Shown piece by piece: positions 1 to 64,000 of a stretch of DNA of 64,000 bases. The notes beneath the pieces are model-generated. The model was not told the origin of the DNA. It made no database searches and was given only the letters and a program-made list of their open reading frames with translations. Source of the DNA: Nitrospirales bacterium. GTDB taxonomy: Bacteria > Nitrospirota > Nitrospiria > Nitrospirales > UBA8639. How positions within the stretch are numbered: position 1 is the stretch's first letter; each line of letters begins with the position of its first letter. The stretch is taken from the NCBI GenBank assembly GCA_021604005.1, contig BQIV01000001.1, positions 124,001 through 188,000 on the forward strand, given 5' to 3'. The position numbers were made by a program, and so were the translations under genes.

Positions 1-2193
1 ATCAGCCCTTCTGTTCCCGAAGGTATTCGCATTATTCCGGTCTATGATCGATCCAGCCTGATCCTCCGCGCGATTGCCACGCTGGAAGAAAAATTGCTTG
101 AAATCAGCATCGTCGTGAGTGTCATCAGCCTTCTGTTCTTGTTTCATGTGCGCTCCGCTCTGGTTCCAATTCTGTTACTGCCCGTAGCGATTTTACTGTC
201 GTTTATTGCCATGTATTACATGGGCATCACGTCGAACGTCATGTCCTTGGCCGGCATCGCCATCGCCATCGGAGCCATGGTGGACGCGGTGATTGTGATG
301 GTGGAAAATGCCCACCGTCGACTGGAGGAATGGGAGAAGCACGGAGGTACAGGTTCGCGGGATGACGTTATTATCCAAGCCGCACAGGAAGTCGGAAAGC
401 CCCTCTTCTTCTCGTTGCTCGTCATCACCGTCTCTTTTCTGCCCATTTTCACGCTGGAAGCGCAGGAAGGCCGGTTGTTCAAGCCGCTCGCCTATACCAA
501 AACATTTGCCATGTTTTTTGCGGCGTTGGTGTCTATCGGCTTGGCTCCCTTGTTCATGAAGTGGTTTGTTCGTGGAAAGATCAGACCCGAAAGTCGCAAC
601 CCGCTCAATCGGTTCCTCATCTGGGCGTATACGCCATTGTTGAAGGGGGTGGTGCGCGCCCGATGGCTAGTGGTCGGCATAATGATTCTGGGAATGGTCG
701 CCATCGTCCCTATCTACAATCGCTTGGGCTCCGAATTCATGCCACCGCTCAATGAAGGCACCATTCTCTACATGCCGACGAGCATTCCAGGCATGTCGAT
801 CAAACAAGCTTCCAAGATCCTCCAAACGCAGGATCGATTGCTGAAAGAATTTCCGGAAGTCGAGCAGGTCATGGGCAAAATGGGACGGGCACGGACGGCC
901 ACGGATCCGGCTCCGCTGAATATGGCTGAAACCATGGTCACCCTAAAACCCGAAGAAGATTGGCGGCCCGGCATGACCTGGGACAAGCTCATCGCAGAAA
1001 TGGATCGGAAAGTGAAGTTTCCGGGCATGCCCAATATTTGGTGGATGCCGATTCAAACCCGAACCGAAATGCTCGCGACCGGCATTCGAACCAGTCTGGG
1101 TATTCGAATTTTAGGGCCTGAATTGGAAGAACTGGAGAAAATCGGCTTGCACATTGAAAATCTGCTTCAAAGTCTGCAAGGCACTCGCAGTGCCTACGCC
1201 GAACGGGTGACGGGGGGATACTATTTGGATATCGATGTCGATCGGATCGCTGCTTCCCGTTACGGGCTGACCGTGGGTGATGTGCAAGATGTCATCGAAT
1301 CCGCCATAGGAGGAAAAAATATTGCGTGGACCGTAGAAGGCCGAGAACGCTATCCCATCAATGTGCGATACCCTCGTGATCTGCGACAAGACGTGGAGGC
1401 ACTGAAGCGCATCCTGGTGACCACGCCAAATGGCGAACATATCCCTTTGGCTCAACTCTCTACCATTTCCACCATCATGGGACCGCCCTCAGTGCGGGAT
1501 GAGAACGGTTCCTTGGCCAGCATCGTCTTTGTCGACATTGCGGGAGTGGACCTCGGCACGTATGTGCAGAAAGCTAAGGATTTGGTTCAGCAGAAGGTGA
1601 AACTTCCTCCCGGCTACTCGCTACAATGGGCCGGTCAATATGCTTATCTGAAACGGGCACAAGAAAAACTTCAGGTCGTGATCCCACTGACGCTCTTTCT
1701 CATATTTTTTTTGTTGTATCTCAATTTTCATTCGGTCCCCCGCTGCCTTCTCGTCTTACTGACCATTCCCTTCTCCTTGGTCGGGGCAGTCTGGTATTTG
1801 GATTTTCTAAATTATGATCTTAGCATTGCCGTCTGGATTGGCATGATCGCCTTAGCCGGAGTCGCCGCGGAAACAGGTGTCATCATGGTGATGTTTCTGG
1901 ACGAGGCGTGCGCCCGCCGGCAACGGGAAAACCAGCTCCAGTCCCTTCAGGATCTTCGTGAAGCGATACTCGAAGGCGCTGTTTTACGGGTCCGCCCAAA
2001 AATCATGACCGCCTCGGCCATCATGTTGGGCTTGCTTCCTATCATGTGGTCCCAGGGAACCGGCGCCGATGTGATGAAACGCATTGCGGCCCCCATGATC
2101 GGCGGGATGGTCACGGCCACCATCCTGACGTTACTGGTCATTCCGGCCGTCTACTTCATTTGGAGGAAACGGGAAGTAAAATCAGCGGGATAA
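1..2193 (+). CDS. cusA: Cu(I)/Ag(I) efflux RND pump, CusA/CzcA family (5' end outside window)
   Basis: The reading frame is open from base 1, so the N-terminal third is missing and about 730 codons remain. RND pumps of this class use the proton gradient to drive metal ions from the periplasm through an outer-membrane channel. The TM4 segment at about 265-310 reads G-A-M-V-D-A-V-I-V-M-V-E-N-A-H, the form I associate with Cu/Ag (HME4) members rather than Zn/Co pumps. The second large periplasmic domain follows, then TM helices with V-A-A-E-T-G-V-I-M-V and a C-terminus A-A-P-M-I-G-G-M-V-T-A. It closely resembles the complete CusA at 43.7-46.9 kb. A decayed lipoprotein gene follows 30 bases downstream. 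The metal is inferred from motif and context. Confidence 0.93.
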   Translation: MSPSVPEGIRIIPVYDRSSLILRAIATLEEKLLEISIVVSVISLLFLFHVRSALVPILLLPVAILLSFIAMYYMGITSNVMSLAGIAIAIGAMVDAVIVMVENAHRRLEEWEKHGGTGSRDDVIIQAAQEVGKPLFFSLLVITVSFLPIFTLEAQEGRLFKPLAYTKTFAMFFAALVSIGLAPLFMKWFVRGKIRPESRNPLNRFLIWAYTPLLKGVVRARWLVVGIMILGMVAIVPIYNRLGSEFMPPLNEGTILYMPTSIPGMSIKQASKILQTQDRLLKEFPEVEQVMGKMGRARTATDPAPLNMAETMVTLKPEEDWRPGMTWDKLIAEMDRKVKFPGMPNIWWMPIQTRTEMLATGIRTSLGIRILGPELEELEKIGLHIENLLQSLQGTRSAYAERVTGGYYLDIDVDRIAASRYGLTVGDVQDVIESAIGGKNIAWTVEGRERYPINVRYPRDLRQDVEALKRILVTTPNGEHIPLAQLSTISTIMGPPSVRDENGSLASIVFVDIAGVDLGTYVQKAKDLVQQKVKLPPGYSLQWAGQYAYLKRAQEKLQVVIPLTLFLIFFLLYLNFHSVPRCLLVLLTIPFSLVGAVWYLDFLNYDLSIAVWIGMIALAGVAAETGVIMVMFLDEACARRQRENQLQSLQDLREAILEGAVLRVRPKIMTASAIMLGLLPIMWSQGTGADVMKRIAAPMIGGMVTATILTLLVIPAVYFIWRKREVKSAG

Positions 2194-2222
2194 GCATTAA
2201 AAATTCCAAGGAGGAAGACCCA

Positions 2223-2547
2223 ATGAGCAAGCAACCTGCACTGGAAATTATGGTTAACCGCCTCACTTTTTGCTTTTATTATAGACTGTGCAACAACTCC
2301 CTCTAAGGAATTGATCCAGCGAAATGATCATGCGGGATTAAGCACTTGGTATCGTGAAGAAGCACGTGCATTAAGAATACAGGCCGAGGAGATGCAACAA
2401 ATGGCAAGATTCTATGCAACCCCCACTCCTAAACAAGGGCAACAGTCCGGCATTGTTCAGCATTGCAATAATTTAGTTGAAAGATAAATGAAAGCAGCGA
2501 ACGAAATGGAGACTTTAGCCAAATATCATGCGAACAAGAGAAAGTAA
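2223..2547 (+). pseudogene. Decayed paralogue of the 52.6 kb lipoprotein
   Basis: A good ribosome site (aaggagg) precedes ATG 2223, but that frame ends at 2306. From 2305 the +1 frame continues as K-E-L-I-Q-R-N-D-H-A-G-L and aligns with the intact protein at 52595-52969 (K-E-L-V-E-R-H-D-H-P-G-L). The lipobox-like F-I-I-D-C also lies in that frame, so one frameshift separates start and body. A TAA at 2485-2487 replaces the Tyr of the intact copy (H-C-E-N-L-V-K-R-Y), after which homology resumes to a stop at 2545. Two independent lesions make this a pseudogene. The intact protein is an uncharacterised lipoprotein of copper clusters. Confidence 0.8.
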
Positions 2548-2594
2548 ATTAGGCAACCCCTTTTTTCTTTTCTTTCTTTAAGGAGGGCTTATCA

Positions 2595-2756
2595 ATGATT
2601 TCATCACTCTCAACTACAAATGGGCGAAGAGCCAACAATCTATCCATGAGAGTGAATTTGTGGCCAAGGGTTATACTCAGCTGTAAGATCAGAGAAGGTT
2701 CTTTATTATTTAAAGAGAATTCTATAATTCCAGAAATGGAGAAAAAATCATTATGA
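2595..2756 (+). CDS. Possible 53-residue protein of unknown function
   Basis: A strong ribosome site (aaggaggg) lies 7 bases before ATG 2595, and the frame runs 53 codons to a TGA that overlaps the next start (ATGATG at 2753). The product is basic, without clear membrane segments or a recognisable motif. Support is only the ribosome site and the overlapping arrangement. It could equally be the damaged 5' end of a gene like the one at 52985, which has the same position relative to its upstream lipoprotein. Confidence 0.3.
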   Translation: MISSLSTTNGRRANNLSMRVNLWPRVILSCKIREGSLLFKENSIIPEMEKKSL

Positions 2757-2863
2757 TGGACGGAATGATGGGAATGGGATTTGGCATGCTGATCTGGGGG
2801 ATTGTCGGGATTCTGCTGATTGTGTTGCTCATCATGCTCATCCTTAAACTTTCAAAAAAATAA
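2753..2863 (+). CDS. 36-residue single-span membrane protein
   Basis: The frame begins M-M-D-G-M-M-G-M-G-F-G-M-L and continues as one uninterrupted hydrophobic helix of about 20 residues, ending L-K-L-S-K-K. The Met/Gly-rich N-terminus followed by one membrane span and a basic tail is a common layout for tiny proteins beside copper genes. Met could bind Cu(I), but this is inference. A second in-frame ATG lies at 2756. The ribosome site is weak (gga about 12 bases upstream), so translation may be coupled to the preceding small frame. Confidence 0.5.
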   Translation: MMDGMMGMGFGMLIWGIVGILLIVLLIMLILKLSKK

Positions 2864-3338
2864 GTCAGGGGACCCTCGCCTTTCCGGAGAGAGGTCATTC
2901 TATTAAAGCTCTTTTCCAATTATCGCAGGAGAAATTTTTTATGCCTTTCTCTCCTTTACGTGAGTTGACTTGATGATCCACACATCGAATTCGATCGTAG
3001 GATTGGTCGCACTCTTTGCCCTCGCAAGTTCACTTCTGACCTTCTCCCCAATAAGTTGACCATCATCTGTCTAATTGACAGGAAAGTTTTCAAGAGCAAC
3101 CTGGTTCAACTACCCTCTCCCACCTTGTCACGCTCAGTTAAAGGCTAACGGGAGAGATGGATCGCCTCTTAGAGATTGGGAAGTATGCGGACATTGATAG
3201 GTAATTCTAGCCTTCCTGGATGGACGTGGTTTTTAGACTGTTGATTGCTCGACTGGACTACGACGAGAATAATCTTTTCCTATGTGAAAAAGTTACTTTC
3301 TCGAGACAAATCTTCCTAAAGTATCGGTATACTCGTGG
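2864..3338. other. Non-coding stretch with a possible signal-peptide remnant
   Basis: No convincing gene was found. A 28-codon frame at 2973-3059 encodes an exported-looking N-terminus (M-I-H-T-S-N-S-I-V-G-L-V-A-L-F-A-L-A) that stops after the hydrophobic core. It may be the stub of a lost periplasmic or outer-membrane protein. The convergent permease gene ends at 3339. Confidence 0.4.
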
Positions 3339-4544
3339 TCAGATGACGAGCCCTGTGAGCAATCCGCCACCTAACCAGAGGAAGGCTGTCATGGCCAATC
3401 CGAACAAAGCTTTGTCGCCCAGGGACGCTTCTTCCTTCTCGTGTCCATTCGACTGTTGACGATTCCATCCGAGGAATCCAACACTCATGACCAAGAAACC
3501 CACATTGAGGAATAGGGTGTAATCCACTTTGAAAAATTCTCGTTCAGTCACATTTTTGGCTGAACTGGAATCTGGCAACATATCGAGTACCGCAAATCCA
3601 TAATGCATCAATAAGGCTGCGGCTATTAGAACGGTCAGAAATACACCGAGAATATAGAGAGCCATGGCCCATCCATAATATTGAGCCTGAATGCGAAGGA
3701 CGGGAAAGACCACAAGGTCGCTAAAAATAAAGGCGATGATTCCGGCGAAGCTGACGCCATTGCTGAACAACACCGCTGCCAAGGGAATATTACCCATTGA
3801 GCCAATGAAGGTAAAAAAAGCAGCCAAAGGACCGACTAGTGTCTGTAGCAGAATGTTCCAAAAACCTGGATCAGCACTGCCAGAGCCAACAAACAAGGTT
3901 TGGAAGAAGGTTCTTGGAACAAAAGCGGCGATGATTCCGGCAACCGTAAAACCGATGGTCACATCTTTCCATACCATTGCCCATTCCATGATGTATCGAC
4001 TGGATACCTTCCGCCACCCTTCTTTAGAACGAATCAGGGTTTTCCAATTCGGCACATCTCCATCCCCACCTTTCCCTGTCTGTTCCTGAGCATGGTCGCG
4101 CGCTCGATCTTCCAAGGTTTTAGGTAACGTCAGTTTCACCACCAGCCACATCAGAAGGATGAGCATAATCCCTCCTACATATTCACCAACGACAAATTGC
4201 CAAGACAGAAAGGCGGCAATAATGATCCCAAGTTCGACGACCAAATTCGTGGACGCGAGGAGAAAGGCCAATGCTGGGATGAGTCCAGCGCCTTTTGTAA
4301 AGAGGGCTCGGGTAGTCGCGAGCGCCGCAAAACTGCAAGAGCTGGAGATGAAGCCGAAAAACGTGCCGAGGGCCACGCTTTTGGGACCGGACTCTCCCAT
4401 GCTTTGCTTCATTCGCTCCTGTGTGACAAACACTTGGATCATGCTGCTGATGAGATAACCAAGTCCAAAGGCCCAGAAGGCCATCCAGAATAGCCCCAAA
4501 CTCGTAACCGCCGATTCATGATAGTGTGAAAGGAAGGTGTCCAT
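3339..4544 (-). CDS. ArsP/DUF318-type permease
   Basis: A 401-residue polytopic membrane protein with about ten hydrophobic spans in two halves. Each half carries the family signature: G-F-I-S-S-S-C-S-F-A-A-L-A near residue 65 and G-S-M-G-N-I-P-L-A-A-V-L near residue 250. The halves are joined by a hydrophilic loop rich in E, Q, G and D (about 150-185). The family (PF03773) includes ArsP, an exporter of trivalent organoarsenicals, and many permeases of unknown substrate. The first-half signature lacks the second Cys of a typical C-S-C-G, so the substrate is uncertain. The gene stands alone on the minus strand between remnants of efflux genes. Confidence 0.85.
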   Translation of the reverse strand: MDTFLSHYHESAVTSLGLFWMAFWAFGLGYLISSMIQVFVTQERMKQSMGESGPKSVALGTFFGFISSSCSFAALATTRALFTKGAGLIPALAFLLASTNLVVELGIIIAAFLSWQFVVGEYVGGIMLILLMWLVVKLTLPKTLEDRARDHAQEQTGKGGDGDVPNWKTLIRSKEGWRKVSSRYIMEWAMVWKDVTIGFTVAGIIAAFVPRTFFQTLFVGSGSADPGFWNILLQTLVGPLAAFFTFIGSMGNIPLAAVLFSNGVSFAGIIAFIFSDLVVFPVLRIQAQYYGWAMALYILGVFLTVLIAAALLMHYGFAVLDMLPDSSSAKNVTEREFFKVDYTLFLNVGFLVMSVGFLGWNRQQSNGHEKEEASLGDKALFGLAMTAFLWLGGGLLTGLVI

Positions 4545-5267
4545 GGATAGGAAAGGTCTGCTAGGTTTCCTTAATCTTACGGTTTAAAAGGCATTATAAT
4601 ACTGATGAGAACCCTGGCCCATAACGTGAACCCTTTTCGTTTATTTTCCGAAAATCGCCTAATGCAGGACGTCATGCTGCAATGCTGATTTTGAATGGTA
4701 TGTTTAGGGTTGACCAAAGGGTCGGGAAAGTATTCTCTTCACTTATCATGAAAACATTTTCGCGCTATAGCCGATTGACTATTCTGGCCTGCACGTGGCT
4801 GTTCGGCCTCTTATTGTGTTATAGCGGATTCTAGTTCTGTCATATGGCCTATGCTACAGTAGAAGAAGGCGTCCTGTTTCTCACCTGTAAGGTACACCAA
4901 TGTGTCCACAATCCGATTGTCCGAAGCTGGCGATCGTCTCATCTTGAATTTAAGTGACGATAAACCCTCACGTCTTTCCTTCAGCGGAATCCATTTTACT
5001 TGCCTATTCACATGCTGGGCCTTACTCAGGTCATTTTTATGCAAGGGATATCAGATTCCTTAGATTATTCTCGTCTCTTTCTCCTGTTATTGTCTCTTCG
5101 GAATTGAGTTCTCCTTTTTCTCTTAGTCCGTAGATTATTGTTAGAATGGTTGGGATAAGGTTGAGACAAACCGGCCATCCCAATGTGTACCTCATTATTT
5201 AAGAGGGCTCCATGAATATCCATGCACGATAGAATTATACTCCCGATTCCTGTTTGTCCCTTCTAAA
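4545..5267. other. Non-coding, probably decayed sequence
   Basis: No gene of convincing length was found. A 28-codon frame at 4748-4834 looks like a truncated signal peptide (M-K-T-F-S-R-Y-S-R-L-T-I-L-A). With the RND remnant that follows, this suggests an efflux operon that has been largely deleted. Confidence 0.4.
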
Positions 5268-5375
5268 GCCGCTCCAATTATAGGTGGCCTGGTGACTACT
5301 ATTGTACTCACCTTATTGGTTATTCCATGCTTGTATTTCATCGGGCGTCGATGGCAACTCAAGCTAATTAATTGA
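5268..5375 (+). pseudogene. C-terminal remnant of a CusA/CzcA RND pump
   Basis: Thirty-five codons read A-A-P-I-I-G-G-L-V-T-T-I-V-L-T-L-L-V-I-P and then Y-F-I-G-R-R before a stop. This aligns residue by residue with the final transmembrane helix and tail of the pumps ending at 2193 and 46926 (A-A-P-M-I-G-G-M-V-T). The sequence upstream does not continue the homology, so only the last helix survives. It marks a former third copper RND gene located directly before the small leader-type gene at 5631. Confidence 0.75.
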
Positions 5376-5630
5376 AAGTAGTCGAGCGGGAAGTTGCATT
5401 CATGGAAGCTTCTCATCCTGCATCAAGCACGTGTTATGCTCGATACAATAATGGAAACCTTCAGCGGCCAGGGTTTTTAGGAGTAGCTCGATTGAGACAT
5501 GGAGATTATCGTTCCTCTATTAATATATATTGTCAAATGGGAAACGACATGTCAGTTTATATAGATTTTTGAAACTTGAATCAGCATGCTTGATCTGCAA
5601 ATTAAATTGAAGCACAGCCTCAGCCGTACG

Positions 5631-5999
5631 ATGAATCAACTATTTGTTTCACAACCAAAAATCGGCGCTATTCTTTTCATCATATTGGCCTTAATAGTCT
5701 GTGGGGTCGGTGGAGCGCACTGCCACATGTCGCTCTCCCAAGCTGAATCACCCCATACTCAATCCACCTCGCATCAGTCTCCATTCACCGAAGATGTAAC
5801 TTGTCCAGACCTCTTAAATAATGCTGGCGAAGCTGGTGAATCAGCCGATGAGATGTTTAAAGTTTTTCCACTTGCAGTTTTGCCTGGGCAGTTCGACGGT
5901 GAAAATGGTTCAATATTCACGTTTCTGAAAATAACTAGCTTTCCGCAACTCACTTCCTACCCACTTCTCTTTCTCTTGTTTTCCGTTTTTCTGAATTGA
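5631..5999 (+). CDS. Small His/Cys membrane protein, copy 1 of a four-member family
   Basis: About 122 residues: an N-terminal hydrophobic helix ending C-G-V-G-G, a hydrophilic H/S/T-rich segment, a conserved C-P-D motif, a variable stretch and a hydrophobic C-terminus Y-P-L-L-F-L-L-F-S-V-F-L-N. The same layout is found at 40688, 60640 and 62134. The frame is open to ATG 5586, but alignment with the relatives and their equal lengths favour ATG 5631. The His and Cys residues could bind metal in the periplasm (inference). It precedes a truncated outer-membrane efflux gene, as copy 2 precedes cusC. I know no described family with this C-terminal signature. Confidence 0.75.
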   Translation: MNQLFVSQPKIGAILFIILALIVCGVGGAHCHMSLSQAESPHTQSTSHQSPFTEDVTCPDLLNNAGEAGESADEMFKVFPLAVLPGQFDGENGSIFTFLKITSFPQLTSYPLLFLLFSVFLN

Positions 6000-6285
6000 A
6001 TTCTTTCCTCAAGTTCCTTTCACTCGCTTTTCACTCATCGGTACTTTGGTTTTTGGGGGCTCATTTCTCATCGGAGAGAGTGCCTTCATAGATTGAATGA
6101 AATTGCATCTCCCCCTTGGCTGACCAACAGAGTCCAACGCTCCCAATATTCGTTGCATTAATGGAATTTAGAGCAAGATTTCCCCCAAAAATCGTTCAAT
6201 GAATCAGAGGATCTAGGGATGTCTTGCTCCTCTCTATCAATTTTAGATGATGGCGGATCAATCATCGGAAAGGAAAAGGATGGCA

Positions 6286-6783
6286 ATGACGAAACAGCTG
6301 ATTATACTGGTCGCACTAGGCGGTATGTCGTTCTATGGATGCGCGAATCAAACGCTCACTAATCCTCAGACATCTTTCTCGGGTCCGAAACCTATTGTGC
6401 GATCGCAGCACCAATCACACAACCCGTCTTCATCTCAACCTGAATCTGGTGAAGAACTTACAACCTCACCCTCCAATGACGTGAAAGAAGAGGAACCCAC
6501 GACATTGAAACAGCTCGAACAACTTGCGCAGGAACACAATCCCACCTTACGGCAAGCTAGGATGCAGATCAAAGGAGAACGAGCCAAGGCTTTGCAGGCA
6601 GGACTCTATCCCAATCCTATCGTGGGGTACAGCGGAGAACAGATTGGCGTGAACGACACTGTGGGAGAATTTCAAGGTGGGTTCGTGCAACAACGAATCG
6701 TGACAGCGGGAAAGCTTCGGTTGAGTCGTGAGAAATATCTCGCGCGCGCATCGGGATCCCCGATTGACTGGTTGATGAGGTGA
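6286..6783 (+). pseudogene. Outer-membrane efflux lipoprotein (CusC/TolC-like), truncated
   Basis: The N-terminus has a signal peptide with a lipobox-like S-F-Y-G-C, a Ser/Gln-rich linker and the first TolC-family helical repeat (E-H-N-P-T-L-R-Q-A, then L-Y-P-N-P and Q-Q-R-I-V-T-A-G-K). Homology stops after about 150 residues and the frame ends with unrelated residues at 6783, whereas full members have about 420 residues. The missing part is not found in the window. The break coincides with the left edge of the conjugative fragment, so insertion or recombination cut the gene. The start was set at ATG 6286, after the ribosome site aaaagga; in-frame ATGs lie farther upstream to 6247. Confidence 0.8.
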
Positions 6784-6922
6784 CCTGTCACTCAAGGCTT
6801 TGTGAAGTCCCGTCTGGATGCGTCACGAGCAATGTCAACGTTCCGGAGGTGATTGGCTGATCGGCATGGGCGATCTGAGGCGTGCTGGGATCGATCACCG
6901 GATAATCGATGGTTTTCTCAGA

Positions 6923-7372
6923 CTATCGGTAGCCGAGTATGGCGGAACACGTCTTAAAGGGGAGTTCAAACGCTTGGTCGGATGGTTTTAAGCTGGCGGT
7001 CGCATAGCCTAAGACCACTGTGATAGGACACAGCGGAACGGCAATCCCATTCTCGAGCAGATTCCAACTGCGGTGTTGCTGTGTCCACGCATGCCATTGT
7101 TCGGTTGTGGTGGTCGCGACCTCTTGGCGGACGGGTTGGCGAGGGTACACCGTCCAGCCCAAGCCATCCGGGTGAGGGACGAGGTGTAGGTATGGAGAGC
7201 CGGCGGGTTGCTCGGCCACTACGTCTCTCTTGTATTCCACGTCAAGAACGGATTGTGGCAGGTGGATGGTGCACGCGCTGATCGTGAGACTGGCCAGTAC
7301 GACCAGCGAAGGAAAGGGATGCGCTCTCAAGAAAGCAGGTCGCACAGATGCCTCATCCACCGTGTTCACCAT
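6923..7372 (-). CDS. Lipoprotein of the conjugative region, probably interrupted by a stop
   Basis: A 149-residue frame with an N-terminal hydrophobic helix and a lipobox-like T-I-S-A-C near residue 34; the function is unknown. It ends with TAG at 6925-6923. The same frame then continues for 44 more codons without interruption (T-I-D-Y-P-V-I-D-P and T-L-L-V-T-H-P-D-G) to a TGA at 6788. The extension looks like ordinary protein, so the TAG is probably a nonsense mutation and the original gene was 6788-7372. The gene is antisense to the conjugation genes and adjoins the left junction of the element. Confidence 0.55.
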   Translation of the reverse strand: MVNTVDEASVRPAFLRAHPFPSLVVLASLTISACTIHLPQSVLDVEYKRDVVAEQPAGSPYLHLVPHPDGLGWTVYPRQPVRQEVATTTTEQWHAWTQQHRSWNLLENGIAVPLCPITVVLGYATASLKPSDQAFELPFKTCSAILGYR

Positions 7373-7481
7373 GTATTCTACTCGAAATTGTGGAATGAGT
7401 CTTCACATGTGAACAGTCGAGTGAATGGATCGTGCGGCCGCAGCCCAGAACGTAATATGTCTCTAGAAGAGGAAGAAATGC

Positions 7482-8111
7482 ATGCTCAAAATTGGTCAAT
7501 TGGTGGTCGCCATGATCGTCAAAAATCTTCCGGATCAGCCAGGTTATCTGACGCTTATTGGCGATGCTGGCAGTCAACTGGCCGTGCTGCCAAAAGCACT
7601 CGCCACGCGCGCGTTCAAAATTCGCGATGGCCTCACCGCCGCTGTGTGGAATATGGGGGTGCATTATCCTGTGTTGTCACAGGCGTCCGTGCACTACTAC
7701 CGGCGAATCGGAGAACTCGTGCTATCTCCTGTGATTCAGGAGCATCAGGTGCGCATTCGTGCCGTTGGAAGTTCGCTCGATTCGCCATTTGTGAAAGTGG
7801 CGGTGGAATCACTCGATGACCGTGATCCGGTCTCACTCTGTGTGCCGTATCTGCCAGATTTTGCCCGTTACACGCCGAAAACTATTTCCTTGATCGGCTA
7901 TGTGTCCAATCCAGAAGACTTTATTGCGCAGGCGTTGAACCCTGCGCCTCGTCGGTGGATTCGTGAAGTTAATGTTTATCGGGAAAGCAAAATGGCCCAG
8001 GTGATCGTGGAGCGAGGGAGCATCGCCCGATTCTTAGGTCGACACGGTACGAACGTCGCCATGGCCAGTAAACTGACCGGTTACCGGATACGAGTGGACG
8101 AGCCGGCCTGA
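7482..8111 (+). CDS. NusA-like KH-domain protein of a conjugative element
   Basis: The 209-residue protein matches the RNA-binding core of transcription factor NusA. An S1-like N-terminal segment (about 1-75) is followed by KH1 with V-A-V-E-S-L-D-D-R-D-P-V and N-P-E-D-F-I-A-Q-A-L-N-P-A, and KH2 ending R-F-L-G-R-H-G-T-N-V-A-M-A-S-K-L-T-G-Y. Cellular NusA has E-F-V-A-N-A-L-S-P-A and G-R-x-G-Q-N-V-R-L-A-S-Q-L-T-G-W at these places. The polymerase-binding N-terminal domain is missing. KH1 lacks the usual G-x-x-G (it reads V-P-Y-L-P), which may weaken RNA binding. It opens the conjugation gene series, so a role in element-specific elongation or antitermination is plausible but inferred. Confidence 0.75.
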   Translation: MLKIGQLVVAMIVKNLPDQPGYLTLIGDAGSQLAVLPKALATRAFKIRDGLTAAVWNMGVHYPVLSQASVHYYRRIGELVLSPVIQEHQVRIRAVGSSLDSPFVKVAVESLDDRDPVSLCVPYLPDFARYTPKTISLIGYVSNPEDFIAQALNPAPRRWIREVNVYRESKMAQVIVERGSIARFLGRHGTNVAMASKLTGYRIRVDEPA

Positions 8112-8132
8112 AACAGAAGGAGGATGATCATT

Positions 8133-8729
8133 ATGAGTCAATCCCCAGCTATAAGCGAACGATCTGAGCCTCACGGCAAAACTCGGCGCGATGATCGGAT
8201 TCAGCGGAATCGGCAGTTGTTCCAAAATCCGCAGGCGCAATTTTTCCGCACTCGCACACCAGAAGGTCGTATGTTGATCGGCATGTTGATCGCGTTGGAC
8301 CGAGGGCTACACGTGCTGCGTCTGCGAGCTGGGCATCAATTCACAATTGTCGAGGTGATGGAACACGTGAAACAGGTGCGTGATGTTGTGACAGATCTTC
8401 AAGGACTCATCGCGGAATGGAGTGGTGGATCGGACTTGATGACTGAACGCCCACGCCCGGATGACCCACAGACAATGGGGTTTTTGCCTCGGACGGAAGA
8501 ATCTCGGCAATTGGGGTTATGCGTATCTCAACTTGATGGACTCCTAATGCGCATTCGCCTGACGAGCGACGATTTACAGAAACAGCAGAAGGTCTTTGAA
8601 CGTGTCGCGACCGTTGTTAAGCGATGTCATACCGTCACAGAACAGGTTGCTCAGGGCGCCGGCACACGGTATGACCCACCTCGAACTTTTCAGCAACTAA
8701 ATGGGCATAAAATACAAGGAGGCAAGTGA
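8133..8729 (+). CDS. Unknown 198-residue protein in conjugative region
   Basis: I do not recognise this protein. It is soluble, charged and mostly helical, without Cys clusters or a signal peptide. It contains a hydrophobic stretch G-R-M-L-I-G-M-L-I-A-L near residue 50 and long amphipathic helices in the second half. The start was set at ATG 8133 because the ribosome site aggagg ends about 8 bases before it; the in-frame ATG 8124 overlaps that site. Its stop overlaps the next start, so it is part of the same transcript as the NusA-like gene 21 bases upstream. Confidence 0.7.
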   Translation: MSQSPAISERSEPHGKTRRDDRIQRNRQLFQNPQAQFFRTRTPEGRMLIGMLIALDRGLHVLRLRAGHQFTIVEVMEHVKQVRDVVTDLQGLIAEWSGGSDLMTERPRPDDPQTMGFLPRTEESRQLGLCVSQLDGLLMRIRLTSDDLQKQQKVFERVATVVKRCHTVTEQVAQGAGTRYDPPRTFQQLNGHKIQGGK

Positions 8730-9358
8730 TGAAAATGAAGGAAAGTATGAACGTTCAGTGGTTCATGAAACTACTGGGTGCGCTGGGGGTGAGTGCCATG
8801 ATCGGAATCTTGTTCACCGGCTGTGGGGGAGATCCCTATCTGAAAGACAAGTACACGCACATCTTGGAGGAAAAAAATATGCTTGTGGAAGAACGGTTTC
8901 CCCTGCATCAAGAAGTCAATGCATTACGGACCGGATATTTCGAGCTGGGGAAGGATTTCGCGGAAACGCGATCCGCCATGTCTCAGATGGAGCGGCAACT
9001 TCAAGAAACCGATGGTCGGATGCAAACCGTGTTGAGCACCATTGAGGATCGTAGCGCGGAAGAGGAAAATGCCAAGAAGATGATGACGGAGGTGACGAAT
9101 CGCGTTGAGCAACTCGAACAACGACTTGGTGTGCTTATCAAGTCCACGGATGACATTCTTCGGGTTGTGCGAGGACATCGAGAAGGTCCGAGCGAGGTGA
9201 AAGGGATTGGGAAGAAGCAACCACTCTCTTCGATTCACACTCAATCATCATCGTCAAAGAAGAGTAAAAAAGAATCGTCTGTTGGAAAATCGGGACCAGA
9301 AAAGACGGAGAAGAGTCTTGAGCAATCCAAACAATCAGCATCGGATCAGAACTCCTAA
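8729..9358 (+). CDS. Coiled-coil lipoprotein of conjugative region
   Basis: The start ATG 8729 overlaps the previous stop (TGATG) and follows aaggagg by six bases. The protein has a signal peptide with lipobox F-T-G-C near residue 32. A long heptad-rich coiled coil follows (about 45-150, with L-E-E-K-N-M-L-V-E-E and V-E-Q-L-E-Q-R-L), then a Ser/Lys-rich, probably disordered tail. It would be anchored to the outer or inner membrane and span part of the periplasm. Such lipoproteins accompany type IV secretion apparatus, but I see no named family. Confidence 0.7.
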   Translation: MKMKESMNVQWFMKLLGALGVSAMIGILFTGCGGDPYLKDKYTHILEEKNMLVEERFPLHQEVNALRTGYFELGKDFAETRSAMSQMERQLQETDGRMQTVLSTIEDRSAEEENAKKMMTEVTNRVEQLEQRLGVLIKSTDDILRVVRGHREGPSEVKGIGKKQPLSSIHTQSSSSKKSKKESSVGKSGPEKTEKSLEQSKQSASDQNS

Positions 9359-9373
9359 CAGAATACACAGCTC

Positions 9374-9790
9374 ATGATTCCTCTCCTCACCATTGATCAC
9401 GTGCCTGGTCGACAGATCGAGATTGTCGGGTCTGGTCTCATTGTCGAACATCAGACGTTTGGGTTAAACGTGGTCAGAGACTTCTTGGCGGGCTTGACTG
9501 ACTTTTTTGGTGGGCAGGCTGGATCCTATGACTCCCTCACGCTCTCGAAAGTGCAGGCGATGATTGACACGATCATGCGTCGCGCGATGCACGAAGGAGC
9601 AGAGGCAGTGATCGGGATTCAAGCGACGGTGCGTCCCTTTCCGGCGAAGCGGATGTCCATGGTGCAAGTGACGTTCACGGGGACCATGGTCCGCTATAGC
9701 GATACTAACTCGTATTCCAACAGGAAGCTTGAACACGATGGTCGCCTGGCGCCAACTTCTGCTTCTCCTCATGATGCTCCTGTGCTCTGA
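9374..9790 (+). CDS. YbjQ/UPF0145-type protein
   Basis: A 138-residue protein whose first 110 residues match the YbjQ family (PF01906), a small pentamer-forming fold often labelled heavy-metal-binding but of unproven function. Conserved elements are the short N-terminal strand, G-L-x-V near residue 21, a segment with G-S-Y and R-A-M-H-E-G-A-E-A-V-I-G-I. The C-terminal 25 residues (rich in S, N, P and H) are not part of the family and overlap the start of traN by about 50 bases. The gene lies in the conjugation operon. Confidence 0.75.
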   Translation: MIPLLTIDHVPGRQIEIVGSGLIVEHQTFGLNVVRDFLAGLTDFFGGQAGSYDSLTLSKVQAMIDTIMRRAMHEGAEAVIGIQATVRPFPAKRMSMVQVTFTGTMVRYSDTNSYSNRKLEHDGRLAPTSASPHDAPVL

Positions 9791-11006
9791 GGCGGCCGTC
9801 TTTGGCGCGTGTGAGGGGCTGACGGGAAAACCCGCGGCACAGTGCCTTCTCGGAAACATCGAGAGCGAAGGTCATCTCTCGCCAGAGGCGTTTGGTGGCA
9901 ATCAATCGTTGGTTCCACAGTACCAAGGGACGCCTGGCTGTGCGGAAGGGGGCTGCTCCGGCATCGAGGTACCTGGAGAAAGCGGCCCTGAGCTCGAAGA
10001 GCAAGGGCGATCGCAATTAGGCGGTGATGAGCAAGCGCAGCAGGTGCTGGAGATGCAACGTAATCAGTCAAATGTCGATGTGACGAACACGCCGCCGATT
10101 GTCACTGCCGGAGAGGTCGCCCGTAATACCTCCTTTCCTCCGCAGACAGTCGAAACGTGTACCAATATCGAAATCTGTTTGGAACAGAAGAAGCTCCCGC
10201 GCACCTTTACGTGTGTCGACTGTACACCGTTTGTGGACCTGGGCTGTACGGAGACAGGACCAACCTGTGTGACAGAAGTTAATGGGGTGTGTACGCAAAT
10301 GGCGACAGCGATTGCCTGTCCACTGGATCCAGCGTGCACGCGCATGGGGGTGGTGAAACAATGCATGAGCTGCGGGACCCCGGGAAGTCTGGTGCCATTT
10401 TGTACGGATCTCTCCACTCCACCGAATGAGCATTTCAATGAGCATGCGACGTACCTTGAAGTCGTAGAACAAGCCAAAGAAGATTGGGATCCAAATACGC
10501 TAGTCCTGTTTCAGGGGGAGAAGTTGGGGTGTAAGCAGAGTCTGATTATTAAACCGATCGTCGATTGTTGCGATGAGGATCCGTCGAAACTGTTTGGGTC
10601 GTGCTCAAACGAAGAGATACGCTTGGCCGCGAACAAGCAAGCGGGGCTCGTGCATTTTGTGGGTACGCATTGCACCGATGAGTTGGATTTTGGCTTTGGG
10701 TCGATTTGTTTGGAGGAGGAGCAGGTGTTCTGCTCGTTCAAGAGTAAACTCACGCGCATTATTCATGAACAAGGACGGCCTCAAGTCGGTCGCGGGTGGG
10801 GGAGTGGGGAAAATCCCGATTGCAGTGGGTTTCACATCACCCAGTTTCGCCAGTTGGACTTTGCGCTTATGGATCTATCGGAATGGTATCCCGATATCGA
10901 ATATGCCCTGAATGTGGAGCAAACCATCGCCAACAGCCAGACGAACCTCTGTCTCGCCCTGGGGACGTGCGGTCCAGGAACTGAGTCAGGTGGAGATGGG
11001 GGATGA
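9738..11006 (+). CDS. traN: TraN-type mating-pair stabilisation protein
   Basis: TraN is an outer-membrane or periplasmic protein that stabilises contact between donor and recipient during conjugation. The product has a signal peptide and 27 cysteines in about 420 residues. The C-terminal signature of the family is clear: D-C-C-D, F-V-G-T-H-C, a C-F-S-like segment before S-K-L-T-R-I-I, E-Q-G-R-P-Q-V-G-R-G-W-G, N-P-D-C-S-G-F and M-D-L-S-E-W-Y. It is shorter than F-plasmid TraN (about 600 residues) and similar to ICE versions. ATG 9738 was chosen; a TTG at 9729 is also possible. The stop overlaps the next gene by four bases. Confidence 0.9.
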   Translation: MVAWRQLLLLLMMLLCSEAAVFGACEGLTGKPAAQCLLGNIESEGHLSPEAFGGNQSLVPQYQGTPGCAEGGCSGIEVPGESGPELEEQGRSQLGGDEQAQQVLEMQRNQSNVDVTNTPPIVTAGEVARNTSFPPQTVETCTNIEICLEQKKLPRTFTCVDCTPFVDLGCTETGPTCVTEVNGVCTQMATAIACPLDPACTRMGVVKQCMSCGTPGSLVPFCTDLSTPPNEHFNEHATYLEVVEQAKEDWDPNTLVLFQGEKLGCKQSLIIKPIVDCCDEDPSKLFGSCSNEEIRLAANKQAGLVHFVGTHCTDELDFGFGSICLEEEQVFCSFKSKLTRIIHEQGRPQVGRGWGSGENPDCSGFHITQFRQLDFALMDLSEWYPDIEYALNVEQTIANSQTNLCLALGTCGPGTESGGDGG

Positions 11007-11563
11007 CTATCAATCGATCGTCCATCTTGGCGATTCTGGTTGTCTTGTTTGGCAGTCCATTCGTCATGGCCGACGACTCGGTCACCGAGACAGCCTCAGT
11101 CTTGTCTCTTCCGGATTCTTGGCAAGCCTTTGTACCCTGCTTGAAACAAGCGGCCAAGCAATATGGGTTACCCGCGGTGTTGGTGGCGGCGGTGATTGAT
11201 GTGGAAAGCGGCGGGAATCCTCTAGCCATCGGGGTCAATACAAAAACGATCACGGCTCCCACGCCCAAGACGAAAGAAGAGGCCGTCATACATGCGGTCG
11301 AACTGTGGCAACGCGGAGTGAATTTTGACGTGGGCTTGGGACAGATCAATCGACAGAATATCAAAGAGCACCGGATTGATCTGGAAGGACTCTTCGATCC
11401 GTGCGTCAATGTGCAGTGGGTGAGTTACTTCTTGTACGACCGGTTTCAGAAGTATGGTCTCAAATGGACGGCGGTCGAGCGCTACAACGGGGTGAACCCC
11501 GAGTATTCCTGGAAGGTTTACGATGCCTTACAACGGATGCGACGGATGAGGGAATTCAAATGA
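11003..11563 (+). CDS. Lytic transglycosylase of the conjugation apparatus
   Basis: A 186-residue exported protein with a lysozyme-like SLT fold. After the signal peptide comes A-A-V-I-D-V-E-S-G-G-N-P, in which Glu is the catalytic acid, then G-L-G-Q-I-N, a segment with D-P-C-V-N-V, and A-V-E-R-Y-N-G. These are the ordered motifs of family-1 transglycosylases such as VirB1. It would open peptidoglycan locally for assembly of the mating channel. The ATGA overlap with traN upstream and with the next gene downstream indicates coupled translation. Confidence 0.9.
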   Translation: MTINRSSILAILVVLFGSPFVMADDSVTETASVLSLPDSWQAFVPCLKQAAKQYGLPAVLVAAVIDVESGGNPLAIGVNTKTITAPTPKTKEEAVIHAVELWQRGVNFDVGLGQINRQNIKEHRIDLEGLFDPCVNVQWVSYFLYDRFQKYGLKWTAVERYNGVNPEYSWKVYDALQRMRRMREFK

Positions 11564-11925
11564 AAGCGATTCACATGTGGCACTGGGTATTGATGGTAAT
11601 GCTGAGTCTCAGTCTGCCCCAATGTTCCCAACAGCCTGGCCCCCCTGGCTTTCCGCTCAATTCAGAAAGCCTGCTCACCATCGCCGATTCTGTCGATCCC
11701 GAACTTGTGCGCACCGTGGCGCATCAGTACATCAACTTGCAAGCCCGCGTGATGAAACTCAAGGTGGATGTGGCCATCGATATGTGGAGCAAACTGTCGC
11801 CCGACCAGAAGCGTTCGGTCATGAAGGGGCTCGTCAAAGGATTTCATCTGGCCACAGATCAACTTCAACAGGCAGCACCTGCGTTGCAAGAGTTGATCGC
11901 CACGGAACCGCTTCCGTCATCGTAA
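11560..11925 (+). CDS. Putative lipoprotein of conjugative region
   Basis: 121 residues starting at an ATG that overlaps the stop of the transglycosylase gene (ATGA). It has an N-terminal hydrophobic helix and a lipobox-like L-P-Q-C near residue 22, followed by a mainly helical domain (I-A-D-S-V-D-P-E-L-V-R-T-V, D-M-W-S-K-L-S-P-D-Q-K). I do not recognise the family. The compact operon position suggests a periplasmic accessory of the transfer machine. Confidence 0.65.
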   Translation: MKAIHMWHWVLMVMLSLSLPQCSQQPGPPGFPLNSESLLTIADSVDPELVRTVAHQYINLQARVMKLKVDVAIDMWSKLSPDQKRSVMKGLVKGFHLATDQLQQAAPALQELIATEPLPSS

Positions 11926-11942
11926 CGGCAATCGCTTATCTT

Positions 11943-12359
11943 ATGGTTGTGCACTATCGCGTCGTCTTACACGTTCGTCCTGGGCAGGAAGCTCGGCTGA
12001 GCACCTTGTTGCGAGAGTGTGGAGCCGTGCGTGTGGAAAGCCCGATCTCCGGCTATCTCGTGGGGTATGGTCCCGCGGAGTTGGGTCGGGTCCTGCGTGA
12101 CCGGCGGCCAGATGTGAAAGTCTTTGAAGACGTGTCTATAGAGTGTGAGACAGTAAACCATCAACGCGCACCCCTCGTGCCAGGTCAATTGGTGCTGGTC
12201 GCGATGCCCCAAGGGTGGACGATGACGGGACTGCTCGAGAACGTCCGGGATGGCCGTGCAGAGGTGCTCATGGTGATGTTTGAACAACCGCAACGGGTAA
12301 GTGTCCCAGTGGAAGCTGTGCAAACGAAAGAGTTACCTGAGCCATGGTGCGACTCGTGA
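11943..12359 (+). CDS. NusG-like protein (NGN-KOW) of a conjugative element
   Basis: 138 residues. The N-terminal half resembles the NGN domain (V-V-L-H-V-R-P-G-Q-E-A-R-L, V-E-S-P-I-S-G-Y-L-V-G-Y). The C-terminal half, beginning V-P-G-Q-L-V-L-V, resembles a KOW domain with alternating strands ending F-E-Q-P-Q-R-V-S-V-P-V-E-A-V. NusG paralogues such as RfaH, and ActX of conjugative plasmids, promote transcription of long operons. There is no clear ribosome site, and the start ATG 11943 follows the previous stop by 18 bases. It overlaps the HD-protein gene by 16 bases. The family call rests on fold pattern and is moderate; the NusA-like gene in the same operon supports it. Confidence 0.55.
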   Translation: MVVHYRVVLHVRPGQEARLSTLLRECGAVRVESPISGYLVGYGPAELGRVLRDRRPDVKVFEDVSIECETVNHQRAPLVPGQLVLVAMPQGWTMTGLLENVRDGRAEVLMVMFEQPQRVSVPVEAVQTKELPEPWCDS

Positions 12360-13663
12360 GTAACATATGGTTATTTCTGAGACGGCGTTACAGACGGATT
12401 GTGGGGTTCTCGCATAAACCCTTTGAGATTGCTCTGAAGGATCTGGCTGAAAACCTCTGGTTGAAACACAATCGGACCATGAAGGCCCCCACACCGTCGA
12501 TCGCCGTGCAGGAACTTGACGTGTCGCAACCTGTGCCGTCTTCCGTGATGATGAAACCCGAGACACAACAATTGGAACTGCTCCCGACTCCTTCCTCTAT
12601 TGAGTCTTCTTCTCCTCCGACTGAATCAGAATCCGTTGTCCGATCGATCAGTGCGGAATCGTCCTTCATCCGTGATTTTGTCACACCCTATGAGGCAATC
12701 CTCCAGCAGCAGGGCGTGAACGACGTGCTCGCACGCATGATTCAGATGTTGGAGGAACATGGTTCGTGTCCGTCGATTGTCTTAGAAGGCGTGGAGCACG
12801 ACGAAGAAGCGCGAGAACTCGCTGTGTTACGGAGGACGCTGGGGAAGATTACCCTAAAGGATCACACGCATCGCGTGACGACCCTGGCCATTGAGGGATT
12901 GAAATCCACGTATCGAGATTGGGAACCGTTGCTTCCGAAACTGCTCGTGGTGGCCTTGGGCCACGATCTTGGAAAAATTCCCGCGTTTCGGCAAGCCTCG
13001 CTCTATACGTTGGCCGATCATCCGACCATCAGCGCGATGAAGCTTCGCGAGTTGATCAAGAAAGAAAACGAGCCGTTCTGGTGGGAGGAGGCTTTGAGTG
13101 TGGTGAAAGGGCATCATCGAAAGACCACGCAACCCTTCGCGGCGGTGTTACGCCAGGCCGACACCAAAGCGCGAGAACTCGAAGTCGTGCGCGTGACGAA
13201 AAACCTCACGTTAAAACCCTGGGAGTCCTGGTTTGAGGTACAGGGCATCCTCGATCGACTGAAAGACCGGATCAATATCATGCAACGGAATCGCGCGTGC
13301 GATGCGTTTACGCTCAAGAGTGTGGTGTACTGCCAACCAGACGCGGTTTTCCGAGCCCTCCAAGACTATGCAAAAGCGGAGCAGGTCATTGATCTGACGC
13401 TCATTCGGAGTAGTGACCGGGAGATGGTCCTTCGGCGGGTCGTTGGAGCCTTCCGGCAGGATGGCATGCTCGCCGATGACATTGGCGAAGGGTTTTATGG
13501 GCGGCAGTATCGGGTGGTCACGAGTCAGGCGAAACGCCGAGGGAATGTACGGCAGTATTTGATTCCCATTAATCTTGAAGTGTTTGGTGAACAGGCCTCG
13601 GCCTTTGAACAGCGAAAAGAAGGATGGGTGCAGCTCATTACCGCCGTGGAGCGTGGAGGCTAG
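12344..13663 (+). CDS. HD-domain protein, possibly related to MobH/TraI_2 relaxases
   Basis: A 439-residue protein. The first 100 residues are a basic, Pro/Ser/Thr-rich leader. The middle is an HD phosphohydrolase fold: H174-x-H176-R, then L-G-H207-D208-L-G-K, D-H-P-T-I-S and K-G-H-H for metal binding. A C-terminal region of about 150 residues resembles a winged domain (G-V-V-G-A-F-R-Q-D-G-M-L-like, G-R-Q-Y-R-V-V). Relaxases of the MobH group carry an HD domain with such flanks, and one is expected in an ICE of this kind, but nicking activity is not provable from the sequence. An alternative is a nucleotide phosphohydrolase. Confidence 0.65.
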   Translation: MVRLVSNIWLFLRRRYRRIVGFSHKPFEIALKDLAENLWLKHNRTMKAPTPSIAVQELDVSQPVPSSVMMKPETQQLELLPTPSSIESSSPPTESESVVRSISAESSFIRDFVTPYEAILQQQGVNDVLARMIQMLEEHGSCPSIVLEGVEHDEEARELAVLRRTLGKITLKDHTHRVTTLAIEGLKSTYRDWEPLLPKLLVVALGHDLGKIPAFRQASLYTLADHPTISAMKLRELIKKENEPFWWEEALSVVKGHHRKTTQPFAAVLRQADTKARELEVVRVTKNLTLKPWESWFEVQGILDRLKDRINIMQRNRACDAFTLKSVVYCQPDAVFRALQDYAKAEQVIDLTLIRSSDREMVLRRVVGAFRQDGMLADDIGEGFYGRQYRVVTSQAKRRGNVRQYLIPINLEVFGEQASAFEQRKEGWVQLITAVERGG

Positions 13664-13664
13664 G

Positions 13665-13937
13665 ATGACGAAGGAAGAGGGGAGGACCGTGCTTGACCAA
13701 GTGGTTGAGATAGTCAATGCCTTGTTGAATTGGACGCCTCTGGAATATGAGGCGTGGTGGCATGGTTTGTTTGACACCATCTTCGACGGCAATATGGCGC
13801 GTTTCTTAGCATCATTGTTTTTGGTGATGGCCTTTTGGTTTGGTACCTACAAGCAACGCTTGGGCTTGGGTGTTGTCTGTTTTCTGTGCGCATTTTTGGT
13901 GGCCTATTTACGCACACTCCAATTATTGACGGGATAA
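13665..13937 (+). CDS. Small membrane protein of conjugative region
   Basis: Ninety residues from ATG 13665, preceded by ggagg at a good distance and by the stop of the HD gene. An amphipathic N-terminus with several Trp residues is followed by two membrane helices (F-L-A-S-L-F-L-V-M-A-F-W and C-F-L-C-A-F-L-V-A-Y). No family is recognised. The next membrane protein starts six bases after its stop, so the two probably act together, as small subunits of a secretion channel would. Confidence 0.7.
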   Translation: MTKEEGRTVLDQVVEIVNALLNWTPLEYEAWWHGLFDTIFDGNMARFLASLFLVMAFWFGTYKQRLGLGVVCFLCAFLVAYLRTLQLLTG

Positions 13938-13943
13938 ACGACG

Positions 13944-14693
13944 ATGTCGCGTGGGGGAGGCGGGAGTGGTCCGGGTCCGGTACTTATGGGCGGCAGTAGC
14001 AGTGTCTCCCGACCGTTGGGGTTGCTGGATGCGATTTCCAAGATCCAAATGTTTGCCGCGGTCGAAAAACTCGGGAAGCAGATTCCTCTCGAATATCTTC
14101 TCTTCAAAGATCGCGTGGGCTTCTGGGAAGTCGGAGCCCGCGGCGTGATTCTGGATTTTTTTATTATGGCCATTTTTACCCCGTTGAGTATGGCCACGTT
14201 TCAAGAGGTCCTGCCGATTTTTGGATCAAATGATTTTTCATCGTTTGATCGGGGCTTTGCATTTTTGTTAGCCGGCAGTTTTGCCCTGGCGTACAACATG
14301 CTGATCGCTGTGAATCTCTCGGCCTGCTACTTTGGTCGGGTCCCGACGATGGCTATTCGCTATTTGTACTCCGGGCTGCTGTCGGCCAATGTCGTCAAGT
14401 GTATTTTGCTCTTTGTCTGGTTTCATATGTTGCGTGATTGGATCGCGCCCGAGCGGGTCGCGGGATTTTTTACGCGGAATTGGACGGTGCTGGGGAATGT
14501 GATGACACCCGAAGGGGCGACATGGATTCAATACTGGCTGCAACAATTTCGGGGGGTGTTGTGGCCGTCGGCGTACTTTGTGGTTGGCAGTACAGCCTTC
14601 TGCTTGCTGATCCCCGCGATTGCATTCTGGCTTGGCAAGCGCGATGCGCTCAAAGAATATGAGCGGAATCTACGGTATGACGTGATCACGTGA
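13944..14693 (+). CDS. Polytopic membrane protein of conjugative region
   Basis: 249 residues with a Gly/Ser-rich N-terminus (G-G-G-G-S-G-P-G-P) and about five hydrophobic helices, spaced by a segment with aromatic and charged residues (about 160-200). I do not recognise the family; the context suggests an inner-membrane conjugation protein. It is the last plus-strand gene of the transfer block. After it come about 130 bases without a gene and the convergent integrase. Its reading frame shows no damage. Confidence 0.65.
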   Translation: MSRGGGGSGPGPVLMGGSSSVSRPLGLLDAISKIQMFAAVEKLGKQIPLEYLLFKDRVGFWEVGARGVILDFFIMAIFTPLSMATFQEVLPIFGSNDFSSFDRGFAFLLAGSFALAYNMLIAVNLSACYFGRVPTMAIRYLYSGLLSANVVKCILLFVWFHMLRDWIAPERVAGFFTRNWTVLGNVMTPEGATWIQYWLQQFRGVLWPSAYFVVGSTAFCLLIPAIAFWLGKRDALKEYERNLRYDVIT

Positions 14694-14823
14694 TAGTCTT
14701 TCTCCTGTGCTTGTCCTTCATTGTGCGAAGTATCAAACTTCTTCTTGACAAATAAGCCGGAAACTTTACGATAGGTCCTGCGCAAGGTGGAACAGCGAGA
14801 ACACGCGTATGGGTTGGGCCCCA

Positions 14824-15420
14824 TTAGATCAAGTTCACGACTTTGCGTTTCGCGACCTCATCGCCATCGATATAGCGTTGGGTGGTGGCGAGATTGGAGT
14901 GACCGGCAAGCTGTTGGACATCGCGAAGACTGCCACCAGCCTCTGAGATTTTCCGGGCGGCTCGCGTGATGAAGGTTCTTCGACCTGAATGGCTACTGCA
15001 GCCGTCAAACCCAAGATGGCGATAGATCTGCCAGAACCAATTGACAATACTGGGAGCGGTCATCGGACCTTTGTGAGTTGAACGAATAACAGGATCATAC
15101 GGTAGAACGTGTTCCTGATACTTGAGAGCGAGTAGTTTCAGTCTCAAGTCAGGATGAAGTGGAATGCTCCGGCCACTATTGCCATTGCTAGCAGAATTGG
15201 GAAGCGTCATGGTGTCAAGCAAATGCCCTTGGCTGTCTATCAACATCGACCATCGCAACGCGGAAATTTCTTTCGCTCGGAGGCCGGCTTTGTATGACAA
15301 CAAGATCATTACAGTATTCCGCAAGGGTGTTTTGGTGTGGTGTGCGATATAAGTAAGGAGTTCTTGGACTTGTGTTTCAGACAAAACTTTAGCTTGTTTC
15401 CCGAGCATGATACGACACAA
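14824..15420 (-). CDS. Tyrosine recombinase/integrase
   Basis: A 198-residue catalytic domain. The conserved residues are all present: Arg in K-A-G-L-R-A-K-E-I near residue 50, H-S-G-R-R near 143, His in L-A-G-H-S-N near 170 and the nucleophile in Q-R-Y-I-D near 183. The usual N-terminal arm-binding and SAM-like DNA-binding domains are missing, so it is either a small stand-alone recombinase of the XerD type or a 5'-truncated integrase. It faces the conjugative fragment and is the likely right boundary. The intact active site argues that truncation, if any, is recent. Confidence 0.88.
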   Translation of the reverse strand: MCRIMLGKQAKVLSETQVQELLTYIAHHTKTPLRNTVMILLSYKAGLRAKEISALRWSMLIDSQGHLLDTMTLPNSASNGNSGRSIPLHPDLRLKLLALKYQEHVLPYDPVIRSTHKGPMTAPSIVNWFWQIYRHLGFDGCSSHSGRRTFITRAARKISEAGGSLRDVQQLAGHSNLATTQRYIDGDEVAKRKVVNLI

Positions 15421-15929
15421 TCTGTTAAGGAAGACAACACGAATGGATAGCCTTCTGTGAAAAATACAACCCCAAGCGGGGTAGGCGACGGAGAATTAGG
15501 TATGGAAACCCTTGTTAACGATTGGGATGACAGAGATATTGACAAACAGGCCAGGGTTGGAGTGTTTACCTCTCTCAAAGTTGAGTGGCAGAGAAGAAGT
15601 TGAAGTTATTCGCTGTTTTTGTTCTCATTGGTGGATTCAAGGGAACAGGAAAGCTACATGGTTATGAGAAAAGAGCCAAAACCTCATATTGGAGAACTGA
15701 TAGATACATCTGCCTGAACAAACCGTTCACTCCCAAAATGTTCTGATCCAACTGCGACGAAGAGAATTGTAAAACCCGTAAATCTTTAAGATGTTTTGGA
15801 ATGACTGGTAACGCCTGAAGCTGACAGCAATATATATTGATACCGCAGTTACTAAATCCAATTGTCAGCCATGAAGATAATCGTTAGGAAAAGGAAGTAT
15901 TGCTCCGTATATATGAGCTGATCCCTGAT
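15421..15929. other. Non-coding stretch beside the integrase
   Basis: No gene longer than a few dozen codons was found on either strand. The base composition is more AT-rich than the neighbouring genes. This is where an attachment site of the element would be expected, but I could not identify a repeat matching the left junction near 6750. Confidence 0.4.
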
Positions 15930-16256
15930 TTATAAACCTCGAGGTCCCCAAAGAATGAGAGCAGCTCCTGTCAAACAAATACCAGCACCTATAGTATCCC
16001 ATCGATCAGGGAGAATGCCTTCGACAGCCCAGAGCCACAGGAGGGACGCGGCAATGTACACTCCGCCATAAGCCGCAAACGCCCGTCCTGCAAAGACCGC
16101 TTCGGATCGGGTTAATAACACCCCAAAGATGAGAAGACTCGCCGTGCCCACTACTCCCCACCAAGCAGACCGATCTAACCGAAGCCACATCCAGAATGCA
16201 AAACATCCACCGATTTCCGCTATCGCGGCTCCTATGTATAAACCAACAGTGTTCAT
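15930..16256 (-). CDS. ynfA: YnfA/UPF0060 family membrane protein
   Basis: 108 residues with four hydrophobic helices and the typical family sequence: [10 protein letters not shown] near the start, [12 protein letters not shown] in the centre and a C-terminal G-A-x-L-I-L-W-G-P-R. YnfA proteins are small-multidrug-resistance-like inner-membrane proteins whose substrates are poorly known; they frequently accompany mercury or other metal genes. Its start overlaps the stop of merR by four bases (ATGA), so both are transcribed leftward together. Confidence 0.9.
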
Positions 16257-16654
16257 TGGCGTTTCTCCTCAAAGAGTGCATCAATAATTGGACAGTCGGG
16301 AACTGACCCGCCTTCGCATTGAGAGGAAATGTCACGAAGTGTTTTTTGAAGTCTTCGCAAGTCTGAGAGTTTCTTTTTGATGTCTTCAAGATGCCGTTCC
16401 GTCACGGCTTTGACCTCACGACATGTGTAGCGTTTTCCGTCAACCAGTCTTAACAGGGTACGAACTTCATCAAGGGAAAATCCCAGTTCCCGGCTACGCC
16501 GCACGAATACCAACCGTTTTATGTGTTCCCGTTCATATAGCCGGTGGCCCCCTTCCGTGCGTGGGGGTTTTAACAAGATCCCAATCCGCTCGTAATACCG
16601 GATCGTCTCAATATTACAGCCCGTCTGTTTGGACAGTCCCCCTATAGTGACCAT
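16253..16654 (-). CDS. merR: MerR, Hg(II)-responsive regulator
   Basis: 133 residues. The N-terminal winged helix has [22 protein letters not shown]-type recognition, followed by a long dimer helix. Three cysteines sit where mercury-sensing MerR proteins bind Hg(II): one in Y-T-C-R-E-V and two in S-S-Q-C...D-C-P-I-I-D. MerR bends and untwists promoters with 19-20-base spacers. Such a promoter lies just upstream in the divergent region, facing merT. ATG 16654 was chosen over an in-frame TTG at 16669. Its partner on the minus strand is ynfA. Confidence 0.9.
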
Positions 16655-16678
16655 TTTGCCTTCCCCCAAAAAAACCTC

Positions 16679-16709
16679 TTGAATCTGTAGTTGCTACAGG
16701 GTTTATCAT
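16679..16709 (+). promoter_or_regulatory. MerR-type promoter/operator for the plus-strand mer genes
   Basis: A -35 box TTGAAT (16679-16684) and a -10 box TATCAT (16704-16709) are separated by exactly 19 bases, longer than the usual 17. The spacer contains a perfect inverted repeat CTGTAG-ttg-CTACAG (16685-16699). This is the layout of promoters activated by MerR-family proteins. It lies between the divergent merR and the gene at 16750 and probably controls both directions. Confidence 0.8.
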
Positions 16710-16749
16710 AGGGTAGATACTTGAAGAAATCTAGACTGTAGGACAGGCA

Positions 16750-17133
16750 ATGCCAAGCAGCGAATGTTGTGAGTCGAATGATTGGGTAAGTGATTCCCGC
16801 ACCTATGCCGTCGTATGGGGATTGCCTGGAGTTATTCTAATCGTTGGAATTTTTTTGGACCCATTCACGAGAACGGTAATGTGGACTGGAGCTCTTCTTT
16901 GGAAAGGTGTGGCGTGCGTGGCAAATGCCGCACGGTGTGGACGGACTCATTGTTATTTTACGGGACCGTATTTCCTCCTGCTGGCAGTCGGGACGGTGCT
17001 GCACGGATTCCGAATCGTAGGCCTTGGTTCGAATGGTTGGATTTGGTTAGGCCTTGCGATAATTGCGGGTGGAGGTTTCTTGTGGTTTTTCACGGAAAGA
17101 GCTTGGGGAAAGTTTCTACCTGCCAAGAGTTGA
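16750..17133 (+). CDS. Small membrane protein of mer locus with Cys/His signature
   Basis: 127 residues, first gene after the MerR-type promoter. The N-terminus has a C-C pair (S-S-E-C-C-E-S), then about four hydrophobic helices. Between helices 2 and 3 lies a striking motif C-x-x-N-A-x-R-C-G-R-x-H-C, which could bind a thiophilic metal at the membrane surface. I recall unnamed proteins with this motif near mercury genes but know of no assigned function. Position and promoter make mercury uptake or handling the best guess. Confidence 0.7.
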   Translation: MPSSECCESNDWVSDSRTYAVVWGLPGVILIVGIFLDPFTRTVMWTGALLWKGVACVANAARCGRTHCYFTGPYFLLLAVGTVLHGFRIVGLGSNGWIWLGLAIIAGGGFLWFFTERAWGKFLPAKS

Positions 17134-17180
17134 CCTGAGAATTTAATATCGAGCCGATATGCTGAAGATGAGAGGAGACT

Positions 17181-17627
17181 ATGAATAAGAACACAAATTC
17201 TGAAGCCGTAAACATATCCGAGGAATCCTTATTCCAAGAAAGTGAGGGAGCAAAAAGTGCGACCGAGCCAATCTCCATAGCATCTCTGGGTGGAATCATT
17301 GCAGCCTTTTTTGCCTCTCTTTGCTGTATTGGTCCAGCGGTATTTGCAGCGCTTGGTGTCGGTGTTGGAGCCACAGGCATTTTGGCGAGTACAGCAGGTT
17401 TCCTGAAGGCCTTTGTCCCATACCGTCCGTTTTTCATGGTTATCGCATTTGTGGCAATTGGAGCGGGATTTTATTTGGTTTATCGCAAACCCAAAACAGC
17501 CTGTGTTTCAGATTCCCATTGTATTGATTCGAGTAAACGCTCGAAATCGGTTTTCTTTCTCTGGGTGGCAACAGCACTGACCCTCTTTTTTGTTCTGTCC
17601 CCCTATTGGCTGGGAATCTTTAAATAA
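17181..17627 (+). CDS. merT: MerT mercuric ion transporter
   Basis: 148 residues: a 35-residue acidic N-terminal extension, then three hydrophobic helices. The first helix carries the vicinal Cys pair S-L-C-C-I-G-P that accepts Hg(II) from MerP. Y-R-P-F-F is conserved after helix 2. The loop C-V-S-D-S-H-C supplies the second, cytoplasmic Cys pair. MerT imports Hg(II) so that cytoplasmic MerA can reduce it. It lies 14 bases before merP. The nearest merA, at 33.6 kb, is broken. Confidence 0.92.
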   Translation: MNKNTNSEAVNISEESLFQESEGAKSATEPISIASLGGIIAAFFASLCCIGPAVFAALGVGVGATGILASTAGFLKAFVPYRPFFMVIAFVAIGAGFYLVYRKPKTACVSDSHCIDSSKRSKSVFFLWVATALTLFFVLSPYWLGIFK

Positions 17628-17641
17628 GGAAAGGGCACATC

Positions 17642-18055
17642 ATGAAATCAAGACCTTTAGTGTTGATGCTGCTAGCGGCATTTCTCTTTATTGTGGGAAT
17701 AGGTATTGAGAGCTCTCTGGCGGCCGCGGGAGATCTGCAGGCCAGTTCCCAACCTGGGGACACTATTACCATGAAAATCGATGGATGGACCTGTGCGAGC
17801 TGTGAAAAAGATGTACATGCTGCACTGGTCGGTGTGCCTGGGGTTCAATCTGCCCAAGTGAGTTATCCAAGTGGTGGAGCTATTGTTCAGGTTGAGCCGG
17901 GACAGGTCAGTCCTGATCAATTGGTTCAAGCTATTCGAGGTGCGAGCAATGTGTTTGACACCTATCAGGCCACCATCATTCCTAACGGGTCGTTAACGAT
18001 TGAAAAAACGGAGGACGGTGGGTTCTGGAATTTCTGGTCTTCACTGTTTAACTAA
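17642..18055 (+). CDS. merP: MerP-like periplasmic metal-binding protein
   Basis: 137 residues with a signal peptide cleaved near A-A-A-G and a heavy-metal-associated (HMA) ferredoxin-like domain. The metal loop is G-W-T-C-A-S-C-E-K, where most MerP have M-T-C-x-x-C. The domain continues G-V-P-G-V-Q-S-A-Q-V-S-Y. A C-terminal extension of about 35 residues ends in F-W-N-F-W-S and is unusual for MerP. It scavenges Hg(II) in the periplasm for MerT, directly upstream. Confidence 0.88.
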   Translation: MKSRPLVLMLLAAFLFIVGIGIESSLAAAGDLQASSQPGDTITMKIDGWTCASCEKDVHAALVGVPGVQSAQVSYPSGGAIVQVEPGQVSPDQLVQAIRGASNVFDTYQATIIPNGSLTIEKTEDGGFWNFWSSLFN

Positions 18056-18215
18056 CTCCATCCCTACGAAGAGGATCGCATGTTTGTTCAAAAGGTCATG
18101 CACCCAATTTCTGAAGACCCGCAACGGAGGCATGACTGATGGAGTGAAGACGCCCGCGCCCGCTGATTGGGAGGGGCCACCCAATATAAAAACCGAAATA
18201 CCATGGAAAGGAATG

Positions 18216-18593
18216 ATGCCAATGAATGATCTCGAGACGAACACGCTGCAGTCCACATTCGAAGAATTGAGGCGATTAAGCCCCAAGGTAACCGGTGGCG
18301 TCATGCGAATGCGTGAAGAGGCCTACCGAGACAAAGCCGTACCCGCCAAGTACAAACTGCTGACGGCTATGAGTATCTCCATTGCCCTTCGGTGTGAACC
18401 CTGTATCGAAGCCTACGTGAAAATGGCCTGTGATAAAGGCATATCCCAAGAGGAGTTTGTGGAATTCTTAGATGTCGCGATCACCATGCAAGGATGCCCT
18501 GGCGAAGAATGGGCATTAAAAGCGTTTAAAGCCTACAAGGACCATGTGACAGGCCAACAGGTTTTAGAGGGAGCCAGTTGTTGTAGCCATTGA
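18216..18593 (+). CDS. Carboxymuconolactone decarboxylase/AhpD-like protein
   Basis: About 125 residues of all-helical AhpD-like fold with the redox-type motif C-E-P-C-I-E-A-Y-V, in which the CxxC and a nearby acidic residue and His/Tyr relay act in peroxidase members. It ends in G-A-S-C-C-S-H, an extra Cys pair that suggests metal or thiol chemistry. Possible starts are ATG 18132, 18213, 18216 and 18222; ggaaagg at 18205 supports 18216 or 18222. It follows merP by about 160 bases and may protect against thiol stress caused by mercury (inference). Confidence 0.8.
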   Translation: MPMNDLETNTLQSTFEELRRLSPKVTGGVMRMREEAYRDKAVPAKYKLLTAMSISIALRCEPCIEAYVKMACDKGISQEEFVEFLDVAITMQGCPGEEWALKAFKAYKDHVTGQQVLEGASCCSH

Positions 18594-18661
18594 GAAGTCA
18601 TGAGAGAACACGGCCAACTCAACATTCTAGGGTTTCGTATGAACAAAAGGGATGCACTCAT

Positions 18662-19195
18662 ATGCCACGAAACATCAAATCATTGACGTTAGGAATCGGG
18701 TTGATCTTTTGTGCCCTACTTGGCCAGGCCTCTCAAGGTGAAGCCGCACAAATTCTGGTTCATATGAAAACCGCGCTGGCTGAAGACGACGCGCAAATTT
18801 GTGCAGTCCCGAACGTAGTCTGGGCCATGACAAAAGCCGGTCACCAAGTCAAAATATTGGTGGACGCCAGTGCGGTGACTTCGGTGACCAAGGGGTTCGG
18901 GTGGATCAATAACCTGTTCCGTTCCGACACCACCGCCCTAGACCGTGCTGCTCTTCCCGAACGAGAACGGCAGAGTCTTGCCGAACAAATGGGGGTGTCG
19001 ATTGAGAAGGTACCACAAAATTATGGGGAATATTTCCACTTTCTCAAAACCAGTGGTGTCGAAATTTATGGGAATCAGACCATGATGCTGCTCTATAACA
19101 TTGATTTGTCCAAGGTAGATTCTGCGGTCACACCCATACCCCTTAAACACATGGTCGAACTATTTTCGACAGCGGATCAAATTGTCGTGTACTGA
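18662..19195 (+). CDS. Exported DsrE-family protein
   Basis: 177 residues with a signal peptide (cleavage near G-E-A-A-Q) and a DsrE/DsrF-like domain: I-L-V-H-M-K-T-A-L, D-D-A-Q-I-C near residue 45, G-H-Q-V-K-I-L-V-D and a C-terminal L-F-S-T-A-D-Q-I-V-V-Y. DsrE proteins carry sulfur or thiols in the cytoplasm; a periplasmic version is less usual. The single Cys in A-Q-I-C could be the active thiol. Function in this metal cluster is unknown. Confidence 0.78.
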   Translation: MPRNIKSLTLGIGLIFCALLGQASQGEAAQILVHMKTALAEDDAQICAVPNVVWAMTKAGHQVKILVDASAVTSVTKGFGWINNLFRSDTTALDRAALPERERQSLAEQMGVSIEKVPQNYGEYFHFLKTSGVEIYGNQTMMLLYNIDLSKVDSAVTPIPLKHMVELFSTADQIVVY

Positions 19196-19251
19196 GCCCA
19201 GAGAAGGCGTTTTGTTGGTTAAGAACAAAGCGACGTTCAAAAAACGAAGAG

Positions 19252-20694
19252 GTGATTTTGCGTTCCCCGACTCGTGATATGCCACATACTCCTTCCAAAC
19301 CAAAACGTGATACGCCTGTGATCCTTCCCGGTACCAAGACGACCGCATTGCCACGAAGGCCAGACCTTGAGGCCGACATGGGGTCTTCTGTGACGGCAAC
19401 GGATCAAGTCCTACTTCAGGAAAACTTGTGGGGTATTCTCAATAGTATTACCGAGGGTATTTTGGTAGTGAACCAAGATCTAATTGTCACGCAGGTAAAC
19501 AAAGCTGCCTTGAATATTACAGGGTTTTCCTCTGACGAGATTCTTGGCCAACCCTGCTTGGAGATCTTTCGTGGGTCGCTGTGTGAAAGCCACTGTTTTA
19601 TGGCTGATTCCCAGCATGGACAACCCGCCAAGGACGTGGAAGTCGAAATCATCAGGCGAGATGGAAGCACGCGTGCCGTGGCAGTGACCACGTCATTGCT
19701 GTTTGATGGGCATGGCTTAGCCGAAGGGGTGGTAGTGGTCTTTCGTGACATTTCGGAATATCGCTTGCTCAAAGAACAACTCAAAGGAAAATGGCGGTTG
19801 GCGAATATCATCGGGAAAAGTCCAATTATTCAGAGATTATTTCAAAAAATCCAACAAGTCGCTCCCATGGACACGACGGTCTTAATCCAAGGGGAAAGCG
19901 GAACGGGCAAAGAACTTGTGGCCCATGCTCTGCATCACTACAGTCCAAGAGCGTCGAAGCCCCTCATTAAAGTTAACTGTTCGGCTTTAGCTGAAACCAT
20001 CCTTGAGTCTGAATTATTCGGGCATGTCCGTGGTGCGTTCACCGGAGCGATTTGCGACAAGATCGGGCGGTTCGAAGCTGCAGAAGGCGGCACGTTACTC
20101 CTAGATGAAATTGGGGATTTGAGCCACTATCTGCAACTGAAACTCCTCCGAGTACTTCAGGAGAAAGAGTTTGAACGTGTCGGTGAAGTCAAACCACGAA
20201 AAGCGAATGTTCGAGTGCTGGCTGCTACCCACAAAGATCTCAGAGATCTTCTGAAGAAAGGGGTCTTGCGAGAGGATTTATATTATCGGTTGAAGGTCGT
20301 GCCCATCCACCTTCCTGCTCTCCGAGAACGACGCGAAGATATTCCCTTACTCGTGAAGCATTTCGTGGCGAAATATAATAAGGAGATGGAGAAAGGTATT
20401 TTGGGCCCGGCGCAGGATGTGGTCGCTGCCCTCATGGCCTACCACTGGCCTGGTAATATTCGAGAACTTGAGAATGCGATCGAGCATGCCTTTGTGCATG
20501 CGCAAGGCCTCTACCTGACCCTCGCTGATTTTCCTTCGGAGCTGCAAAAGGCCGGGAGGAAAGGGCAAGAAAAAGATATCGACCAAATCCGCCATGCCCT
20601 CAAAATAACCCGAGGCAATAAAACAGCCGCGGCTAATTTGCTCGGCATCGGGCGTGCTACTCTCTGGCGAAAACTGAAGAACAGTTCCGACTGA
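19252..20694 (+). CDS. Sigma-54-dependent activator with PAS sensor
   Basis: 480 residues. A PAS domain (about 60-175) with Cys residues (Q-P-C-L-E-I, L-C-E-S-H-C) is followed by an AAA+ domain: Walker A G-E-S-G-T-G-K-E, the sigma-54 contact loop G-A-F-T-G-A, and Walker [12 protein letters not shown] Fis-type helix-turn-helix ([16 protein letters not shown]) ends the protein. It needs RpoN at its target promoters. The Cys-rich PAS could sense metal or redox state; targets are unknown. The start may be GTG 19252, TTG 19258 or ATG 19279; no strong ribosome site decides. Confidence 0.9.
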
Positions 20695-20961
20695 AACCCT
20701 TCCTCTAACCTTAAGAATTTGCCTACGGAAACGATACACTTTCCAAAGCAATCTTTCCCGAAATCCTTCGCCTTATATTGGGTCCATTACCGAGGCGAGA
20801 AATTAAATCCCACAGAATCGGAATTTCCATAAGATTTCAGTCAGTTACACATTCAAGACTTCTCAAAAGATTCTTGAAACTTGGGAATCCATAAGAAGAT
20901 ACATTATCACTCAATTCTCATAATAGAGGAACCATTCCCCAATGATGGGAGAGGCAAGACT

Positions 20962-22017
20962 CTATGATTGATACGCGGTTTGAATGAAATGTCTTTTGGT
21001 TCTATTGGCAAAAGCCACCAGTGACAGCATGACAGGGACTTCGACTAAGACACCCACCACTGTAGCCAGTGCCGCACCGGAATGCAGGCCAAACAGACTA
21101 ATAGCCACTGCCACGGCCAATTCAAAGAAATTCGAGGTTCCAATCAGTGCTGCCGGAGCGGCGATGTTGTGCGAGACTTTCCACAGATAAGACCAGCCAT
21201 AGGCAATAACAAATATACCGTAGCTCTGTATCAGCAAGGGTACAGCAATCAGTCCGATGACCAACGGTTGGTCAAGAATGGTCTTCGCCTGAAAGCCAAA
21301 AAGCAAAATCACCGTCGCCAGAAGACCAATAATTGAATAGGGTTCAAGATGGTTTGCAAAGCGTTTTAAGGTTTCTCCATTATGATCATTTTTGACAAGG
21401 AGGTTACGGGTGATATAGCCAGCCACCAGCGGAATAACGACATACAGCACCACTGATAACAAGAGGGTTTCCCACGGCACGACAATTTCGGTTATGCCGA
21501 GTAACAACGCCGCTATGGGGGCAAACGCAAAGACCATGATGAGGTCATTGATGGACACCTGCACCAGGGTATAGCCCGCATCACCCCGCGTCAGCTGGCT
21601 CCACACAAATACCATCGCTGTACAGGGCGCCACGCCTAGTAAGATCATCCCTGCGATATATTCCTTGGCCAGTTCAGGCTCGACCCATCCGGCAAAGACA
21701 TACTCAAAGAAGACAATTCCCATAGCTGCCATCGAAAAAGGTTTAACCAGCCAATTGACCACTAGCGTGATACACAGGCCGCGTGGTTTTCGCCCAAGGT
21801 CTTTTAGGCTGGAAAAATCCACTTGCGTCATCATCGGGTAAATCATCACCCAGATAAGAACCGCCACCACGAAATTGACATTGGCATATTCAAGATCAGC
21901 GATGAACTGGAAGAGTGAGGGAAGAGCGGTGCCCAACCCGATCCCCGTCAGGATACATAGCCCAACCCAAAGGCTTAGATATCGCCCAAAAACACCAAGG
22001 GGAGATGGCTCGCTCAT
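20962..22017 (-). CDS. acr3: Acr3 arsenite efflux permease
   Basis: 351 residues, ten hydrophobic helices of the bile-acid/arsenite permease superfamily. The diagnostic Cys is in [13 protein letters not shown] (about residue 131), needed for As(III) transport in characterised Acr3. Other conserved segments are [10 protein letters not shown] and [13 protein letters not shown]. It is the last gene of arsR-arsC-acr3 and overlaps arsC by four bases. Acr3 expels arsenite formed by ArsC. Confidence 0.95.
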
Positions 22018-22439
22018 GGGAAAAATTCTTTTTCAATACAGGTTTTAAGCAAATGGAAAGCTTCGTCGAAGGCTCTGTTGATTTCTTCTTCGGTACCTGT
22101 TGCTTTAGCCGGATCAGGTATACTCCAATGCAGCATTTGTGGATTACTCGGAAACAGCGGGCAGGTTTCACCTGCCGCTTGATCGCACACCGTTATGACC
22201 AAATCAAAATTTATCTCGGTAAATTCTTCCCACGATTGACTACGTGGCTGACCGGGATCAATGCCATGACGGGTAAGTGTGGCAATGGATTGAGGATGGA
22301 CTTGGCCTTTCGGACAACTTCCTGCACTGAAAACCTCATAACGTCTTTCGCCAAGATGATTGAGTAACATCTCGGCCATAATCGAACGGCAGGAATTGCC
22401 AGTACAGACAAACAACACCTTTTGAGGTGCGTTAGCCAT
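22014..22439 (-). CDS. arsC: Arsenate reductase, low-molecular-weight phosphatase type
   Basis: 141 residues from ATG 22439, overlapping the arsR stop. The P-loop is C12-T-G-N-S-C-R18 (C-X5-R), followed by S-I-M-A-E. C-terminal elements are V-I-T-V-C-D, E-T-C-P and the acid loop P-D-P-A-K-A-T-G. The arrangement of a P-loop Cys and two redox Cys (about 82 and 89) is that of thioredoxin-coupled ArsC. It reduces arsenate to arsenite for Acr3. The frame is open upstream to 22529, but that part lies within arsR. Confidence 0.93.
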
Positions 22440-22812
22440 TCGCACTGGCTTTGTTCTTCGGGGTGCAACAATCGGCCAGCTCAATAATCGAACACCCCTT
22501 CTTTTTATCCTTGCGAATATTGGCCACATCTCGACTACAACAGTCCTTGACCAGAAAAGCTATTAAATCACTCACCATGTCAAAATTGGCGAAGTAAATA
22601 ATGGATCGTCCTTCTCGGCGTGAACTGACAATGCCCGCATGGGAGAGGTGGTTCAGGTGAAAAGAAAGTGTGTTCTGCGGCGTTCTAAGCTCTTCACTAA
22701 TGGCTCCAGCCGGAAGCCCATCCAGTCCCGCTTGGACGAGCAAACGAAAGGATCTCAGGCGTGTTTCCTGAGACAAGGCATCAAATACAATCGCGCTTTG
22801 TTCAATATCCAT
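22432..22812 (-). CDS. arsR: ArsR-family arsenical-responsive repressor
   Basis: 126 residues of winged-helix fold: L-S-Q-E-T-R-L-R-S-F-R-L-L, then recognition region T-P-Q-N-T-L-S-F-H-L-N-H-L. The metalloid site is probably formed by C-terminal cysteines, D-C-C-S-R-D and G-C-S-I-I-E...D-C-C, not by the classical C-V-C in helix 3. This is typical of ArsR proteins with C-terminal As(III) sites. It would repress arsR-arsC-acr3 until arsenite binds. It is the first gene of the leftward operon. Confidence 0.92.
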   Translation of the reverse strand: MDIEQSAIVFDALSQETRLRSFRLLVQAGLDGLPAGAISEELRTPQNTLSFHLNHLSHAGIVSSRREGRSIIYFANFDMVSDLIAFLVKDCCSRDVANIRKDKKKGCSIIELADCCTPKNKASANG

Positions 22813-22817
22813 ACTTC

Positions 22818-22847
22818 TAGATACATGGATATATATGGCTCTGTCAA
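22818..22847 (-). promoter_or_regulatory. Probable ars promoter and operator
   Basis: Reading leftward, TTGACA (22847-22842) is followed after 18 bases by TATCTA (22823-22818), a few bases before the arsR ATG at 22812. The spacer and -10 region contain an AT-rich imperfect inverted repeat around CCATATATATCCATG, where ArsR would block polymerase. The short distance from the -10 box to the ATG suggests a very short or absent leader. Confidence 0.6.
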
Positions 22848-22931
22848 GCCGAGCGCGTTATCACGGGTCTACAGGAGCACGCAAACCATTTAAGAGGGTC
22901 GCTGTTCCTGAATAGGTGGGCATGGCACTTC

Positions 22932-23045
22932 TTAATATTTTCTGAAATGGAGTTTCAACTCTCTCTTTCTCTCGATTAAATACAAAGACGGAACAACCAA
23001 TACCATGAGAATGGTTACGGTCATCATTTCCCCTGAATCCGTCAT
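22932..23045 (-). pseudogene. C-terminal remnant of an RND-type pump
   Basis: Thirty-seven codons read leftward: G-E-M-M-T-V-T-I-L-M-V-L-V-V-P-S-L-Y-L-I-E-R-K-R. This matches the last transmembrane helix of RND pumps (G-G-M-V-T-A-T-I-L-T-L-L-V-I-P-A-V-Y-F-I). The rest of the gene is absent. It is the second RND stub in the window and lies between the ars operon and the next gene group; the surrounding 540 bases hold no gene. Confidence 0.6.
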
Positions 23046-23180
23046 CCCTTCATTCTTTTTAGACCACAGGTATTCCCTCCAGTGTTTTCTCGCTTAAGGG
23101 CTTTTTTCGATCCTTCTTACCGCTCCCTTTCAACGTGATTCCAACCATTTCTCTGCCCCTCCCTTTCCTCCCATTCGCAG

Positions 23181-23215
23181 ATGAAACGTTAAACGTTTGA
23201 ACCGTTTCATGAAAC
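23181..23215. promoter_or_regulatory. Cluster of palindromic operator-like repeats
   Basis: Within 35 bases there are 8-base inverted arms ATGAAACG (23181-23188) and CGTTTCAT (23203-23210), an internal palindrome AAACGTTT (23191-23198) and an overlapping perfect 12-base palindrome GTTTCATGAAAC (23204-23215). Such stacked half-sites are typical of dimeric repressor binding. The nearest gene on the plus strand starts at 23398. The binding protein is unknown. Confidence 0.4.
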
Positions 23216-23397
23216 AACTTCCACCGGAATGGCAGGGACGTCATCGTCAGTATGGTGTGACGTAAAGGGTTGCACCGTCGGCCTTTTTTATAATCCGAAC
23301 GATTGAATGACGGATGGGCACAGATGTTGTTCTAAGCCAGGTAAGAAATCCACCCACCTCACGATCTTAAGAACGGATTCCCTGGAGGAGGCACACC

Positions 23398-23715
23398 ATG
23401 AAGATCGAAGTGCTCTATTTCGATGGCTGCCCATCTTTTCCCAAGGCAATAGATCAAGTGAAACGCGTTCTTAACGAAGAGGGCGTGGATGTGGCCATCG
23501 AGGCTGTAGCAGTTGAAACCCATGACGAGGCCGTGACTCACCAGTTTCTCGGATCACCCAGCATTCGGGTGAATGGTCGTGATGTGGAAGTTCAATCCAG
23601 GGGACGAGAAGATTTTGGGTTGAAATGCCGCCTCTACGGCAATGGGAGCCATTTGGTGGGCATCCCGGATACCCACCTGATCAGGGAAGCGATCAGGGAA
23701 AGCCAGAATGAATGA
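23398..23715 (+). CDS. Thioredoxin-like small protein
   Basis: 105 residues with a strong ribosome site (ggagg) upstream. It begins K-I-E-V-L-Y-F-D-G-C-P-S-F-P, a thioredoxin-like strand leading to a single-Cys C-x-x-x-P motif, and later has the cis-Pro-like L-G-S-P-S-I-R-V-N-G. The second half has another Cys and G-I-P-D. Relatives are often labelled thioredoxin family or alkylmercury-lyase-like. The catalytic residues of MerB are not evident, so organomercury cleavage is not claimed. A thiol carrier role in the metal cluster is plausible. Confidence 0.78.
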   Translation: MKIEVLYFDGCPSFPKAIDQVKRVLNEEGVDVAIEAVAVETHDEAVTHQFLGSPSIRVNGRDVEVQSRGREDFGLKCRLYGNGSHLVGIPDTHLIREAIRESQNE

Positions 23716-23768
23716 TGACAGACACTCCCTCAAGGTCCATCCATTATCCATCCTGATCTCGCCGTCCA

Positions 23769-24110
23769 ATGAGCGTCATTGATCTCAAACAATTTCAGAT
23801 GACAGTCAAGACCAAACGCGGTCGTCCTTGCGTCATTATCAAGGGTGATTTGAATGAGAAGGCTGCATGGCAATTGCTCAAACAGTTGGAGAAATTTCAA
23901 CCTGCTCTCTACCCGCTCAATCTGGACGTAGACGGCGTCGGAACAATTCATTGGTTTGCCGCCAACATTTTGAAGTCAGGGTTTGAACACCTTCTGATGA
24001 CCAGAGGTGAGATTTTTCTCATACAAAAGTGCAAAAAGCCCCAGCCTCTTTCCCACGGAAATTTCTCATCCATCTTTTCATCTGCAGAAGCGAGCAGGGA
24101 TGAAGGGTAA
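23769..24110 (+). CDS. Possible STAS-like small protein
   Basis: 113 residues with no signal peptide. The pattern of strands and helices (V-I-I-K-G-D-L-N-E-K-A-A-W-Q-L-L, N-L-D-V-D-G-V-G-T-I, a long helix F-A-A-N-I-L-K-S-G-F) resembles a STAS or anti-sigma-antagonist fold, but there is no conserved phosphorylated Ser. The family is not firmly recognised. It ends three bases before the TolC-family gene and is probably the first gene of that efflux operon. Confidence 0.6.
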   Translation: MSVIDLKQFQMTVKTKRGRPCVIIKGDLNEKAAWQLLKQLEKFQPALYPLNLDVDGVGTIHWFAANILKSGFEHLLMTRGEIFLIQKCKKPQPLSHGNFSSIFSSAEASRDEG

Positions 24111-24113
24111 CCC

Positions 24114-25544
24114 ATGAGGACTTTCGGTTGTAAGAGGAACAAGAGGCCTTGGCGAGGACCAACGATGGTGGCCGTGTTGTTTCTTCTCCTTGTTTGGTCG
24201 CCATCGCTGTCTTCTTCCGCTCACGGACAGGAGCCAGGAATGGAGAAGGTCGCCACTTCACAGACTGTCCATACCAAGATGGGGTTACCCGAACTCATCA
24301 AGTTGGCTCTCAAACAAAACCCCGGTCTCAGCGCGGTAAGAAAAGAAGTGGAGGTGGCAGACCAAGGCATTCTGGCAGCGAAAGGGGAACATTTTGGACG
24401 TATTGATGTGGAGGTCTCTGATTTCACGTATGGCCCAGACAATCTTCCTCTGGCCATGAAATCCCTCATTGTCGAACAGGGACGAATCGTTCGTGATGGG
24501 GCGGGTGAACACAATCTCAACTTATTCAGTTTTGGAGGAACCATCTCCATTCCTCTGTACACAGGCGGCCGGATTACCAATCAGGTCAGGGTGGAAGAGC
24601 TGGGCAAGGAGCTCGCTGCCCACCGCGTGGCGCACACGCGCGATGAGCTCATTTTTAACGTCGCCAGCGTCTATTACAGCATTTTGAAAATTCAAGATTT
24701 CATTCGTGCCACACAAAAATCCAAAGAACAGTTACGAGAATCGAAGCGCGTGGTACATCGCCGGTTCTCCGTCGGAAAAGCCGCCAAGGTGGATGTCTTA
24801 AAAGTCAACACGCGGCTGGCAGCTGTCGAACAACTCCTAATCCGATTTCTAAATGCCCAGAAGGTCCTCTTTGGTGCCCTTGAAGTTCTACTTGGCGAAA
24901 AAGTAGGCGTATCCGGCTTCGTGCTTTCCGGAGATTTGCGAACAATCCCCAATCTCCTCTCACGACCATTGACTCTGCAACAGGCCCAACAACAAGCCCT
25001 TCGCCAACGCCCCGAATTGCTCGTGGTCAAAAAAGAAGTCGAGATGCAGGAGAAACGAATCCGCATTCGTTACGCCGAACATCTGCCCAATATCAGTGTC
25101 AAAGCGCAAGCCCAAGGGGTAACCGGAGATAACTCCAAATTGTTTGCGCAGCAATTTGCCGGGATCTTTTTTTCGGTCCCTCTCTTTGCGGGGGGGACCA
25201 TCGAGGCCAAAGTCTCACAAGAACGGCTTCGATTCACCAAACTTCGACATACCCTGAATCAACTCACCCTCACCGTGACCCAAGAGGTGCAAGCGGCCTA
25301 TTTGAATATGCAAGAGGCCCAACAACAAATTGTGGCGGCCCAGGCCGCGGTGGATGAAGGCAAGGAAGTCCTCCGGATTGAGGCCATGAAAGTACGCGAA
25401 GGAAAAAGCATCATCGAAAATTTACTTGACGCTCAGACAGCTCAACTCCAAGCCGAACAGAACTACTCTGCTGCTGTGGCGGACTATCAGATCCAACTCA
25501 TGGCGTTAAAGAAGGCCATAGGTCAGATTGAGGTGCAGGGATGA
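24114..25544 (+). CDS. TolC-family outer-membrane efflux channel
   Basis: 476 residues with a signal peptide (to about residue 40) and two OMF repeats. Repeat 1 starts L-P-E-L-I-K-L-A-L-K-Q-N-P-G-L and has S-I-P-L-Y-T-G-G-R; repeat 2 starts L-Q-Q-A-Q-Q-Q-A-L-R-Q-R-P and has S-V-P-L-F-A-G-G. Long coiled-coil helices follow each. It forms the outer-membrane channel for the pump encoded downstream. There is no lipobox Cys. The stop overlaps the start of the adaptor gene by four bases. Confidence 0.92.
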   Translation: MRTFGCKRNKRPWRGPTMVAVLFLLLVWSPSLSSSAHGQEPGMEKVATSQTVHTKMGLPELIKLALKQNPGLSAVRKEVEVADQGILAAKGEHFGRIDVEVSDFTYGPDNLPLAMKSLIVEQGRIVRDGAGEHNLNLFSFGGTISIPLYTGGRITNQVRVEELGKELAAHRVAHTRDELIFNVASVYYSILKIQDFIRATQKSKEQLRESKRVVHRRFSVGKAAKVDVLKVNTRLAAVEQLLIRFLNAQKVLFGALEVLLGEKVGVSGFVLSGDLRTIPNLLSRPLTLQQAQQQALRQRPELLVVKKEVEMQEKRIRIRYAEHLPNISVKAQAQGVTGDNSKLFAQQFAGIFFSVPLFAGGTIEAKVSQERLRFTKLRHTLNQLTLTVTQEVQAAYLNMQEAQQQIVAAQAAVDEGKEVLRIEAMKVREGKSIIENLLDAQTAQLQAEQNYSAAVADYQIQLMALKKAIGQIEVQG

Positions 25545-26686
25545 ATCTGAAAAACCGGTTTCAGAATGTCCGGGCATCCCTTCAGACGTTGGAGGAAAAC
25601 GATTGGTGGATAAAAATTCGGAAGCTCGTCGTGACCGGCATGTTGTTAGTGGTGATTTATTATTCTGCCAACTCGGTTGCCGCTTACCTGAGCGCCCCTC
25701 GGCTGGATATGACGATGAGTCCTCTTGCCGGTGCCGTGGCGGTGGCCGTGGTTGCTGCTGAAAGACGCGAAATGGTCTCGACGGTCACGTATACAGGGAC
25801 AGTGATTCCGAAGTCGGTCGTAAAAGTGTTTCCGAGAATTGAAGGTTGGCTTGAGGAGATCTTGATTGATGTCGGTGATGTGGTGAAGAAGGGGCAGGTG
25901 CTCATCAGGTTGGATAAGCAAGAATTATTGACGACGCGAGCGGAACGGCAGGCACACCGAGTCTTTACCAGGCGAGAGTTTCAACGAGATGCTCGTCTTG
26001 TGAAGGAAGGGGCGATTGCCCAGTCCGAAGCTGACCGATCGAGGATGATGTTCGAAGAAGCGAGGGCAAAGGCACAACAAATTAATACCTTGCTGTCCTA
26101 CACAGAAGTGACTTCGCCGATCGATGGGCTGGTGACGGACCGCGTGAAGCTCATTAACCCGGGAGAATTGGTCCATCCCACCACGCACCTCCTTGATTTA
26201 GCGGACACAAAACAGATGCGCGTCCAAGTGAAGGTCGCCGAGAAAGACCTTCCCCACATCCACGTCGGGACGAAGACCACCGTGCGATTGCCCTCGTTAC
26301 CCGTTCCCGATCATACGATCCTCGCCGAGGTGTCAACCGTCTTTCCTCAACTTGACTCTCGAACCCGAACCAGCACTGTCGAGATCCTCGTCGAAAATCC
26401 CAAAGGCCTCATTCGCGCGGATATGTATGCCATTGTGGATCTGGTCCTTGCACACAAGGCCGACGCCCTTGCGGTGCCCCGCCAAGCCATCCTGCAAGTC
26501 GATGGCGAATCCGTGGTGTTTACCACGGATACGGTAGTGGCCATGAAGCAGCCCGTACGTCTTGGGATGTCCAGTCACGACATGGTGGAAGTGGTGGAAG
26601 GGATTAACGAAGGGGACTTGGTCATTACCAAAGGGGCACGAGGCCTCACGGATTTCCAAGAAGTGGCGGTGGTATCGGGTTTCTAG
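25541..26686 (+). CDS. RND periplasmic adaptor (membrane fusion protein)
   Basis: 381 residues: one N-terminal membrane anchor (about 27-47), a lipoyl-like half (G-W-L-E-E-I-L-I-D-V-G-D-V-V-K-K-G-Q), a short helical hairpin, the second lipoyl half (S-P-I-D-G-L-V-T-D-R), beta-barrel and membrane-proximal domains (E-G-L/I-N-E-G-D-L-V-I-T-K-G). No Met- or His-rich metal-binding tail is present, unlike CusB at 42.4 kb. It links the TolC-type channel to the pump and is translated with both. Confidence 0.92.
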   Translation: MNLKNRFQNVRASLQTLEENDWWIKIRKLVVTGMLLVVIYYSANSVAAYLSAPRLDMTMSPLAGAVAVAVVAAERREMVSTVTYTGTVIPKSVVKVFPRIEGWLEEILIDVGDVVKKGQVLIRLDKQELLTTRAERQAHRVFTRREFQRDARLVKEGAIAQSEADRSRMMFEEARAKAQQINTLLSYTEVTSPIDGLVTDRVKLINPGELVHPTTHLLDLADTKQMRVQVKVAEKDLPHIHVGTKTTVRLPSLPVPDHTILAEVSTVFPQLDSRTRTSTVEILVENPKGLIRADMYAIVDLVLAHKADALAVPRQAILQVDGESVVFTTDTVVAMKQPVRLGMSSHDMVEVVEGINEGDLVITKGARGLTDFQEVAVVSGF

Positions 26687-26707
26687 GCCCGATTGCGCGT
26701 GAACTTT

Positions 26708-29700
26708 ATGGACCGACAATTTCTCTCATCCGATGGCAAGCCGGTGACGTATCGAGGCATGGCATGGCTTCGAAAGCTCCCGACCCTGGCCATTGAAAAA
26801 CCCATGTTGATGATCCCGGTGATTCTCCTCATGGTGATCGCGGGAATCATGACCTACAGCAAGACGGTCAGGGAGTTACAGCCGTATCTGGAAAATCCCA
26901 CCGTGGGCATCATCATCACCTACCCAGGCGTGGCCGCAGAGGATATGGAGGCCTACTTTGCTCGCCCCATCGAGCAAAAAATGACCGTGCTGGATGAGAT
27001 GACCTTTATCCGGTCGAACTCTCAGGAAGGCCGAACGGAGGTCATCGTCGGGTTTGACTATTACTCGGACATGAACAAACACAAAGTAGAAGTGCAAACG
27101 CTGCTCTCCAATATGCTGAATGAGCTTCCACTCGATAAAGACAACACCAGCAATCCGTGGGTGGTCCAGGTCGCCAATGACAATGTCCCTATTTTAGATC
27201 TCAACATTAAGCGGGAAGGCTATGACGACGTTCGACTTCGCGAGTTTGTCGAAAATACCTTGCGTGATCGTCTCGAAGCGGTTCCCGGGGTTCAGTCAGC
27301 CATTCCCTTTGGCGGCAAGCGGCGGCTTATTCTGGTTGAAGTCAATCGGGATAAGCTGGCGGCTTATTCGCTGGGGTTGCTGGATCTCAAGAAAGCCTTG
27401 GAAGAACAGCACATCAGTCGTGCCGCGGGGAAGCTCAGAACTCCGGAGCGCGACATTTTGGTACGAGCTGATGAACGGTTCAGAGATCCGGCAAAGCTCA
27501 ATGCCATTCCCATCGCCACCGTCCATGACCAGGTGGTGTATCTGCGGGATGTGGCCACCGTCAAAGACACCTTCTCCGAAGTAACCAGCGCGTATCACTT
27601 TAATGGAAATCCCGGACAACTGATCCAAATCGTCAAACAACCAGAAGCCAGCGATTACGATGTGATTGATGACATTATCGGATCCGAAGATACCGGGATT
27701 CTGAAAGCGATAAAAGCATTCATGGGGTTACCCACTCATCCCAAGCCGGGCCTGATGGATGAGTTTGTGAAGGAGTTTCCAGGACTGACCTTCGAAGTAG
27801 CCTACAATCGCAAAGCATTCCTGGAAACAATCATCGCTAATGCTTGGCATGAAATGATGCTCGCCTTCATCATCACGGGCATCGTCGTGTTGATATTTAT
27901 TCAGACGCTGACGCCCACCTTCATTGTCTTGGTTACCCTACCGGCTGCCGTCGCCGCCAGCTTCATGTTTTTTCCTCTGGCCGGGCAAACCATCAACACC
28001 CCGACCTTGATGGGCATTACCTTCGTCATCGGGCGATTAGTGGATGATTCGGTGGTCCTCATCGAAGTGATCAATCGACATTTAAAGTTTGGCAAAACCC
28101 CGAAGGATGCGGCGATTGATGGGTCTCAGGAAATTCTCCTGCCCAATATTCTCTCAGCCCTTACCTTCATGATTGCGCTCACACCCAACCTCGTGCTGGA
28201 GGGCACGATGGGCACCGGCTTTCGCGGCATGACCTGGCCCATGATCTTTGCCATGGTGTTCTCGGCGTTTCTGTCGCTGACACTCAATCCGATGATGGCG
28301 GCCTACCTTTATAAATCCCAGCAGGATCGAAAGACCAATATCATTGACCGGATTTTGAAAATCCTTCTCTTACCATTCGCCAAACTCATTGAGGGTACGG
28401 TGTGGTTGTACCGGCATGTGTTGGCATTGGCGCTCGATAACCGGTTGATCGTCATCGCCTTGGCCATGAGTTCGATGTTTGTCGCTTACAAAATTTGGCC
28501 CACTCTAGGATGGGAGGGGATGCCTCTTCAAGATACGGCCCAAGCCGTCGGAGAAATCGAGGCCTGGCCTGGCACCTCCTTCCAGGAGACAGAAACCATC
28601 GTTTCTCGGGTCGAGGAAATTTTGCTGCAACAACCGGAAATCCAATTGGTCTCTACCCAGATAGGAGCGGAGCCGGCCTTTGGAACATATTTTTCCGGCT
28701 ACGGTGTCAGAACCGTCAATCGGGCCTTTTTCAAAATCACCCTCAGCAATAAAGAAGATCGCGTCTGCGAATTCTACAACCGATGGGCGGATGACATTTT
28801 TCTTTTGGACTCTCTCTTCCGGCCCTGTTCGGAATTAAGCGGACGGGACATTTGGCAAATTATGGATGGTGTGCAGAACGAAGCGCTTTCCTCAGTACCG
28901 GGAATCCGATCGTTTTGGCTTATGGAAATGGGAGCGACTCCTGTCAACACGGCTCGTGCACCCGTGGAAGCCGTGATTAAGGGACCGGACCTGGAAGAAC
29001 TCGCCAAGATTGGCAAAGAGGGGTTAGCGGTAGCCCAACGGACCCCAGGGATCGTTCAGCCCTTTACGAGTTGGTCCATGACCATGCCGCAATATCATCT
29101 CAACATCGATCGGGTCCGCGCCAAGGAATTGGGGTTGGCCGTTCCGCAAATTGCCATACAGGCGTACTACGCGCTCAACGGCGGCATGACCTCGGAATTC
29201 TTCAAACCCGAAGAGGGCTACCGTCACCGTCGCCTACTTATTCGCTATCAGCCTGATCAACGGTTGACCGTGAATGATCTCGAACAGGTCATGTTGAAAC
29301 TGCCCGATGGCGGACAAATCCCTTTGAAGGAAGTGGCCACGATTGAACGCAAAGACGGGACGGATCTGGTCTACAAGGAGGACCTCCAATATGCCATGAG
29401 TGTGTTGGCCCAATATCGTGGAGTCGGCCTCAGAATGGCGACCGCGGGGGTCATCATGGGCATCAAGACTTCCGTCACGCTTCCTAAAGGCTATACCGTT
29501 CAGCCCAAAGGCTTAATGCTCGACATGATGGACAACCTCTATCGTCTTTACTCGGCCCTGGCTTTAGCCATTTTCATCTTGCTGTTCATGTTGCTCCTTC
29601 AAACCCAATCCTGGGTTGCGACGATGGCCATTCTCATGGATGCACCGTTGCAGGTCTTCGGGGCGATTTTCTTTCTGTATTGGCGCGGCATGTACTGGTC

Positions 29701-30229
29701 ACCGCCGGTGGTGTGGGGACTGACCATTGCGACGGCAGCGGTCATGGCAACCGGGATTTATTTGCTCGATAAAATCGAGCAAGAACGGGCTGAAGGGAAA
29801 TCCCGACGGGACGCGATCATCAGCGGTGGCACTATTCGACTCATCCCCGTCTTGATGACGGCCATCACGTTCACTGCCGCGTTTATTCCTCCCATGTTTG
29901 CGCCACCGACAGGCATGGATCGGTTTCGCCCCATTGCGACCGGCTTAATCGGTGCCATGATTAGCTCAACCGCGCTGAGTCTCATTGTCGTGCCGGTCAC
30001 GTATACGCTGTTGGATGATGCCAAGGAATATCTTCAAAAAGTGTTTGGGGCACGTCCCGGCACCTCGGGAGTCCCAGCTATGTCGTCGTTAGGAAGTGAG
30101 AGTGATGATAGCCCTTCACCCTTACGGGTTAAGACAGCATCTCTCGTGGAAACCGAGACGAACGATGGGGTTGAACCTCAACCGGGTACCGTCAGAGAGG
30201 TGAGGCGAGGCGAGGAATTTTCATCCTAA
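26708..30229 (+). CDS. Large RND-family pump of unusual subtype
   Basis: About 1173 residues, longer than the usual 1030-1060. RND architecture is complete: TM1 near residue 35, porter domain, TM2-6, second porter domain, TM7-12. TM4 reads F-V-I-G-R-L-V-D-D-S-V-V-L-I-E-V, with the Asp-Asp proton relay of drug-type pumps but an Arg in place of the common small residue and no E-N-V. The C-terminal 60 residues are hydrophilic. Substrate is unknown; it lacks the Cu/Ag pattern of the two CusA proteins here. ATG 26708 was preferred over TTG 26693. Confidence 0.9.
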   Translation: MDRQFLSSDGKPVTYRGMAWLRKLPTLAIEKPMLMIPVILLMVIAGIMTYSKTVRELQPYLENPTVGIIITYPGVAAEDMEAYFARPIEQKMTVLDEMTFIRSNSQEGRTEVIVGFDYYSDMNKHKVEVQTLLSNMLNELPLDKDNTSNPWVVQVANDNVPILDLNIKREGYDDVRLREFVENTLRDRLEAVPGVQSAIPFGGKRRLILVEVNRDKLAAYSLGLLDLKKALEEQHISRAAGKLRTPERDILVRADERFRDPAKLNAIPIATVHDQVVYLRDVATVKDTFSEVTSAYHFNGNPGQLIQIVKQPEASDYDVIDDIIGSEDTGILKAIKAFMGLPTHPKPGLMDEFVKEFPGLTFEVAYNRKAFLETIIANAWHEMMLAFIITGIVVLIFIQTLTPTFIVLVTLPAAVAASFMFFPLAGQTINTPTLMGITFVIGRLVDDSVVLIEVINRHLKFGKTPKDAAIDGSQEILLPNILSALTFMIALTPNLVLEGTMGTGFRGMTWPMIFAMVFSAFLSLTLNPMMAAYLYKSQQDRKTNIIDRILKILLLPFAKLIEGTVWLYRHVLALALDNRLIVIALAMSSMFVAYKIWPTLGWEGMPLQDTAQAVGEIEAWPGTSFQETETIVSRVEEILLQQPEIQLVSTQIGAEPAFGTYFSGYGVRTVNRAFFKITLSNKEDRVCEFYNRWADDIFLLDSLFRPCSELSGRDIWQIMDGVQNEALSSVPGIRSFWLMEMGATPVNTARAPVEAVIKGPDLEELAKIGKEGLAVAQRTPGIVQPFTSWSMTMPQYHLNIDRVRAKELGLAVPQIAIQAYYALNGGMTSEFFKPEEGYRHRRLLIRYQPDQRLTVNDLEQVMLKLPDGGQIPLKEVATIERKDGTDLVYKEDLQYAMSVLAQYRGVGLRMATAGVIMGIKTSVTLPKGYTVQPKGLMLDMMDNLYRLYSALALAIFILLFMLLLQTQSWVATMAILMDAPLQVFGAIFFLYWRGMYWSPPVVWGLTIATAAVMATGIYLLDKIEQERAEGKSRRDAIISGGTIRLIPVLMTAITFTAAFIPPMFAPPTGMDRFRPIATGLIGAMISSTALSLIVVPVTYTLLDDAKEYLQKVFGARPGTSGVPAMSSLGSESDDSPSPLRVKTASLVETETNDGVEPQPGTVREVRRGEEFSS

Positions 30230-30243
30230 GGAGTTTCCACATT

Positions 30244-30360
30244 ATGCAGATACGTCGTCATGTTCGGCAAAGCCAAAATCCTAAAAAGAAACGTTTATCC
30301 ACGAGCCCTGTGGTGCGATTAACGCAATCACTTCATCCAACACATCAAGGAGGTTTCTGA
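30244..30360 (+). CDS. Possible 38-residue basic peptide
   Basis: A ribosome site (aaggag) lies 10 bases before ATG 30244, and the frame runs 38 codons to a TGA that overlaps the next ATG. The product is rich in Arg, Lys, Gln and Ser with no hydrophobic helix. It may be a short coupled leader for the DUF302 gene, or not translated as a functional protein. Confidence 0.35.
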   Translation: MQIRRHVRQSQNPKKKRLSTSPVVRLTQSLHPTHQGGF

Positions 30361-30881
30361 TGGTCACCGGTATCAGACAAAAAATCATGTCATTACCCCA
30401 AACGACATGGGTGCATGTCGTGCTCGGCCTTGCGCTATTCGTTGGCCTGTTTCATGGAACGCATGCGACGGTCTGGGCTAAAGACTATAAATATTCCGGG
30501 GGAGTCATTATTGAAAAACAATCGACCCTTCCCTTTCGAAGAGCGATTGCCAACGTTCAACGGGCGATTAAAGGGGCACGGTTTATAATCGTGGGAGAAC
30601 CTAATTATCAACTGATGCAACGCATGGTGGGGCGGGAGCGAGCGGGCGCGAAAGGTTTTTTTCTGTATCGTCCGGACCTCGGCATTCCCGTCTTTGATAA
30701 TGACCCCAAAGCCGCCATGGAAATCCCCTTGAAGATCGTGATTTGGGAGGGGTCGGACGGGAAAGGGATCATTCGCTACAAACAACCCTCCTCGGTATTA
30801 GCTGATTATAAGTCGTTAGCTGGGTTGGGAAGGGAGCTCGATGAGTTGATGGTCAAAATTTCGGATGCTGGAGTGAAATAA
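30360..30881 (+). CDS. Exported DUF302 protein, copy 1
   Basis: 173 residues with a membrane anchor or signal peptide near residues 17-40 and a DUF302 domain (PF03625): S-T-L-P-F-R-R-A-I-A-N-V-Q-R-A-I, then F-L-Y-R-P-D-L-G, A-A-M-E-I-P-L-K-I-V-I-W-E and I-R-Y-K-Q-P-S. DUF302 proteins have a small alpha-beta fold of unknown biochemical role, often beside thiol, sulfur or metal genes. A second copy follows directly. The start overlaps the preceding small frame. Confidence 0.85.
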   Translation: MVTGIRQKIMSLPQTTWVHVVLGLALFVGLFHGTHATVWAKDYKYSGGVIIEKQSTLPFRRAIANVQRAIKGARFIIVGEPNYQLMQRMVGRERAGAKGFFLYRPDLGIPVFDNDPKAAMEIPLKIVIWEGSDGKGIIRYKQPSSVLADYKSLAGLGRELDELMVKISDAGVK

Positions 30882-30937
30882 AACGGGATGTCGTGCAGGA
30901 AACCGTTGAGTTCGAATTAATTATTAGGAGAAAGCTC

Positions 30938-31474
30938 ATGAAACAATTAATACACACACGTAGAATTTCAAGTGTTGCAGTCTTTGGGCTACTGCTGTTT
31001 TGTGTTGGCGTTGCTCTTCCCCTAGAGGCAAGTGCCCAGGAAACCGCCATGCAAATGGTTTTTGGAAACCGATCAATTGCCATGCCTTTGCCAAAGGATC
31101 GGCTGGTGGTCCGCTCGAACTATCCCTTCATGGATACTGTCATTCGCATTAAAGACACCATTGAATCCAAGGACATCTTGATCGTTGGGAATACAGATCA
31201 TCAGGAGCTTCTGACTCTGGTTGGGCTGAAAACCGGCGGTATGCTCGGGATTGAATTCTTCCACCCGCGCTACGGAAAAGTCATCGCAAAAAATGATGGC
31301 GCTGCGGCCCTGGAAATGCCCTTCCGTATTGTCGTGATGGAGGCCAATGATGGAAGCGTCTTAGTCACCTACTATCGCCCTTCCTCTGTCCTTGCTCCAT
31401 ATAAGGGCTGTGAAGGATTAGGGCGTGAGATAGATGGGGTGTTGGATGAGATTGTGGCTTCGTTCACCCATTAA
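30938..31474 (+). CDS. Exported DUF302 protein, copy 2
   Basis: 178 residues from ATG 30938, preceded by aggag. A signal peptide ends near A-S-A-Q-E. The DUF302 domain shows V-I-R-I-K-D-T-I-E-S-K, L-G-I-E-F-F-H-P-R-Y-G, A-L-E-M-P-F-R-I-V-V-M-E and T-Y-Y-R-P-S-S-V-L-A-P-Y, paralleling copy 1 (K-Q-P-S-S-V-L-A-D-Y). The pair is diverged, so the duplication is old. Both are probably periplasmic partners of the pump or of the C-x-C proteins downstream. Confidence 0.85.
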   Translation: MKQLIHTRRISSVAVFGLLLFCVGVALPLEASAQETAMQMVFGNRSIAMPLPKDRLVVRSNYPFMDTVIRIKDTIESKDILIVGNTDHQELLTLVGLKTGGMLGIEFFHPRYGKVIAKNDGAAALEMPFRIVVMEANDGSVLVTYYRPSSVLAPYKGCEGLGREIDGVLDEIVASFTH

Positions 31475-31539
31475 CCAAACCATGAGCCAATTTCCCGAAC
31501 GATAGGTCGAAGATGACTACCGAATGAGGAGGAAGTGAT

Positions 31540-32169
31540 ATGAACGTCCGCATATCAGTTGCAATGGTTGGTGTCTGTGTTTTCTTAGGTTGGTCTGCAA
31601 CTCTACTGGCCGAACCACAAAAAGCTTCGCCGGAACAACCGGTGGTTCAAAATTTTGATTGGTTGCCGGGTGGCGAGGAGGAATTGTCGCATGTGAAGAC
31701 GGGACAAGAACCTCCTGGTCAAGAACCCTATTACGTGACTATGCAAGTCAAGTTTGAATGTTTGCTATTTGATGGGGACTGCAGCCAATTTCAGATTTTA
31801 AAACCTCCAGTGGCTCAAGCCGTCCCATGGCACACTGTCGGTGGGTGCAGCATCGAGGATGCGTTTGCAGGAGAACCTATTAAAGATGGGGTGTTTACCC
31901 TGCGACCGGGAGAACTCGCAATGGTGAAAGTGGCTTACTTTAATAATACCGACAAGCCCGTGAAGTTCCGGGGGATTCCGCATTATATCGAACCTCAAAA
32001 TTTACAACCCATGACGATTATGAACTGTATGTGTCTAGGAGAAACCTACACCGTTCCGCCTCATTCAGGGTGGTTTCGCATCATTCGACTGGGTCCGGCG
32101 TTTGATACACCCAATGGAGCCCGGGTGGTTGCGACGCATGTCCTAACCAGCGATTCCTTGGTGGACTAA
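31540..32169 (+). CDS. Periplasmic protein with C-x-C motif, first of a pair
   Basis: 209 residues with a signal peptide (cleavage near L-L-A-E-P). I do not recognise the family. The centre has Cys residues in F-E-C-L-L-F-D-G-D-C and G-G-C-S-I-E. The C-terminal part looks like a beta-sandwich ending with N-C-M-C-L-G-E-T-Y and P-P-H-S-G-W-F-R-I-I-R. The last segment is shared with the next gene's product (K-C-L-C, P-K-G-G-I-W-Y-R-V-I). A cupredoxin-like or copper-binding role is possible but unproven. Confidence 0.7.
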   Translation: MNVRISVAMVGVCVFLGWSATLLAEPQKASPEQPVVQNFDWLPGGEEELSHVKTGQEPPGQEPYYVTMQVKFECLLFDGDCSQFQILKPPVAQAVPWHTVGGCSIEDAFAGEPIKDGVFTLRPGELAMVKVAYFNNTDKPVKFRGIPHYIEPQNLQPMTIMNCMCLGETYTVPPHSGWFRIIRLGPAFDTPNGARVVATHVLTSDSLVD

Positions 32170-32198
32170 ATGCTGGATATCCCTTTAAGGAGACAAAC

Positions 32199-32918
32199 AT
32201 GAAAACCTCGATTACAGTTGTATTGATCATGCTCATTAGCCTTTTCTTTGGTTCGGTTCCTTTCGCGTTTTCCGAAGACATGGTGGTGCGGCCTCATGTT
32301 CCCATGGGGCACAAATTACCCATAATCCTTCCGCCAAAGGGAGAAGCACCAGATCCCAATGAATTTCCTCGTGAGGAAGGCAAAGTCAGCCTTCAGATTG
32401 TGTTCCAAACGGAAAAAGGCCTCGACTTGCCGATCCAGCAATTTCTGACTAGCCCACAGGATCCCAAGATGCTGTGGCAAGACCGATCTATTCCACTCGA
32501 AGAAGTCGCGATGGCAAAAGTCCCGATCATGGGCAACCTTGATACCGGAAAAGGCGCGATTACCACGCCCGTGTCACTTCCACCAGGATATTACTTTATT
32601 ACTTTGGTCGTAGATAACCGGAAAGGGGAAGAAGATATTCAGTTTTATGTTCCTGCCCCAAATCCCAAAAGCAACATCCTGCTTTCTTGGGATACCAGTT
32701 CTATTGCGATGCTCAACGTCGTAGCCAAATGTCTGTGCGCCAGTATCGTGCATACAGCTCCCAAAGGGGGAATTTGGTATCGGGTGATTGGGATCAACAT
32801 CAATAAAGACATACCTGTACCATCACGGATGACCTTTGTCATGACGGCCATGAAAGGACCACGGGCTTTACAACATGATCCAAAAATTGAAGAGCCCATC
32901 ATGATCAAACTGGAATGA
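32199..32918 (+). CDS. Periplasmic protein with C-x-C motif, second of a pair
   Basis: 239 residues with a signal peptide ending near A-F-S-E-D. Most of the chain is predicted strand and loop with a His/Met-containing start (H-V-P-M-G-H). Near residue 180 it has V-A-K-C-L-C-A-S-I-V-H followed by P-K-G-G-I-W-Y-R-V-I-G, matching the motif of the preceding gene. Otherwise the two proteins differ, so they may be paralogues of a common fold. Two Cys in C-x-C plus nearby His could bind copper (inference). Confidence 0.7.
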   Translation: MKTSITVVLIMLISLFFGSVPFAFSEDMVVRPHVPMGHKLPIILPPKGEAPDPNEFPREEGKVSLQIVFQTEKGLDLPIQQFLTSPQDPKMLWQDRSIPLEEVAMAKVPIMGNLDTGKGAITTPVSLPPGYYFITLVVDNRKGEEDIQFYVPAPNPKSNILLSWDTSSIAMLNVVAKCLCASIVHTAPKGGIWYRVIGININKDIPVPSRMTFVMTAMKGPRALQHDPKIEEPIMIKLE

Positions 32919-32924
32919 ATCCCT

Positions 32925-33521
32925 GTGGCTCACACTCACGTGTCAACAATGAAGTTGTTCTGGTTTGCAGTAAAATTTCACGTGTGGAAACACCACGTGG
33001 CTCTTGTCATGATTGGCATAACGTTCGTGACATTCTTTGCTCTTGTCTATGGCAGCCCGGAGACCTCATGGGGAGAGGAGTTTGTTGATGCACCAGACTT
33101 TACTTTACCCACCATTCAAGGAAAGTCGGTCAGCCTTGACGAATATAGAGGGAAGGTCGTTCTCCTCAATTTTTGGGCGACCTGGTGCAAAGATTGTGTT
33201 CTGGAAATGCCGGAGCTTGAAACGTTATTTCACAAATTCCAAGGGAAGGGGTTGACGATTTTTGCGATCGCTCTCGACAAAGAAGGCCAACCCGCTGTGG
33301 ACCACTTTTTGAAAAAAGAAAACCTTGAACTAACCTACCCGATTCTCCTTGATCCCGAAGGACGAGTAGCCCGGGCCTATCGCCTCTCATGGGTCCCGGT
33401 CACCATTGTGGTAGGACGTGGAGGTAAAATTATCGAAACCATTCTAGGAGCAAGGCCCTGGGGCAGCAAAGAGGTGATGGAAAAGTTCCAAAAATTGCTT
33501 AAAGACTCAAAGGATAATTAA
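32925..33521 (+). CDS. TlpA/ResA-like thioredoxin
   Basis: 198 residues: N-terminal membrane anchor (about 22-45), then a thioredoxin fold of the AhpC-TSA/TlpA type. The active site is F-W-A-T-W-C-K-D-C, the peroxiredoxin-like A-P-D-F-T-L-P precedes it and the cis-Pro lies in W-V-P-V-T-I-V. Such proteins reduce disulfides in the periplasm, for example in apocytochrome c or copper-centre proteins. It may keep the C-x-C proteins upstream reduced. GTG 32925 and ATG 32949 are both possible starts; neither has a ribosome site. Confidence 0.9.
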   Translation: MAHTHVSTMKLFWFAVKFHVWKHHVALVMIGITFVTFFALVYGSPETSWGEEFVDAPDFTLPTIQGKSVSLDEYRGKVVLLNFWATWCKDCVLEMPELETLFHKFQGKGLTIFAIALDKEGQPAVDHFLKKENLELTYPILLDPEGRVARAYRLSWVPVTIVVGRGGKIIETILGARPWGSKEVMEKFQKLLKDSKDN

Positions 33522-33601
33522 GCCAGTAAGTGGAGAATGGGTCCACGAGTTTTCTGCAAAACTGAATATGGGTTGCTGGAGCTTTAGAGGGACAAAAGAA
33601 T

Positions 33602-35009
33602 ATGTCTGCTTATGATGTTGTCATTTTAAGATCAGGATCTGCTGCGTTTGCAGGAGCCATTAAAGCAGCCGAATTAGGTGCCACCGTGGCCATGATCGAA
33701 GCCGAGATAATTGGCGGGACGTGTGTCAATGTTGGGTGCATTCCGAGCAAAAACATGATTGCGGCTGCCGACCTCTACCATTCGGTCATGGGAATGCAAC
33801 GTTATCGAGGCCTTTCATTCGGGGCGGCACAGGTTGAATGGGCCAGCCTGGTTGAGCAAAAAGAAGAGCTGGTGTTGAATCTGAGAAAAAAGAAATACCT
33901 GGATTTAGCTGAAGGGCATGAAGCCATTTCCATTTTACAAGGAAAGGGGCATTTTATCAGCCTGCAACAAATTCTCGTAAATGAAGAAGTCGTAACTGGC
34001 CGGCAGGTTCTCATTGCGACTGGCACTCGGGCATGCATTCCGGCTTTTCCCGGTTTGGAGTCTGTTTCCTATCTGACCAGTACCGAAGCATTTATGCTCA
34101 AAACACTTCCTGTTTCCATGATCATCATTGGTGGCGGAGTCATTGCCCTTGAGCTGGGACAGATGTTTCATCGGTTTGGGGTTCACGTCACGATTCTGGA
34201 ACGAGGTCCACACATCCTATCGGGCTTTGATGAAGAAGTGGCTCGCTCAATTCAGAATATTCTTCAAGATGAAGGTCTGAACATCCTCACAAGCACTACA
34301 GTGACAGAAGTCAGTCAATCAGACACTGGTGTGACCGTGAGAGTCCACACACACCAATGGTCAAACCGATGACCTGGCTGGGGAAACCTTACTCATCGCA
34401 TGTGGGCGAGTTCCTAACACCGATCACTTGGATTTGGAAAAGGCAGGGGTTGAGATAGATGACCGTGGTTTCATCAAGGTCAATGAGGAGATGCGGACCA
34501 CGCACCAGAATATTTGGGCTGCGGGTGATGTAACTGGCCCGCCGCTGGCCACACTAGTGGGAGCGCGCGAAGGCGTCATTGCGGCAGAGAACATGCTTGC
34601 CGGCAACCATCGCCAGATGGACTACACCATCATTCCCCGAGCCGTTTTTACCGATCCGGAAGTCGCCTCCGTGGGATTGACCGCGACCGCAGCACAACAA
34701 CAGGGCATACGAGTCAAGGCGGATTGTCTGGATTTGAAGCACGTACCAAAAGCCGCGGCCATTTATAAAACTGGAGGCCTTGTCAACATGGTGGTGGAAG
34801 AGGACACGGACCGTATCATCGGTGTGCACCTTGTTGCGGATAGGGGGGCGGATCTCATTCATGAGGCAGCCTTAGTGGTGAAGTGCCAACTGACGACCAA
34901 AGATCTCATTGACATGATTCATGTCTACCCGACGATGTCCGAATCCCTACGGATGGCTGCGCAAATATTTCAGAAGGATGTGAGTACACTATCCTGTTGT
35001 GCCGAATAA
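33602..35009 (+). pseudogene. merA: Mercuric reductase with frameshift
   Basis: MerA reduces Hg(II) to Hg(0) with NADPH and FAD. The first frame (33602-34372) has the redox pair G-G-T-C-V-N-V-G-C-I-P-S-K and the NADPH site I-I-G-G-G-V-I-A. The body continues in another frame (about 34350-35009) with C-G-R-V-P-N-T, A-A-G-D-V-T and the C-terminal Hg-binding pair L-S-C-C-A-E. The shift lies at a CA repeat (about 34344-34354), as one lost CA or one extra base would give. The FAD-binding G-x-G-x-x is also altered (L-R-S-G-S-A-A, Arg for the first Gly). There is no N-terminal HMA domain. It probably encodes no active enzyme. Confidence 0.88.
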
Positions 35010-35063
35010 CCAAACACGTTTGAGGAAGGGATACGCCACACGGTAAAGGAAGGAGTGCGGATA

Positions 35064-35363
35064 ATGAATGCAGGAAAACCGCCAGCCTCAGAGCCAACGA
35101 CTGTCACCAAGAGTTCACGCGGATTGGTCATTACAGGAATTGTTGGCGCCGGGATCGCCGCGCTGTGTTGTTTTACTCCGATTTTAGTTGGACTATTGGC
35201 TGTCTTGGGGTTGGGGGCACTGACGGGCTATTTGGATTACGTTCTTCTCCCCGCCTTGGTCTTTTTTCTCTGTCTCCTTGCCTATGGTCTTGTGAAGCAA
35301 CAATCAGGTGAAACACCTTGTTGCACGGAGTCTTCATTGAACAAAGAGGGAAAGGATGGCTAA
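35064..35363 (+). CDS. merF: MerF mercury transporter
   Basis: 99 residues, two membrane helices. The first Cys pair is in A-A-L-C-C-F-T-P-I-L-V, followed by the family sequence G-A-L-T-G-Y-L-D-Y-V-L-L-P-A-L. A second pair, P-C-C-T, is in the cytoplasmic tail. MerF imports Hg(II) like MerT but with two helices. ATG 35064 follows ggaaggag by nine bases; the in-frame GTG 35055 is less likely. It lies 55 bases after merA and is intact although merA is not. Confidence 0.92.
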   Translation: MNAGKPPASEPTTVTKSSRGLVITGIVGAGIAALCCFTPILVGLLAVLGLGALTGYLDYVLLPALVFFLCLLAYGLVKQQSGETPCCTESSLNKEGKDG

Positions 35364-35460
35364 AAATGCCATCATTCTTTTATTGGCGAGTCCCAAGGCT
35401 ATCTTTTCCAAGTGGGATAGACGAAGGGCAATACACGAACCCGGACATTAGGAGAGACTC

Positions 35461-35934
35461 ATGTCACAATGTTGAGTTACTTCCCACACGGGTGCCTCAC
35501 CCGCCTGCCCAATGAATGGGAAGCCTACGAAACCTGTGGGGCGGGATACGGTTGAGAGTCTGATCAAGTCAGAAATCAAACCGGAGTTATTACCTCAGCC
35601 CTATTTTTTTTGTAACGCCCCGGACTGCGATACTGTCTATGTCTCAGAAGGTGGAGATCATCTGATCACCAAAGATATGCTCACCGTGCGTGTCGGAATT
35701 AAAGAAGCTGAAGATCCCATTCCACTTTGCTATTGCTTTGGGTATACGCGTGCAGATATCCGTAAAGATATCCATATGAAAAACAATACGGATATTGAAG
35801 CAATTATTAGGCAACGTGTGAAGGCCAAAGAATGTTGGTGTGAGAAAGCGAATCCAAGCGGGGCTTGCTGCTTGGGAGAGGTCGCAAAAGCCATTAACCA
35901 TGCCAAAACGTTAAGGGATCAAGGCCTTCTCTAG
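35461..35934 (+). CDS. CopZ-like Fe-S metallochaperone with in-frame UGA at codon 5
   Basis: Residues from ATG 35512 onward match the Cys-rich domain of Archaeoglobus-type CopZ: F-F-C-N-A-P-D-C-D, C-Y-C-F-G-Y-T, E-C-W-C-E and G-A-C-C-L-G-E. That domain holds zinc and a 2Fe-2S cluster. The ribosome site aggag is not before 35512 but six bases before ATG 35461, which reads M-S-Q-C-(UGA)-V-T-S-H-T and runs in frame into the body. Relatives commonly start with M-S-x-C-C, so UGA stands where Cys is expected. Either a nonsense mutation forces a start at 35512, or UGA is read through. The mer context suggests metal delivery. Confidence 0.7.
35489..35503 (+). other. Small hairpin downstream of the in-frame UGA
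   Basis: CGGGTG-cct-CACCCG forms a perfect six-base stem with a three-base loop, starting 13 bases after the UGA at 35473-35475. Its position is about where a bacterial SECIS element would be, but the loop lacks the usual G, so it may be chance or a translation-pausing structure. Confidence 0.35.
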
Positions 35935-35970
35935 AATGATACGGGGCATGTTTTCGTGGGGAATCGGGCT

Positions 35971-36357
35971 ATGAGCATGGGCGTAGCCATTACTATCTTT
36001 CTTGGATTAGTTCTCGTCCGCATGCCTGTAGCAGCTTTCAATACGTCTGAGTATCACATTGCCATGGAAGGTTTTGCTCCTTACTATACTCCAAACGTGG
36101 CTACCGTCTTGGCTGGATATCCAATTAAATGGAATAACCGAACGGCCACGGCCCACACGGTCACGCACGATGGGTGTAGGAGGGGAGAATTCTGTGTCTT
36201 TGATTCAGGGGCCGTCTCTCCGGAAAATAGTTTTATCCTGTCGTCCCTTCAGCCAGGCACCTATGCCTATTATTGTCGTTTGCACCCCATCATGCGCGGA
36301 GTGATTACCGTCACGGAGCCCATGGCCAATCGAGAAGAACCCCAAATTCCAAGGTAG
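35971..36357 (+). CDS. Cupredoxin (plastocyanin/amicyanin-like)
   Basis: 128 residues with a signal peptide ending near V-A-A-F. It is a blue-copper fold: the first ligand is His in T-A-T-A-H-T-V-T-H, and the C-terminal ligand loop is Y-Y-C-R-L-H-P-I-M (Cys, His and Met). It would carry electrons or bind copper in the periplasm. A second Cys pair (D-G-C...F-C-V) may form a disulfide. ATG 35971 was preferred over GTG 35956. It lies between the metallochaperone and a TPR protein. Confidence 0.85.
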   Translation: MSMGVAITIFLGLVLVRMPVAAFNTSEYHIAMEGFAPYYTPNVATVLAGYPIKWNNRTATAHTVTHDGCRRGEFCVFDSGAVSPENSFILSSLQPGTYAYYCRLHPIMRGVITVTEPMANREEPQIPR

Positions 36358-36373
36358 GTCGTCTGTAAGACAG

Positions 36374-38107
36374 ATGCGTAGACTACAAGCATATTTTATT
36401 GGTCTTGCCATTATCGGGGTTTCTACATTTTTTACCTCTGAAGACTCTGCAGCACTTGGAAACCACGACCCAGAAATAGTGACCCAGTTACTGCTTGATG
36501 CAGACGAGCTGCTGGAACAATATCAATTTCAGGCCGGCCTTAATCAGCTTGAAGAAGCTCTGCGGAGTTTTCCCACCTCTCCTCGTCTCCACAAGAAACG
36601 AGGTGACGTGTTGATGATTCTTCATCGGAATCAAGATGCCATGGCATCGTATCGCAAAGCCCTCACGCTCGATCCTGATTGGGTGGAAGGTCATTGGGCA
36701 TTGTGGGCGCTCTTAAATCGCCTCAGCATCGACCCAGACCTGGAACTTGAGTCTCTCTTCCACATTGCTGGCCTAGATTCCCACAATGCTTTGGCTCAAA
36801 TCCGTACAGCCAGGAAGCTCCGGGAACAGGGACGTTTTGAAGAATCCGTCACGTATTTTCAGCGTGCCGTAGACATAGATCCCACCCACCTAGCCTACCG
36901 ACTGTTTTTGGCCAGAGCGTTGTTCGATATCCGTGATACAGATGCTTCACAGGCAGAAGTCCAATGGGTGTTATCTCACAGTTCGGCAGATTCGCCTGTC
37001 CACATTGCCGCACAAAATCTCTTACAAACCGTCCAGGGGGGAACCGTCGATATAGGGAGCCGGTCAAAATTTTTTGAAAATACTCAAAAACCGTATGGAA
37101 AAGAAGGCAAAGATTATAAACGTTGGGCCTTAACCCGAGAGAAGGCCTGGCAATTCATGAAGACGAGAAACTTTGCCGAAGCCGAAGTCACTTGGCGAAA
37201 TGTTCTTATTCTGGACCCTCATGATGATCTCGCTCGCTATAACCTCGGTTTGACACTGCTGAAACTCGAAAAGTATGAAGACGCGATTTCCTCGTTGCGG
37301 GCCAGCTTTCAACAGTCAAAACAGCCAACTTTTTACCCTGATGCCATCTTTCACATTGGCCATGCCTTCGCGAAATTGGAAAAATGGGAGCAGGCCGTTG
37401 TCTATTATCAGCAAGTGTTAGATATTCAGGATTTGAAAGAACAGGATTTTTATGCGCTGAATTTTCCTGATCTTCCTAAAGTAGAAGCCGCACTCAAGGA
37501 AGCCATCACCCATGTCACGAATATCCCGGAATCTCAGATTATTGGTGAGACAGCACCAACTCCTCATCACTCAAGGCTATCAAGCATAGAGGAGGGACCC
37601 CTTACGATATCCTCTCCTGATTCATTGGGGAGCGTTCACCAAGAAAGTCAGATTCCTCTCCAAGTTTTACCACTCAGTGTGGATGTTGTCAGGGGATGGT
37701 TTCGGCAGCTCGTTACGGCACAGTCAGTCATTCAGGATGAAATGCAAGCAGGATTCCATGATTATATTCCTCTCGATCCTGGAGATACGTTTCCCTCCAA
37801 GCAACCCCGTATCTATCTCGTGTTTGCCCTCACAACCCCGCCTGCCGACGCCAAGAAAATCACTACGCAATGGGTTGGTGAAAAGGTGGAAGGATTATCC
37901 CCAGACACCGTGGTGGGAACCGATACCGTTTTGGTGGAGCTAAACGACAATAGCGGCTACTTTTTTTTAGCCCAGCCTGAAGGGGGCTGGCCAGTGGGAA
38001 CCTATCGCATTGATTTATTTGTGGGAGAAGAAGTCTCACCCTATACCTATGTCGCGGATGTTCGATTTCGCATTCGGTCCGATAACACTCAAAAAAAGAG
38101 ACCATGA
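36374..38107 (+). CDS. Exported TPR-repeat protein
   Basis: 577 residues with a signal peptide or anchor (about 8-25) and tetratricopeptide repeats at roughly 35-115, 135-200 and 250-370 (A-M-A-S-Y-R-K-A-L-T-L-D-P, S-V-T-Y-F-Q-R-A-V-D-I-D-P). A linker of about 50 residues follows. The C-terminal domain (about 435-570) is strand-rich, with G-T-Y-R-I-D-L-F-V-G. It probably scaffolds protein contacts in the periplasm. No catalytic motif is visible, and the link to mercury or copper is only by position. Confidence 0.82.
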   Translation: MRRLQAYFIGLAIIGVSTFFTSEDSAALGNHDPEIVTQLLLDADELLEQYQFQAGLNQLEEALRSFPTSPRLHKKRGDVLMILHRNQDAMASYRKALTLDPDWVEGHWALWALLNRLSIDPDLELESLFHIAGLDSHNALAQIRTARKLREQGRFEESVTYFQRAVDIDPTHLAYRLFLARALFDIRDTDASQAEVQWVLSHSSADSPVHIAAQNLLQTVQGGTVDIGSRSKFFENTQKPYGKEGKDYKRWALTREKAWQFMKTRNFAEAEVTWRNVLILDPHDDLARYNLGLTLLKLEKYEDAISSLRASFQQSKQPTFYPDAIFHIGHAFAKLEKWEQAVVYYQQVLDIQDLKEQDFYALNFPDLPKVEAALKEAITHVTNIPESQIIGETAPTPHHSRLSSIEEGPLTISSPDSLGSVHQESQIPLQVLPLSVDVVRGWFRQLVTAQSVIQDEMQAGFHDYIPLDPGDTFPSKQPRIYLVFALTTPPADAKKITTQWVGEKVEGLSPDTVVGTDTVLVELNDNSGYFFLAQPEGGWPVGTYRIDLFVGEEVSPYTYVADVRFRIRSDNTQKKRP

Positions 38108-38198
38108 AAGTTTCTTATAGCAAGTTCCCACTTTCGGTTTTCGCATAGACCCGGCATCAGAATCATTCACTCTTTTCCTCTTGAGATAACCTTCTTTC

Positions 38199-38230
38199 TT
38201 GACTCCGTACCATAGTATGGGGTGTATCCT
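38199..38230 (+). promoter_or_regulatory. MerR-type promoter directing merR
   Basis: TTGACT (38199-38204) and TATCCT (38225-38230) are separated by 20 bases that contain the palindrome CCATAGTATGG (38210-38220). TTGACTCCGTAC also matches the classical mer operator start. The predicted transcription start, about seven bases after the -10 box, falls at the merR ATG (38237), so the mRNA may be leaderless. Confidence 0.7.
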
Positions 38231-38236
38231 TTCTAT

Positions 38237-38650
38237 ATGAGGATCGGTCAAGTCGCCAAAAGCGCCGGGGTTCATATCGAAACCATTCGCTTTTATGAGC
38301 GAAAGGGATTAATCGCACAGCCTCCACGAAACAATGGAGGATACCGGCAATATCCCCAAGAAGCTGTAGCAAGAATTCGATTTATAAAGCGCGCCAAGGA
38401 CCTAGGGTTCTCCTTAACGGAAATTGCAGAACTGCTCTCTTTTCAAGCCAACCCCATGGCTACCTGTGCAGATGTCAAACAACGTGCAGAAGCAAAAATC
38501 CTTGCCATTCAGGAGCGAGTCAAAGATCTCCAGACGATGAAACACGCTCTTGGAAAATTGGTTGAATCCTGTAGCGGGAGCGGGTCTCTTGATCACTGTC
38601 CGATCATTGATTGCTTTGAAATCCATAAAGAGAAGGAGGAATCCCCATGA
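38237..38650 (+). CDS. merR: MerR, Hg(II)-responsive regulator, second copy
   Basis: 137 residues. The winged helix starts I-G-Q-V-A-K-S-A-G-V-H-I-E-T-I-R-F-Y-E-R-K-G and is followed by the dimer helix. The Hg(II) cysteines are in A-T-C-A-D-V, V-E-S-C-S-G and D-H-C-P-I-I-D-C-F; the last carries one Cys more than usual. It is transcribed in the same direction as its targets, autoregulated from the promoter overlapping its start. ATG 38237 was chosen; a GTG at 38222 lies within the promoter. The stop overlaps the next gene. Confidence 0.9.
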   Translation: MRIGQVAKSAGVHIETIRFYERKGLIAQPPRNNGGYRQYPQEAVARIRFIKRAKDLGFSLTEIAELLSFQANPMATCADVKQRAEAKILAIQERVKDLQTMKHALGKLVESCSGSGSLDHCPIIDCFEIHKEKEESP

Positions 38651-38916
38651 GCAACACACGTCATATCGAGATTCTCAGTGCCGGGTGTCAGGTCTGTGAA
38701 GACCTGATCGCGCTTGTCAAACAAATGGCATGCTCGTCATGCGAGGTCACAGTCCTGAACATGAAAGATCAGGCTGTAGCCAGCCGGGCTATCCAGCTTG
38801 GCATTCGGACGATTCCTGCTGTGGTGGTGGATGGTCACCTAGCCGAGTGCTGTTCAGGCAGTGGGCCCCGTGAGAGTGTTTTAAGAGCCGCCGGCATTGG
38901 CACACCCTTACCATAG
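38647..38916 (+). CDS. Thioredoxin/glutaredoxin-like mer-operon protein
   Basis: 89 residues, start overlapping the merR stop (ATGA). It has a thioredoxin-like fold: I-E-I-L-S-A-G-C-Q-V-C-E-D-L with the CxxC motif, a second pair C-S-S-C, a cis-Pro in I-R-T-I-P-A-V-V-V-D-G and a late pair C-C-S-G-S-G. The high Cys content and position after merR suggest transfer of Hg(II) or other soft metals between thiols. The family is often labelled thioredoxin or glutaredoxin; no enzyme activity is established. Confidence 0.8.
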   Translation: MSNTRHIEILSAGCQVCEDLIALVKQMACSSCEVTVLNMKDQAVASRAIQLGIRTIPAVVVDGHLAECCSGSGPRESVLRAAGIGTPLP

Positions 38917-38928
38917 AGGGAAAACTTC

Positions 38929-39111
38929 ATGGAGGAGGGGAACTCCTCAAAAGGGAAGTCAGTGAATCGATGGATCACAACGGGAGTTATAGGAATAATT
39001 TCTTCTTCTCTTTGTTGTATCTCGCCTCTAGCTGTCATTCTTCTTGGTGTGGCTGGATTAGGGGCGTGGACAGGCTTCATTGACTATGTGGTTCTTCCAT
39101 GCGAAGCTTGA
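38929..39111 (+). CDS. merF: MerF-like protein, C-terminally truncated
   Basis: 60 residues. The first helix has the transport pair S-L-C-C-I-S-P-L-A-V, and the sequence G-A-W-T-G-F-I-D-Y-V-V-L-P matches MerF at 35064 (G-A-L-T-G-Y-L-D-Y-V-L-L-P). Instead of continuing with A-L-V-F-F and the second helix, it ends C-E-A-stop. Half of the protein is missing, so it is probably non-functional. It follows the thioredoxin-like gene by 12 bases. Confidence 0.75.
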   Translation: MEEGNSSKGKSVNRWITTGVIGIISSSLCCISPLAVILLGVAGLGAWTGFIDYVVLPCEA

Positions 39112-39118
39112 GAAAGAG

Positions 39119-39409
39119 ATGGGAAAAAACACAAAGCTGAATTCGACCATATGCTGCCCAGAGTGTGAGTTTTAAAAAACCGAAATGATGCCTGTTGATG
39201 CGTGTCAGGTTTGGTACAAGTGTCAGCGGTGCAAAGTAATCCTTCGACCTAGAACCGGCGATTGTTGTGTGTTCTGTTCCTACGGAACTACACAGTGTCC
39301 TCCTATGTCAGCAGGCGCGTCAAAAAGGGTTAAGCGCCAACGGTACCAGATTAACAGAAGCTGGTCGCCAGCTCCCTTTAACCTTGAAGCCGGGAAAAAT
39401 TTCAACTAA
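39119..39409 (+). pseudogene. GDCCVxC-type metal-binding protein with in-frame stop
   Basis: From ATG 39119 the frame reads K-L-N-S-T-I-C-C-P-E-C-E-F, meets TAA at 39173-39175, then continues K-T-E-M-M-P-V-D-A-C-Q-V-W-Y-K-C and L-R-P-R-T-G-D-C-C-V-F-C-S-Y-G-T. Both halves match small mer-operon proteins with a G-D-C-C-V-x-C signature, in which the first C-x-x-C and the central motif lie about 30 residues apart. The TAA is therefore a nonsense mutation. A restart at ATG 39185 would lack the first Cys pair. The last 25 residues extend past the usual end. Confidence 0.75.
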
Positions 39410-39519
39410 CCTGGAATAGGATGTGCCGTTTTTAGCTTAGTAACCGCTCAGTTCTTAACAGTGAGGGGCTAATTATTCCTGACATTGATGATTCTGAGCA
39501 AAAAAACATTGAAGGATCA

Positions 39520-40260
39520 ATGGGGCTCAGGTTGGCATTCGCTTCACTCATTGATCTGAAAGATTCCTACACAGAGGGACATTCCAGGCATGTAAGGGAC
39601 TTAACAAGGCAATTCTTGGAATATTTGAAGGTGTCTTCAAGAGAAATTGAAGAAATCACCAGTGCTGCTGAACTGCATGATATCGGAAAAATTGGCATCC
39701 CCGATTCTATCTTAAAAAAACCAGGGAAATTAACCGAAAAGGAATTTCTTGAGATAAAAAAGCATCCGATACGTGGCGCTGACGCCCTCAAATCCCTACA
39801 AGGGTTTGATGGTGTATCCAAAATCATCCGCCATCATCATGAACGGTATGACGGAACCGGGTATCCTGATGGTCTCGTTGCGGACAAAATTCCTTTCGGA
39901 TCTAGAGTGTTGAGCATAATAGATGCGCATGATGCAATGATTTACAGTCGTCCCTATCGGAAGGCTATGAAAGAAAAAGACGCTTTAAAGATTATGGAAG
40001 AAGAGGCCGGAAAACAATTTGACCCTCTTCTTGTTTTGAAATTTGTTAAGTTCCTACAACAAAAGGATATATATTCTCAATACGATCCAGTTTGTGGAAT
40101 GGCTGTCAATTCCCAACAATCTTTATTTAACGTAATCTATAAAAGGGAAACATATATATTTTGTTCTCAGGTTTGCTTGACTGAATTTAACAATTTTCCC
40201 GAGAAATATATCGCGGCATCTCAGGAGAAAAATAATCCCGAAGATAAGCCTTATGGATAA
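39520..40260 (+). CDS. HD-GYP domain fused to a YHS metal-binding domain
   Basis: 246 residues. The HD-GYP domain (1-180), a cyclic-di-GMP phosphodiesterase fold, has E-G-H-S-R-H-V, E-L-H-D-I-G-K-I-G-I-P, H-P-I-R-G, R-H-H-H-E-R-Y-D-G-T-G-Y-P and D-A-H-D-A-M. A YHS domain follows (about 192-235): Y-D-P-V-C-G-M-A-V, F-C-S-Q-V-C and F-P-E-K-Y. YHS domains bind soft metals and occur in copper ATPases and mer proteins. The upstream sequence in frame also looks coding (L-I-I-P-D-I-D-D-S), but has no start codon before a TAG, so an N-terminal receiver or PAS part may have been lost. It could link metal to c-di-GMP. Confidence 0.82.
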   Translation: MGLRLAFASLIDLKDSYTEGHSRHVRDLTRQFLEYLKVSSREIEEITSAAELHDIGKIGIPDSILKKPGKLTEKEFLEIKKHPIRGADALKSLQGFDGVSKIIRHHHERYDGTGYPDGLVADKIPFGSRVLSIIDAHDAMIYSRPYRKAMKEKDALKIMEEEAGKQFDPLLVLKFVKFLQQKDIYSQYDPVCGMAVNSQQSLFNVIYKRETYIFCSQVCLTEFNNFPEKYIAASQEKNNPEDKPYG

Positions 40261-40687
40261 AAATTATAGACCTCTCTAAAGAATAAATTTCTGGTTAATT
40301 GGAGGACCGAATATATCATTGCCGAGAGAATCTATTCATGTTAATGCCGTTTTCAACTCATTATTATGGGCACTTTCACCACTTTGAGAAAAATGGATTG
40401 GCTTAGGAGGAAATGTTACGTGATAAGTACAAGCGAACGACCTTTGTTGCGGATATTAAAAGGAACGAGGTTTAATCAAAGGGGAAAATTGCCCCTATGT
40501 CTAATTAATGTTAAGGGGTATATTGCGACATATTGGCTTATTTAAGCCTAAGTATTAGAAGGGTCGGTGTGGAACTTTGAAGTATTTCAGCCTCTGAGGA
40601 ATGGCATTAAGTTTGCTTTACTTTTGCCGAAAGAAGGAGTAGGCTTATTTACAACGTAGGTAGGGAGTTAAAATTCCAATTCTTCAA
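40261..40687. other. AT-rich non-coding stretch before the cus operon
   Basis: No gene was found in these 427 bases. The region should contain the promoter of the leader gene and cusCBA, but I could not recognise a dyad or conserved box there. Confidence 0.4.
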
Positions 40688-41059
40688 ATGACTCAAAAAT
40701 TTCACATAACACTAAGAAATTTCGTTCCTATTCTGCTTTTTGCCTTCGTGATATGTGGGGTGGGGGGCATGTATTGTCCAATGCCGGCCTCCGCAACCGA
40801 TGCATCTCACTCTCAACCAACTGCTCACCATTCCTCCTCTTCTTCCCAAACCACCGGAGAGTGCCCAGACTTACTGACCACTTCTGCGGAATCTTTTGAA
40901 AAGGATGATATCTTTGTTGGCGTTCTTTCCGCTGCGACTATTACCTGGTTAGAAGATCTTCCTCACGCGAGTGTTTTACAGTTTCTCGGAAATGATAGGA
41001 CCCCCCAAGCCACCAACTACCCACTTCTTTTTCTTCTCTTCTCTGTTTTTCTGAATTGA
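40688..41059 (+). CDS. Small His/Cys membrane protein, copy 2, leader of cusCBA
   Basis: 123 residues with an N-terminal hydrophobic helix ending C-G-V-G-G-M-Y-C-P-M-P-A-S-A-T-D. The segment S-H-S-Q-P-T-A-H-H-S-S-S-S-S then leads to E-C-P-D, and the C-terminus is Y-P-L-L-F-L-L-F-S-V-F-L-N. It aligns with the products at 5631, 60640 and 62134. The end is identical to that of copy 1. The His cluster and the C-P-M near the membrane could bind Cu(I/II) in the periplasm (inference). It is the first gene before cusC, 94 bases upstream. Confidence 0.8.
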   Translation: MTQKFHITLRNFVPILLFAFVICGVGGMYCPMPASATDASHSQPTAHHSSSSSQTTGECPDLLTTSAESFEKDDIFVGVLSAATITWLEDLPHASVLQFLGNDRTPQATNYPLLFLLFSVFLN

Positions 41060-41153
41060 GTTTCCCTAAAAGTTGAATTGCCAAAGAGTCCGGAAACCAA
41101 CCGTGTTTTCGAGCTCATGTTGACTATTTCCGTCCTTACGTTAGGGGGGCATC

Positions 41154-42428
41154 ATGAAATTCTTTCCGCTCCATCGTTCAAAGCTCAAGATCTTTGCTAT
41201 AGGGCTGTTGCTGTCTTTAGTCCCAGGTCTACAGGTTCTGGGTGCCGAGCCTCCCTTGAAGCTGCAAACTCTTATCGAAGACGCCTATCAGCGTAACCCG
41301 GAAATTCAGGCAACCAAGCAGAGGTGGGAAGCGGCCAAGGCAGTTCCCTCACAAGTCCAATCCTTGCCTGATCCCGTAGTCGGCTTCGGCTACCGCGGTC
41401 CTGACATCATGAGAGAAGGCCGCTTTCAGATCCAACAACAGTTTCCATTTCCAGGAAAACTTGGGCTTAAAGGGGAAGTGGCTTCAAAGGCCGCCGATCA
41501 AGTCAGTCAAGCGTATAAGGCGGTTCAACTTCGAGTCATCGCCCAATTGAAGGTCGCCTACTTCAATCTTCACTTTGTTCATGAATCGATCGAGATCGTG
41601 AATAAAAATCTCATGATCCTGAAAGAGTTGGAGAAAACTGCGGAAGCACGGTACAAAGTCGGAAAAGGAATTCAGCAAGATGTGTTTCGAGCACAGGTCG
41701 CGTTGTCACGCGAAATGGAACGATTGACCAGCTTGGAACAGGAACGACACAGTATTACTGCGGAGCTCAATCGAATCCTTAATCGACCACCGACAGCGCC
41801 TCTGGGAAAACCCGAGGAACCGGCTCTCACACCGTTACCCCATAGTCTTGAAGAGCTCACCAAGCTGGTGAAGCAGCAATCTCCGCTCCTCCAAGTTCAG
41901 GCGCATGGCATTGAAAAGAGTCAATCATCCCTGGCGTTAGCTCGACGAGAATATTATCCGGATTTTGTGGTCACGCTCGGGACCATGCAGTCATTCCGCT
42001 CTGATGAGCTGACCGATGCGTTTGGCATGTTCGGCATCAAGGTGCCGCTCTACTATTCAACCAAACAACGTTATGGAGAAAAAGAAGCCTTGGCCAGATT
42101 AGAAGGAGCGAGAAAAGACTATGACACAGTATGGCAAAGGGCATTGTTTCAAGTGAAAGACAATGTGGCCAGAGTCCAACGAGCTGCCCGCTTGGTGAAA
42201 CTGATTGGTGGAGCCATTATTCCTCAAGCGTCGTTAGCGCTTGAATCATCGATGGCCGGGTATGGGGTCGGGAAAGTGGACTTTCTGACCATGCTCGACA
42301 ATGTGCTCAAACTGCAGCAAGACGAGTTGGATCTGCATCGTCAAACCACCGATCACGAAATCGCGATTGCCAGGATTGAAGAAGTGATCGGACAACCCCT
42401 ACATAACGACGTTGCGTCAAAGGACTAA
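41154..42428 (+). CDS. cusC: CusC-like outer-membrane efflux channel
   Basis: 424 residues with a signal peptide (to about residue 26) and the two OMF repeats: L-I-E-D-A-Y-Q-R-N-P-E-I-Q and later L-V-K-Q-Q-S-P-L-L-Q-V-Q. The conserved Q-Q-F-P-F-P-G-K and V-P-L-Y-Y-S loops sit at the channel entrance. There is no lipobox Cys, so it is not a lipoprotein like E. coli CusC. It forms the outer-membrane part of the CusCBA tripartite copper/silver efflux system; cusB starts six bases after its stop. Confidence 0.92.
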   Translation: MKFFPLHRSKLKIFAIGLLLSLVPGLQVLGAEPPLKLQTLIEDAYQRNPEIQATKQRWEAAKAVPSQVQSLPDPVVGFGYRGPDIMREGRFQIQQQFPFPGKLGLKGEVASKAADQVSQAYKAVQLRVIAQLKVAYFNLHFVHESIEIVNKNLMILKELEKTAEARYKVGKGIQQDVFRAQVALSREMERLTSLEQERHSITAELNRILNRPPTAPLGKPEEPALTPLPHSLEELTKLVKQQSPLLQVQAHGIEKSQSSLALARREYYPDFVVTLGTMQSFRSDELTDAFGMFGIKVPLYYSTKQRYGEKEALARLEGARKDYDTVWQRALFQVKDNVARVQRAARLVKLIGGAIIPQASLALESSMAGYGVGKVDFLTMLDNVLKLQQDELDLHRQTTDHEIAIARIEEVIGQPLHNDVASKD

Positions 42429-42434
42429 CTTCTC

Positions 42435-43730
42435 ATGAGACTGACACCCTCCTCATTCAAGACTTCCAAAGGGAGAAGTCGCATACGCGTGATAGGACTG
42501 CTGATCTTGATTACCGCGGTGGGGATCGGTGCCTATTGGTGGTTGACGGCAAAGCTATCGGTGCCCATGCCCCTGTATCAAACGGAAGGCATAGAAAAGA
42601 AAGCGGTCACAACCTTGCCACCGTCTCAGCCCTCCAAGACATCAGATAGCTCCGAAGAGAACAAGGTGGTAATGGTGAGTCCGCAAAAGCAACAACTGAT
42701 TGGGGTCAAGACGGAACCCGCCACGATTCGAGACCTGACGCACACGATCCGCACCGTAGGCCAGGTGGAAGTCGACGAAAGACGACTGACGCACATGCAC
42801 ACGAAATTAGATGGATGGGTCCAAGATCTGTACGTGAAGTTTACAGGTGAACAAGTCCGGAAAGACCAGAAACTATTTGAAATTTACAGCCCTGAGCTCG
42901 TATCCACCCAGGAAGAATATTTGTTGGCCTTAAAAGCCGTCAAATCCTTGGGGGACAGCGAATTCCCGGAAATTGCCCAAAACGCGAAGTCTTTGCTGGA
43001 AGTCACCCGCCAACGGTTTTCTCTGTGGGATATCACACCCGACCACATTCGAGATTTGGAACAGACCGGGGAAGTCCTCCGGACCTTGCCGTTGCATGCT
43101 CCTAGTTCCGGATATGTCTTGCAAATGGCCGTGCGGGAAGGCATGCATGTGACACCAGCTACGGAACTCTACACGTTAGCAGATTTATCGAGCGTGTGGG
43201 TCCTCGCAGATGTGTATGAATATGAAATTCCACTAGTTGAGCTAGGACAGGAAGCGACGATGACTCTGTCCTATTTCCCGGCTCAGGCCTTCACCGGCAA
43301 AGTGACCTATGTGTACCCCGTTCTGGAAACCAAAACTCGGACGGTGAAGGTTCGATTCGAGCTGCCCAATCCTGGATGGAAAATCAAACCCGGCATGTTT
43401 GCCAACGTGGACTTACAGATTCCTCGTGGCAAGCGACTCGTCGTTCCCACGACGGCGGTCCTTGATTCAGGAACGGAGCAACTCGTCTTTATTGATCAAG
43501 GCCAAGGGATGTTTGAGCCCCGTAAGGTCACGGTCGGCGTGCAGACCCGAGATGGGTACGAAATCGTCGACGGGATCACCACCGGGGAATTGGTGGTTAC
43601 GAGGGGCAACTTCCTAGTGGATTCGGAAAGCAACCTGAAAGCCGCCACGGAGATGATGATGCCGGGGATGGAAATGGGAAAGAAAGAGAAGACGGAACAA
43701 TCTGGTTCCATGCCGGGCATGCAACATTGA
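42435..43730 (+). CDS. cusB: CusB-like periplasmic adaptor
   Basis: 431 residues: N-terminal membrane anchor (about 20-37), a Ser/Thr/Pro linker, barrel-sandwich halves (L-D-G-W-V-Q-D-L-Y-V, L-H-A-P-S-S-G-Y-V-L), helical hairpin, beta-barrel and membrane-proximal domain (I-V-D-G-I-T-T-G-E-L-V-V). The linker region lacks the N-terminal Met triad known in E. coli CusB. Instead the C-terminal tail is Met-rich, M-M-M-P-G-M-E-M-G and S-M-P-G-M-Q-H, a likely Cu(I)/Ag(I) site. It joins CusA with CusC. Confidence 0.93.
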   Translation: MRLTPSSFKTSKGRSRIRVIGLLILITAVGIGAYWWLTAKLSVPMPLYQTEGIEKKAVTTLPPSQPSKTSDSSEENKVVMVSPQKQQLIGVKTEPATIRDLTHTIRTVGQVEVDERRLTHMHTKLDGWVQDLYVKFTGEQVRKDQKLFEIYSPELVSTQEEYLLALKAVKSLGDSEFPEIAQNAKSLLEVTRQRFSLWDITPDHIRDLEQTGEVLRTLPLHAPSSGYVLQMAVREGMHVTPATELYTLADLSSVWVLADVYEYEIPLVELGQEATMTLSYFPAQAFTGKVTYVYPVLETKTRTVKVRFELPNPGWKIKPGMFANVDLQIPRGKRLVVPTTAVLDSGTEQLVFIDQGQGMFEPRKVTVGVQTRDGYEIVDGITTGELVVTRGNFLVDSESNLKAATEMMMPGMEMGKKEKTEQSGSMPGMQH

Positions 43731-43746
43731 AGAAGGAATCCGTTTC

Positions 43747-46700
43747 GTGATTGAGAAAATCATCGAATACAGTGCGAGAAATCGATTTGTTGTCCTACTG
43801 CTGATCGTGTTTCTTGTTGCGTGGGGCGTCTGGGTCATGCGCGTGATGCCCTTGGATGCTATTCCAGATCTCTCCGATGTGCAAGTGATTATCTTCACGG
43901 AATGGCCAGGTCAGGCGCCGCAGCTCGTAGAAGATCAGGTGACCTATCCGATTGTCACGACGATGCTGGGAGCCCCCAAGGTTAAGGTGGTTCGGGGCTA
44001 TTCCTTTTTTGGACTCTCCTTTATCTATGTCATTTTTGAGGATGGCACTGACATGTACTGGGCTCGAAGCCGCATTTTGGAGTACATGAATGAAGCGATG
44101 AAAGTCTTGCCTGACGGCATCACGCCCACGCTTGGCCCAGATGCCACCGGCGTGGGATGGGGCTTTGAATATGCCGTCGTTGATCCCATAGGTCAGTTAG
44201 ATCTTGCAGAATTACGCACGCTGCAAGATTGGTATATCCGGTACTGGCTCAAGGCTGTCCCGGGCGTATCAGATGTGGCCAGCATTGGGGGATATGTACA
44301 GCAGTATCAGGTGAATGTAGAGCCCAATGCCATCCAAGCTTACAGCCTACCATTGGACAAAATCATGCACGCGATTCGCATGAGCAACAACGATGTGGGC
44401 GGTCGTGTGGTGGAATTCACTGGTCGGGAATACATGGTCTGGGGCCGGGGTTACGTCGAATCTGTGTCCGACCTCGAACAAGTGGCGGTGGGGACGGATG
44501 CGAACGGCACCCCCATCCTTCTCAAGGACATTGCGCGAGTGGAATTAGGGCCTGATCTTCGGAGAGGGCTCACCGAGCTGAATGGGACCGGTGAAGTGGT
44601 GGGTGGTATCGTCGTCGTCCGATTCGGGGAAAGCACCTTGGACGTCATTGAGCGCGTCAAGGCAAAGATCGAGGAGATCACTCCTGCTCTTCCGAAAGGC
44701 GTTGAAATCATTCCAACCTATGATCGATCGGATTTGATTCTCCGCTCGGTGGCGACACTCAAAGAAAAGCTAATTGAGGAAAGTATCATCGTGAGCCTGA
44801 TTACCATCATTTTTCTCTTTCACGTTCGCAGTGCCTTGGTTGCAATTCTTACGCTGCCGTTAGCCATTCTCATGGCCATTACCGCCATGTACTACCTGGG
44901 TGTCAGCTCCAATATCATGTCCCTGGGTGGAATCGCTATTGCTATTGGCGCCATGGTGGATGGAGCGATTGTGATGGTGGAAAACGCGCATAAGAAACTG
45001 GAGCGAGGCGGAAACGATGCCGATCGGGTCAGCCTCATCATTGAGGCCGCCAAAGAAGTCGGCAAACCCCTCTTCTTTTCGCTTCTGATCATCACGGTGT
45101 CCTTCTTGCCGGTGTTTACTCTAGAAGCGCAGGAAGGACGGCTCTTTCGGCCCTTAGCGTATACGAAGACCTTTTCCATGGGGTTTGCGGCGCTACTGTC
45201 GATCACCGTAGTTCCGCTCTTGATGGTGCTCTTGGTGCGAGGCCGTATTGCGAGTGAAGATAGGAATCCCCTCGCTCGTGTGCTGACCACCGGGTATCGC
45301 CCCATCGCACGATTCGTCTTTCGTTTCCGAAAGACGATGGTCATCCTTGCCGTTCTCGGGCTGGTCGCCACGTGGCCCGTCTTTACGAAGTTGGGGTCAG
45401 AGTTTATGCCTCCTTTGTATGAAGGCACGTTGATGTACATGCCGGTGACGTTGCCAGGCGCTTCTATCACTGAGATGCAGCGAGCCCTTCAAGTCACGGA
45501 TCGGATTATTGGGCAATTCCCCGAGGTGGAGAGTGTGTTTGGCAAAGCCGGTCGAGCCAGAACGGCGACCGATCCCGCACCACTCACTATGATCGAAACC
45601 ATTATTAATCTCAAGCCCGAAGATCAATGGCGACCAGGGATGACCGTCGAGCGCTTGGAGAATGAGTTAGATGAGGCGCTTCAGATTCCCGGACTGGCCA
45701 ATGCGTGGACCATGCCGATCAAAGGGCGGTTGGACATGCTCACGACAGGCATTCGCACCCCTCTCGGCATCAAAATTTTCGGCAGTGATTTGGATGAGAT
45801 TCAGCGCATTGGAGGAGAATTGGAGAATGCTCTTCGAGATGTTCCGGGAACCAGAAATATTTTCGCTGAACGAACGGGGGAGGGGTACTACGTCTATTTT
45901 AAAGTGAAACGGGAGGAAATCGCTCGATATGGATTGATGGTCAGTGATGTGGAGCAAGTTATCCAATCCGCGATTGGAGGAACCAATATTTCGACGACCA
46001 TCGAAGGACGAGAGCGGTTTCCGGTGAACCTCCGATACTCTCGTGCCTTTCGAAATACGCTAGAAGACCTCAAACGTGTGTTGGTCTCGACCTCGACCGG
46101 GCAACAGATTCCGATTACCCAACTGGCTGAGGTCAGTCTGGTGAAGGGTCCCACGGTCGTGAAAAGCGAAGGCTCGCTCTTAGTTGGGTATGTCTATGTC
46201 GACGTGGCTGGCCGTGACCTCGGCAGTTATGTGCAGGAAGCTCAACAAATCGTGGCCGAGCAAGTACCTATGCCTCAAGGCTATCACCTCAATTGGAGCG
46301 GGCAATATGAATATATGCAGCGAGCTAAAGCTCGTTTGATGTATGTGGTTCCTCTCACGATACTCATTGTGTTTCTCCTTCTGTATTTGAATTTTCAATC
46401 TATCGCGCGGAGCCTCATTGTCCTCCTGTCGGTCCCGTTTGCCGCGATCGGAGCCATCTGGTCACTGTACCTTCTCGAATATGACCTGAGCGTCGCCGTC
46501 TGGGTTGGGATTATTGCCTTGGTGGGAGTAGCTGCCGAGATCGGGATAATTATGATTGCCTATTTGGACCAGGCGTATGCACGAGGGCGCTCTGAAGGCC
46601 ACCTGACGACGATGAAAGATTTGATCGATACCGTCGTGGAAGGCAGTGTGAAGCGAGTACGTCCGATCACCATGACGGTTGGGTCGACGATTGCCGGGTT

Positions 46701-46926
46701 GCTTCCCATTATGTGGACCCATGGCAGTGGGGCCGATGTCACGAAGCGGATTGCGGCTCCGATGATTGGAGGCATGGTGACGACTTTACTGCTCACGCTC
46801 CTTGTTCTACCAGCGATTTACATCATATGGCGAGGATGGGGGTTAAAAAAAGAATCGGCCATGCCAGAGTTGAAAGAACACGTAGCGACTGAACACCAAA
46901 CATCGGAAGAAAGGAGTGGCGATTGA
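43747..46926 (+). CDS. cusA: CusA copper/silver RND pump
   Basis: 1059 residues, complete. TM1 (about 13-33) is followed by porter domain 1, TM2-6, porter domain 2 and TM7-12. TM4 has G-A-M-V-D-G-A-I-V-M-V-E-N-A-H, the Cu/Ag-type signature; TM10 region reads V-A-A-E-I-G-I-I-M-I-A-Y-L-D. It pumps Cu(I) or Ag(I) out of the periplasm with energy from protons. Start is GTG 43747 (no closer ATG). It is about as similar to the pump at 1-2193 as expected of paralogues. The TPR lipoprotein gene overlaps its stop. Confidence 0.95.
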   Translation: MIEKIIEYSARNRFVVLLLIVFLVAWGVWVMRVMPLDAIPDLSDVQVIIFTEWPGQAPQLVEDQVTYPIVTTMLGAPKVKVVRGYSFFGLSFIYVIFEDGTDMYWARSRILEYMNEAMKVLPDGITPTLGPDATGVGWGFEYAVVDPIGQLDLAELRTLQDWYIRYWLKAVPGVSDVASIGGYVQQYQVNVEPNAIQAYSLPLDKIMHAIRMSNNDVGGRVVEFTGREYMVWGRGYVESVSDLEQVAVGTDANGTPILLKDIARVELGPDLRRGLTELNGTGEVVGGIVVVRFGESTLDVIERVKAKIEEITPALPKGVEIIPTYDRSDLILRSVATLKEKLIEESIIVSLITIIFLFHVRSALVAILTLPLAILMAITAMYYLGVSSNIMSLGGIAIAIGAMVDGAIVMVENAHKKLERGGNDADRVSLIIEAAKEVGKPLFFSLLIITVSFLPVFTLEAQEGRLFRPLAYTKTFSMGFAALLSITVVPLLMVLLVRGRIASEDRNPLARVLTTGYRPIARFVFRFRKTMVILAVLGLVATWPVFTKLGSEFMPPLYEGTLMYMPVTLPGASITEMQRALQVTDRIIGQFPEVESVFGKAGRARTATDPAPLTMIETIINLKPEDQWRPGMTVERLENELDEALQIPGLANAWTMPIKGRLDMLTTGIRTPLGIKIFGSDLDEIQRIGGELENALRDVPGTRNIFAERTGEGYYVYFKVKREEIARYGLMVSDVEQVIQSAIGGTNISTTIEGRERFPVNLRYSRAFRNTLEDLKRVLVSTSTGQQIPITQLAEVSLVKGPTVVKSEGSLLVGYVYVDVAGRDLGSYVQEAQQIVAEQVPMPQGYHLNWSGQYEYMQRAKARLMYVVPLTILIVFLLLYLNFQSIARSLIVLLSVPFAAIGAIWSLYLLEYDLSVAVWVGIIALVGVAAEIGIIMIAYLDQAYARGRSEGHLTTMKDLIDTVVEGSVKRVRPITMTVGSTIAGLLPIMWTHGSGADVTKRIAAPMIGGMVTTLLLTLLVLPAIYIIWRGWGLKKESAMPELKEHVATEHQTSEERSGD

Positions 46927-47366
46927 TGATTCACAAGACGAGCACAGCTATCTTGATAGGGACGGCATTTTTATTCGCGGTGCTGGTGGCTGGAGGATGT
47001 GCCAGCCCATCGTCTTCCACCAAGGAAGCACCATTACCACCACCCGAGCACGCCAATTCTCTGGCCGCACAATTGATCATCAAAGGCAATCAACTGTTTG
47101 CTGAGCATCAGTGGACGGCAGCGATCGGAATATACGAAGAAGCCATCCAAGCCCAACCAGAACTTGCAGAAGCCCACTACAATTTGGGAGTGGTGCTCTA
47201 TCGGAAAGGCCCTGTGGCGGCAGCGCGGCCTCACTTTATTGAAGCAGCCAATTTGGCACCGGGTCATCCCGTGATTTGGAATGCTCCCCCGTTTCGAAAA
47301 TATGGCACGGTCGAATCAGCTTCTCCGGAACCCGCGACTGATGGGCACATGGGACATCAACATTAA
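46926..47366 (+). CDS. TPR lipoprotein of the cus operon
   Basis: 146 residues with a signal peptide and lipobox-like V-A-G-G-C near residue 25. Two tetratricopeptide repeats follow (G-N-Q-L-F-A-E-H-Q-W-T-A-A-I-G-I-Y and A-H-Y-N-L-G-V-V-L-Y-R-K-G). The C-terminus G-H-M-G-H-Q-H could bind copper. The ATG overlaps the cusA stop (TGATG), so the two are translationally coupled. It probably assists the efflux complex in the periplasm, though no homologue of known function is recognised. Confidence 0.8.
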   Translation: MIHKTSTAILIGTAFLFAVLVAGGCASPSSSTKEAPLPPPEHANSLAAQLIIKGNQLFAEHQWTAAIGIYEEAIQAQPELAEAHYNLGVVLYRKGPVAAARPHFIEAANLAPGHPVIWNAPPFRKYGTVESASPEPATDGHMGHQH

Positions 47367-47495
47367 GAGCAGAGATGAATCAGTTGACTTGTTCATTACC
47401 GACACTAATGCTGCTCGCTGTCGTGTTCTGGTCCGATCCCACACGGGATACCTAGACAAGGTAGTGGCTCTATTCCCCCTTAAGGAGAACGTACT

Positions 47496-48858
47496 GTGAC
47501 AATGTTAGCCGAAGATGTACAAGCACAAATCGACAGATTCAATGCCGGTATCCAGGAACGCAATCCCGCTGAGTATGAATTTCACCAGGCTGTTCAGGAA
47601 TTTACCGAGATGGTCATTCCCTATGTTCGATCACATCCGAAATATAGTGACGCACATATTCTGGAACGTATGACTGAGCCCGACCGGATTGTGATCTTCC
47701 GAGTATGCTGGGAAAACGATGAAGGAACCATCTGCTGCAACCGCGCTTGGCGTGTGCAATTCAATAATGCGATTGGTCCATATAAGGGTGGCATGCGCTT
47801 TCATCCCAATGTCACCCAGAGCGTGTTGAAATTTTTAGGCTTTGAACAAGTGTATAAAAATGCCTTAACCGGCTTGCCGATGGGGTGCCAAGGGCGGGAG
47901 TAACTTTAATCCTAAGGGCAAAAGCGACCGCGAAGTGATGCGTTTTTTCCAGTCGCTCATGACAGAACTGTCCCGTCATATCGGTGAGGATACCGATGTG
48001 CCTGCCGGCGACATCGGTGTTGGTGCCAGAGAGGTTAGCTATCTATTTGGGCAGTACAAACGCCTACAAAACCGTTTTGCAGGCGTTTTGACGGGAAAAG
48101 GGCTGGCTTTTGGCGGCAGCCTGATCCGCGCTGAGGCCACGGGCTACGGCGTGGTGTATTTCAGCAAACATATGTTGGCACGACGTCGTGAATCCCTTGC
48201 TCATAAAACCGCCCTCATTTCCGGTTCTGGGAACGTCGCGTTGTATTGTGCGGAAAAGTTGATCCAGGAAGGTGCCAAGGTATTGACCCTATCTGATTCC
48301 AGCGGATTTATCCATGACCCGGACGGTATTGACCAAAACAAACTGGCTTGGGTGATGGCCCTCAAACTGGAACGCCGAGGTCGGATCAGTGAATACACCG
48401 AACAATACCCGACAGCGACGTTTTATCCGGGCCAGCGTCCTTGGTTAGTCACGGCGGATTTAGCCTTCCCCTGTGCGACACAAAATGAACTGGATGGAGC
48501 AGACGCGAAGCAGTTGGTTACAAACGGCACTCAGCTCGTGGCTGAAGGTGCCAATATGCCTAGCACATTGGAGGCCGTCCATTATTTTCGTGAAACAGGT
48601 GTTTTGTTTGCGCCGGCCAAAGCGGCCAATGCGGGGGGCGTAGCGGTATCCGGTCTAGAACAAAGTCAAAATGCCCTTCGTCTCCCATGGACACGTGAAG
48701 ACGTGGATCGACGGTTACAGGACATCATGGCACATATCCATCAAGAGTGCGTTCGGTACGGTGAGGAGAATGACAGGCATATAGACTACGTCCGAGGTGC
48801 CAACATTGGCGGTTTTGTGAAGGTGGCCGATGCCATGCTGGCGTACGGCATCGCATAG
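47496..48858 (+). pseudogene. gdhA: NADP-type glutamate dehydrogenase, frameshifted
   Basis: Glutamate dehydrogenase converts 2-oxoglutarate and ammonium to glutamate. The first frame (47496-47903) has N-N-A-I-G-P-Y-K-G-G-M-R-F-H-P-N-V and L-T-G-L-P-M-G. It then goes out of frame, while the second frame resumes G-G-S-N-F-N-P-K-G-K-S and continues with D-V-P-A-G-D-I-G-V-G and S-G-S-G-N-V-A-L to 48858. The defect is in the G-rich sequence at about 47881-47896, explained by loss of two G or gain of one base. All other conserved segments are intact, so the lesion is recent or a sequencing error. Its role in a metal island is unclear. Confidence 0.85.
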
Positions 48859-49043
48859 GCACATAGCAAGGTGGTTGCAGAATAGTAGGTTTCGGTGTTG
48901 CAGACAACTAAGACGATGGACTTGTTGGTGACGGGCAATGACGTCGACCTGTCCTGTCAAGTTGTGATTTTTAGATGTGAGCGGGAATGTTTCTTCCTTC
49001 CGCCATCGAGCTAATGACGTTTGGAAATTTGCATCCATCGGAT

Positions 49044-49104
49044 AGATCTCTTTGTTTGATCAGACCGTGGTGGATCCCTCTCTTCGGGGAAAACTCTTTT
49101 TGAA
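49044..49104 (+). pseudogene. Degenerate copy of part of the 52.2 kb lipoprotein gene
   Basis: The sequence resembles 52266-52326, including a shared stretch GTGGATCCCTCTCTTCGGG. Translated it gives S-L-F-D-Q-T-V-V-D-P-S-L-R, versus S-L-F-D-R-A-L-V-D-P-S-L-R in the intact gene. No start or continuation remains. It lies just before copA and shows that this block was duplicated. Confidence 0.65.
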
Positions 49105-49113
49105 TTTTTTCTC

Positions 49114-49163
49114 TACAGATACTGTAATGGGATGAACGAAATACCGTCTTAGAAATGATTGAA
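49114..49163. repeat. 50-base upstream element, copy 1 (before copA)
   Basis: The 50 bases match 52064-52113 with few differences; the last 23 (ATACCGTCTTAGAAATGATTGAA, 49141-49163) are identical. In both places the element ends about 55-75 bases before a start codon (copA, and the lipoprotein gene at 52170). It is either a shared promoter/operator or the edge of a duplicated block. Confidence 0.65.
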
Positions 49164-49237
49164 AGAAGAGGGAGTGAGAGAAATATATCGGAAAACAAAC
49201 GTCGATATCTCACAAAATGAAAACTTGGAGGATGAAC

Positions 49238-51115
49238 ATGGACAGTCACAACAACAAAATAACCCGTCGTGCGTTACTGAAACGCGTCGGTACGCTCGGG
49301 CTGACGATGGCCATGGTACGCCTTCTTCCATCCTATGTCTGGGCAAGCGCCGCGACGACAGGGGCGACATCGACATCACAGTTGGACGGAACGGTCATTG
49401 AGTTACTGATTGATGAGACTCCGTTTCGAATTGGGGAGCAAACCGGGATGGCGAAGACCATCAACGGCACGTTGCCGGGTCCTTTGATCCGCCTGCAGGA
49501 AGGCCAAACCATCACCTTCAACGTCATCAATCGTTTGAAGGAAGATACCTCGATTCATTGGCATGGCTTGATTCTTCCGCCAGACATGGATGGCGTGCCC
49601 GGCGTCAGCTTCGCTGGTATCAAACCGGCCTCAACTTTTACCTACCGCTACCCGGTTCGGCAAAGCGGCACCTACTGGTACCACAGCCACTCCGGATCGC
49701 AGGAGCAATTGGGCGTCTACGGGCCAATCATTATCGATCCGATGGAGCCGGAGCCGTTTCAGTACACCCGTGACTATGTGGTAGTGCTCTCGGATTGGAC
49801 CTTCGAGTCGCCGGATGCGGTATTCGCCAATCTCAAAAAATTACCCAGCTACTATAACTTTCAGAAACGTGCTGCCCACGAGTTGTTTACCGACATAGGA
49901 CGAAAGGGTTTGTGGCCCACACTCCAGAATTACTTGATGTGGGACGGGATGCGGATGGACCCGACGGACTTCGCGGACGTTACCGGTTACGCGTATACTT
50001 ATTTGCTGAATGGTTTGTCACCCGCAAGCAACTGGACGGGACGCTTTCGTCCAGGCGACCGGGTTCGTCTGCGCGTCATCAATGCGGGCGCCATGACCTT
50101 CTTCGACGTCCGCCTGCCGGGTCTCCCTATGACGGTGGTACAAGCGGATGGACAAAACGTGCAGCCCGTCGTGGTGGACGAGTTTCGCATCGGACCGGCC
50201 GAAACCTACGATGTAATCGTCAATCCTACCGAGGATCGCGCCTACACTATATTTGCTGAGACGATGGATCGAAGCGGCTACGCACGCGGCACGTTGGCAC
50301 CGCGCACAGATATGAGTGCTCCGCTTCCCGAACGTCGTCCGAGGCCGCTCCGTACCATGGCTGATATGGGCATGAGCATGGAAGGGATGACCATGACCGG
50401 CATGGACATGGGAGGTATGGACAAGAATTCTTCCGATGACGGAATCCCCTCGACCCACCAGCGAATGACCATGCCCGGGAAACAGGAAACACAAGATACA
50501 CGGAACATGAACAAAATGTCAGATATTGCGATGGCTGATCCATATCACTCGACGATTCCTGGCGCCGAACCTGTCAGGCATGGCCCCGACGATCACGGAA
50601 CCGGCAACCAATCCGTAGCGGAGTATTCGTGGAATCAAAGTGGTGAACCCGGGAGAGGACTGGAAGATAGCAATCGACGCGTGTTGGTGTACACCGATTT
50701 GAAAAGCCTTGCCCCCTATCCCGACCAACGGGCGCCACAACGGGAAATCGAACTCCACCTCACAGGCCACATGGAGCGCTATATGTGGTCGTTCGACGGG
50801 AAGAAGTTTTCGGAGGCCAAAGAGCCCATTCGTTTTCGGTATGGCGAGCGTCTGCGCCTGACCTTCGTAAACGACACCATGATGGAGCATCCCTTACATC
50901 TACACGGCATGTGGATGCACCTTGAGAACGGCACGGGTGCCTACCTGCCGCGTAAGCACACGGTGGTCGTCAAGCCGGCGGAACGACTCTCCGTTGCGAT
51001 CACTGCGGACGCGCCAGGACGTTGGGCGTTTCACTGCCATTTGCTCCTTCATATGGAAGCGGGGATGTTCCGGATCGTCGAGGTGACTGACAGGGAAACG
51101 GAGATGCGATCATGA
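49238..51115 (+). CDS. copA: CopA/PcoA-type multicopper oxidase
   Basis: 625 residues from ATG 49238, six bases after ggagg. The N-terminus has a twin-arginine signal (T-R-R-A-L-L-K-R-V-G). Type 2/3 copper ligands are in S-I-H-W-H-G and Y-W-Y-H-S-H-S-G; the type 1 and remaining type 3 ligands in H-P-L-H-L-H-G and H-C-H-L-L-L-H-M-E-A-G-M. A Met-rich segment (about 380-405, M-G-M-S-M-E-G-M-T-M-T-G-M-D-M) binds extra copper. The enzyme oxidises Cu(I) to less toxic Cu(II) in the periplasm. copB overlaps its stop. Confidence 0.95.
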   Translation: MDSHNNKITRRALLKRVGTLGLTMAMVRLLPSYVWASAATTGATSTSQLDGTVIELLIDETPFRIGEQTGMAKTINGTLPGPLIRLQEGQTITFNVINRLKEDTSIHWHGLILPPDMDGVPGVSFAGIKPASTFTYRYPVRQSGTYWYHSHSGSQEQLGVYGPIIIDPMEPEPFQYTRDYVVVLSDWTFESPDAVFANLKKLPSYYNFQKRAAHELFTDIGRKGLWPTLQNYLMWDGMRMDPTDFADVTGYAYTYLLNGLSPASNWTGRFRPGDRVRLRVINAGAMTFFDVRLPGLPMTVVQADGQNVQPVVVDEFRIGPAETYDVIVNPTEDRAYTIFAETMDRSGYARGTLAPRTDMSAPLPERRPRPLRTMADMGMSMEGMTMTGMDMGGMDKNSSDDGIPSTHQRMTMPGKQETQDTRNMNKMSDIAMADPYHSTIPGAEPVRHGPDDHGTGNQSVAEYSWNQSGEPGRGLEDSNRRVLVYTDLKSLAPYPDQRAPQREIELHLTGHMERYMWSFDGKKFSEAKEPIRFRYGERLRLTFVNDTMMEHPLHLHGMWMHLENGTGAYLPRKHTVVVKPAERLSVAITADAPGRWAFHCHLLLHMEAGMFRIVEVTDRETEMRS

Positions 51116-52020
51116 GCGCGCCCATTCGAACCGTTCTTTTGCTGGCCTTGCTAAGTTTCCTGAGCGTGGGACTCGATGCGGTGGTTGCTTCCGCCCAGAC
51201 GATCCCCCTGGCATCGACCTCCTTGGGGATACCTACTCACACGACTCCCACGATGTATGCAGAGATGCAGCCGGGGACACCATCGGGTGCATCCACAGAC
51301 AAGGCAGAAACATTTCCACATGTATCCCCCCCACTTGACTGGCCCAGTCCGGTCGACGATGAGCAGAACCACTTCTTTTTTCTCGCTGACGTCCTTGAAT
51401 ACCGTCCGAAAACAGGCGGGTCAGGAAGTGGCAACGACTACCGATGGGACATCGAAGGCTGGTACGGCGGGGACTACAACCGCCTCTGGTTTAAAAGCGA
51501 GGGGCAGCAGAACAGCGCCTTTAAAGCGGATTACGACGTTGATTCTCAACTACTCTACGGACGTTTCTTTCAACAATATTACGACTTTCAAGTCGGCGGT
51601 CGCCTCGAAACGCAGTCGTTTGAGGATCGTAATGTGACACGGGGGCTGGCGGTGATCGGACTACAAGGACTGGTTCCCTATAACTACGAAGTCGAGTCCG
51701 CTCTTTTCGTGAGTCATCGCGGCCACGTGTCCGCGCGCTTAACGGGGACCAAAGACCTGTTCTTGAGTCAACGACTGATCCTCCAGCTTCGCTTTGAAAC
51801 CAACGCGGCCATACAACGCGTCAAAAAATTCACGACCGGCTCTGGGCTCAACAACGTCGAAGGGGGCGCGCGCCTGCGCTATGAAATTCGACGGGAGTTT
51901 GCCCCCTACGTGGGAGTTTCCCTGGACAGAAGTTTTGGCGAGACCGCGACACTCGTACGGCAGGAGGACGGAGACACGAGTCAGATTCGATTCGTGGTGG
52001 GAGTCCGGCTATGGTTCTAA
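51112..52020 (+). CDS. copB: CopB/PcoB outer-membrane copper resistance protein
   Basis: 302 residues; the start overlaps the copA stop (ATGA). After the signal peptide a short linker leads to the CopB domain: D-V-L-E-Y-R, a repeated alternation of hydrophobic and polar residues as in a 12-strand barrel, and the terminal aromatic residue F after V-G-V-R-L-W. The Met/His-rich N-terminal part typical of CopB is short (M-Y-A-E-M-Q). It may bind copper at the outer membrane. The co-occurrence with copA is characteristic. Confidence 0.93.
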   Translation: MSAPIRTVLLLALLSFLSVGLDAVVASAQTIPLASTSLGIPTHTTPTMYAEMQPGTPSGASTDKAETFPHVSPPLDWPSPVDDEQNHFFFLADVLEYRPKTGGSGSGNDYRWDIEGWYGGDYNRLWFKSEGQQNSAFKADYDVDSQLLYGRFFQQYYDFQVGGRLETQSFEDRNVTRGLAVIGLQGLVPYNYEVESALFVSHRGHVSARLTGTKDLFLSQRLILQLRFETNAAIQRVKKFTTGSGLNNVEGGARLRYEIRREFAPYVGVSLDRSFGETATLVRQEDGDTSQIRFVVGVRLWF

Positions 52021-52063
52021 ATGCGAAAAAAAGGTCCTATCGAGTGTTTTTATCTATGGCTGC

Positions 52064-52113
52064 TACGGAGACTGTAATGCGACGAAGGCAATACCGTCTT
52101 AGAAATGATTGAA
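52064..52113. repeat. 50-base upstream element, copy 2 (before lipoprotein gene)
   Basis: It pairs with 49114-49163; the shared 23-base core lies at 52091-52113. See the copy 1 entry for the comparison. The following start codon is at 52170, a spacing close to that at copA, which favours a functional upstream element. Confidence 0.65.
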
Positions 52114-52169
52114 TCTGCTAAAAACCAAAAATCTTTGAGCACGTCAAGCTAGGAAGGAAAGGGAGGCGT

Positions 52170-52523
52170 ATGATCAGTCGACTGCTGAAGTATATGAGGT
52201 TGACGGGAATGAGTGCTGTCCTCACCGTCGTGCTGACGGCCTGCGGCGACTCGGCACCGTCCACAAAGGTCTCCTTGTTTGACCGGGCGTTGGTGGATCC
52301 CTCTCTTCGGGAAGAACTCATTGAACGAGGGGCTGCCGATAACGAATTTGTTCATCAGATTTTAGAAAAAGTCAGCCTGAGTCCGGGTGGAAATCAACAA
52401 CTCTCTGAAATCCTTGCGGCACATTTCGAACACCACCCTGAAACAGGCAAAGCAGTATTCAGAAGACTGAAAACCCAAGAGCAATTTCAGCAGTGGCTCA
52501 TTGAAGAATTGAAAGGCATATAG
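52170..52523 (+). CDS. Small lipoprotein of copper cluster
   Basis: 117 residues after a strong ribosome site (gggagg). The signal peptide ends with lipobox L-T-A-C near residue 24. The remaining chain is mainly helical, with D-P-S-L-R-E-E-L-I-E-R-G and paired His residues (A-H-F-E-H-H). It begins like a short helical bundle protein. No known family is recognised. A degenerate fragment of the gene lies before copA at 49044. Confidence 0.7.
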   Translation: MISRLLKYMRLTGMSAVLTVVLTACGDSAPSTKVSLFDRALVDPSLREELIERGAADNEFVHQILEKVSLSPGGNQQLSEILAAHFEHHPETGKAVFRRLKTQEQFQQWLIEELKGI

Positions 52524-52594
52524 GATTATCTTTTAGTGAAAGTGACTAGTTGTTCCAACCCCCCGTTGCAACTGAATCGACAAGGGAGAGTCAA

Positions 52595-52969
52595 ATGAAA
52601 CGAGCTTCGACATGGTTTCTTATTGTGTTCTTTTTCGCTATGACCTTCGTTGTAGGCTGTGTTTCGAGTCAACCGAAAGAATTGGTGGAACGCCACGATC
52701 ACCCTGGTTTGAAAGTATGGTACCTGGTAGAAGCGGCTACGTTGCGGGGAAAGGCAGAAGAGATGCGCCAAATGGCTGATGAATACAAGAGACAACAGAC
52801 CAACCCAGGCTTTCCCTCTGTCTTAGCCCGACATTGTGAAAACTTAGTTAAGCGCTACACGAAAGCCGCCGAAGACGCCGAAGCCTTGGCCAAAGTTCAT
52901 GCCAAGCATCCATTAAGTGGCCCAGGAAATCCCCAGGCGCCAGAAGGAGCTAAGCTATTTTCTTTTTAA
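52595..52969 (+). CDS. Lipoprotein related to the decayed gene at 2.2 kb
   Basis: 124 residues, signal peptide with lipobox F-V-V-G-C near residue 20. The mature part starts with K-E-L-V-E-R-H-D-H-P-G-L and contains two long helices (A-A-T-L-R-G-K-A-E-E-M-R-Q-M-A and C-E-N-L-V-K-R-Y-T-K-A-A-E-D-A). The paralogue at 2223-2547 is a pseudogene. The helical hairpin with His residues could bind metal or chaperone periplasmic proteins; function is unknown. Confidence 0.75.
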   Translation: MKRASTWFLIVFFFAMTFVVGCVSSQPKELVERHDHPGLKVWYLVEAATLRGKAEEMRQMADEYKRQQTNPGFPSVLARHCENLVKRYTKAAEDAEALAKVHAKHPLSGPGNPQAPEGAKLFSF

Positions 52970-52984
52970 AAGGAGGAAATACCT

Positions 52985-53809
52985 ATGAGACTTTTTAACA
53001 CTCTTCTTGATCGTACAAGGATCTTCAGATCTACAATCGTTTTGTTCATGCTTTTAGGTGTCACGCCACTTTTACCGGTATATAGTCAAAACACAACTAG
53101 TACCCAACAACATCATAAAAATCGGGATGCCGATCCTTCGATGACGATTAGTCAACAATTGGTAGACTTGCGGGGTACGATTGCCCGTCTGGAAGCCGTG
53201 TTGGAGCAAGATCACCGAGGATCGGTGCCTCTGGTGAAAACTCAGATGGGCATGGGCCCAATGGGGTGTGGAGAAGGAGGATGTGGCCCAGCCGGCTCGC
53301 GTATGAAAACTGGAAAAATGAGCAGCATGAAAAAAGGCGACAGGGGCATGATGGGGAAGATGGGGAAGATGGGGAAGATGGGAAAAGGCAGAATGCAGAG
53401 GAGAGCGATGTCCCGGTCAGCGCTTCCTGGCTTTCCTGGTGCCTCTCATCTCTATCACATTGGCGAAACCGACTTTTTCCTTGATCACCAGGAACACGTT
53501 ACTCTCGCGCCGCAGCAGGAGTTGACCATCAACCAAATCAAAGAACATGCCCTGCTCACTCAGGCGAACTTTGATCGTCAGGTTGAGCAAGCCGAGCAAG
53601 AGCTGTGGGTCTTGACCAGTTCAGATGAACCTGAAACCCAGCAAATCGAGGCAAAAGTCCGGCAAATCGAAAAATTGAAGGGTGATCAACGACTCGCCTT
53701 TATACGCGCCGTGGGTGAGGCTGCGAAAGTGTTAACTGAGCAGCAACGGAAATTTTTGACTGGAACAGGACCTCCACAATCGAAATTACAAGAGCCCGAA
53801 CAGAAATAA
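52985..53809 (+). CDS. Exported helical protein, Spy/CpxP-like, with Met/Lys-rich repeat
   Basis: 274 residues with a signal peptide (cleavage near V-Y-S-Q-N) after ribosome site aggagg. The central segment (about 80-140) is rich in Met, Gly, Lys and Cys (M-G-P-M-G-C-G-E-G-G-C and repeated G-K-M). The C-terminal half forms long charged helices with L-T-I-N-Q-I-K-E-H-A and L-T-E-Q-Q-R-K-F-L, similar to the L-T-x-x-Q helices of Spy/CpxP periplasmic chaperones. The Met/Cys segment suggests copper binding. The call is by pattern, not by close homology. Confidence 0.72.
   Translation: MRLFNTLLDRTRIFRSTIVLFMLLGVTPLLPVYSQNTTSTQQHHKNRDADPSMTISQQLVDLRGTIARLEAVLEQDHRGSVPLVKTQMGMGPMGCGEGGCGPAGSRMKTGKMSSMKKGDRGMMGKMGKMGKMGKGRMQRRAMSRSALPGFPGASHLYHIGETDFFLDHQEHVTLAPQQELTINQIKEHALLTQANFDRQVEQAEQELWVLTSSDEPETQQIEAKVRQIEKLKGDQRLAFIRAVGEAAKVLTEQQRKFLTGTGPPQSKLQEPEQK
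53351..53386 (+). repeat. Nine-base tandem repeat inside the Spy/CpxP-like gene
   Basis: Three identical units atggggaag followed by a diverged unit atgggaaaa, coding for repeated M-G-K. Because the unit is nine bases, copy changes keep the frame and would lengthen or shorten the Met/Lys segment. Confidence 0.8.
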
Positions 53810-53839
53810 TGTTACGAAACCATGAAAGGAGCACGTACC

Positions 53840-54178
53840 ATGCTTAGTTCACGACAAATCTTTCTAGTTGTACTTGTCTGTTTGACTGTGGGGTCTTCTT
53901 CGTTGAGCTTCGGAGAAAACAAGTCGCACTCCACAGGCCAGGTGTCGCCAGAGTTGCGGAAGGACATGGCAGATATGTACCAGAAGATGGCGGACTGTTT
54001 GAGAACCGACAAGTCTCTTTCTCTTCAAGAATGTCAGCGCAAGGTCGCGAACGATTGTCCTGTGATCGCAAAGACCGGACAATGTCCAATTCTTGAGGGC
54101 ATGGGGCTGATGCGAGGTTCTCGTGGAATGCATCAAGAGGGAATGGGATCCATGCGAGGACCTCATAAAATGCGCTAG
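53840..54178 (+). CDS. Small exported Cys/Met protein of copper cluster
   Basis: 112 residues from ATG 53840, about 10 bases after ggag; an upstream ATG at 53822 is less likely. A signal peptide ends near S-F-G-E-N. Four Cys lie at A-D-C-L, Q-E-C-Q, D-C-P-V and Q-C-P-I, and the tail is rich in Gly, Met, Arg and His (R-G-M-H-Q-E-G-M-G-S-M-R-G). No family is recognised. Metal binding in the periplasm is a reasonable inference. Confidence 0.7.
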   Translation: MLSSRQIFLVVLVCLTVGSSSLSFGENKSHSTGQVSPELRKDMADMYQKMADCLRTDKSLSLQECQRKVANDCPVIAKTGQCPILEGMGLMRGSRGMHQEGMGSMRGPHKMR

Positions 54179-54376
54179 AAAATGCTAGGGGCAACACTAT
54201 ACCCGATTGAGCGAATGGAATCTAATCGGGATTACACACCCGAAAGGTTATCGTCCTCGAAGAGTCCTTTCTTCAAGTTGTAAAAGGAGCAGCGTCGTGT
54301 CAACTGCCAAAACGAATTCGGTTGGGTTTCGTTACGACTTTGACACCATGAACAGCATAATCGAGGTTGCATTGCT

Positions 54377-56443
54377 ATGACAGACGGCTCTTTCCAAAGA
54401 ACTCCTGCCAGATGGTTTCTCGGGGTGGCCGTCATGACCGTGTGGCTTCTGGTATTGACTGACCCGGGTTACTCCCAAATCTCGCCTAAGGAACATGCCA
54501 GCCATCATCCAAATCAAGGCAACAGCTCAAGCGGAGTAGCAGGCGGGCAAAGACAAGAGGGCGGTCCCGGTAGCCTGGGCGGCGGTCCTCCTGGAGGGAA
54601 GGGCGGAAGCCCAGGTGGCATGATGGGGGGCGACATGGACAAAATGATGGAGAAAATGGGTGCGCCCAAACCCAAAGCCCTATACCCCACCCTCATGAGT
54701 CTTCCTGATTTGCCGTTTGAACAACGTGCCGAGGTACAACAGCAGGCGCATGAACGCATGAAGCAAGGAACAGCCCTGATGGCGGAGGGGCTGAAATCTT
54801 TATCCCAGTCGGCCCCCACAAACGATTTTTTAGCCATGCAAGAGGCCACGAGGAAGTTGCATGAGGGGCTGTCCCAATTCGAAAGTGGTCTGGCGGCCCA
54901 TCGCGCATTGGCAGAAGGCACGTTACCGCGCAATGTCGCCCTGCAATGGTTCAAGCAGGAAATGAACCTGCTTCCTCCAAGGGAGGGCAAGCAGGCCCAT
55001 GGGATTTTTGGACTGTCATGGTTTCATTTCTCTGTGATGCTGCTCCTTATCGGGTTTGCCGTGACTATGTTATTTCTCTACTTTTTCAAAATACGCCGCG
55101 CGGCCGCGCTACTCAATCGGCTTGCTGAAGATGCCGGCCCGGTGAATTCTCCACAAGCCGCTGCTCCTGAGAAACCAGCTGTCACTGCCGCCGTAGAAGG
55201 GAAACCATCGGACGGAGAAGGTTCACCATCAAATTCCCCAGCAACATCCGCCCGTCCGCCCACGTCACAAGAGGTGAAAAGTCCGGCAACGGCTTCTGCC
55301 GAATGCTGCGATGACTCATCGGACGTGTGTGCAACCGAGGAGCACGGCTCAACGGATCGACCCGATCTCTCGAAGGGACTCTTACCTATCGCCAAGAAGA
55401 AACTCTGCAGACTTCGAGTTTCCCAAATCTATCAGGAGACCCAGGATGTCAAGACTTTCCGACTCGTATCGTGTCATGGAGGTGGCATCCCTTTCAGTTA
55501 TTTGCCTGGTCAATTTCTTACGCTAACTATGCCGATCGGCGACAAGCCGATTCGGCGGAGCTATACGATTTCATCTTCCCCGACCCAAGGATACTACTGC
55601 GAGATCACCGTGAAGCGGGAAGAACAAGGCGCTGGATCCCGCTACCTGCACGATGTCGTCAAAGTCGGCGATACCCTTGAGGTTCAGGCCCCGAGCGGGA
55701 AATTTGTCTTTACCGGGACCGAGGCGGATAGCATCGTGCTCATCTCTGGTGGCGTGGGCATCACTCCGATGATGAGTATCACACGTGCATTGACTGACAT
55801 GGGCTGGAATGGTGATATCTATTTCATCGCGGCATACCGTGATCTTGATCACTTTATCTTTGAATCTGAATTGAAACGACTTCAAGCACGTCATCCAAAC
55901 TTACATGTTTTTATTGCCATGAGCAATCTGGAAAAGGACACCGATGGCTACCATCGCGGGCGGATTACCAAGGATTTACTTGCGCAGTGGGTACTCGACC
56001 TTGCGTCGAAGTGGATTCACCTTTGTGGCCCCATACCGATGATGGATGCTGTCAAGCAGATGCTGACCGAGTTAGGAGTACCTGGGGAGAAAATTCACAC
56101 CGAAAACTTTGGCTCACAGCAGAAACCACAGGCCAGGGCTGTAGAACGCGAGAAGACACTAAAAGCGACGCCGGTCGAGAAGGCTGGGACAGTCACGTTT
56201 CAGACATCGGGCAAATCGACGGAACTCCTGCCCGACGAAACCGTGCTGGAGGCGTCGGAACGAGTCGACGTTAATATCGACTATTCCTGTCGGACCGGCT
56301 CGTGCGGAGTGTGCAAGGTCAAACTTTTGTCAGGATCAGTGACCATGGAAGTCGAGGACGGCCTGGATCCGGACGAGAAAGTCGCGGGGATGATTCTGGC
56401 TTGTCAGGCCAAATCCACCGGAAACGTTACGGTCGATGTTTAG
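54377..56443 (+). CDS. Membrane-anchored flavoprotein with 2Fe-2S domain and periplasmic Met-rich domain
   Basis: 688 residues. An N-terminal export signal is followed by a Gly/Met-rich stretch (about 60-95, M-M-G-G-D-M-D-K-M-M-E-K-M) and a helical domain to about residue 210. One membrane helix follows (about 217-239), then a Ser/Pro linker. The rest is a ferredoxin-NADP-reductase-type module with R-R-S-Y-T-I-S-S (FAD), G-G-V-G-I-T-P-M-M-S and L-C-G-P-I-P-M (NAD(P)H), and a C-terminal ferredoxin C-R-T-G-S-C-G-V-C with a fourth Cys near the end. It should pass electrons from NAD(P)H to a partner, probably the membrane protein 15 bases downstream. Confidence 0.88.
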   Translation: MTDGSFQRTPARWFLGVAVMTVWLLVLTDPGYSQISPKEHASHHPNQGNSSSGVAGGQRQEGGPGSLGGGPPGGKGGSPGGMMGGDMDKMMEKMGAPKPKALYPTLMSLPDLPFEQRAEVQQQAHERMKQGTALMAEGLKSLSQSAPTNDFLAMQEATRKLHEGLSQFESGLAAHRALAEGTLPRNVALQWFKQEMNLLPPREGKQAHGIFGLSWFHFSVMLLLIGFAVTMLFLYFFKIRRAAALLNRLAEDAGPVNSPQAAAPEKPAVTAAVEGKPSDGEGSPSNSPATSARPPTSQEVKSPATASAECCDDSSDVCATEEHGSTDRPDLSKGLLPIAKKKLCRLRVSQIYQETQDVKTFRLVSCHGGGIPFSYLPGQFLTLTMPIGDKPIRRSYTISSSPTQGYYCEITVKREEQGAGSRYLHDVVKVGDTLEVQAPSGKFVFTGTEADSIVLISGGVGITPMMSITRALTDMGWNGDIYFIAAYRDLDHFIFESELKRLQARHPNLHVFIAMSNLEKDTDGYHRGRITKDLLAQWVLDLASKWIHLCGPIPMMDAVKQMLTELGVPGEKIHTENFGSQQKPQARAVEREKTLKATPVEKAGTVTFQTSGKSTELLPDETVLEASERVDVNIDYSCRTGSCGVCKVKLLSGSVTMEVEDGLDPDEKVAGMILACQAKSTGNVTVDV

Positions 56444-56458
56444 AGAAGTTGAAAACTC

Positions 56459-57223
56459 ATGAAGGAACGTGAAGCAGTAATCATTACCGGTCTAGTGCTT
56501 TTTCTTTCCCTTTTCTGGCTCGGCTTTCTTGTCCACCGATCGCCACGTTTTGCCGGGAGTTTGTGGGGAGGGGTGCTGGGCGTCAGCGGGGCGATGCTGA
56601 TGCTTGTTCCCCTGGCATATCTGGTCGTCAAACGAGTGAAATCGCTCAAACAGGCAGTGACTCGACGTGTGTCGATGCGCACGCTGCTCGCAGGGCATAT
56701 CTATGCCGGTGTTTTAGGACCGATCTTAGTATTAGTCCATACAGGGCATAAGTTTGAAAGTCCATTGGGTATTGCCTTAACCAGCATGACAATCATCGTC
56801 GTGTTGAGTGGATTCATCGGTCGCTACCTCATGGGTCGGATCTCTCAAGAAATTAAAGAAAAACGATCCATTCTTGATGGGCTAAACTCCTCATACCAGG
56901 AAACGCTCGAACGGCTGCGAACCTGCTGCGCGGCTAAATCGGTCCAACTTCAACCCTTTACCGGCTTTTTTTCGCGACTGTTGGGAAGACCTTTTTTCAG
57001 CATGCAGGAACAAGAGATGGATACGATGTCTATCGGTCTCCGTGCAGTTCGGCTTTCTGATGCGATTGCGGACCTGGAATACGCGATCAGGACGCACGAC
57101 ACCATCAAACACGTGTTTTCCTTGTGGCTGAAGATTCACATCACCTTATCCATGGTGCTGTATGCGCTTCTCGCCCTCCATGTTTGGGCAGCCGTTCACT
57201 TTGGATTGCGATGGTTTTCATGA
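56459..57223 (+). CDS. Membrane protein, probable b-type cytochrome subunit
   Basis: 254 residues, about five hydrophobic helices with a cytoplasmic charged segment between helices 4 and 5 (about 120-215). Two helices carry paired His: L-A-G-H-I-Y-A...V-H-T-G-H-K-F, and K-I-H-I-T-L...L-H-V-W-A-A-V-H. This pattern suits two b haems stacked across the membrane. The family is not firmly recognised. Between a cytoplasmic flavoprotein and periplasmic multihaem cytochromes it would carry electrons across the membrane (inference). Confidence 0.65.
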   Translation: MKEREAVIITGLVLFLSLFWLGFLVHRSPRFAGSLWGGVLGVSGAMLMLVPLAYLVVKRVKSLKQAVTRRVSMRTLLAGHIYAGVLGPILVLVHTGHKFESPLGIALTSMTIIVVLSGFIGRYLMGRISQEIKEKRSILDGLNSSYQETLERLRTCCAAKSVQLQPFTGFFSRLLGRPFFSMQEQEMDTMSIGLRAVRLSDAIADLEYAIRTHDTIKHVFSLWLKIHITLSMVLYALLALHVWAAVHFGLRWFS

Positions 57224-57243
57224 TGAAGATCGGGTAGTGATCT

Positions 57244-58044
57244 ATGGGTAAGTTTCGAATCGTGGCATTAACGCTCCTTACGATCTTAGGGGGATTGGGC
57301 CTTGTCTATTCCAGCGTTGGATCTCCGATGGCTGCGAACACCTGGCAGCGATTGGTCAATCCAGGCGAATTATCCGTCGTTCATGCTTCTCTAGAACAGA
57401 ACTGTGCAGCCTGCCATACCGCGGTCATGGGCGTCGAGGCGACAAAGTGCATTCTCTGTCATGCCAATGAAGAATCTCTCTTACAGCGTCAGCCGACGGC
57501 CTTTCACGCCGACGTCCAGGAATGTCGATCTTGCCATCTCGAACATCAAGGGCACGTTCGAAATCCGACGAATATGGATCACCTGGCTCTGGCCACGATC
57601 GGCTTGTTCACCCTTCCGAGTGACGAAGATTCTCTTGGCATGGCAGGGGGGGTGCGCTGGAATCTAATGAACTGGCTCGAGCATTCAGATAGTCTACTCG
57701 CTTCACCCCTTACCAACCGTCACATTGCACCAAAAGAAGCCATTTTGAACTGTGCGATTTGTCACAAAAACGATGATCGACATTTTGATCTCTTTGGCCA
57801 GGATTGCGCTCTGTGCCATGCCACACGGGCTTGGACTCTTCCAGAATTCCAACACCCTCCCGATGACTCAATGGATTGCGCCCACTGCCACCAAGCACCG
57901 CCCAGCCATTATATGATGCATTTCACCATGATTTCACAAAGGGTGGCTGGGCAACCACGGGCCCGAGTGGATCAGTGTTTTCTATGCCATCAGACGACCT
58001 CATGGCCGGATATAAAAAGGGCGGGGATGTATAAACATCATTAA
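57244..58044 (+). CDS. Membrane-anchored heptahaem cytochrome c
   Basis: 266 residues with an N-terminal anchor (about 8-30). Seven CxxCH haem motifs are seen: C-A-A-C-H, C-I-L-C-H, C-R-S-C-H, C-A-I-C-H, C-A-L-C-H, C-A-H-C-H and C-F-L-C-H. Extra His residues are available as sixth ligands. The arrangement resembles cytochrome c3/c7-type or nitrate-reductase-associated chains and ends with Y-K-H-H. It would accept electrons from the membrane protein upstream and pass them to, or from, the octahaem protein. A gap of about 180 bases precedes the HAO gene. Confidence 0.85.
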   Translation: MGKFRIVALTLLTILGGLGLVYSSVGSPMAANTWQRLVNPGELSVVHASLEQNCAACHTAVMGVEATKCILCHANEESLLQRQPTAFHADVQECRSCHLEHQGHVRNPTNMDHLALATIGLFTLPSDEDSLGMAGGVRWNLMNWLEHSDSLLASPLTNRHIAPKEAILNCAICHKNDDRHFDLFGQDCALCHATRAWTLPEFQHPPDDSMDCAHCHQAPPSHYMMHFTMISQRVAGQPRARVDQCFLCHQTTSWPDIKRAGMYKHH

Positions 58045-58224
58045 AGAGATGGACGTAAAGGAGATGAGGAGAAAGTTTTTGTGCATGAGATTCGTCCAAG
58101 ATGAACAACATGTGTATGGCAAGAAAAGACCGACACAAAATTGCTGCACGAATGCAGGTTCCTGAAGCCGAGTATCGAAAAAATAGGTGCAACTAACACG
58201 TAACACACTTGCAAGGAGACGGCT

Positions 58225-59730
58225 ATGAAAATCCTGAAACACGGCTGTTGGAAGAGAGCGTTCCTCCCAATATCGCTAGGTACGGCGCTCGTGGTGCTGG
58301 CTGGGGTCGTGCCGGTGATCTTGGACGTCGATAATGGGGAAGCTGCTCGCCCGGCTGGAGTGTACGGAAAGGATTGGGGAGATCCAAAAGGTGAAGAATG
58401 CGTCCTTTGTCATCGCAAGCATACACCCGGGCTTAATGAAGAATGGAATAAGAGTATGCACGGTCAAAGAGGCGTGAATTGCCTGGATTGTCACAAAGCC
58501 GATGGAAAGGATAAAGATAGCTTCCGGCACAAGGGACAATTGATCTCGGTTATCGTTACCCCAAAGGATTGTGCCCGCTGTCATACCAAGGAATTCGAGG
58601 AGATGGATGGCTCCCACCACTCCAAAGGAGGTCAGATTCTGGCATCATTGGATAACCTGCTAGGCGAAGTCGTCGGCGGTCCGGCTGCGGTGAACGCGGG
58701 ATGTAAGCAGTGTCATGGTTCGGTCATTGAGATCGGTGAAAACGGGAAACCTCTTCCGACCACTTGGCCAAATACCGGCATTGGTCGGATTAACCCAGAC
58801 GGATCCCTGGGTTCCTGTACCGCCTGTCATGGGCGACACCGGTTTTCTAAAGCTCAAGCCCGGACGCCTGATACCTGTGGGAAGTGTCACGTAGGTCCGG
58901 ATCACCCTCAGATTGAAGTCTACAATGAATCCAAGCATGGAATCCTTTACCACGCCAAGGTTGGTGAGATGAACCTCGAGTCTGATAAATGGGAAGCTGG
59001 CGTAGACTATTCGGCCGCCCCCACTTGCGCTACATGTCATATGAGTGCCGGAGGTGGAGAAACATCCACGCATAATGTCGGCGAGCGAATCTCGTGGACT
59101 CTGCGTCCGCCGATCTCTGTAAAGAACAACCTTGTGAAGTTGAAGAACGGAGATGAATTCGATGTCCCGGAAGGCAAGCCATTACCGAAGGTCGGCTCAA
59201 AGGCAAAAGGCTCCAAAGTGACCGAGGTACTCACCTGGAAAGAACGCCGTCTTAAAATGCAGAACGTCTGTACTGCCTGCCACACGGATTCCGTCATTCT
59301 TGGGCATTACAACCAGTTCGATAAGGTCGTCGATCTGTACAACGAGAAATTCGCCAAACCCATTGCGGCAGTCATGAGTGATTTGAAGAAGTCAGGAAAG
59401 ATTACCAAAAGTCCATTCGACGAAAAGATCGAGTGGATTTGGTGGGAGATCTGGCATCATGAGGGTCGTCGAGCTCGACATGGTGCTTCCATGAATGGCC
59501 CAGACTATACCTGGTGGCATGGGATTTATGAAGTTGCCAAGCACACGTATTTCGAGTTCATCCCAGAATTGGAGAAAGTTGCGGGTAAAAAAGACGCAAA
59601 GGAGTTGCTCGACAAGCACTTTAAACCTATTGCAGGTCACAGCTGGTACTTTGAAGGGATGAATCCCGCCCAACTTGAGGCAGTTCGAAAAGGCTTTGAA
59701 GCCCGCTACGGGAAAGGTTCCTTGAAATAA
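58225..59730 (+). CDS. hao: Octahaem hydroxylamine-oxidoreductase-family cytochrome
   Basis: 501 residues, signal peptide to about residue 42 and a good ribosome site. Eight CxxCH motifs: C-V-L-C-H, C-L-D-C-H, C-A-R-C-H, C-K-Q-C-H, C-T-A-C-H, C-G-K-C-H, C-A-T-C-H and C-T-A-C-H. The C-terminal helices contain G-P-D-Y-T-W-W-H-G, in which Tyr428 is a candidate for the cross-link to the catalytic haem of oxidising HAO; alignment is needed. Family members oxidise hydroxylamine or hydrazine, or reduce nitrite. No haoB is present, and a NapC-type gene follows, which fits either direction. Confidence 0.9.
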   Translation: MKILKHGCWKRAFLPISLGTALVVLAGVVPVILDVDNGEAARPAGVYGKDWGDPKGEECVLCHRKHTPGLNEEWNKSMHGQRGVNCLDCHKADGKDKDSFRHKGQLISVIVTPKDCARCHTKEFEEMDGSHHSKGGQILASLDNLLGEVVGGPAAVNAGCKQCHGSVIEIGENGKPLPTTWPNTGIGRINPDGSLGSCTACHGRHRFSKAQARTPDTCGKCHVGPDHPQIEVYNESKHGILYHAKVGEMNLESDKWEAGVDYSAAPTCATCHMSAGGGETSTHNVGERISWTLRPPISVKNNLVKLKNGDEFDVPEGKPLPKVGSKAKGSKVTEVLTWKERRLKMQNVCTACHTDSVILGHYNQFDKVVDLYNEKFAKPIAAVMSDLKKSGKITKSPFDEKIEWIWWEIWHHEGRRARHGASMNGPDYTWWHGIYEVAKHTYFEFIPELEKVAGKKDAKELLDKHFKPIAGHSWYFEGMNPAQLEAVRKGFEARYGKGSLK

Positions 59731-59769
59731 ATACCTTCGAGACTTGGAAATTCGCTTCGAGTTATCGAC

Positions 59770-60366
59770 ATGATACTGAAAGTATGGAAATGGTTTTGGA
59801 GTACAACCAGCAAGTATACCTGGGGAGCCATCTTCGTCGTAGGCGGGATCGCGGGGGTTATCTTTTGGGGTGGATTCAATACCGCCATTGAGTTATCGAA
59901 TTCGCTCTATTTTTGTGGCAACGTCTGCCATGAAATGAATGACTACGTCATTCCGGAATATCAGAAATCCATTCACTACCAGAACGCAGCGGGTGTGCGC
60001 GCAATCTGCTCAGATTGTCATGTCCCCAAAGAATGGGGACCGAAGGTAATCCGGAAGATTAAGGCTACCGGCGAGCTTTGGGGCAAAATTACCGGTTCCA
60101 TCAACACGAGGGAAAAATTCGAGGCCAAGCGTGAAAAACTCGCCATGCTCGTGTGGCTCGAAATGAAGGAAAACGATTCCCAGGAATGCAGGAACTGCCA
60201 TTCGTATGAGGCGATGGATTGGCACGCCCAGTCGCTTGTTGCGCAGCGTGATATGCGAAAAGCCATGAAGGAAGGTAAGACCTGCATCGACTGTCATAAG
60301 GGGATCGCTCATAAGCTACCCGAAGGCTATGACGAGGACACGCCAATTTATGACGATGACTTGTAG
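59770..60366 (+). CDS. NapC/NirT-family tetrahaem quinol dehydrogenase
   Basis: 198 residues with one N-terminal membrane helix (about 15-40) and four haem sites: C-G-N-V-C-H, C-S-D-C-H, C-R-N-C-H and C-I-D-C-H. The first is CX3CH instead of CX2CH, although it is followed by the family sequence C-H-E-M-N-D-Y-V-I-P-E-Y. Relatives (NrfH, NapC, cM552/CycB) exchange electrons between the quinol pool and periplasmic cytochromes. It lies 39 bases after the HAO gene and is its likely membrane partner. Confidence 0.88.
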   Translation: MILKVWKWFWSTTSKYTWGAIFVVGGIAGVIFWGGFNTAIELSNSLYFCGNVCHEMNDYVIPEYQKSIHYQNAAGVRAICSDCHVPKEWGPKVIRKIKATGELWGKITGSINTREKFEAKREKLAMLVWLEMKENDSQECRNCHSYEAMDWHAQSLVAQRDMRKAMKEGKTCIDCHKGIAHKLPEGYDEDTPIYDDDL

Positions 60367-60639
60367 GAATGCTAAGGCCGTCTGCCATGTGTGCGTTGAC
60401 GGCGGGTCAATTCGGAACAAACCTTGGTAGGGGCTAACAATGCATATGTAGAAATTTGCGGCACACAGCATTTTCCAAATGGGGAAGGAAGCCACATGTC
60501 TGAATGTTATGTAAGTCAATCATTATCTTTAACATACTGATCTCTTTTCATTTTGTGGTGGCATTTTTTTTGCTTAACCAATTGACATTCTGATTATCAT
60601 CTTCCTCCTCTTATTAAAGTAACCAAACAAGAAATTCCA

Positions 60640-61005
60640 ATGAATCCTCATACGAGACAGGTTAAATTACTCCTTACCTACCTATTACTCTTTACCTTTT
60701 CGGTATGCGGGTTGGGAGGCTTGTTTTGCGCAATGCCAGCCTCCGCAACCGACGCACACCATTCTCAATCAACTTCTCACCATCCATCCTCCCAAGATGG
60801 GGAGTGTCCGGATCAGTTCAAAAACGCTAAAAAGCAGTCCGAGCGATTCTCCGTTGTCCTCGTTCAAGTTGAAAATCTGGAAAACCTCGGAATGGGGATT
60901 GACTCATTCCAATCTCGTATCTCTAAACATTTTTTCAAAGAGGGCACGATCATTCCCTCTACCTATCCTCCTCCGTTCCTTCTCTTCTCCGTTCTTCTAA
61001 ACTAA
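60640..61005 (+). CDS. Small His/Cys membrane protein, copy 3, before ECF sigma
   Basis: 121 residues: N-terminal helix ending C-G-L-G-G-L-F-C-A-M-P-A-S-A-T-D, then H-H-S-Q-S-T-S-H-H-P-S-S, E-C-P-D, and a C-terminus S-T-Y-P-P-P-F-L-L-F-S-V-L-L-N. It is closest to copy 4 (62134). It precedes an ECF sigma gene by about 190 bases rather than an efflux gene. Membership of the family argues for a shared role in metal response, for example as a sensor or anti-sigma partner. This is untested. Confidence 0.78.
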   Translation: MNPHTRQVKLLLTYLLLFTFSVCGLGGLFCAMPASATDAHHSQSTSHHPSSQDGECPDQFKNAKKQSERFSVVLVQVENLENLGMGIDSFQSRISKHFFKEGTIIPSTYPPPFLLFSVLLN

Positions 61006-61194
61006 GCCCCCTTACAACCTAAGTGTCTAAAAGGTCAGAAACCTTTTGTGTTTCTGCGTTCATAACTACGGCATGAACGGGTTTGAAGTTCCATCAGAGG
61101 AAGGAGTTCCTGACAGACAAACAGAGCGAATTATCATTAATGGGAATTGAACCATAAGGAATGCGACCACTCTACGGAATAACGGTCACAAAAG

Positions 61195-61815
61195 ATGGAT
61201 CTCAGGATGACTAGCAATAAAATGACATCAAAATTCTCAACACGTTCAGGCCCCTCAAAATTGGAACCAATTGTAAGGACGGCTCTTGTTCAGAATCGCA
61301 AAAAATTCCTGCAATTTCTCAACCTGCGGGTAGGAAACATGGACATTGCTGAAGAAATACTTCAGCAATTTTGCATGAGAGCCCTCAATAAGGGAGGCGC
61401 TCTCAAAAATCCTGAGAGTGTGGTGGCTTGGTTGTATCGTGTGCTGAACAGCACGTTGACAGACTTTTTTCGTCGTGAAGCAAAGAGACATAAAGAGGAG
61501 GGCGAATTTGCCCGTCTGGAACTCAAGCAGGTTCAAGAATTGGACATAAACCCTGTAACAGTCTGTGCGTGCATCTATGAGCTCATTCCGACTCTCAAAG
61601 CTGAGTATTCAGAAATTTTTCAACGAATTGATCTTAGGGGGGAATCACATGCAAAGGTCGCGAGTGATCTGAGAATCACCGGCAATCTTGTGCGAGTTCG
61701 GTTACATCGGGCTCGACGGGCACTCAAGGAAGCCTTACTGATGTCTTGTTGTAAAACCTGCCATGAGCACGGCTTTATGCATTGCGAATGTACGCACGGG
61801 GCAAAAGACCATTGA
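61195..61815 (+). CDS. ECF sigma factor with C-terminal Cys-rich tail, copy 1
   Basis: 206 residues. Sigma region 2 (A-E-E-I-L-Q-Q-F-C-M-R-A and V-V-A-W-L-Y-R-V) and region 4 (I-D-L-R-G-E-S-H-A-K-V-A...N-L-V-R-V-R-L-H-R-A-R-R-A-L) are clear. The tail reads S-C-C-K-T-C-H-E-H-G-F-M-H-C-E-C. In CorE-like sigma factors such Cys-rich tails sense metals directly, without an anti-sigma factor. A Cys pair also lies in the linker (V-C-A-C). The relative at 62599 has the same layout. Target promoters are not known; the copper genes of the window are candidates. Confidence 0.9.
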   Translation: MDLRMTSNKMTSKFSTRSGPSKLEPIVRTALVQNRKKFLQFLNLRVGNMDIAEEILQQFCMRALNKGGALKNPESVVAWLYRVLNSTLTDFFRREAKRHKEEGEFARLELKQVQELDINPVTVCACIYELIPTLKAEYSEIFQRIDLRGESHAKVASDLRITGNLVRVRLHRARRALKEALLMSCCKTCHEHGFMHCECTHGAKDH

Positions 61816-62133
61816 GCCTGGATTCAATCACCGGTGAGGCGGTGAGGCATTTCCCGTCATTCCTATGATTGGTTTTTCTGAAAAGGAGTTGGAAGCCTTC
61901 TGTATGGCACAAGGGAGTAACATTGATGTATGGCCCAACAGATAAAGTCAGGTGCTTGCGTAGGCTGAGGGCAGGAACATTTGAAGGCGGGATTAGGGTT
62001 TGTGCATCTGTTCATAAACAAGGATTCTATCGTGAAGCAGGGAGGAAGCTGATGAAGAACCTCCATAAACCTTGGTCAGTGGAGTTCGTATTCCGAAAAT
62101 ACTCAAGATTTTTCACCGGTGCATAAAATTTCC
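61816..62133. other. Duplicated intergenic block with a copy of the manC 5' end
   Basis: The stretch 62000-62079 resembles 63341-63420, which includes the ribosome site and first codons of the mannose-1-phosphate guanylyltransferase gene (ATG 62052 corresponds to ATG 63394, offset 1342). The copy reads M-K-N-L-H-K-P-W and then loses homology, so no enzyme is encoded here. An open frame at 61869-62126 passes through this block but has no other support. Confidence 0.7.
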
Positions 62134-62499
62134 ATGAATCCTCCAACGGTACAGAATAAATTAGTTCTTACTTATTTTTTACTCTTCACCTTTTTGGTCT
62201 GCGGGGTGGAGGGCTTATTTTGCCCAATGCCAGCCTCCGCAACCGACACACACCACTCTCAACCAGCATCTCACCATTCGTCATCCCAAACTGGTGAGTG
62301 TCCGGATCAGCTCAAAAACTCTGAAAAAGAGTCTAAGCGATTACCCGTTGCCCTTCTTCAGGTTGAAAAGCTGGAAAACCTCGGAAGTTGGCTCGACCTG
62401 TTCCTATCTTGTATCACTAAACGATATTTCAAAGAGAGCACGCTCACACCTTCCTCCTATCCTCTTCTGTTCCTTCGCTTCTCTGTGCTTCTAAATTGA
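62134..62499 (+). CDS. Small His/Cys membrane protein, copy 4, before ECF sigma
   Basis: 121 residues from ATG 62134, chosen by alignment with copy 3 (both start M-N-P); a GTG at 62119 is in frame. Helix ends C-G-V-E-G-L-F-C-P-M-P-A-S-A-T-D, then H-H-S-Q-P-A-S-H-H-S-S-S, E-C-P-D, and a C-terminus S-Y-P-L-L-F-L-R-F-S-V-L-L-N. It lies 99 bases before the second ECF sigma gene. With copy 3 it forms a tandem duplicated two-gene cassette. Confidence 0.78.
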   Translation: MNPPTVQNKLVLTYFLLFTFLVCGVEGLFCPMPASATDTHHSQPASHHSSSQTGECPDQLKNSEKESKRLPVALLQVEKLENLGSWLDLFLSCITKRYFKESTLTPSSYPLLFLRFSVLLN

Positions 62500-62598
62500 G
62501 TTCCTTCACCGTTTAGGTATCTCAGAATCCAGAAGCACGATTTCTTTCTGGGTTCATAGCAGCGGTGTATTTATTTATTCAATTTTAGGGGGCAGGAC

Positions 62599-63321
62599 AT
62601 GAGAACAAACTCATACGAAGGTTTACCCAGAGAAGAATTGTGCCGAGTGCGGCATACCATGAACGGAACATCGATTATCGATAGCGGATTGAAAGAAAGA
62701 AAGGCCCTTGTGGAAGCGGCACTGATTCAGAATCGCAAACAGTTTCTGTCTTTTCTCCACCGACGGGCAGGGAGCTTGGATTTTGTCGAAGACATCTTTC
62801 AGCAATTCTGTCTTCGTGCCCTCACCAATAGCGCAACCCTAAGAAATCCAGAAAGGGTCGTCGCGTGGCTCTATCGGATTCTCCATAGCACGTTGGCCGA
62901 TTTTTTTCGAAGTGAAAACCGACGGCAACGTGACGAGTCAGCATACACCCAATATCAGACCGAACAGGGTGGTACCAAGGAGAATGATCCAGAGAAAATT
63001 TGCGCCTGTTTTATAAAGGTTTTGCCTACGCTCCAGCCCCGGTATTTTCGCATGCTGGAGCGAATCGATCTGCGTGGAGAATCACGCGAAGAAGTCGCAA
63101 GGGATTTGGGCGTTACGAGCAACCTCGTACGAGTGCGTTTGCATCGGGCGCGGCGGGCTCTTAAGGATGCACTCCTGGACTCATGCCAGGCTTGCTGTCA
63201 TGAACAGAGATTCATGGACTGCGATTGTGTTGGAGGAGAAGAGGTGCACGGCATCAGTCGAAATCACAGCAACTGTAATGCGGTGAGATCTTTAACGTCT
63301 TATAAGAGGAGGACAGGATGA
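62599..63321 (+). CDS. ECF sigma factor with C-terminal Cys-rich tail, copy 2
   Basis: 240 residues after ribosome site aggggg. Region 2 (D-I-F-Q-Q-F-C-L-R-A-L, V-V-A-W-L-Y-R-I) and region 4 (I-D-L-R-G-E-S-R-E-E-V-A, N-L-V-R-V-R-L-H-R-A-R-R-A-L) are well conserved with the copy at 61195. The tail, D-S-C-Q-A-C-C-H-E-Q-R-F-M-D-C-D-C, has the metal-sensing pattern, followed by a Ser/Asn/Arg-rich end not found in copy 1. Differences in the tail may give another metal preference. Confidence 0.9.
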   Translation: MRTNSYEGLPREELCRVRHTMNGTSIIDSGLKERKALVEAALIQNRKQFLSFLHRRAGSLDFVEDIFQQFCLRALTNSATLRNPERVVAWLYRILHSTLADFFRSENRRQRDESAYTQYQTEQGGTKENDPEKICACFIKVLPTLQPRYFRMLERIDLRGESREEVARDLGVTSNLVRVRLHRARRALKDALLDSCQACCHEQRFMDCDCVGGEEVHGISRNHSNCNAVRSLTSYKRRTG

Positions 63322-63393
63322 TCTAGAGGTGGGAATAGGCCTTTTTCATCCATTCATGAACACGGATAGTATCGTGAAACAGGGAGGGATCTG

Positions 63394-64000
63394 ATGAATA
63401 CTCCAAATAAACCTTGGGCAATTGTTCTGGCGGGAGGTGAAGGAGAGCGAGTGAGGCCACTAGTGCAATCCTGGTTGGGACGGCACAGGCCCAAACAATA
63501 TTGTACGTTTGTGGGAACCCGTTCGATGTTTCAGCATACGCTCCACCGTGCAGCCAAACTGACGACTCCCGACCGGATGGTGACCGTCGTAGCTCATGGA
63601 CATGGAAACGAACCCTGGACACAGTTTGACGGAATTTCGGGGATACAAGTCCTGCGTCAACCGCTGAACTGTGACACGGCTGCGGGAATATTTCTTCCTC
63701 TCGCCTACATCCGTGCAAGAGATCCGAAGGCGACGGTGGTTCTTTACCCGTCCGACCACTTTGTGCATCCCGAAGACCGGTTTTTGAAAGTGGTTCAGTA
63801 TGCCGTGAAGACTGCAGAGCAAACACCCTGGCGCTTGGTTCTGCTTGGTGTACAACCGGATAGTCTCGAGTTGGAATATGGTTGGATTCAGCCAGGGTCA
63901 ATGCTCGATCAGTCAAGCTCCTACCAGGTGCGGGCCGTACGGGCATTTTTGGAAAAACCAAATGTCATGCAAGCCAGTCGAGCGATGGCTGAGGGGGCTG
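63394..64000 (+). CDS. manC: Mannose-1-phosphate guanylyltransferase (3' end outside window)
   Basis: The frame starts five bases after agggaggg and is open to the window edge (202 codons). It begins W-A-I-V-L-A-G-G-E-G-E-R-V-R-P-L, the nucleotide-binding signature of sugar nucleotidyltransferases, with R-P-K-Q-Y, a P-L-N-C-D-T-A-A-G-I loop and V-V-L-Y-P-S-D-H-F-V. GDP-mannose feeds exopolysaccharide and O-antigen synthesis. A degenerate copy of its first codons lies at 62052. Coupling to the sigma factors upstream is not clear. Confidence 0.88.
   Translation, partial: MNTPNKPWAIVLAGGEGERVRPLVQSWLGRHRPKQYCTFVGTRSMFQHTLHRAAKLTTPDRMVTVVAHGHGNEPWTQFDGISGIQVLRQPLNCDTAAGIFLPLAYIRARDPKATVVLYPSDHFVHPEDRFLKVVQYAVKTAEQTPWRLVLLGVQPDSLELEYGWIQPGSMLDQSSSYQVRAVRAFLEKPNVMQASRAMAEGA

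Follow-up and report, generated by a model that had tools for sequence, protein, structure and literature searches.

The window analysed in this study, a stretch of 64,000 nucleotides from a Nitrospirales bacterium, carries four small open reading frames (ORFs) of leader type, all on the forward strand: copy 1 (40688..41059, 123 aa) and copy 2 (5631..5999, 122 aa), taken from the ORF list and alignment, and copy 3 (60640..61005, 121 aa, tail YPPPFLLFSVLLN) and copy 4 (62134..62499, 121 aa, tail YPLLFLRFSVLLN), which each lie 5' of a sigma gene. They are found where an earlier note on this DNA had placed them and have the lengths of 121-123 aa that it gave; its grouping of the four as homologues is borne out by their common invariant residues and by matches in related genomes that reach E=1e-49 (hmmsearch), so the likeness is not due to chance. 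Residues invariant in all four copies include C23, G24, G27, C30, H41, H47, C59-P60-D61, Y111-P112 and the end F-S-V-x-L-N. In the source genome (4.7 Mb searched, 92 contigs), a fifth copy (C22:7101-7463), 66% identical to copy 40688, lies upstream of a second cusCBA, and a sixth, divergent copy (C20:75890-76231) lies upstream of a multicopper oxidase gene.

Genomic context

Nearly all family members are located directly 5' of, and on the same strand as, a copper gene encoding a CusC-type outer-membrane factor (OMF), a multicopper oxidase or a CorE-like ECF sigma factor, and the gap between leader and next gene is 40-300 nt in nearly all of them, with a mode of 91-102. Copy 40688 precedes a CusC-type OMF gene (41154..42428, forward strand), its probable controlled gene according to neighbour inspection and profile matches, and this is followed on the same strand by cusB (42435-43730) and cusA (43747-46926). 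Just 5' of this leader, the region 39520-40260 encodes an HD-GYP-type protein whose Cys-rich extension at the C-terminus (DPVCGMAVN...FCSQVCLTEF) resembles a YHS metal-binding domain. Elsewhere in the window, a mercuric-reductase-like flavoprotein is split over two frames (33602-34372 and 34428-35009, together 33602-35009), probably by a frameshift.

Downstream of copy 5631 there is a truncated OMF remnant of 178 aa (6247..6783, forward strand; ORF list and tblastn), whose homologues have 502-541 aa and for which tblastn finds nothing past residue 228; thus the statement of the earlier note that two copies precede the OMF gene of a copper RND system is exact only for copy 40688. Full-length counterparts of this remnant in relatives are followed by a multicopper oxidase gene, and in three cases (L018, L083 and L074) a decayed OMF gene, reduced to its start or to a short piece, precedes an oxidase gene. 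The decayed start in L018 (6464-6490, MQVFQLQR-stop) and at the same position in L083 keeps the usual distance from the leader, with the multicopper oxidase gene about 200 nt downstream.

Copies 60640 and 62134 precede, as the note had read them, ECF sigma factor genes with Cys-rich tails, both on the forward strand: a CorE-like one at 61195..61815 (tail SCCKTCHEHGFMHCEC) and a second at 62599..63321 (tail DSCQACCHEQRFMDCDC), for which the start common to relatives is probably an internal ATG at about 62659. Both sigma factors match Sigma70_r2 and r4_2 and carry five to six Cys after region 4. In relatives the sigma gene is followed 3' by a mannose-1-phosphate guanylyltransferase-like gene and then by Rieske and cytochrome b genes, all named from their sequences and not by profile. 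Relatives also keep an SD-like GUAGGGGGC and an ATG in the leader-to-sigma gap (L058:8145-8300), opening an ORF of only 13-28 codons whose length is unconserved.

Family distribution and database matches

A profile search of genomes with inspection of neighbours, which the earlier note had proposed, found the family outside this locus and its copper context constant. Of 79 near relatives, 21 carry the family. A broader profile, run on 236 Nitrospirales genomes, detected it in 47, and no match beyond Nitrospirales was found among 296 sampled genomes of the phylum. The named contigs with family members are Nitrospirales MAGs, plus one labelled Nitrosomonas and one labelled Nitrospinaceae. These two (L025, Nitrosomonas sp. 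OFTM190, and L018, Nitrospinaceae OFTM6) carry close Nitrospirales-type leaders and operons under the labels of other phyla, which may reflect binning errors or transfer.

The note could not match the proteins to a named family, and neither could we: no Pfam or NCBIfam model matches family members, and DUF2946 (PF11162) gave no match at E<=10 for the four window copies or at E<=1 for eight diverged members and was absent from all 60 related genomes searched. Family members gave no tblastn match in plasmids, viral contigs gave no family match, and a literature search found no paper describing this leader family. Judged from sequence comparison, the four small proteins are members of a previously unnamed family of Nitrospira-related bacteria.

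Protein layout, selection and spacing

The family layout begins with a hydrophobic helix (residues 3-28) ending in C-G-x-x-G-x-x-C-P-M, with a possible A-S-A signal-peptidase site beyond it, followed by a His/Ser-rich segment, E-C-P-D, a variable stretch and the tail. In copy 40688, the hydrophobic N-terminus with CGVGGMYCPM leads to ASA, the His/Ser-rich segment and ECPD, and these are followed by an unstructured spacer and then YPLLFLLFSVFLN-stop. Across 32 aligned members only C23, C30, C59 and P112 are fully invariant, with M1, M32, L116, S119 and N123 nearly so. The N-terminal motif C-G-(V/L)-x-G of the earlier note is therefore present, but is better written C-x6-C-P-M, given the invariance of C23, C30 and C59 in these 32 members.

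The last 13 codons (YPLLFLLFSVFLN, 41018..41056 on the forward strand, with the stop codon at 41057-41059) form a candidate stalling segment: synonymous changes are free there and pN/pS is 0.16, indicating strong purifying selection on the amino acids. In the variable stretch upstream, pN/pS is 0.79 and 0.73 in two blocks, i.e. near neutral, and the middle has no fold in the AlphaFold prediction (mean pLDDT 54), whose helices lie mainly at 3-28 and 113-122. A membrane-anchored second helix was considered and rejected because the tail is short and, in the Nitrospiraceae members, not uniformly hydrophobic.

The last Cys motif lies 58-66 residues before the stop in 35 members, with variable sequence in between, and in 15 strongly diverged Nitrospiraceae members, which differ at nearly every residue and end in DPPLYTRLSTFRI or SSSVLRI, the distance is still 61-65 aa. 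Such a constant ruler with free sequence is what one would expect of a spacer that runs through the tunnel of the ribosome and the translocon.

Pairing between stop codon and Shine-Dalgarno sequence

In the cusC class the intergenic region measures 86-97 nt, and the stretch that begins with the stop codon (UGAGUUUCCCUAACA) forms 12-16 bp with the Shine-Dalgarno sequence (SD) and the start codon of the following gene (UGUUAGGGGGGCAUCA). At copy 40688, the 5' arm of this SD-sequestering stem begins at the stop codon itself (UGAGUUUCCCUAA, 41057..41069, forward strand), and the 3' arm comprises the SD and the first base of the OMF start codon (UUAGGGGGGCAUCA, 41141..41154, forward strand); an internal hairpin between the two arms (41086..41116, forward strand) occurs in RNA folds of many members. 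RNAalifold on 16 intergenic regions (alignment A2) selected the stop/SD stem unprompted. When a 5' window was slid along the RNA, the SD paired best with the window at the stop, with a mean of -14.5 kcal/mol, other windows lying mostly at -8 to -10. The median for stop/SD pairing is -11.2 in the family versus -6.1 in 32 ordinary junctions between co-directional genes of the same loci (Mann-Whitney P=5e-7), and the pairing of copy 40688 is above chance (P=0.005); these P values are only indicative, since the background comprises few junctions, the starts of the downstream genes were chosen manually by homology and the family sequences are related. Stop/SD pairing was not above chance at copy 5631 or at the sigma-linked copies 60640 and 62134, the revised sigma start included.

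Diverged lineages (L074, L084, L076, L079, L082, L118, L121 and L127) have different yet complementary arms, for instance UUUUCCUCAC/GUGAGGAAGA in L074, GGUUUCCUCAC/GUGAGGGGGCU in L084, GGCACCUCCA/UGGAGGUGCC in L121 and UGAAUCUCUA/UAGAGAUUCA in L082. Swapping arms between lineages gave P=0.024 in a cluster-level permutation, and in 9 of 32 junctions the own arms pair no better than partners from other lineages, so that covariation in these sequences supports the stem in a real but moderate way. In the A2 alignment, only one base pair changed on both sides.

A proposed cis-acting copper leader

The features of the family match the logic of the copper leaders CutF and CruR, and we therefore propose, as the likely reading, that each small ORF is a cis-acting copper leader (uORF) whose exported nascent chain controls the following copper gene. 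The N-terminal hydrophobic segment would send the nascent chain through Sec, and once the ribosome stands on the last codons, the ~60-65 residues spanning tunnel and translocon would place the Cys/His-rich segment just emerging outside. Copper could then bind C23, C30, C59 and His residues of the emerging segment, and the bound copper would alter the dwell time of the ribosome at the conserved C-terminus and stop. With the stop codon in its A site, a ribosome should cover about 12 nt past the stop, which corresponds to the 5' arm. The dwelling ribosome would thus occupy the nucleotides that otherwise pair with the next gene's SD and start codon, the ribosome-binding site of that gene would be freed, and the efflux or oxidase protein would be made. 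With an efflux operon downstream, the natural guess for the sign of the response, by analogy with CutF, is that copper-induced dwell opens the SD. The sigma-linked copies may work in the same mode. Several points speak against the leader reading: the family has no DUF2946 match, the Pro-Pro of CutF-like proteins is missing from most members, covariation in the stem is moderate, copy 5631 is without an intact target, and neither this copy nor the sigma-linked ones pair above chance.

A stem that sits exactly at the stop codon would be melted by any terminating ribosome, and the pairing might thus amount to plain translational coupling, in which termination merely opens the SD stem and the nascent chain neither stalls the ribosome nor senses copper. 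We regard this as unlikely, as it leaves unexplained why the last 13 codons are strongly conserved at the peptide level, why the Cys residues are kept and why the Cys-to-stop spacing stays constant across a near-neutral spacer. It is improbable as well that the ORFs encode a stable exported or membrane protein acting in trans, e.g. a copper carrier, chaperone or periplasmic pump partner co-expressed with the operon. The N-terminal hydrophobic helix, the Cys, His and Met residues and the copper operon context would suit such a protein, but no fold is predicted and the centre is near neutral, the 13 residues of the C-terminus fall short of a normal TM helix, and the tail is swapped for SSSVLRI in Nitrospiraceae members with its position before the stop kept; the stop/SD pairing would also be left unexplained. 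The carrier suggested in the earlier note is disfavoured on the same grounds, given an unstructured centre and a conserved end that coincides with the last 13 codons before the stop. An anti-sigma or other membrane partner of the ECF sigma factors, the note's further suggestion, which the position of two of the four window copies before ECF sigma genes would favour, is very improbable, because most members precede OMF or oxidase genes in operons without a sigma gene, the sigma neighbour is not constant, no anti-sigma domain matches, and the sigmas have CorE-like tails of their own, copper on its own tail being what sets CorE activity (PMC3107203).

The cis-acting leader is thus preferred over a stable sensor, carrier or anti-sigma factor on account of the unstructured and near-neutral centre, the conserved last 13 codons, and the mRNA from the stop onward that pairs with the next SD. 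The word sensor in the earlier note was right in spirit, but the evidence favours a nascent chain acting in cis and not a stable sensor protein.

Similar tails beyond Nitrospirales

Of eight plasmid cus-type operons inspected, two from methanotrophs (Gammaproteobacteria) have a similar leader before cusC (L130:878-1309, tail LLIYRFCTLLN; L133:845-1309, tail PIRYRFCTFLN), and the others have none or an unrelated gene. Stop/SD pairing in the two methanotroph leaders is comparable to that of the family. Comparison of the family alignment (A4) with the Methylobacter leader by hhalign aligned only the last 20 residues, at a probability of 3.5%, and homology is therefore not claimed. We tentatively suggest, from few sequences with weak profile similarity, that the tail [RL]-[FL]-[SC]-[TV]-[FL]-[LR]-[NI]-stop could be a new, non-RAPP-like class of arrest or slow termination at the stop codon, common to the cus leaders of Nitrospirota and methanotroph gammaproteobacteria, and that the CorE-type sigma factor of Nitrospirales could be under translational control by a nascent chain, giving two-step copper sensing; on balance we hold this doubtful. 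More generally, a family that shares no detectable sequence relation with CutF and CruR, yet is built alike and differs in its tail, would point to metal sensing by exported nascent chains as a design that recurs. Such a family would offer a second signal for stalling or slow termination and would carry the scheme over to Nitrospira-type bacteria, possibly even to the control of a metal-sensing sigma factor.

Comparison with known systems

In the literature retrieved, two copper-sensing leaders have been dissected by mutation, CutF of the Rhodobacter capsulatus cutFOG operon (PMC9973294) and CruR (PMC9426467), both of DUF2946 type with Pro-rich tails. Both have a layout like that of the present family, and copper bound to the nascent chain changes stalling at a motif near the C-terminus, which in turn affects how the following gene is translated or transcribed (PMC9973294, PMC9426467). 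The likeness to CutF covers a small exported ORF with a Cys motif and a conserved C-terminus directly before a copper gene, an intergenic stem that shields the downstream SD, and the predominance of OMF genes after CutF-like proteins (PMC9973294). Family members also agree with the rules given there for CutF-like proteins, in having fewer than 150 aa, an N-terminal export signal (judged here from the AlphaFold hydrophobic helix, residues 3-28) and a same-strand downstream gene within 1000 nt, the gap being 43-293 nt in most. The SD-shielding stem of that set is found for copy 40688 and most OMF-linked members, whereas the sigma-linked copies do not show it. As to the Pro-Pro in the final 15 residues, copy 60640 has it (YPPPF), as do several deep members (DPPLY, GPPRY), and the other three window copies lack it. 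In contrast to CutF as described in that text, the family has no match to DUF2946, its tail is hydrophobic (YPLLFLLFSVFLN) and not Pro-rich, its Cys/His arrangement differs, its SD-pairing arm begins at the stop codon itself, and some members head CorE-like sigma genes, which are absent from the neighbour classes named there (PMC9973294).

CruR (bp2923 of Bordetella pertussis) is likewise a copper-responsive uORF with a Cys motif, a C-terminal arrest-type motif and conserved spacing between them (PMC9426467). However, CruR has CXXC and RAPP 45 residues apart, is repressed by copper through Rho termination and has an intergenic region of 162 nt, whereas in the family there are 58-66 residues from Cys to stop and SD pairing within ~94 nt (PMC9426467). 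The family has no RAPP, its tails being YPLLFLLFSVFLN, DPPLYTRLSTFRI or SSSVLRI, and the window copies have a single C59-P-D in place of CXXC. CzcI and CopL, as described in PMC9973294, are also small metal-linked proteins before czcCBA or copA, and CzcI too is without a Pro motif. The two downstream sigma factors resemble CorE in having sigma2 and sigma4 regions and a Cys-rich C-terminal extension beyond region 4, which in CorE holds 6 Cys in 38 residues (PMC3107203). Taken together, these sequence comparisons suggest that the working principle is of the known CutF/CruR type, and that what is new is a family outside DUF2946 with a different C-terminal motif.

Follow-up and report, generated by a model that had tools for sequence, protein, structure and literature searches.

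Five neighbouring genes between positions 54377 and 60366 of a 64,000-nucleotide stretch of a Nitrospirales genome (the whole analysed stretch, hereafter the window) raise the question of whether they form one electron-transfer system. All five open reading frames are on the + strand, and domain and motif checks bore out the description given in an earlier note, which took them as a single route from NAD(P)H to an HAO-family protein.

54377..56443, + strand: trio gene 1, membrane flavoprotein of 688 aa (Pfam domains)
56459..57223, + strand: trio gene 2, five-TM protein of 254 aa, probable di-haem b
57244..58044, + strand: trio gene 3, heptahaem c3/c7-like cytochrome with an N-terminal signal/anchor (seven CXXCH in 78/79 homologues)
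58225..59730, + strand: HAO-family octahaem cytochrome (ONR), probable nitrite/hydroxylamine reductase (profile, PDB and motifs; PMC12342949)
59770..60366, + strand: NapC/NirT-type tetrahaem quinol dehydrogenase, partner of ONR

The analysis favours, with some confidence, two unrelated units that now adjoin rather than one conserved system. The first three genes (54377-58044, the trio) would then be a split conduit resembling ferric reductases and NADPH oxidases, and the other two (58225-60366) an ONR-NapC pair; this division seems to us the better account of the locus. Adjacency alone would here have suggested a false five-gene nitrogen pathway.

Distribution of the trio

Among 84,980 species genomes scanned, 308 relatives of gene 2 were found, and the best 80 of these 308 loci were examined. 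The flavoprotein gene was adjacent in all 80 and the gene of the c-type cytochrome in 79, with exactly seven haem motifs in 78 cases. These best 80 loci belong to Planctomycetota, Proteobacteria, Verrucomicrobiota and other phyla, and neither hao nor napC was found beside the trio in any of them, including the closest relatives. The three genes thus stay together across phyla, as proposed for a copper-island electron cassette, and since their motifs are also kept across phyla, these motifs are not due to chance. Plasmid searches with gene 2 and gene 3 each gave 52 records and 56 places. The Nitrospirota trio sequences were placed at three separate points of the tree, and therefore the cassette moves. 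It is apparently a widespread three-gene unit without an earlier description; in the open-access literature, no description of a copper-linked heptahaem/flavoprotein system was found.

Architecture and possible mechanism of the trio

The product of gene 1 begins with a signal/TM segment, followed by a periplasmic Met/His-rich arm with a helical hairpin, a second TM segment (two hydrophobic segments in all) and a FAD/NAD(P)H/2Fe-2S module. Pfam domains FAD_binding_6, NAD_binding_1 and Fer2 were identified, and within the FAD/NAD(P)H module the matches to FAD_binding_6, NAD_binding_1 and NAD_binding_6 exceed the cut-off; the 2Fe-2S cysteines are C638, C643, C646 and C676. Methionine makes up 14.2% of the arm versus 3.4% of the remaining protein, and a fold search with the arm gave nothing at E < 0.001. 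Two short motifs are located in it:

54494..54508, + strand: periplasmic HASHH motif (H40, H43, H44), with HxxHH in 74/79 homologues
54635..54658, + strand: MDKMMEKM (MxxMMxxM), a possible Cu(I) site, in 61/79 homologues

Gene 2 encodes five hydrophobic segments with two H-X13-H pairs, H80/H94 in TM3 and H227/H241 in TM5. These four histidines, together with H26 and H97, are invariant in 63/63 homologues, and in an AlphaFold2 model (pLDDT 85) the pairs sit in helices 73-94 and 192-253, so that the protein probably carries two bis-His b haems, judging from its sequence. No Pfam family, including the ferric-reductase membrane family, was above the cut-off. A fold search of the model gave no match with E < 0.001; SpNOX (Z 8.4) and cytochrome b561 appeared at Z 8.4-8.8, mixed among unrelated helical proteins, and are weak hints. 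The product of gene 3 has exactly seven CXXCH motifs, and its sequence search against PDB returned no significant match.

The suggestion of the earlier note that the flavoprotein and the b-type-like protein resemble a transmembrane NAD(P)H route is supported. The cytoplasmic FAD/2Fe-2S module of gene 1 would oxidise NAD(P)H, and the electrons would pass the inner membrane via the two bis-His b haems of the five-helix protein, with H80/H227 as putative ligands on the cytoplasmic side and H94/H241 on the periplasmic side, to leave through the periplasmic heptahaem cytochrome. The outward direction would be favoured by the outside-positive membrane potential.

Copper context of the trio

The earlier note correctly placed copper genes upstream of the cluster, and the following features precede the trio in the window:

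49217..51115, + strand: copA, copper-resistance multicopper oxidase (TIGR01480, 808 bits, above cut-off), syntenic with relatives
51112..52020, + strand: copB, copper resistance protein B (PF05275, E 9e-70)
52985..53809, + strand: Met-rich periplasmic protein, a recurrent upstream neighbour of the trio (weak similarity to Metal_resist, below cut-off)
53822..54178, + strand: small secreted protein adjoining the trio in Nitrospirales, with a homologue in the loci of relatives

The Variovorax homologue of the Met-rich protein exceeds the Metal_resist cut-off, and this gene or a similar one lies near 60 of the 80 trio loci. A homologue of the small secreted protein is located directly 5' of the trio in loci L042-L045, L101, L102, L104 and L105. 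Of the 45 loci with complete flanks, 31 had copper genes within 10 kb of the trio, versus 0 of 40 control 20-kb stretches, the controls being from Nitrospirales and most trio loci from other phyla. Named copper islands with the trio include those of Methylophaga, Spirosoma, Variovorax, Sphingobium, Acetobacter and Bradyrhizobium; 10 of the 45 fully flanked loci, mainly of Planctomycetota, have no copper marker.

Because the trio lies in a copper-handling island in most genomes, it is likely to serve the chemistry of copper in the periplasm. It may either provide Cu(I) exporters and Met-rich chaperones with Cu(I) made by reduction of Cu(II) or supply a copper-stress enzyme. As far as sequence and context allow, we consider that the trio is probably a split NOX/ferric-reductase-like conduit from NAD(P)H to the periplasm that serves copper handling, in which copper itself would be a presumed acceptor and Cu(II) reduction is perhaps the task. 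A narrower proposal, put forward only tentatively, is that it represents an undescribed mobile NAD(P)H-driven Cu(II) reductase of copper resistance with a Met-rich copper arm and a heptahaem exit, present in nine or more phyla and on numerous plasmids. Usual accounts of periplasmic copper resistance comprise export, oxidation (CueO/CopA type) and binding. If the proposal is true, a reductive NAD(P)H wire would add a missing redox arm to them, and genes annotated as 'hypothetical', '2Fe-2S binding' or 'cytochrome c3' would gain a testable role.

Another explanation could be that the trio serves as a conduit of general use, outward or reversible, whose partner depends on the island: mostly copper, hydrogenase in Alteromonas and perhaps a nitrite reductase here. 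In both Alteromonas and Glaciecola, a NiFe-hydrogenase operon is located directly behind the trio, and therefore the partner may vary; the mobility of the cassette and the Planctomycetota loci without copper markers point the same way. Nevertheless, we regard this explanation as unlikely, since the strongly enriched context is copper and copC-copD are found close to the cassette in Alteromonas too. Moreover, maximal hydrogenase activity was reached in E. coli without Alteromonas Orf1 and Cyt (PMC3102683), a result of activity assays and not of the physiological electron route.

Junction of the trio and the ONR-NapC pair

The following block separates the trio from the shared 3' flank:

58045..60631, no strand assigned: block in place of the HD-GYP gene of relatives, holding hao and napC (homology break versus four relatives)

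Homology to four close relatives stops at 58044 and restarts at 60632-60633, the flanks being otherwise syntenic, and the alternative gene in the relatives encodes an HD domain (HD-GYP) protein. The HAO-NapC pair occurs without an adjacent trio in three genomes (G005, G012 and G032), and a fourth (G064) has the pair and no close match to gene 2; ONR-NapC loci without the trio are L016, L017 and L018.

The single five-gene system, in which the HAO-family enzyme would receive electrons of NAD(P)H from the trio alongside those from NapC, is therefore judged quite improbable. It would be consistent with the adjacency of the trio and ONR on one strand, with a gap of 180 bp that contains no terminator-like site on the + strand, and partner swapping is conceivable because hydrogenase neighbours the trio in Alteromonas and Glaciecola. 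However, protein searches at the level of family, order and phylum did not find the five-gene order kept: it was seen in this genome only, the 80 trio loci have neither hao nor napC, and relatives carry the pair alone, which is the separation that the earlier note itself had named as contrary to its proposal. Co-occurrence of the trio and HAO was not significant (2 genomes of a 48-genome family sample, p = 0.16), a different gene lies 3' of the trio in genome G062, and a quinol route is already given by NapC. In this one genome the trio and the nitrite reductase may be functionally linked, with no backing from conservation.

The ONR-NapC pair

The ONR protein has eight CXXCH motifs, a Multi-haem_cyto match of 94 bits and a match to the octahaem cytochrome 4qo5 (E 1e-47). 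The napC gene starts 39 bp 3' of the ONR gene, and its product matches Cytochrom_NNT (PF03264, 231 bits) and has four haem motifs, the first being an unusual CX3CH. The partnership of HAO with a NapC-type protein proposed in the earlier note is kept: in family relatives with ONR, NapC is adjacent in 5/5 and petBC is found in the flanks of 0/5. Quinol would be the electron source of NapC, and nitrite (or hydroxylamine) would be reduced by the octahaem protein, probably to ammonium. The ONR-NapC pair of lineage IV Nitrospirales and its proposed nitrite-reducing role have already been published (PMC12342949), and the nitrogen half of the locus is a further case in a nitrifier lineage.

The earlier note held reductive use to be as likely as oxidation; the protein looks to be of the reductive and not the oxidative type. 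Its nearest solved relative is 4qo5, and the DH of the distal pocket is retained. The segment of the cross-link Tyr, TYTVGW in canonical HAO (Nitrosomonas Tyr467), corresponds to DYTWWHG; inspection by eye shows no Tyr at the equivalent position, within a stretch that aligns poorly, the profile-profile alignment having stopped short of the C-terminal region. Oxidation of hydroxylamine with electrons passing via NapC to quinone, for which HAO family membership and the existence of same-order relatives with canonical HAO could be cited, is very improbable given a nearest solved relative that is not an oxidative HAO, the DYTWWHG reading of the Tyr segment, the petBC and often ammonium transporters beside Nitrospiraceae members of the family, the reported expression of the ONR family without ammonium (PMC12342949) and a search of the genome for AMO that found no match, although no control genome gave one either.

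An NrfA-type nitrite reductase is not indicated (Cytochrom_C552, 20.3 bits versus a cut-off of 24.1), and none was found elsewhere in the genome. No HAO relatives were found in the viral contigs searched. The genome also encodes a NirA-like protein slightly below the cut-off; strict mutual exclusion of NirA and ONR thus does not hold in this case.

Comparison with known systems

The pair shares with the ONR-NapC of lineage IV Nitrospirales (PMC12342949) the HAO-family octahaem protein, the adjacent NapC and, most likely, the lineage; there is no difference of substance, the neighbour here being a copper-island cassette. The ONR of Nitrospiraceae belongs to the same octahaem family (about 45% identity), but its partner is petBC (Rieske/cytochrome b), often with ammonium transporters nearby, whereas that of lineage IV is NapC. 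The PDB entries that the ONR profile matched best, 4qo5 and 6h5l, are also octahaem proteins, which we take to be the Ignicoccus hospitalis octahaem cytochrome and the Kuenenia HAO-like protein, both of reductive type; they differ in their archaeal or anammox origin and in their partners.

For the trio, orf1 and cyt of the HynSL region of Alteromonas macleodii correspond by position and annotation to genes 2 and 3; they are known only as flanking genes that hydrogenase activity does not require, and the passages of PMC3102683 consulted make no mention of the upstream flavoprotein. Adjacent distant relatives of genes 2 and 3 are found in Nitrospirota as pairs of a cytochrome b-like protein and a 24-27-haem cytochrome (L106, L107 and L109), which differ by many more haems and in that neither the flavoprotein nor a copper context was seen. 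There is also a likeness in design to NOX and ferric reductases (for instance SpNOX, 8qq7), with two membrane helices each bearing a His pair 13-14 residues apart, a cytoplasmic NAD(P)H-FAD module and, from the predicted topology, outward electron flow. Unlike these enzymes, the trio is split over separate proteins, with the FAD/NAD(P)H module on the neighbour of gene 2, has no Pfam ferric-reductase membrane match and possesses an extra 2Fe-2S domain, an extra periplasmic arm and a heptahaem c exit.

Gene content and genomic context

The earlier note had read five consecutive genes as a possible single system linking NAD(P)H to multihaem proteins. Its description of the single ORFs was borne out by the reading frames, domain matches and motifs, and the genes are treated here as two modules lying in a metal-resistance region that also holds copA, copB and, from our reading of the ORFs, RND efflux genes.

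49217-51115: copA
51112-52020: copB
54377-58044, + strand: trio of gene 1 (membrane flavoprotein with FAD, NAD(P)H and 2Fe-2S domains), gene 2 (b-like protein with five transmembrane helices and two His pairs) and gene 3 (heptahaem cytochrome c)
58225-60366, + strand: gene 4 (hao, octahaem HAO-family protein) and gene 5 (napC, NapC-type tetrahaem protein)

The genome (4.7 Mb, 92 contigs) most likely belongs to lineage IV of the Nitrospirales, judging from the named matches of the b-like protein at 84-90% identity (Nitrospirales bacteria NPIRA01 and NPIRA04, and Nitrospiraceae bacterium UBA8639), since family UBA8639 corresponds to lineage IVa (PMC12342949). Downstream of napC, a gene for a small, secreted peptide rich in His and the ECF sigma factor gene behind it form a unit that is repeated (60640-61815 and 62119-63321); the 60640-62080 copy seems to have arisen by local duplication, and further peptide copies are found at 5586-5999 and 40688-41059.

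Distribution of the two modules

A profile of the b-like protein, run against 84,980 species genomes, retrieved 308 relatives, the best 80 of which were fetched with their flanks. Among these 80 loci the b-like gene adjoins the flavoprotein gene in all and a c-type gene in 79, with exactly seven CXXCH motifs in 78 of the 79 c-type proteins, while hao and napC occur in none. A conserved five-gene order was not found, and the HAO-NapC pair stands without an adjacent trio in three relatives (G012, G032, G005). In three others (G003, G066, G004) the trio occupies the same copper island as in the window and has an HD-GYP gene behind it. When the DNA was compared with that of four relatives, homology extended to 58044 and resumed at 60632-60633, with hao-napC exactly between. 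Taken together, these patterns indicate a lineage-specific juxtaposition of the five genes. Of 48 genomes in the family, six have the octahaem protein and six the b-like protein at >80% identity; two have both, an overlap without statistical significance (p = 0.16). The one other genome with both, G062, has a different gene after its trio. This separate distribution and the replacement block were computed here, as were gene identity, motif conservation and copper enrichment.

The trio cassette moves between lineages: in the tree, members from Nitrospirota are scattered over three separate positions. Among plasmids, the b-like protein and the heptahaem protein each match 52 records at 56 places, with agreeing organism counts. 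The b-like protein, 254 aa in the window, is much longer in some Planctomycetota, Hydrogenedentota and one Nitrospinaceae MAG; in locus L133 (10001-11635) the C-terminal extension is a DUF547 domain. In other Nitrospirota (L106, L107, L109), the gene immediately after a distant relative of the b-like protein encodes a giant c-type cytochrome carrying 24-27 haem motifs. Searches of the open-access literature turned up no description of the trio.

Copper and other neighbours of the trio

Copper markers (multicopper oxidase CopA, CopB, Cu P-type ATPase, four-helix copper-binding protein and DUF411) were present in 31 of 45 fully flanked trio loci versus none of 40 evenly spaced control stretches of Nitrospirales genomes, whose taxon mix differs from that of the trio loci. 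The same context occurs on annotated plasmids of Methylophaga, Spirosoma, Variovorax, Sphingobium, Acetobacter and Bradyrhizobium, and a Met-rich, Metal_resist-like or Spy-like periplasmic protein is encoded near the trio in 60 of the 80 loci. In the Methylophaga pinxianii plasmid (L110:14751-20756), a cytochrome c maturation (ccm) gene set shortly follows the trio.

In Alteromonas and Glaciecola, a NiFe-hydrogenase operon is located directly downstream (L114:9974-18588, L204:7213-15840); a 407-aa protein that is conserved but belongs to no known family is encoded in between. Alteromonas orf1 and cyt, which by position correspond to trio genes 2 and 3, had been cloned before as genes flanking the hydrogenase, and maximal hydrogenase activity was reached in E. 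coli without them (PMC3102683).

Possible function of the trio

Six His residues of the b-like protein (26, 80, 94, 97, 227, 241) are invariant in 63/63 sequences. In the predicted model (pLDDT 85), H80/H94 lie in the third transmembrane helix and H227/H241 in the last, the arrangement seen in NADPH oxidases and ferric reductases, where such pairs on two helices bind two b haems; the b-like protein probably does likewise. The flavoprotein has two hydrophobic segments; the stretch between these includes a Met-rich linker (14.2% vs 3.4% Met) and carries HxxHH in 74 and MxxMMxxM in 61 of 79 homologues. Basic residues after the second segment suggest a cytoplasmic FAD module. Electrons would pass from NAD(P)H via FAD and 2Fe-2S to the inner and then the outer haem b and on to heptahaem c, a direction favoured by the outside-positive membrane potential. 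The best guess for the acceptor, given the copper context and the Met/His motifs, is copper, which would be reduced.

The octahaem cytochrome and NapC

Within the family, napC directly follows the octahaem gene in all five relatives. Its first haem motif (59914-59931) is CX3CH (CGNVCH) in place of CXXCH; four relatives have CANACH or CGNACH, and L005 retains CXXCH. The structures that best match the octahaem protein are octahaem cytochrome 4qo5 and 6h5l, a Kuenenia-type protein. The tyrosine that forms the cross-link in oxidative HAOs is missing from reductive ones (PMC12758564). At its place, counted from the 4fas alignment, canonical HAOs of the same order have TYTVGW and the window protein DYTWWHG, which supports but does not prove a reductive type because the alignment is weak there. 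No NrfA scored above its cut-off in the genome, and a NirA-like protein is present just below its own. The octahaem protein probably reduces nitrite.

The ONR-NapC of lineage IV is already known: most Nitrospirales ONR occur with petBC and a quarter, all of lineage IV, with NapC, and nitrite reduction for assimilation was proposed as their role (PMC12342949). In Nitrospiraceae, a 45%-identical octahaem relative comes after Rieske/cytochrome b genes, sometimes adjoining ammonium transporters; this pairing and the octahaem-napC pair of the family represent the same situation as that published for Nitrospirales ONR (PMC12342949).

Follow-up and report, generated by a model that had tools for sequence, protein, structure and literature searches.

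We analysed a 64,000-nucleotide stretch of Nitrospirales DNA (the window) and found two CorE/ECF44-like, putatively metal-sensing sigma factor genes, each placed behind a probable CutF-like leader ORF; we lean slightly toward the view that the leader is an exported nascent-chain sensor that gates translation of the sigma factor. The fuller proposal, which we hold with a little less conviction than doubt, is that such a sigma factor, gated by an exported nascent chain, is expressed from a sigma-54 promoter so that two sensors in two compartments act in series on one mRNA, that the arrangement originated from a collapsed operon, and that the leader founds a CutF-like family outside DUF2946. The window is part of contig C1 of a 4.7-Mb genome (a draft assembly of 92 contigs), the nearest named relatives of which are the Nitrospirales MAGs NPIRA04, OFTM334, and NPIRA01. 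The small exported proteins are called sp below, and the cassette region comprises the following features.

60640-61005, + strand: sp1, small exported leader-like protein of 121 aa, copy 1 (ORF, alignment)
61195-61815, + strand: sig1, CorE-like ECF sigma factor with tail CCxxC-x7-CxC; the start may be 61207 (Pfam, alignment, tree)
61967-62078, + strand: remnant of the gmp 5' end, a duplication scar (repeat D3, blastn)
62079-62080, no strand: junction of the tandem duplication (blastn homology switch)
62134-62499, + strand: sp2, small exported leader-like protein of 121 aa from ATG 62134, copy 2 (ORF, alignment)
62599-63321, + strand: sig2, CorE-like ECF sigma factor with tail CxxCC-x7-CxC (Pfam, alignment, tree, RNA model)
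63394-64000, + strand: intact gmp (mannose-1-phosphate guanylyltransferase), running beyond the window end (NTP_transferase match; GMP_PMI below cut-off)

As the initial annotation had proposed, two cassettes of the same order lie in tandem (sp1, sig1, sp2, and sig2, then gmp). All four ORFs were confirmed at the coordinates listed, and three collinear direct repeats with 80%, 71%, and 75% identity indicate a segmental tandem duplication; at the protein level, sp1 and sp2 are 67% identical over 121 aa, and sig1 and sig2 are 52% identical over 189 aa. The third repeat (D3) is a 112-nt remnant of gmp, derived from the 5' end of the gene found intact after copy 2. Between the copies, blastn matches to gmp extend as far as 62078 and those to the NPIRA04 sp 5'UTR take over at 62081, and thus the junction falls at 62079-62080. 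At the gmp locus, the host genome has both cassettes and the inspected relatives have one each. A recent duplication was rejected because sig1 and sig2 belong to separate clades of the tree that are older than the genus, implying that the duplication is old. An Rfam search of the window gave no matches. Just 5' of the cassettes (54377-60366) lie a ferredoxin-reductase-like fusion, then multihaem cytochromes and a NapC/NirT-type cytochrome, and a TraN-like gene of F-type type IV secretion at 9729-11006 hints that part of the island arrived with a conjugative element.

Both sigma factors matched Sigma70_r2 and Sigma70_r4_2 above the Pfam cut-offs, contain between the sigma regions a CxC linker (CAC in both) whose Cys residues are invariant in alignment A1, and carry the Cys-rich tails previously described for them. 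The cassettes lack a linked anti-sigma gene, the neighbours being sp, gmp, and the NapC-type cytochrome. By the sequence criteria of PMC8999054 (including the CxC definition) and PMC3107203, sig1 and sig2 are CorE-like factors (ECF44 within ECF238), as had been suggested. Indeed, CorE and CorE2 of Myxococcus xanthus (formerly ECF44, now ECF238) share with them sigma2 and sigma4, the CxC linker, the C-terminal Cys-rich domain, and the absence of an anti-sigma gene, whereas in sig1 a Phe takes the place of the activating Cys (C189 in CorE) and both cassette genes are located behind a leader ORF. When aligned with the M. xanthus homologue, C186, C189, C197, and C199 of sig1 fall on C181, C184, C192, and C194 of CorE in exact register, and the sig2 tail has one extra residue between the Cys pairs, a one-residue shift from the CorE register. 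The reported difference between the two tails is real, and in a tree built with the tails removed, the tail types CCxxC and CxxCC track the sigma clades; a split of metal specificity between them is possible. In this tree, sig2 grouped with the sigma factors that occur singly at gmp in NPIRA04, OFTM334, NPIRA01, and L031 (support 100/100), and sig1 grouped with those of L111 and L032 (95/90), next to a third group containing a frameshifted third copy from the host genome. This third CorE-like gene (L022:6604-7310, or C1:209604-210310), approximately 22 kb past the cassettes, has frameshifts in its N-terminal part and in its Cys tail, and it lies beside an OEP gene, a multicopper oxidase gene, and a Cys-rich ORF that resembles copper storage proteins. 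NPIRA01 (L027) has another sigma gene with all five CorE-type Cys residues in the tail.

The small proteins form a family with two further members in the window.

40688-41059, + strand: sp3, same family, first gene ahead of cusC-cusB-cusA (family search, alignment, Pfam of neighbours)
41154-46926, + strand: cusC-cusB-cusA efflux genes after sp3 (OEP, HlyD_D23, ACR_tran)
5631-5999, + strand: sp4, further family member (family search, alignment)

Of 48 genomes from the taxonomic family, 20 contain members of the sp family, and a phylum sample of 295 genomes yielded them only in that one Nitrospirota family. They adjoin a sigma factor gene in six genomes, covering both sigma lineages; most of the others are directly upstream of cusC-like genes, and contig 22 of the host genome has an sp ahead of another cusCBA-type gene set. 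The ORF after sp4 (6247-6783) had no Pfam match, and multicopper oxidase and CopB genes are found downstream of cusCBA at 49217-52020. The sp2 ORF opens at 62119 or 62134, with ATG 62134 most likely being the translation start. In the alignment, the proteins show what by eye is a clear N-terminal export signal and a plausible signal-peptidase site between ASA and TD, and they thus appear to be exported rather than clearly membrane bound, unlike the "small membrane protein" of the initial annotation.

Residues C23, C30, M32, H47, and C56 and several C-terminal residues are invariant in the alignment of the family, and conservation is highest at the Cys and Met residues of the signal peptide and at the extreme C-terminus, with a variable middle. 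Despite this variable middle, C56 lies 59 to 66 residues from the C-terminal end. The last 16 codons conserve their amino acids while the codons themselves vary, with many synonymous changes: Pro at -12 is found in 28 of 28 sequences and uses four codons, and Asn at -1 is found in 27 of 28. The resulting motif is Y-P-x-x-F-L-x-F-S-x-x-L-N-stop. PP occurs in the last 15 residues of only a minority, sp1 among them, and RAPP is absent. No Pfam match to DUF2946 (PF11162) was obtained for sp, and none exceeded the cut-off in the 48 genomes; together with an hhalign probability of 0.4%, this led us to reject membership of DUF2946. The idea that DUF2946 genes adjoin CorE-like genes in other phyla was likewise rejected, as a profile made from the DUF2946 proteins of 30 such genomes gave no match below an E value of 0.15 at the CorE loci.

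Behind sp lies an RNA element, which was located, as a whole or by its hairpin, at three positions in the window.

41048-41157, + strand: RNA element between sp3 and cusC (helix and hairpin; used to train R1, 118 bits)
61031-61061, + strand: conserved RNA hairpin 3' of sp1 (alignment A5, covariation)
62488-62602, + strand: RNA element with the sp2 stop, hairpin 62525-62555, SD 62587-62592, and ATG 62599 (model R1, hairpin covariation)

At the cus loci, where the intergenic region is approximately 85 to 96 nt in the main cases, the bases directly 3' of the sp stop (e.g., GTTTCCCTAAC) form a helix with the following SD (GTTAGGGGGGC). Over 12 loci, 93.2% of the cells of this anti-SD/SD helix are paired, with compensatory changes at three pairs; neither the paired fraction nor the covariation score was reached in any of 500 shuffles, and sliding the pairing lowered the paired share to 45 to 61%. 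An intervening hairpin is common to cus and sigma loci (93.1% paired, with six pairs changed on both sides), and one of its pairs is G-C in 7 of 7 cus loci and A-U in 6 of 6 sigma loci. The hairpin was rejected as an intrinsic terminator, as no T run follows it. Together, the RNA element and the conserved C-terminal end of sp point to sp being a cis-acting leader ORF.

A close parallel in organization is CutF of Rhodobacter capsulatus (cutFOG): like sp, it is a first gene with metal-ligand residues and a conserved C-terminus, followed by an SD enclosed in a stem-loop, and it has an export signal, as sp appears by eye to have. Cotranslational export, metal binding, a C-terminal delay, and unfolding of the stem-loop over the next SD have been shown experimentally for CutF (PMC9973294). 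However, no homology between sp and CutF was detected, CxxxC is absent from sp, most sp proteins lack the C-terminal PP by which CutF-like proteins were collected, and the next gene encodes an oxidase in the case of CutF but CusC or a sigma factor in the case of sp. Because sp is not a DUF2946 protein and mostly lacks PP, we propose that it works like CutF, not that it is a CutF homologue. CruR of Bordetella pertussis, a DUF2946 protein, is a related leader of opposite sign, with copper lowering expression via Rho (PMC9426467); its CXXC and RAPP motifs are absent from sp. A further parallel is offered by CusD/SilD/CzcI-type proteins, which are small and exported and whose genes open RND efflux operons ahead of cusC or czcC; PMC9973294 lists or discusses them as CutF-like. 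The sp family differs in being limited, within the sample searched, to a single Nitrospirota family and in also preceding sigma factors. CutF-like genes ahead of cusC-type genes are already known.

In the mechanism that we propose, sp would be exported during its own translation, and a metal, probably copper, would be bound by its conserved Cys, Met, and His residues in or near the translocon. Metal-bound sp would then hold the ribosome at the conserved C-terminus, where the paused ribosome would cover the arm just 3' of the stop that otherwise pairs with the next SD, allowing translation of the next gene, which is cusC at the cus operons and the sigma factor gene in the cassettes. Extracytoplasmic metal would thereby gate synthesis of a sigma factor that may in turn read cytoplasmic metal through its Cys-rich tail. 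The sequence itself shows the operon positions, the conservation of the family, the RNA covariation, the promoter match, the junction, and the CorE-type features of the sigma factors; that sp binds metal and pauses the ribosome, the direction of the response, the targets, and the control of the sigma factors are inferred.

Alternatively, sp might bind metal in the periplasm as an accessory to Cus efflux, in the manner of a CzcI- or CusF-like chaperone, and adjoin the sigma genes since both are metal responsive, with the RNA element serving only translational coupling or mRNA stabilization. It would suit this explanation that sp is secreted, bears His, Cys, and Met, and sits in efflux operons. 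An accessory role is nevertheless rather unlikely in our estimation, given the concentration of conservation at the two ends of sp, with a variable middle, and the covarying anti-SD that starts right at its stop.

The element was also sought with R1, a covariance model trained on cus loci alone, so that the sigma loci lie outside its training set. In 48 genomes, R1 matched only sp 3' ends. Among the examined loci, the matches ranking after the cus-type and L142 ones were those of OFTM334 (28.4 bits), NPIRA04 (27.4 bits), and window positions 62488-62602 (23.5 bits), the last with an E value of 0.032 over 194 kb as a sequence outside the training set; the sp1-sig1 site reached 18.7 bits (E value of 0.3). 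The element behind sp2 ends exactly on ATG 62599. This leader-linked ATG is the long sig2 start, 62659 being the candidate conserved among relatives, and its equivalent in NPIRA04, OFTM334, NPIRA01, and L031 begins a short ORF ending upstream of the sigma gene. In folding calculations for most cusC-type loci, NPIRA01, and sp2, the SD of free mRNA came out as closed and became more open once a ribosome was placed at the stop, but shuffled 5' arms often closed a G-rich SD as well, so that this accessibility result lends weak support; the same calculations found no SD sequestration at sp1-sig1. The SD-hiding stem-loop is backed by covariation at the cus loci and only partly kept at the sigma loci, and support for the proposed leader regulation is strong at the cus loci, moderate at sp2-sig2, and weak at sp1-sig1.

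Transcription of the first cassette may start at a sigma-54 promoter, and candidate sites precede two of the sp genes in the window.

60559-60574, + strand: sigma-54 (-24/-12) site TGGCATTTTTTTTGCT, 81 nt before sp1 (perfect match to TGGCAYNNNNNTTGCW)
40602-40617, + strand: sigma-54 site before sp3 (pattern match)

In relatives, comparable sites fall at -80 to -116 relative to the sp genes, at both cus and sigma loci, and the pattern has 36 matches genome-wide against 9 for the reversed pattern. No such site was found upstream of sp2, as expected if the duplication unit started downstream of the promoter, and copy 2 would probably be expressed by read-through. Sigma-54 activator domains occur in 29 proteins of the host genome. 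A PAS-domain sigma-54 activator on the same island (19252-20694) is a candidate regulator of the sp promoters, and a GC-poor stretch upstream of the sp1 site (60470-60515) with a repeated TGCCACAT-like word, equivalents of which are present in L025, L026, L031, and L111, is a candidate activator binding site.

The cassettes look like collapsed sp-cusCBA-TPR-sigma operons with the sigma gene in the cusC position, inasmuch as the full row sp-cusC-cusB-cusA-TPR-sigma is present in the relative L200; in further relatives the order is cusA-TPR-sigma or TPR-sp-sigma-gmp. Most simply, such an ancestral operon would have lost its middle by internal deletion, which placed the sigma gene behind the leader. 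In NPIRA04 (L025:7219-8073), a CorE-like sigma gene is fused in frame with the C-terminal end of a TPR lipoprotein, in what looks like a further collapsed cus operon.

Such an origin would also fit cassettes that are decaying remnants, in which the leader no longer regulates and the sigma factor is constitutive or expressed from elsewhere. Degradation of the SD helix at the sigma loci, the short ORF ahead of the sigma gene in relatives, and the frameshifted third CorE-like copy agree with decay. Against this, the cassette sp genes are under purifying selection (pairwise dN/dS of approximately 0.3 to 0.56), the C-terminus and hairpin are intact in six genomes, and the sigma-54 site is retained at all tested loci except sp2, and we regard decay as improbable. 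A dedicated protein partner of the sigma factor, either a membrane co-sensor or anti-sigma-like, is very improbable: sp does lie beside sigma genes of both lineages in six genomes, but it is exported with a short cytoplasmic N-tail, most family members lack an adjacent sigma gene, the sigma genes of the sig3 clade and L032 lack an adjacent sp, and CorE works without an anti-sigma factor (PMC3107203). The initial annotation had called the small protein dedicated to the sigma factor, which does not accord with a family located mostly ahead of cusC-like genes, and nothing suggests sigma binding; its idea of paired metal sensing may hold in a different sense.

Efflux, oxidase, and transporter genes are already known to stand behind CutF-like leaders. 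The main texts of two papers on such leaders (PMC9973294, PMC9426467) neither mention a sigma factor as the gene downstream of such a leader nor name Nitrospirota. If our proposal of leader-gated sigma synthesis is true, a translational periplasmic sensor would be wired to a cytoplasmic transcriptional sensor, so that sigma output would depend on two metal pools. The cassettes would also illustrate the rewiring of an operon by loss of its middle, and the defined covarying RNA element and the short C-terminal motif would provide handles for metal-gated translation in Nitrospirota.
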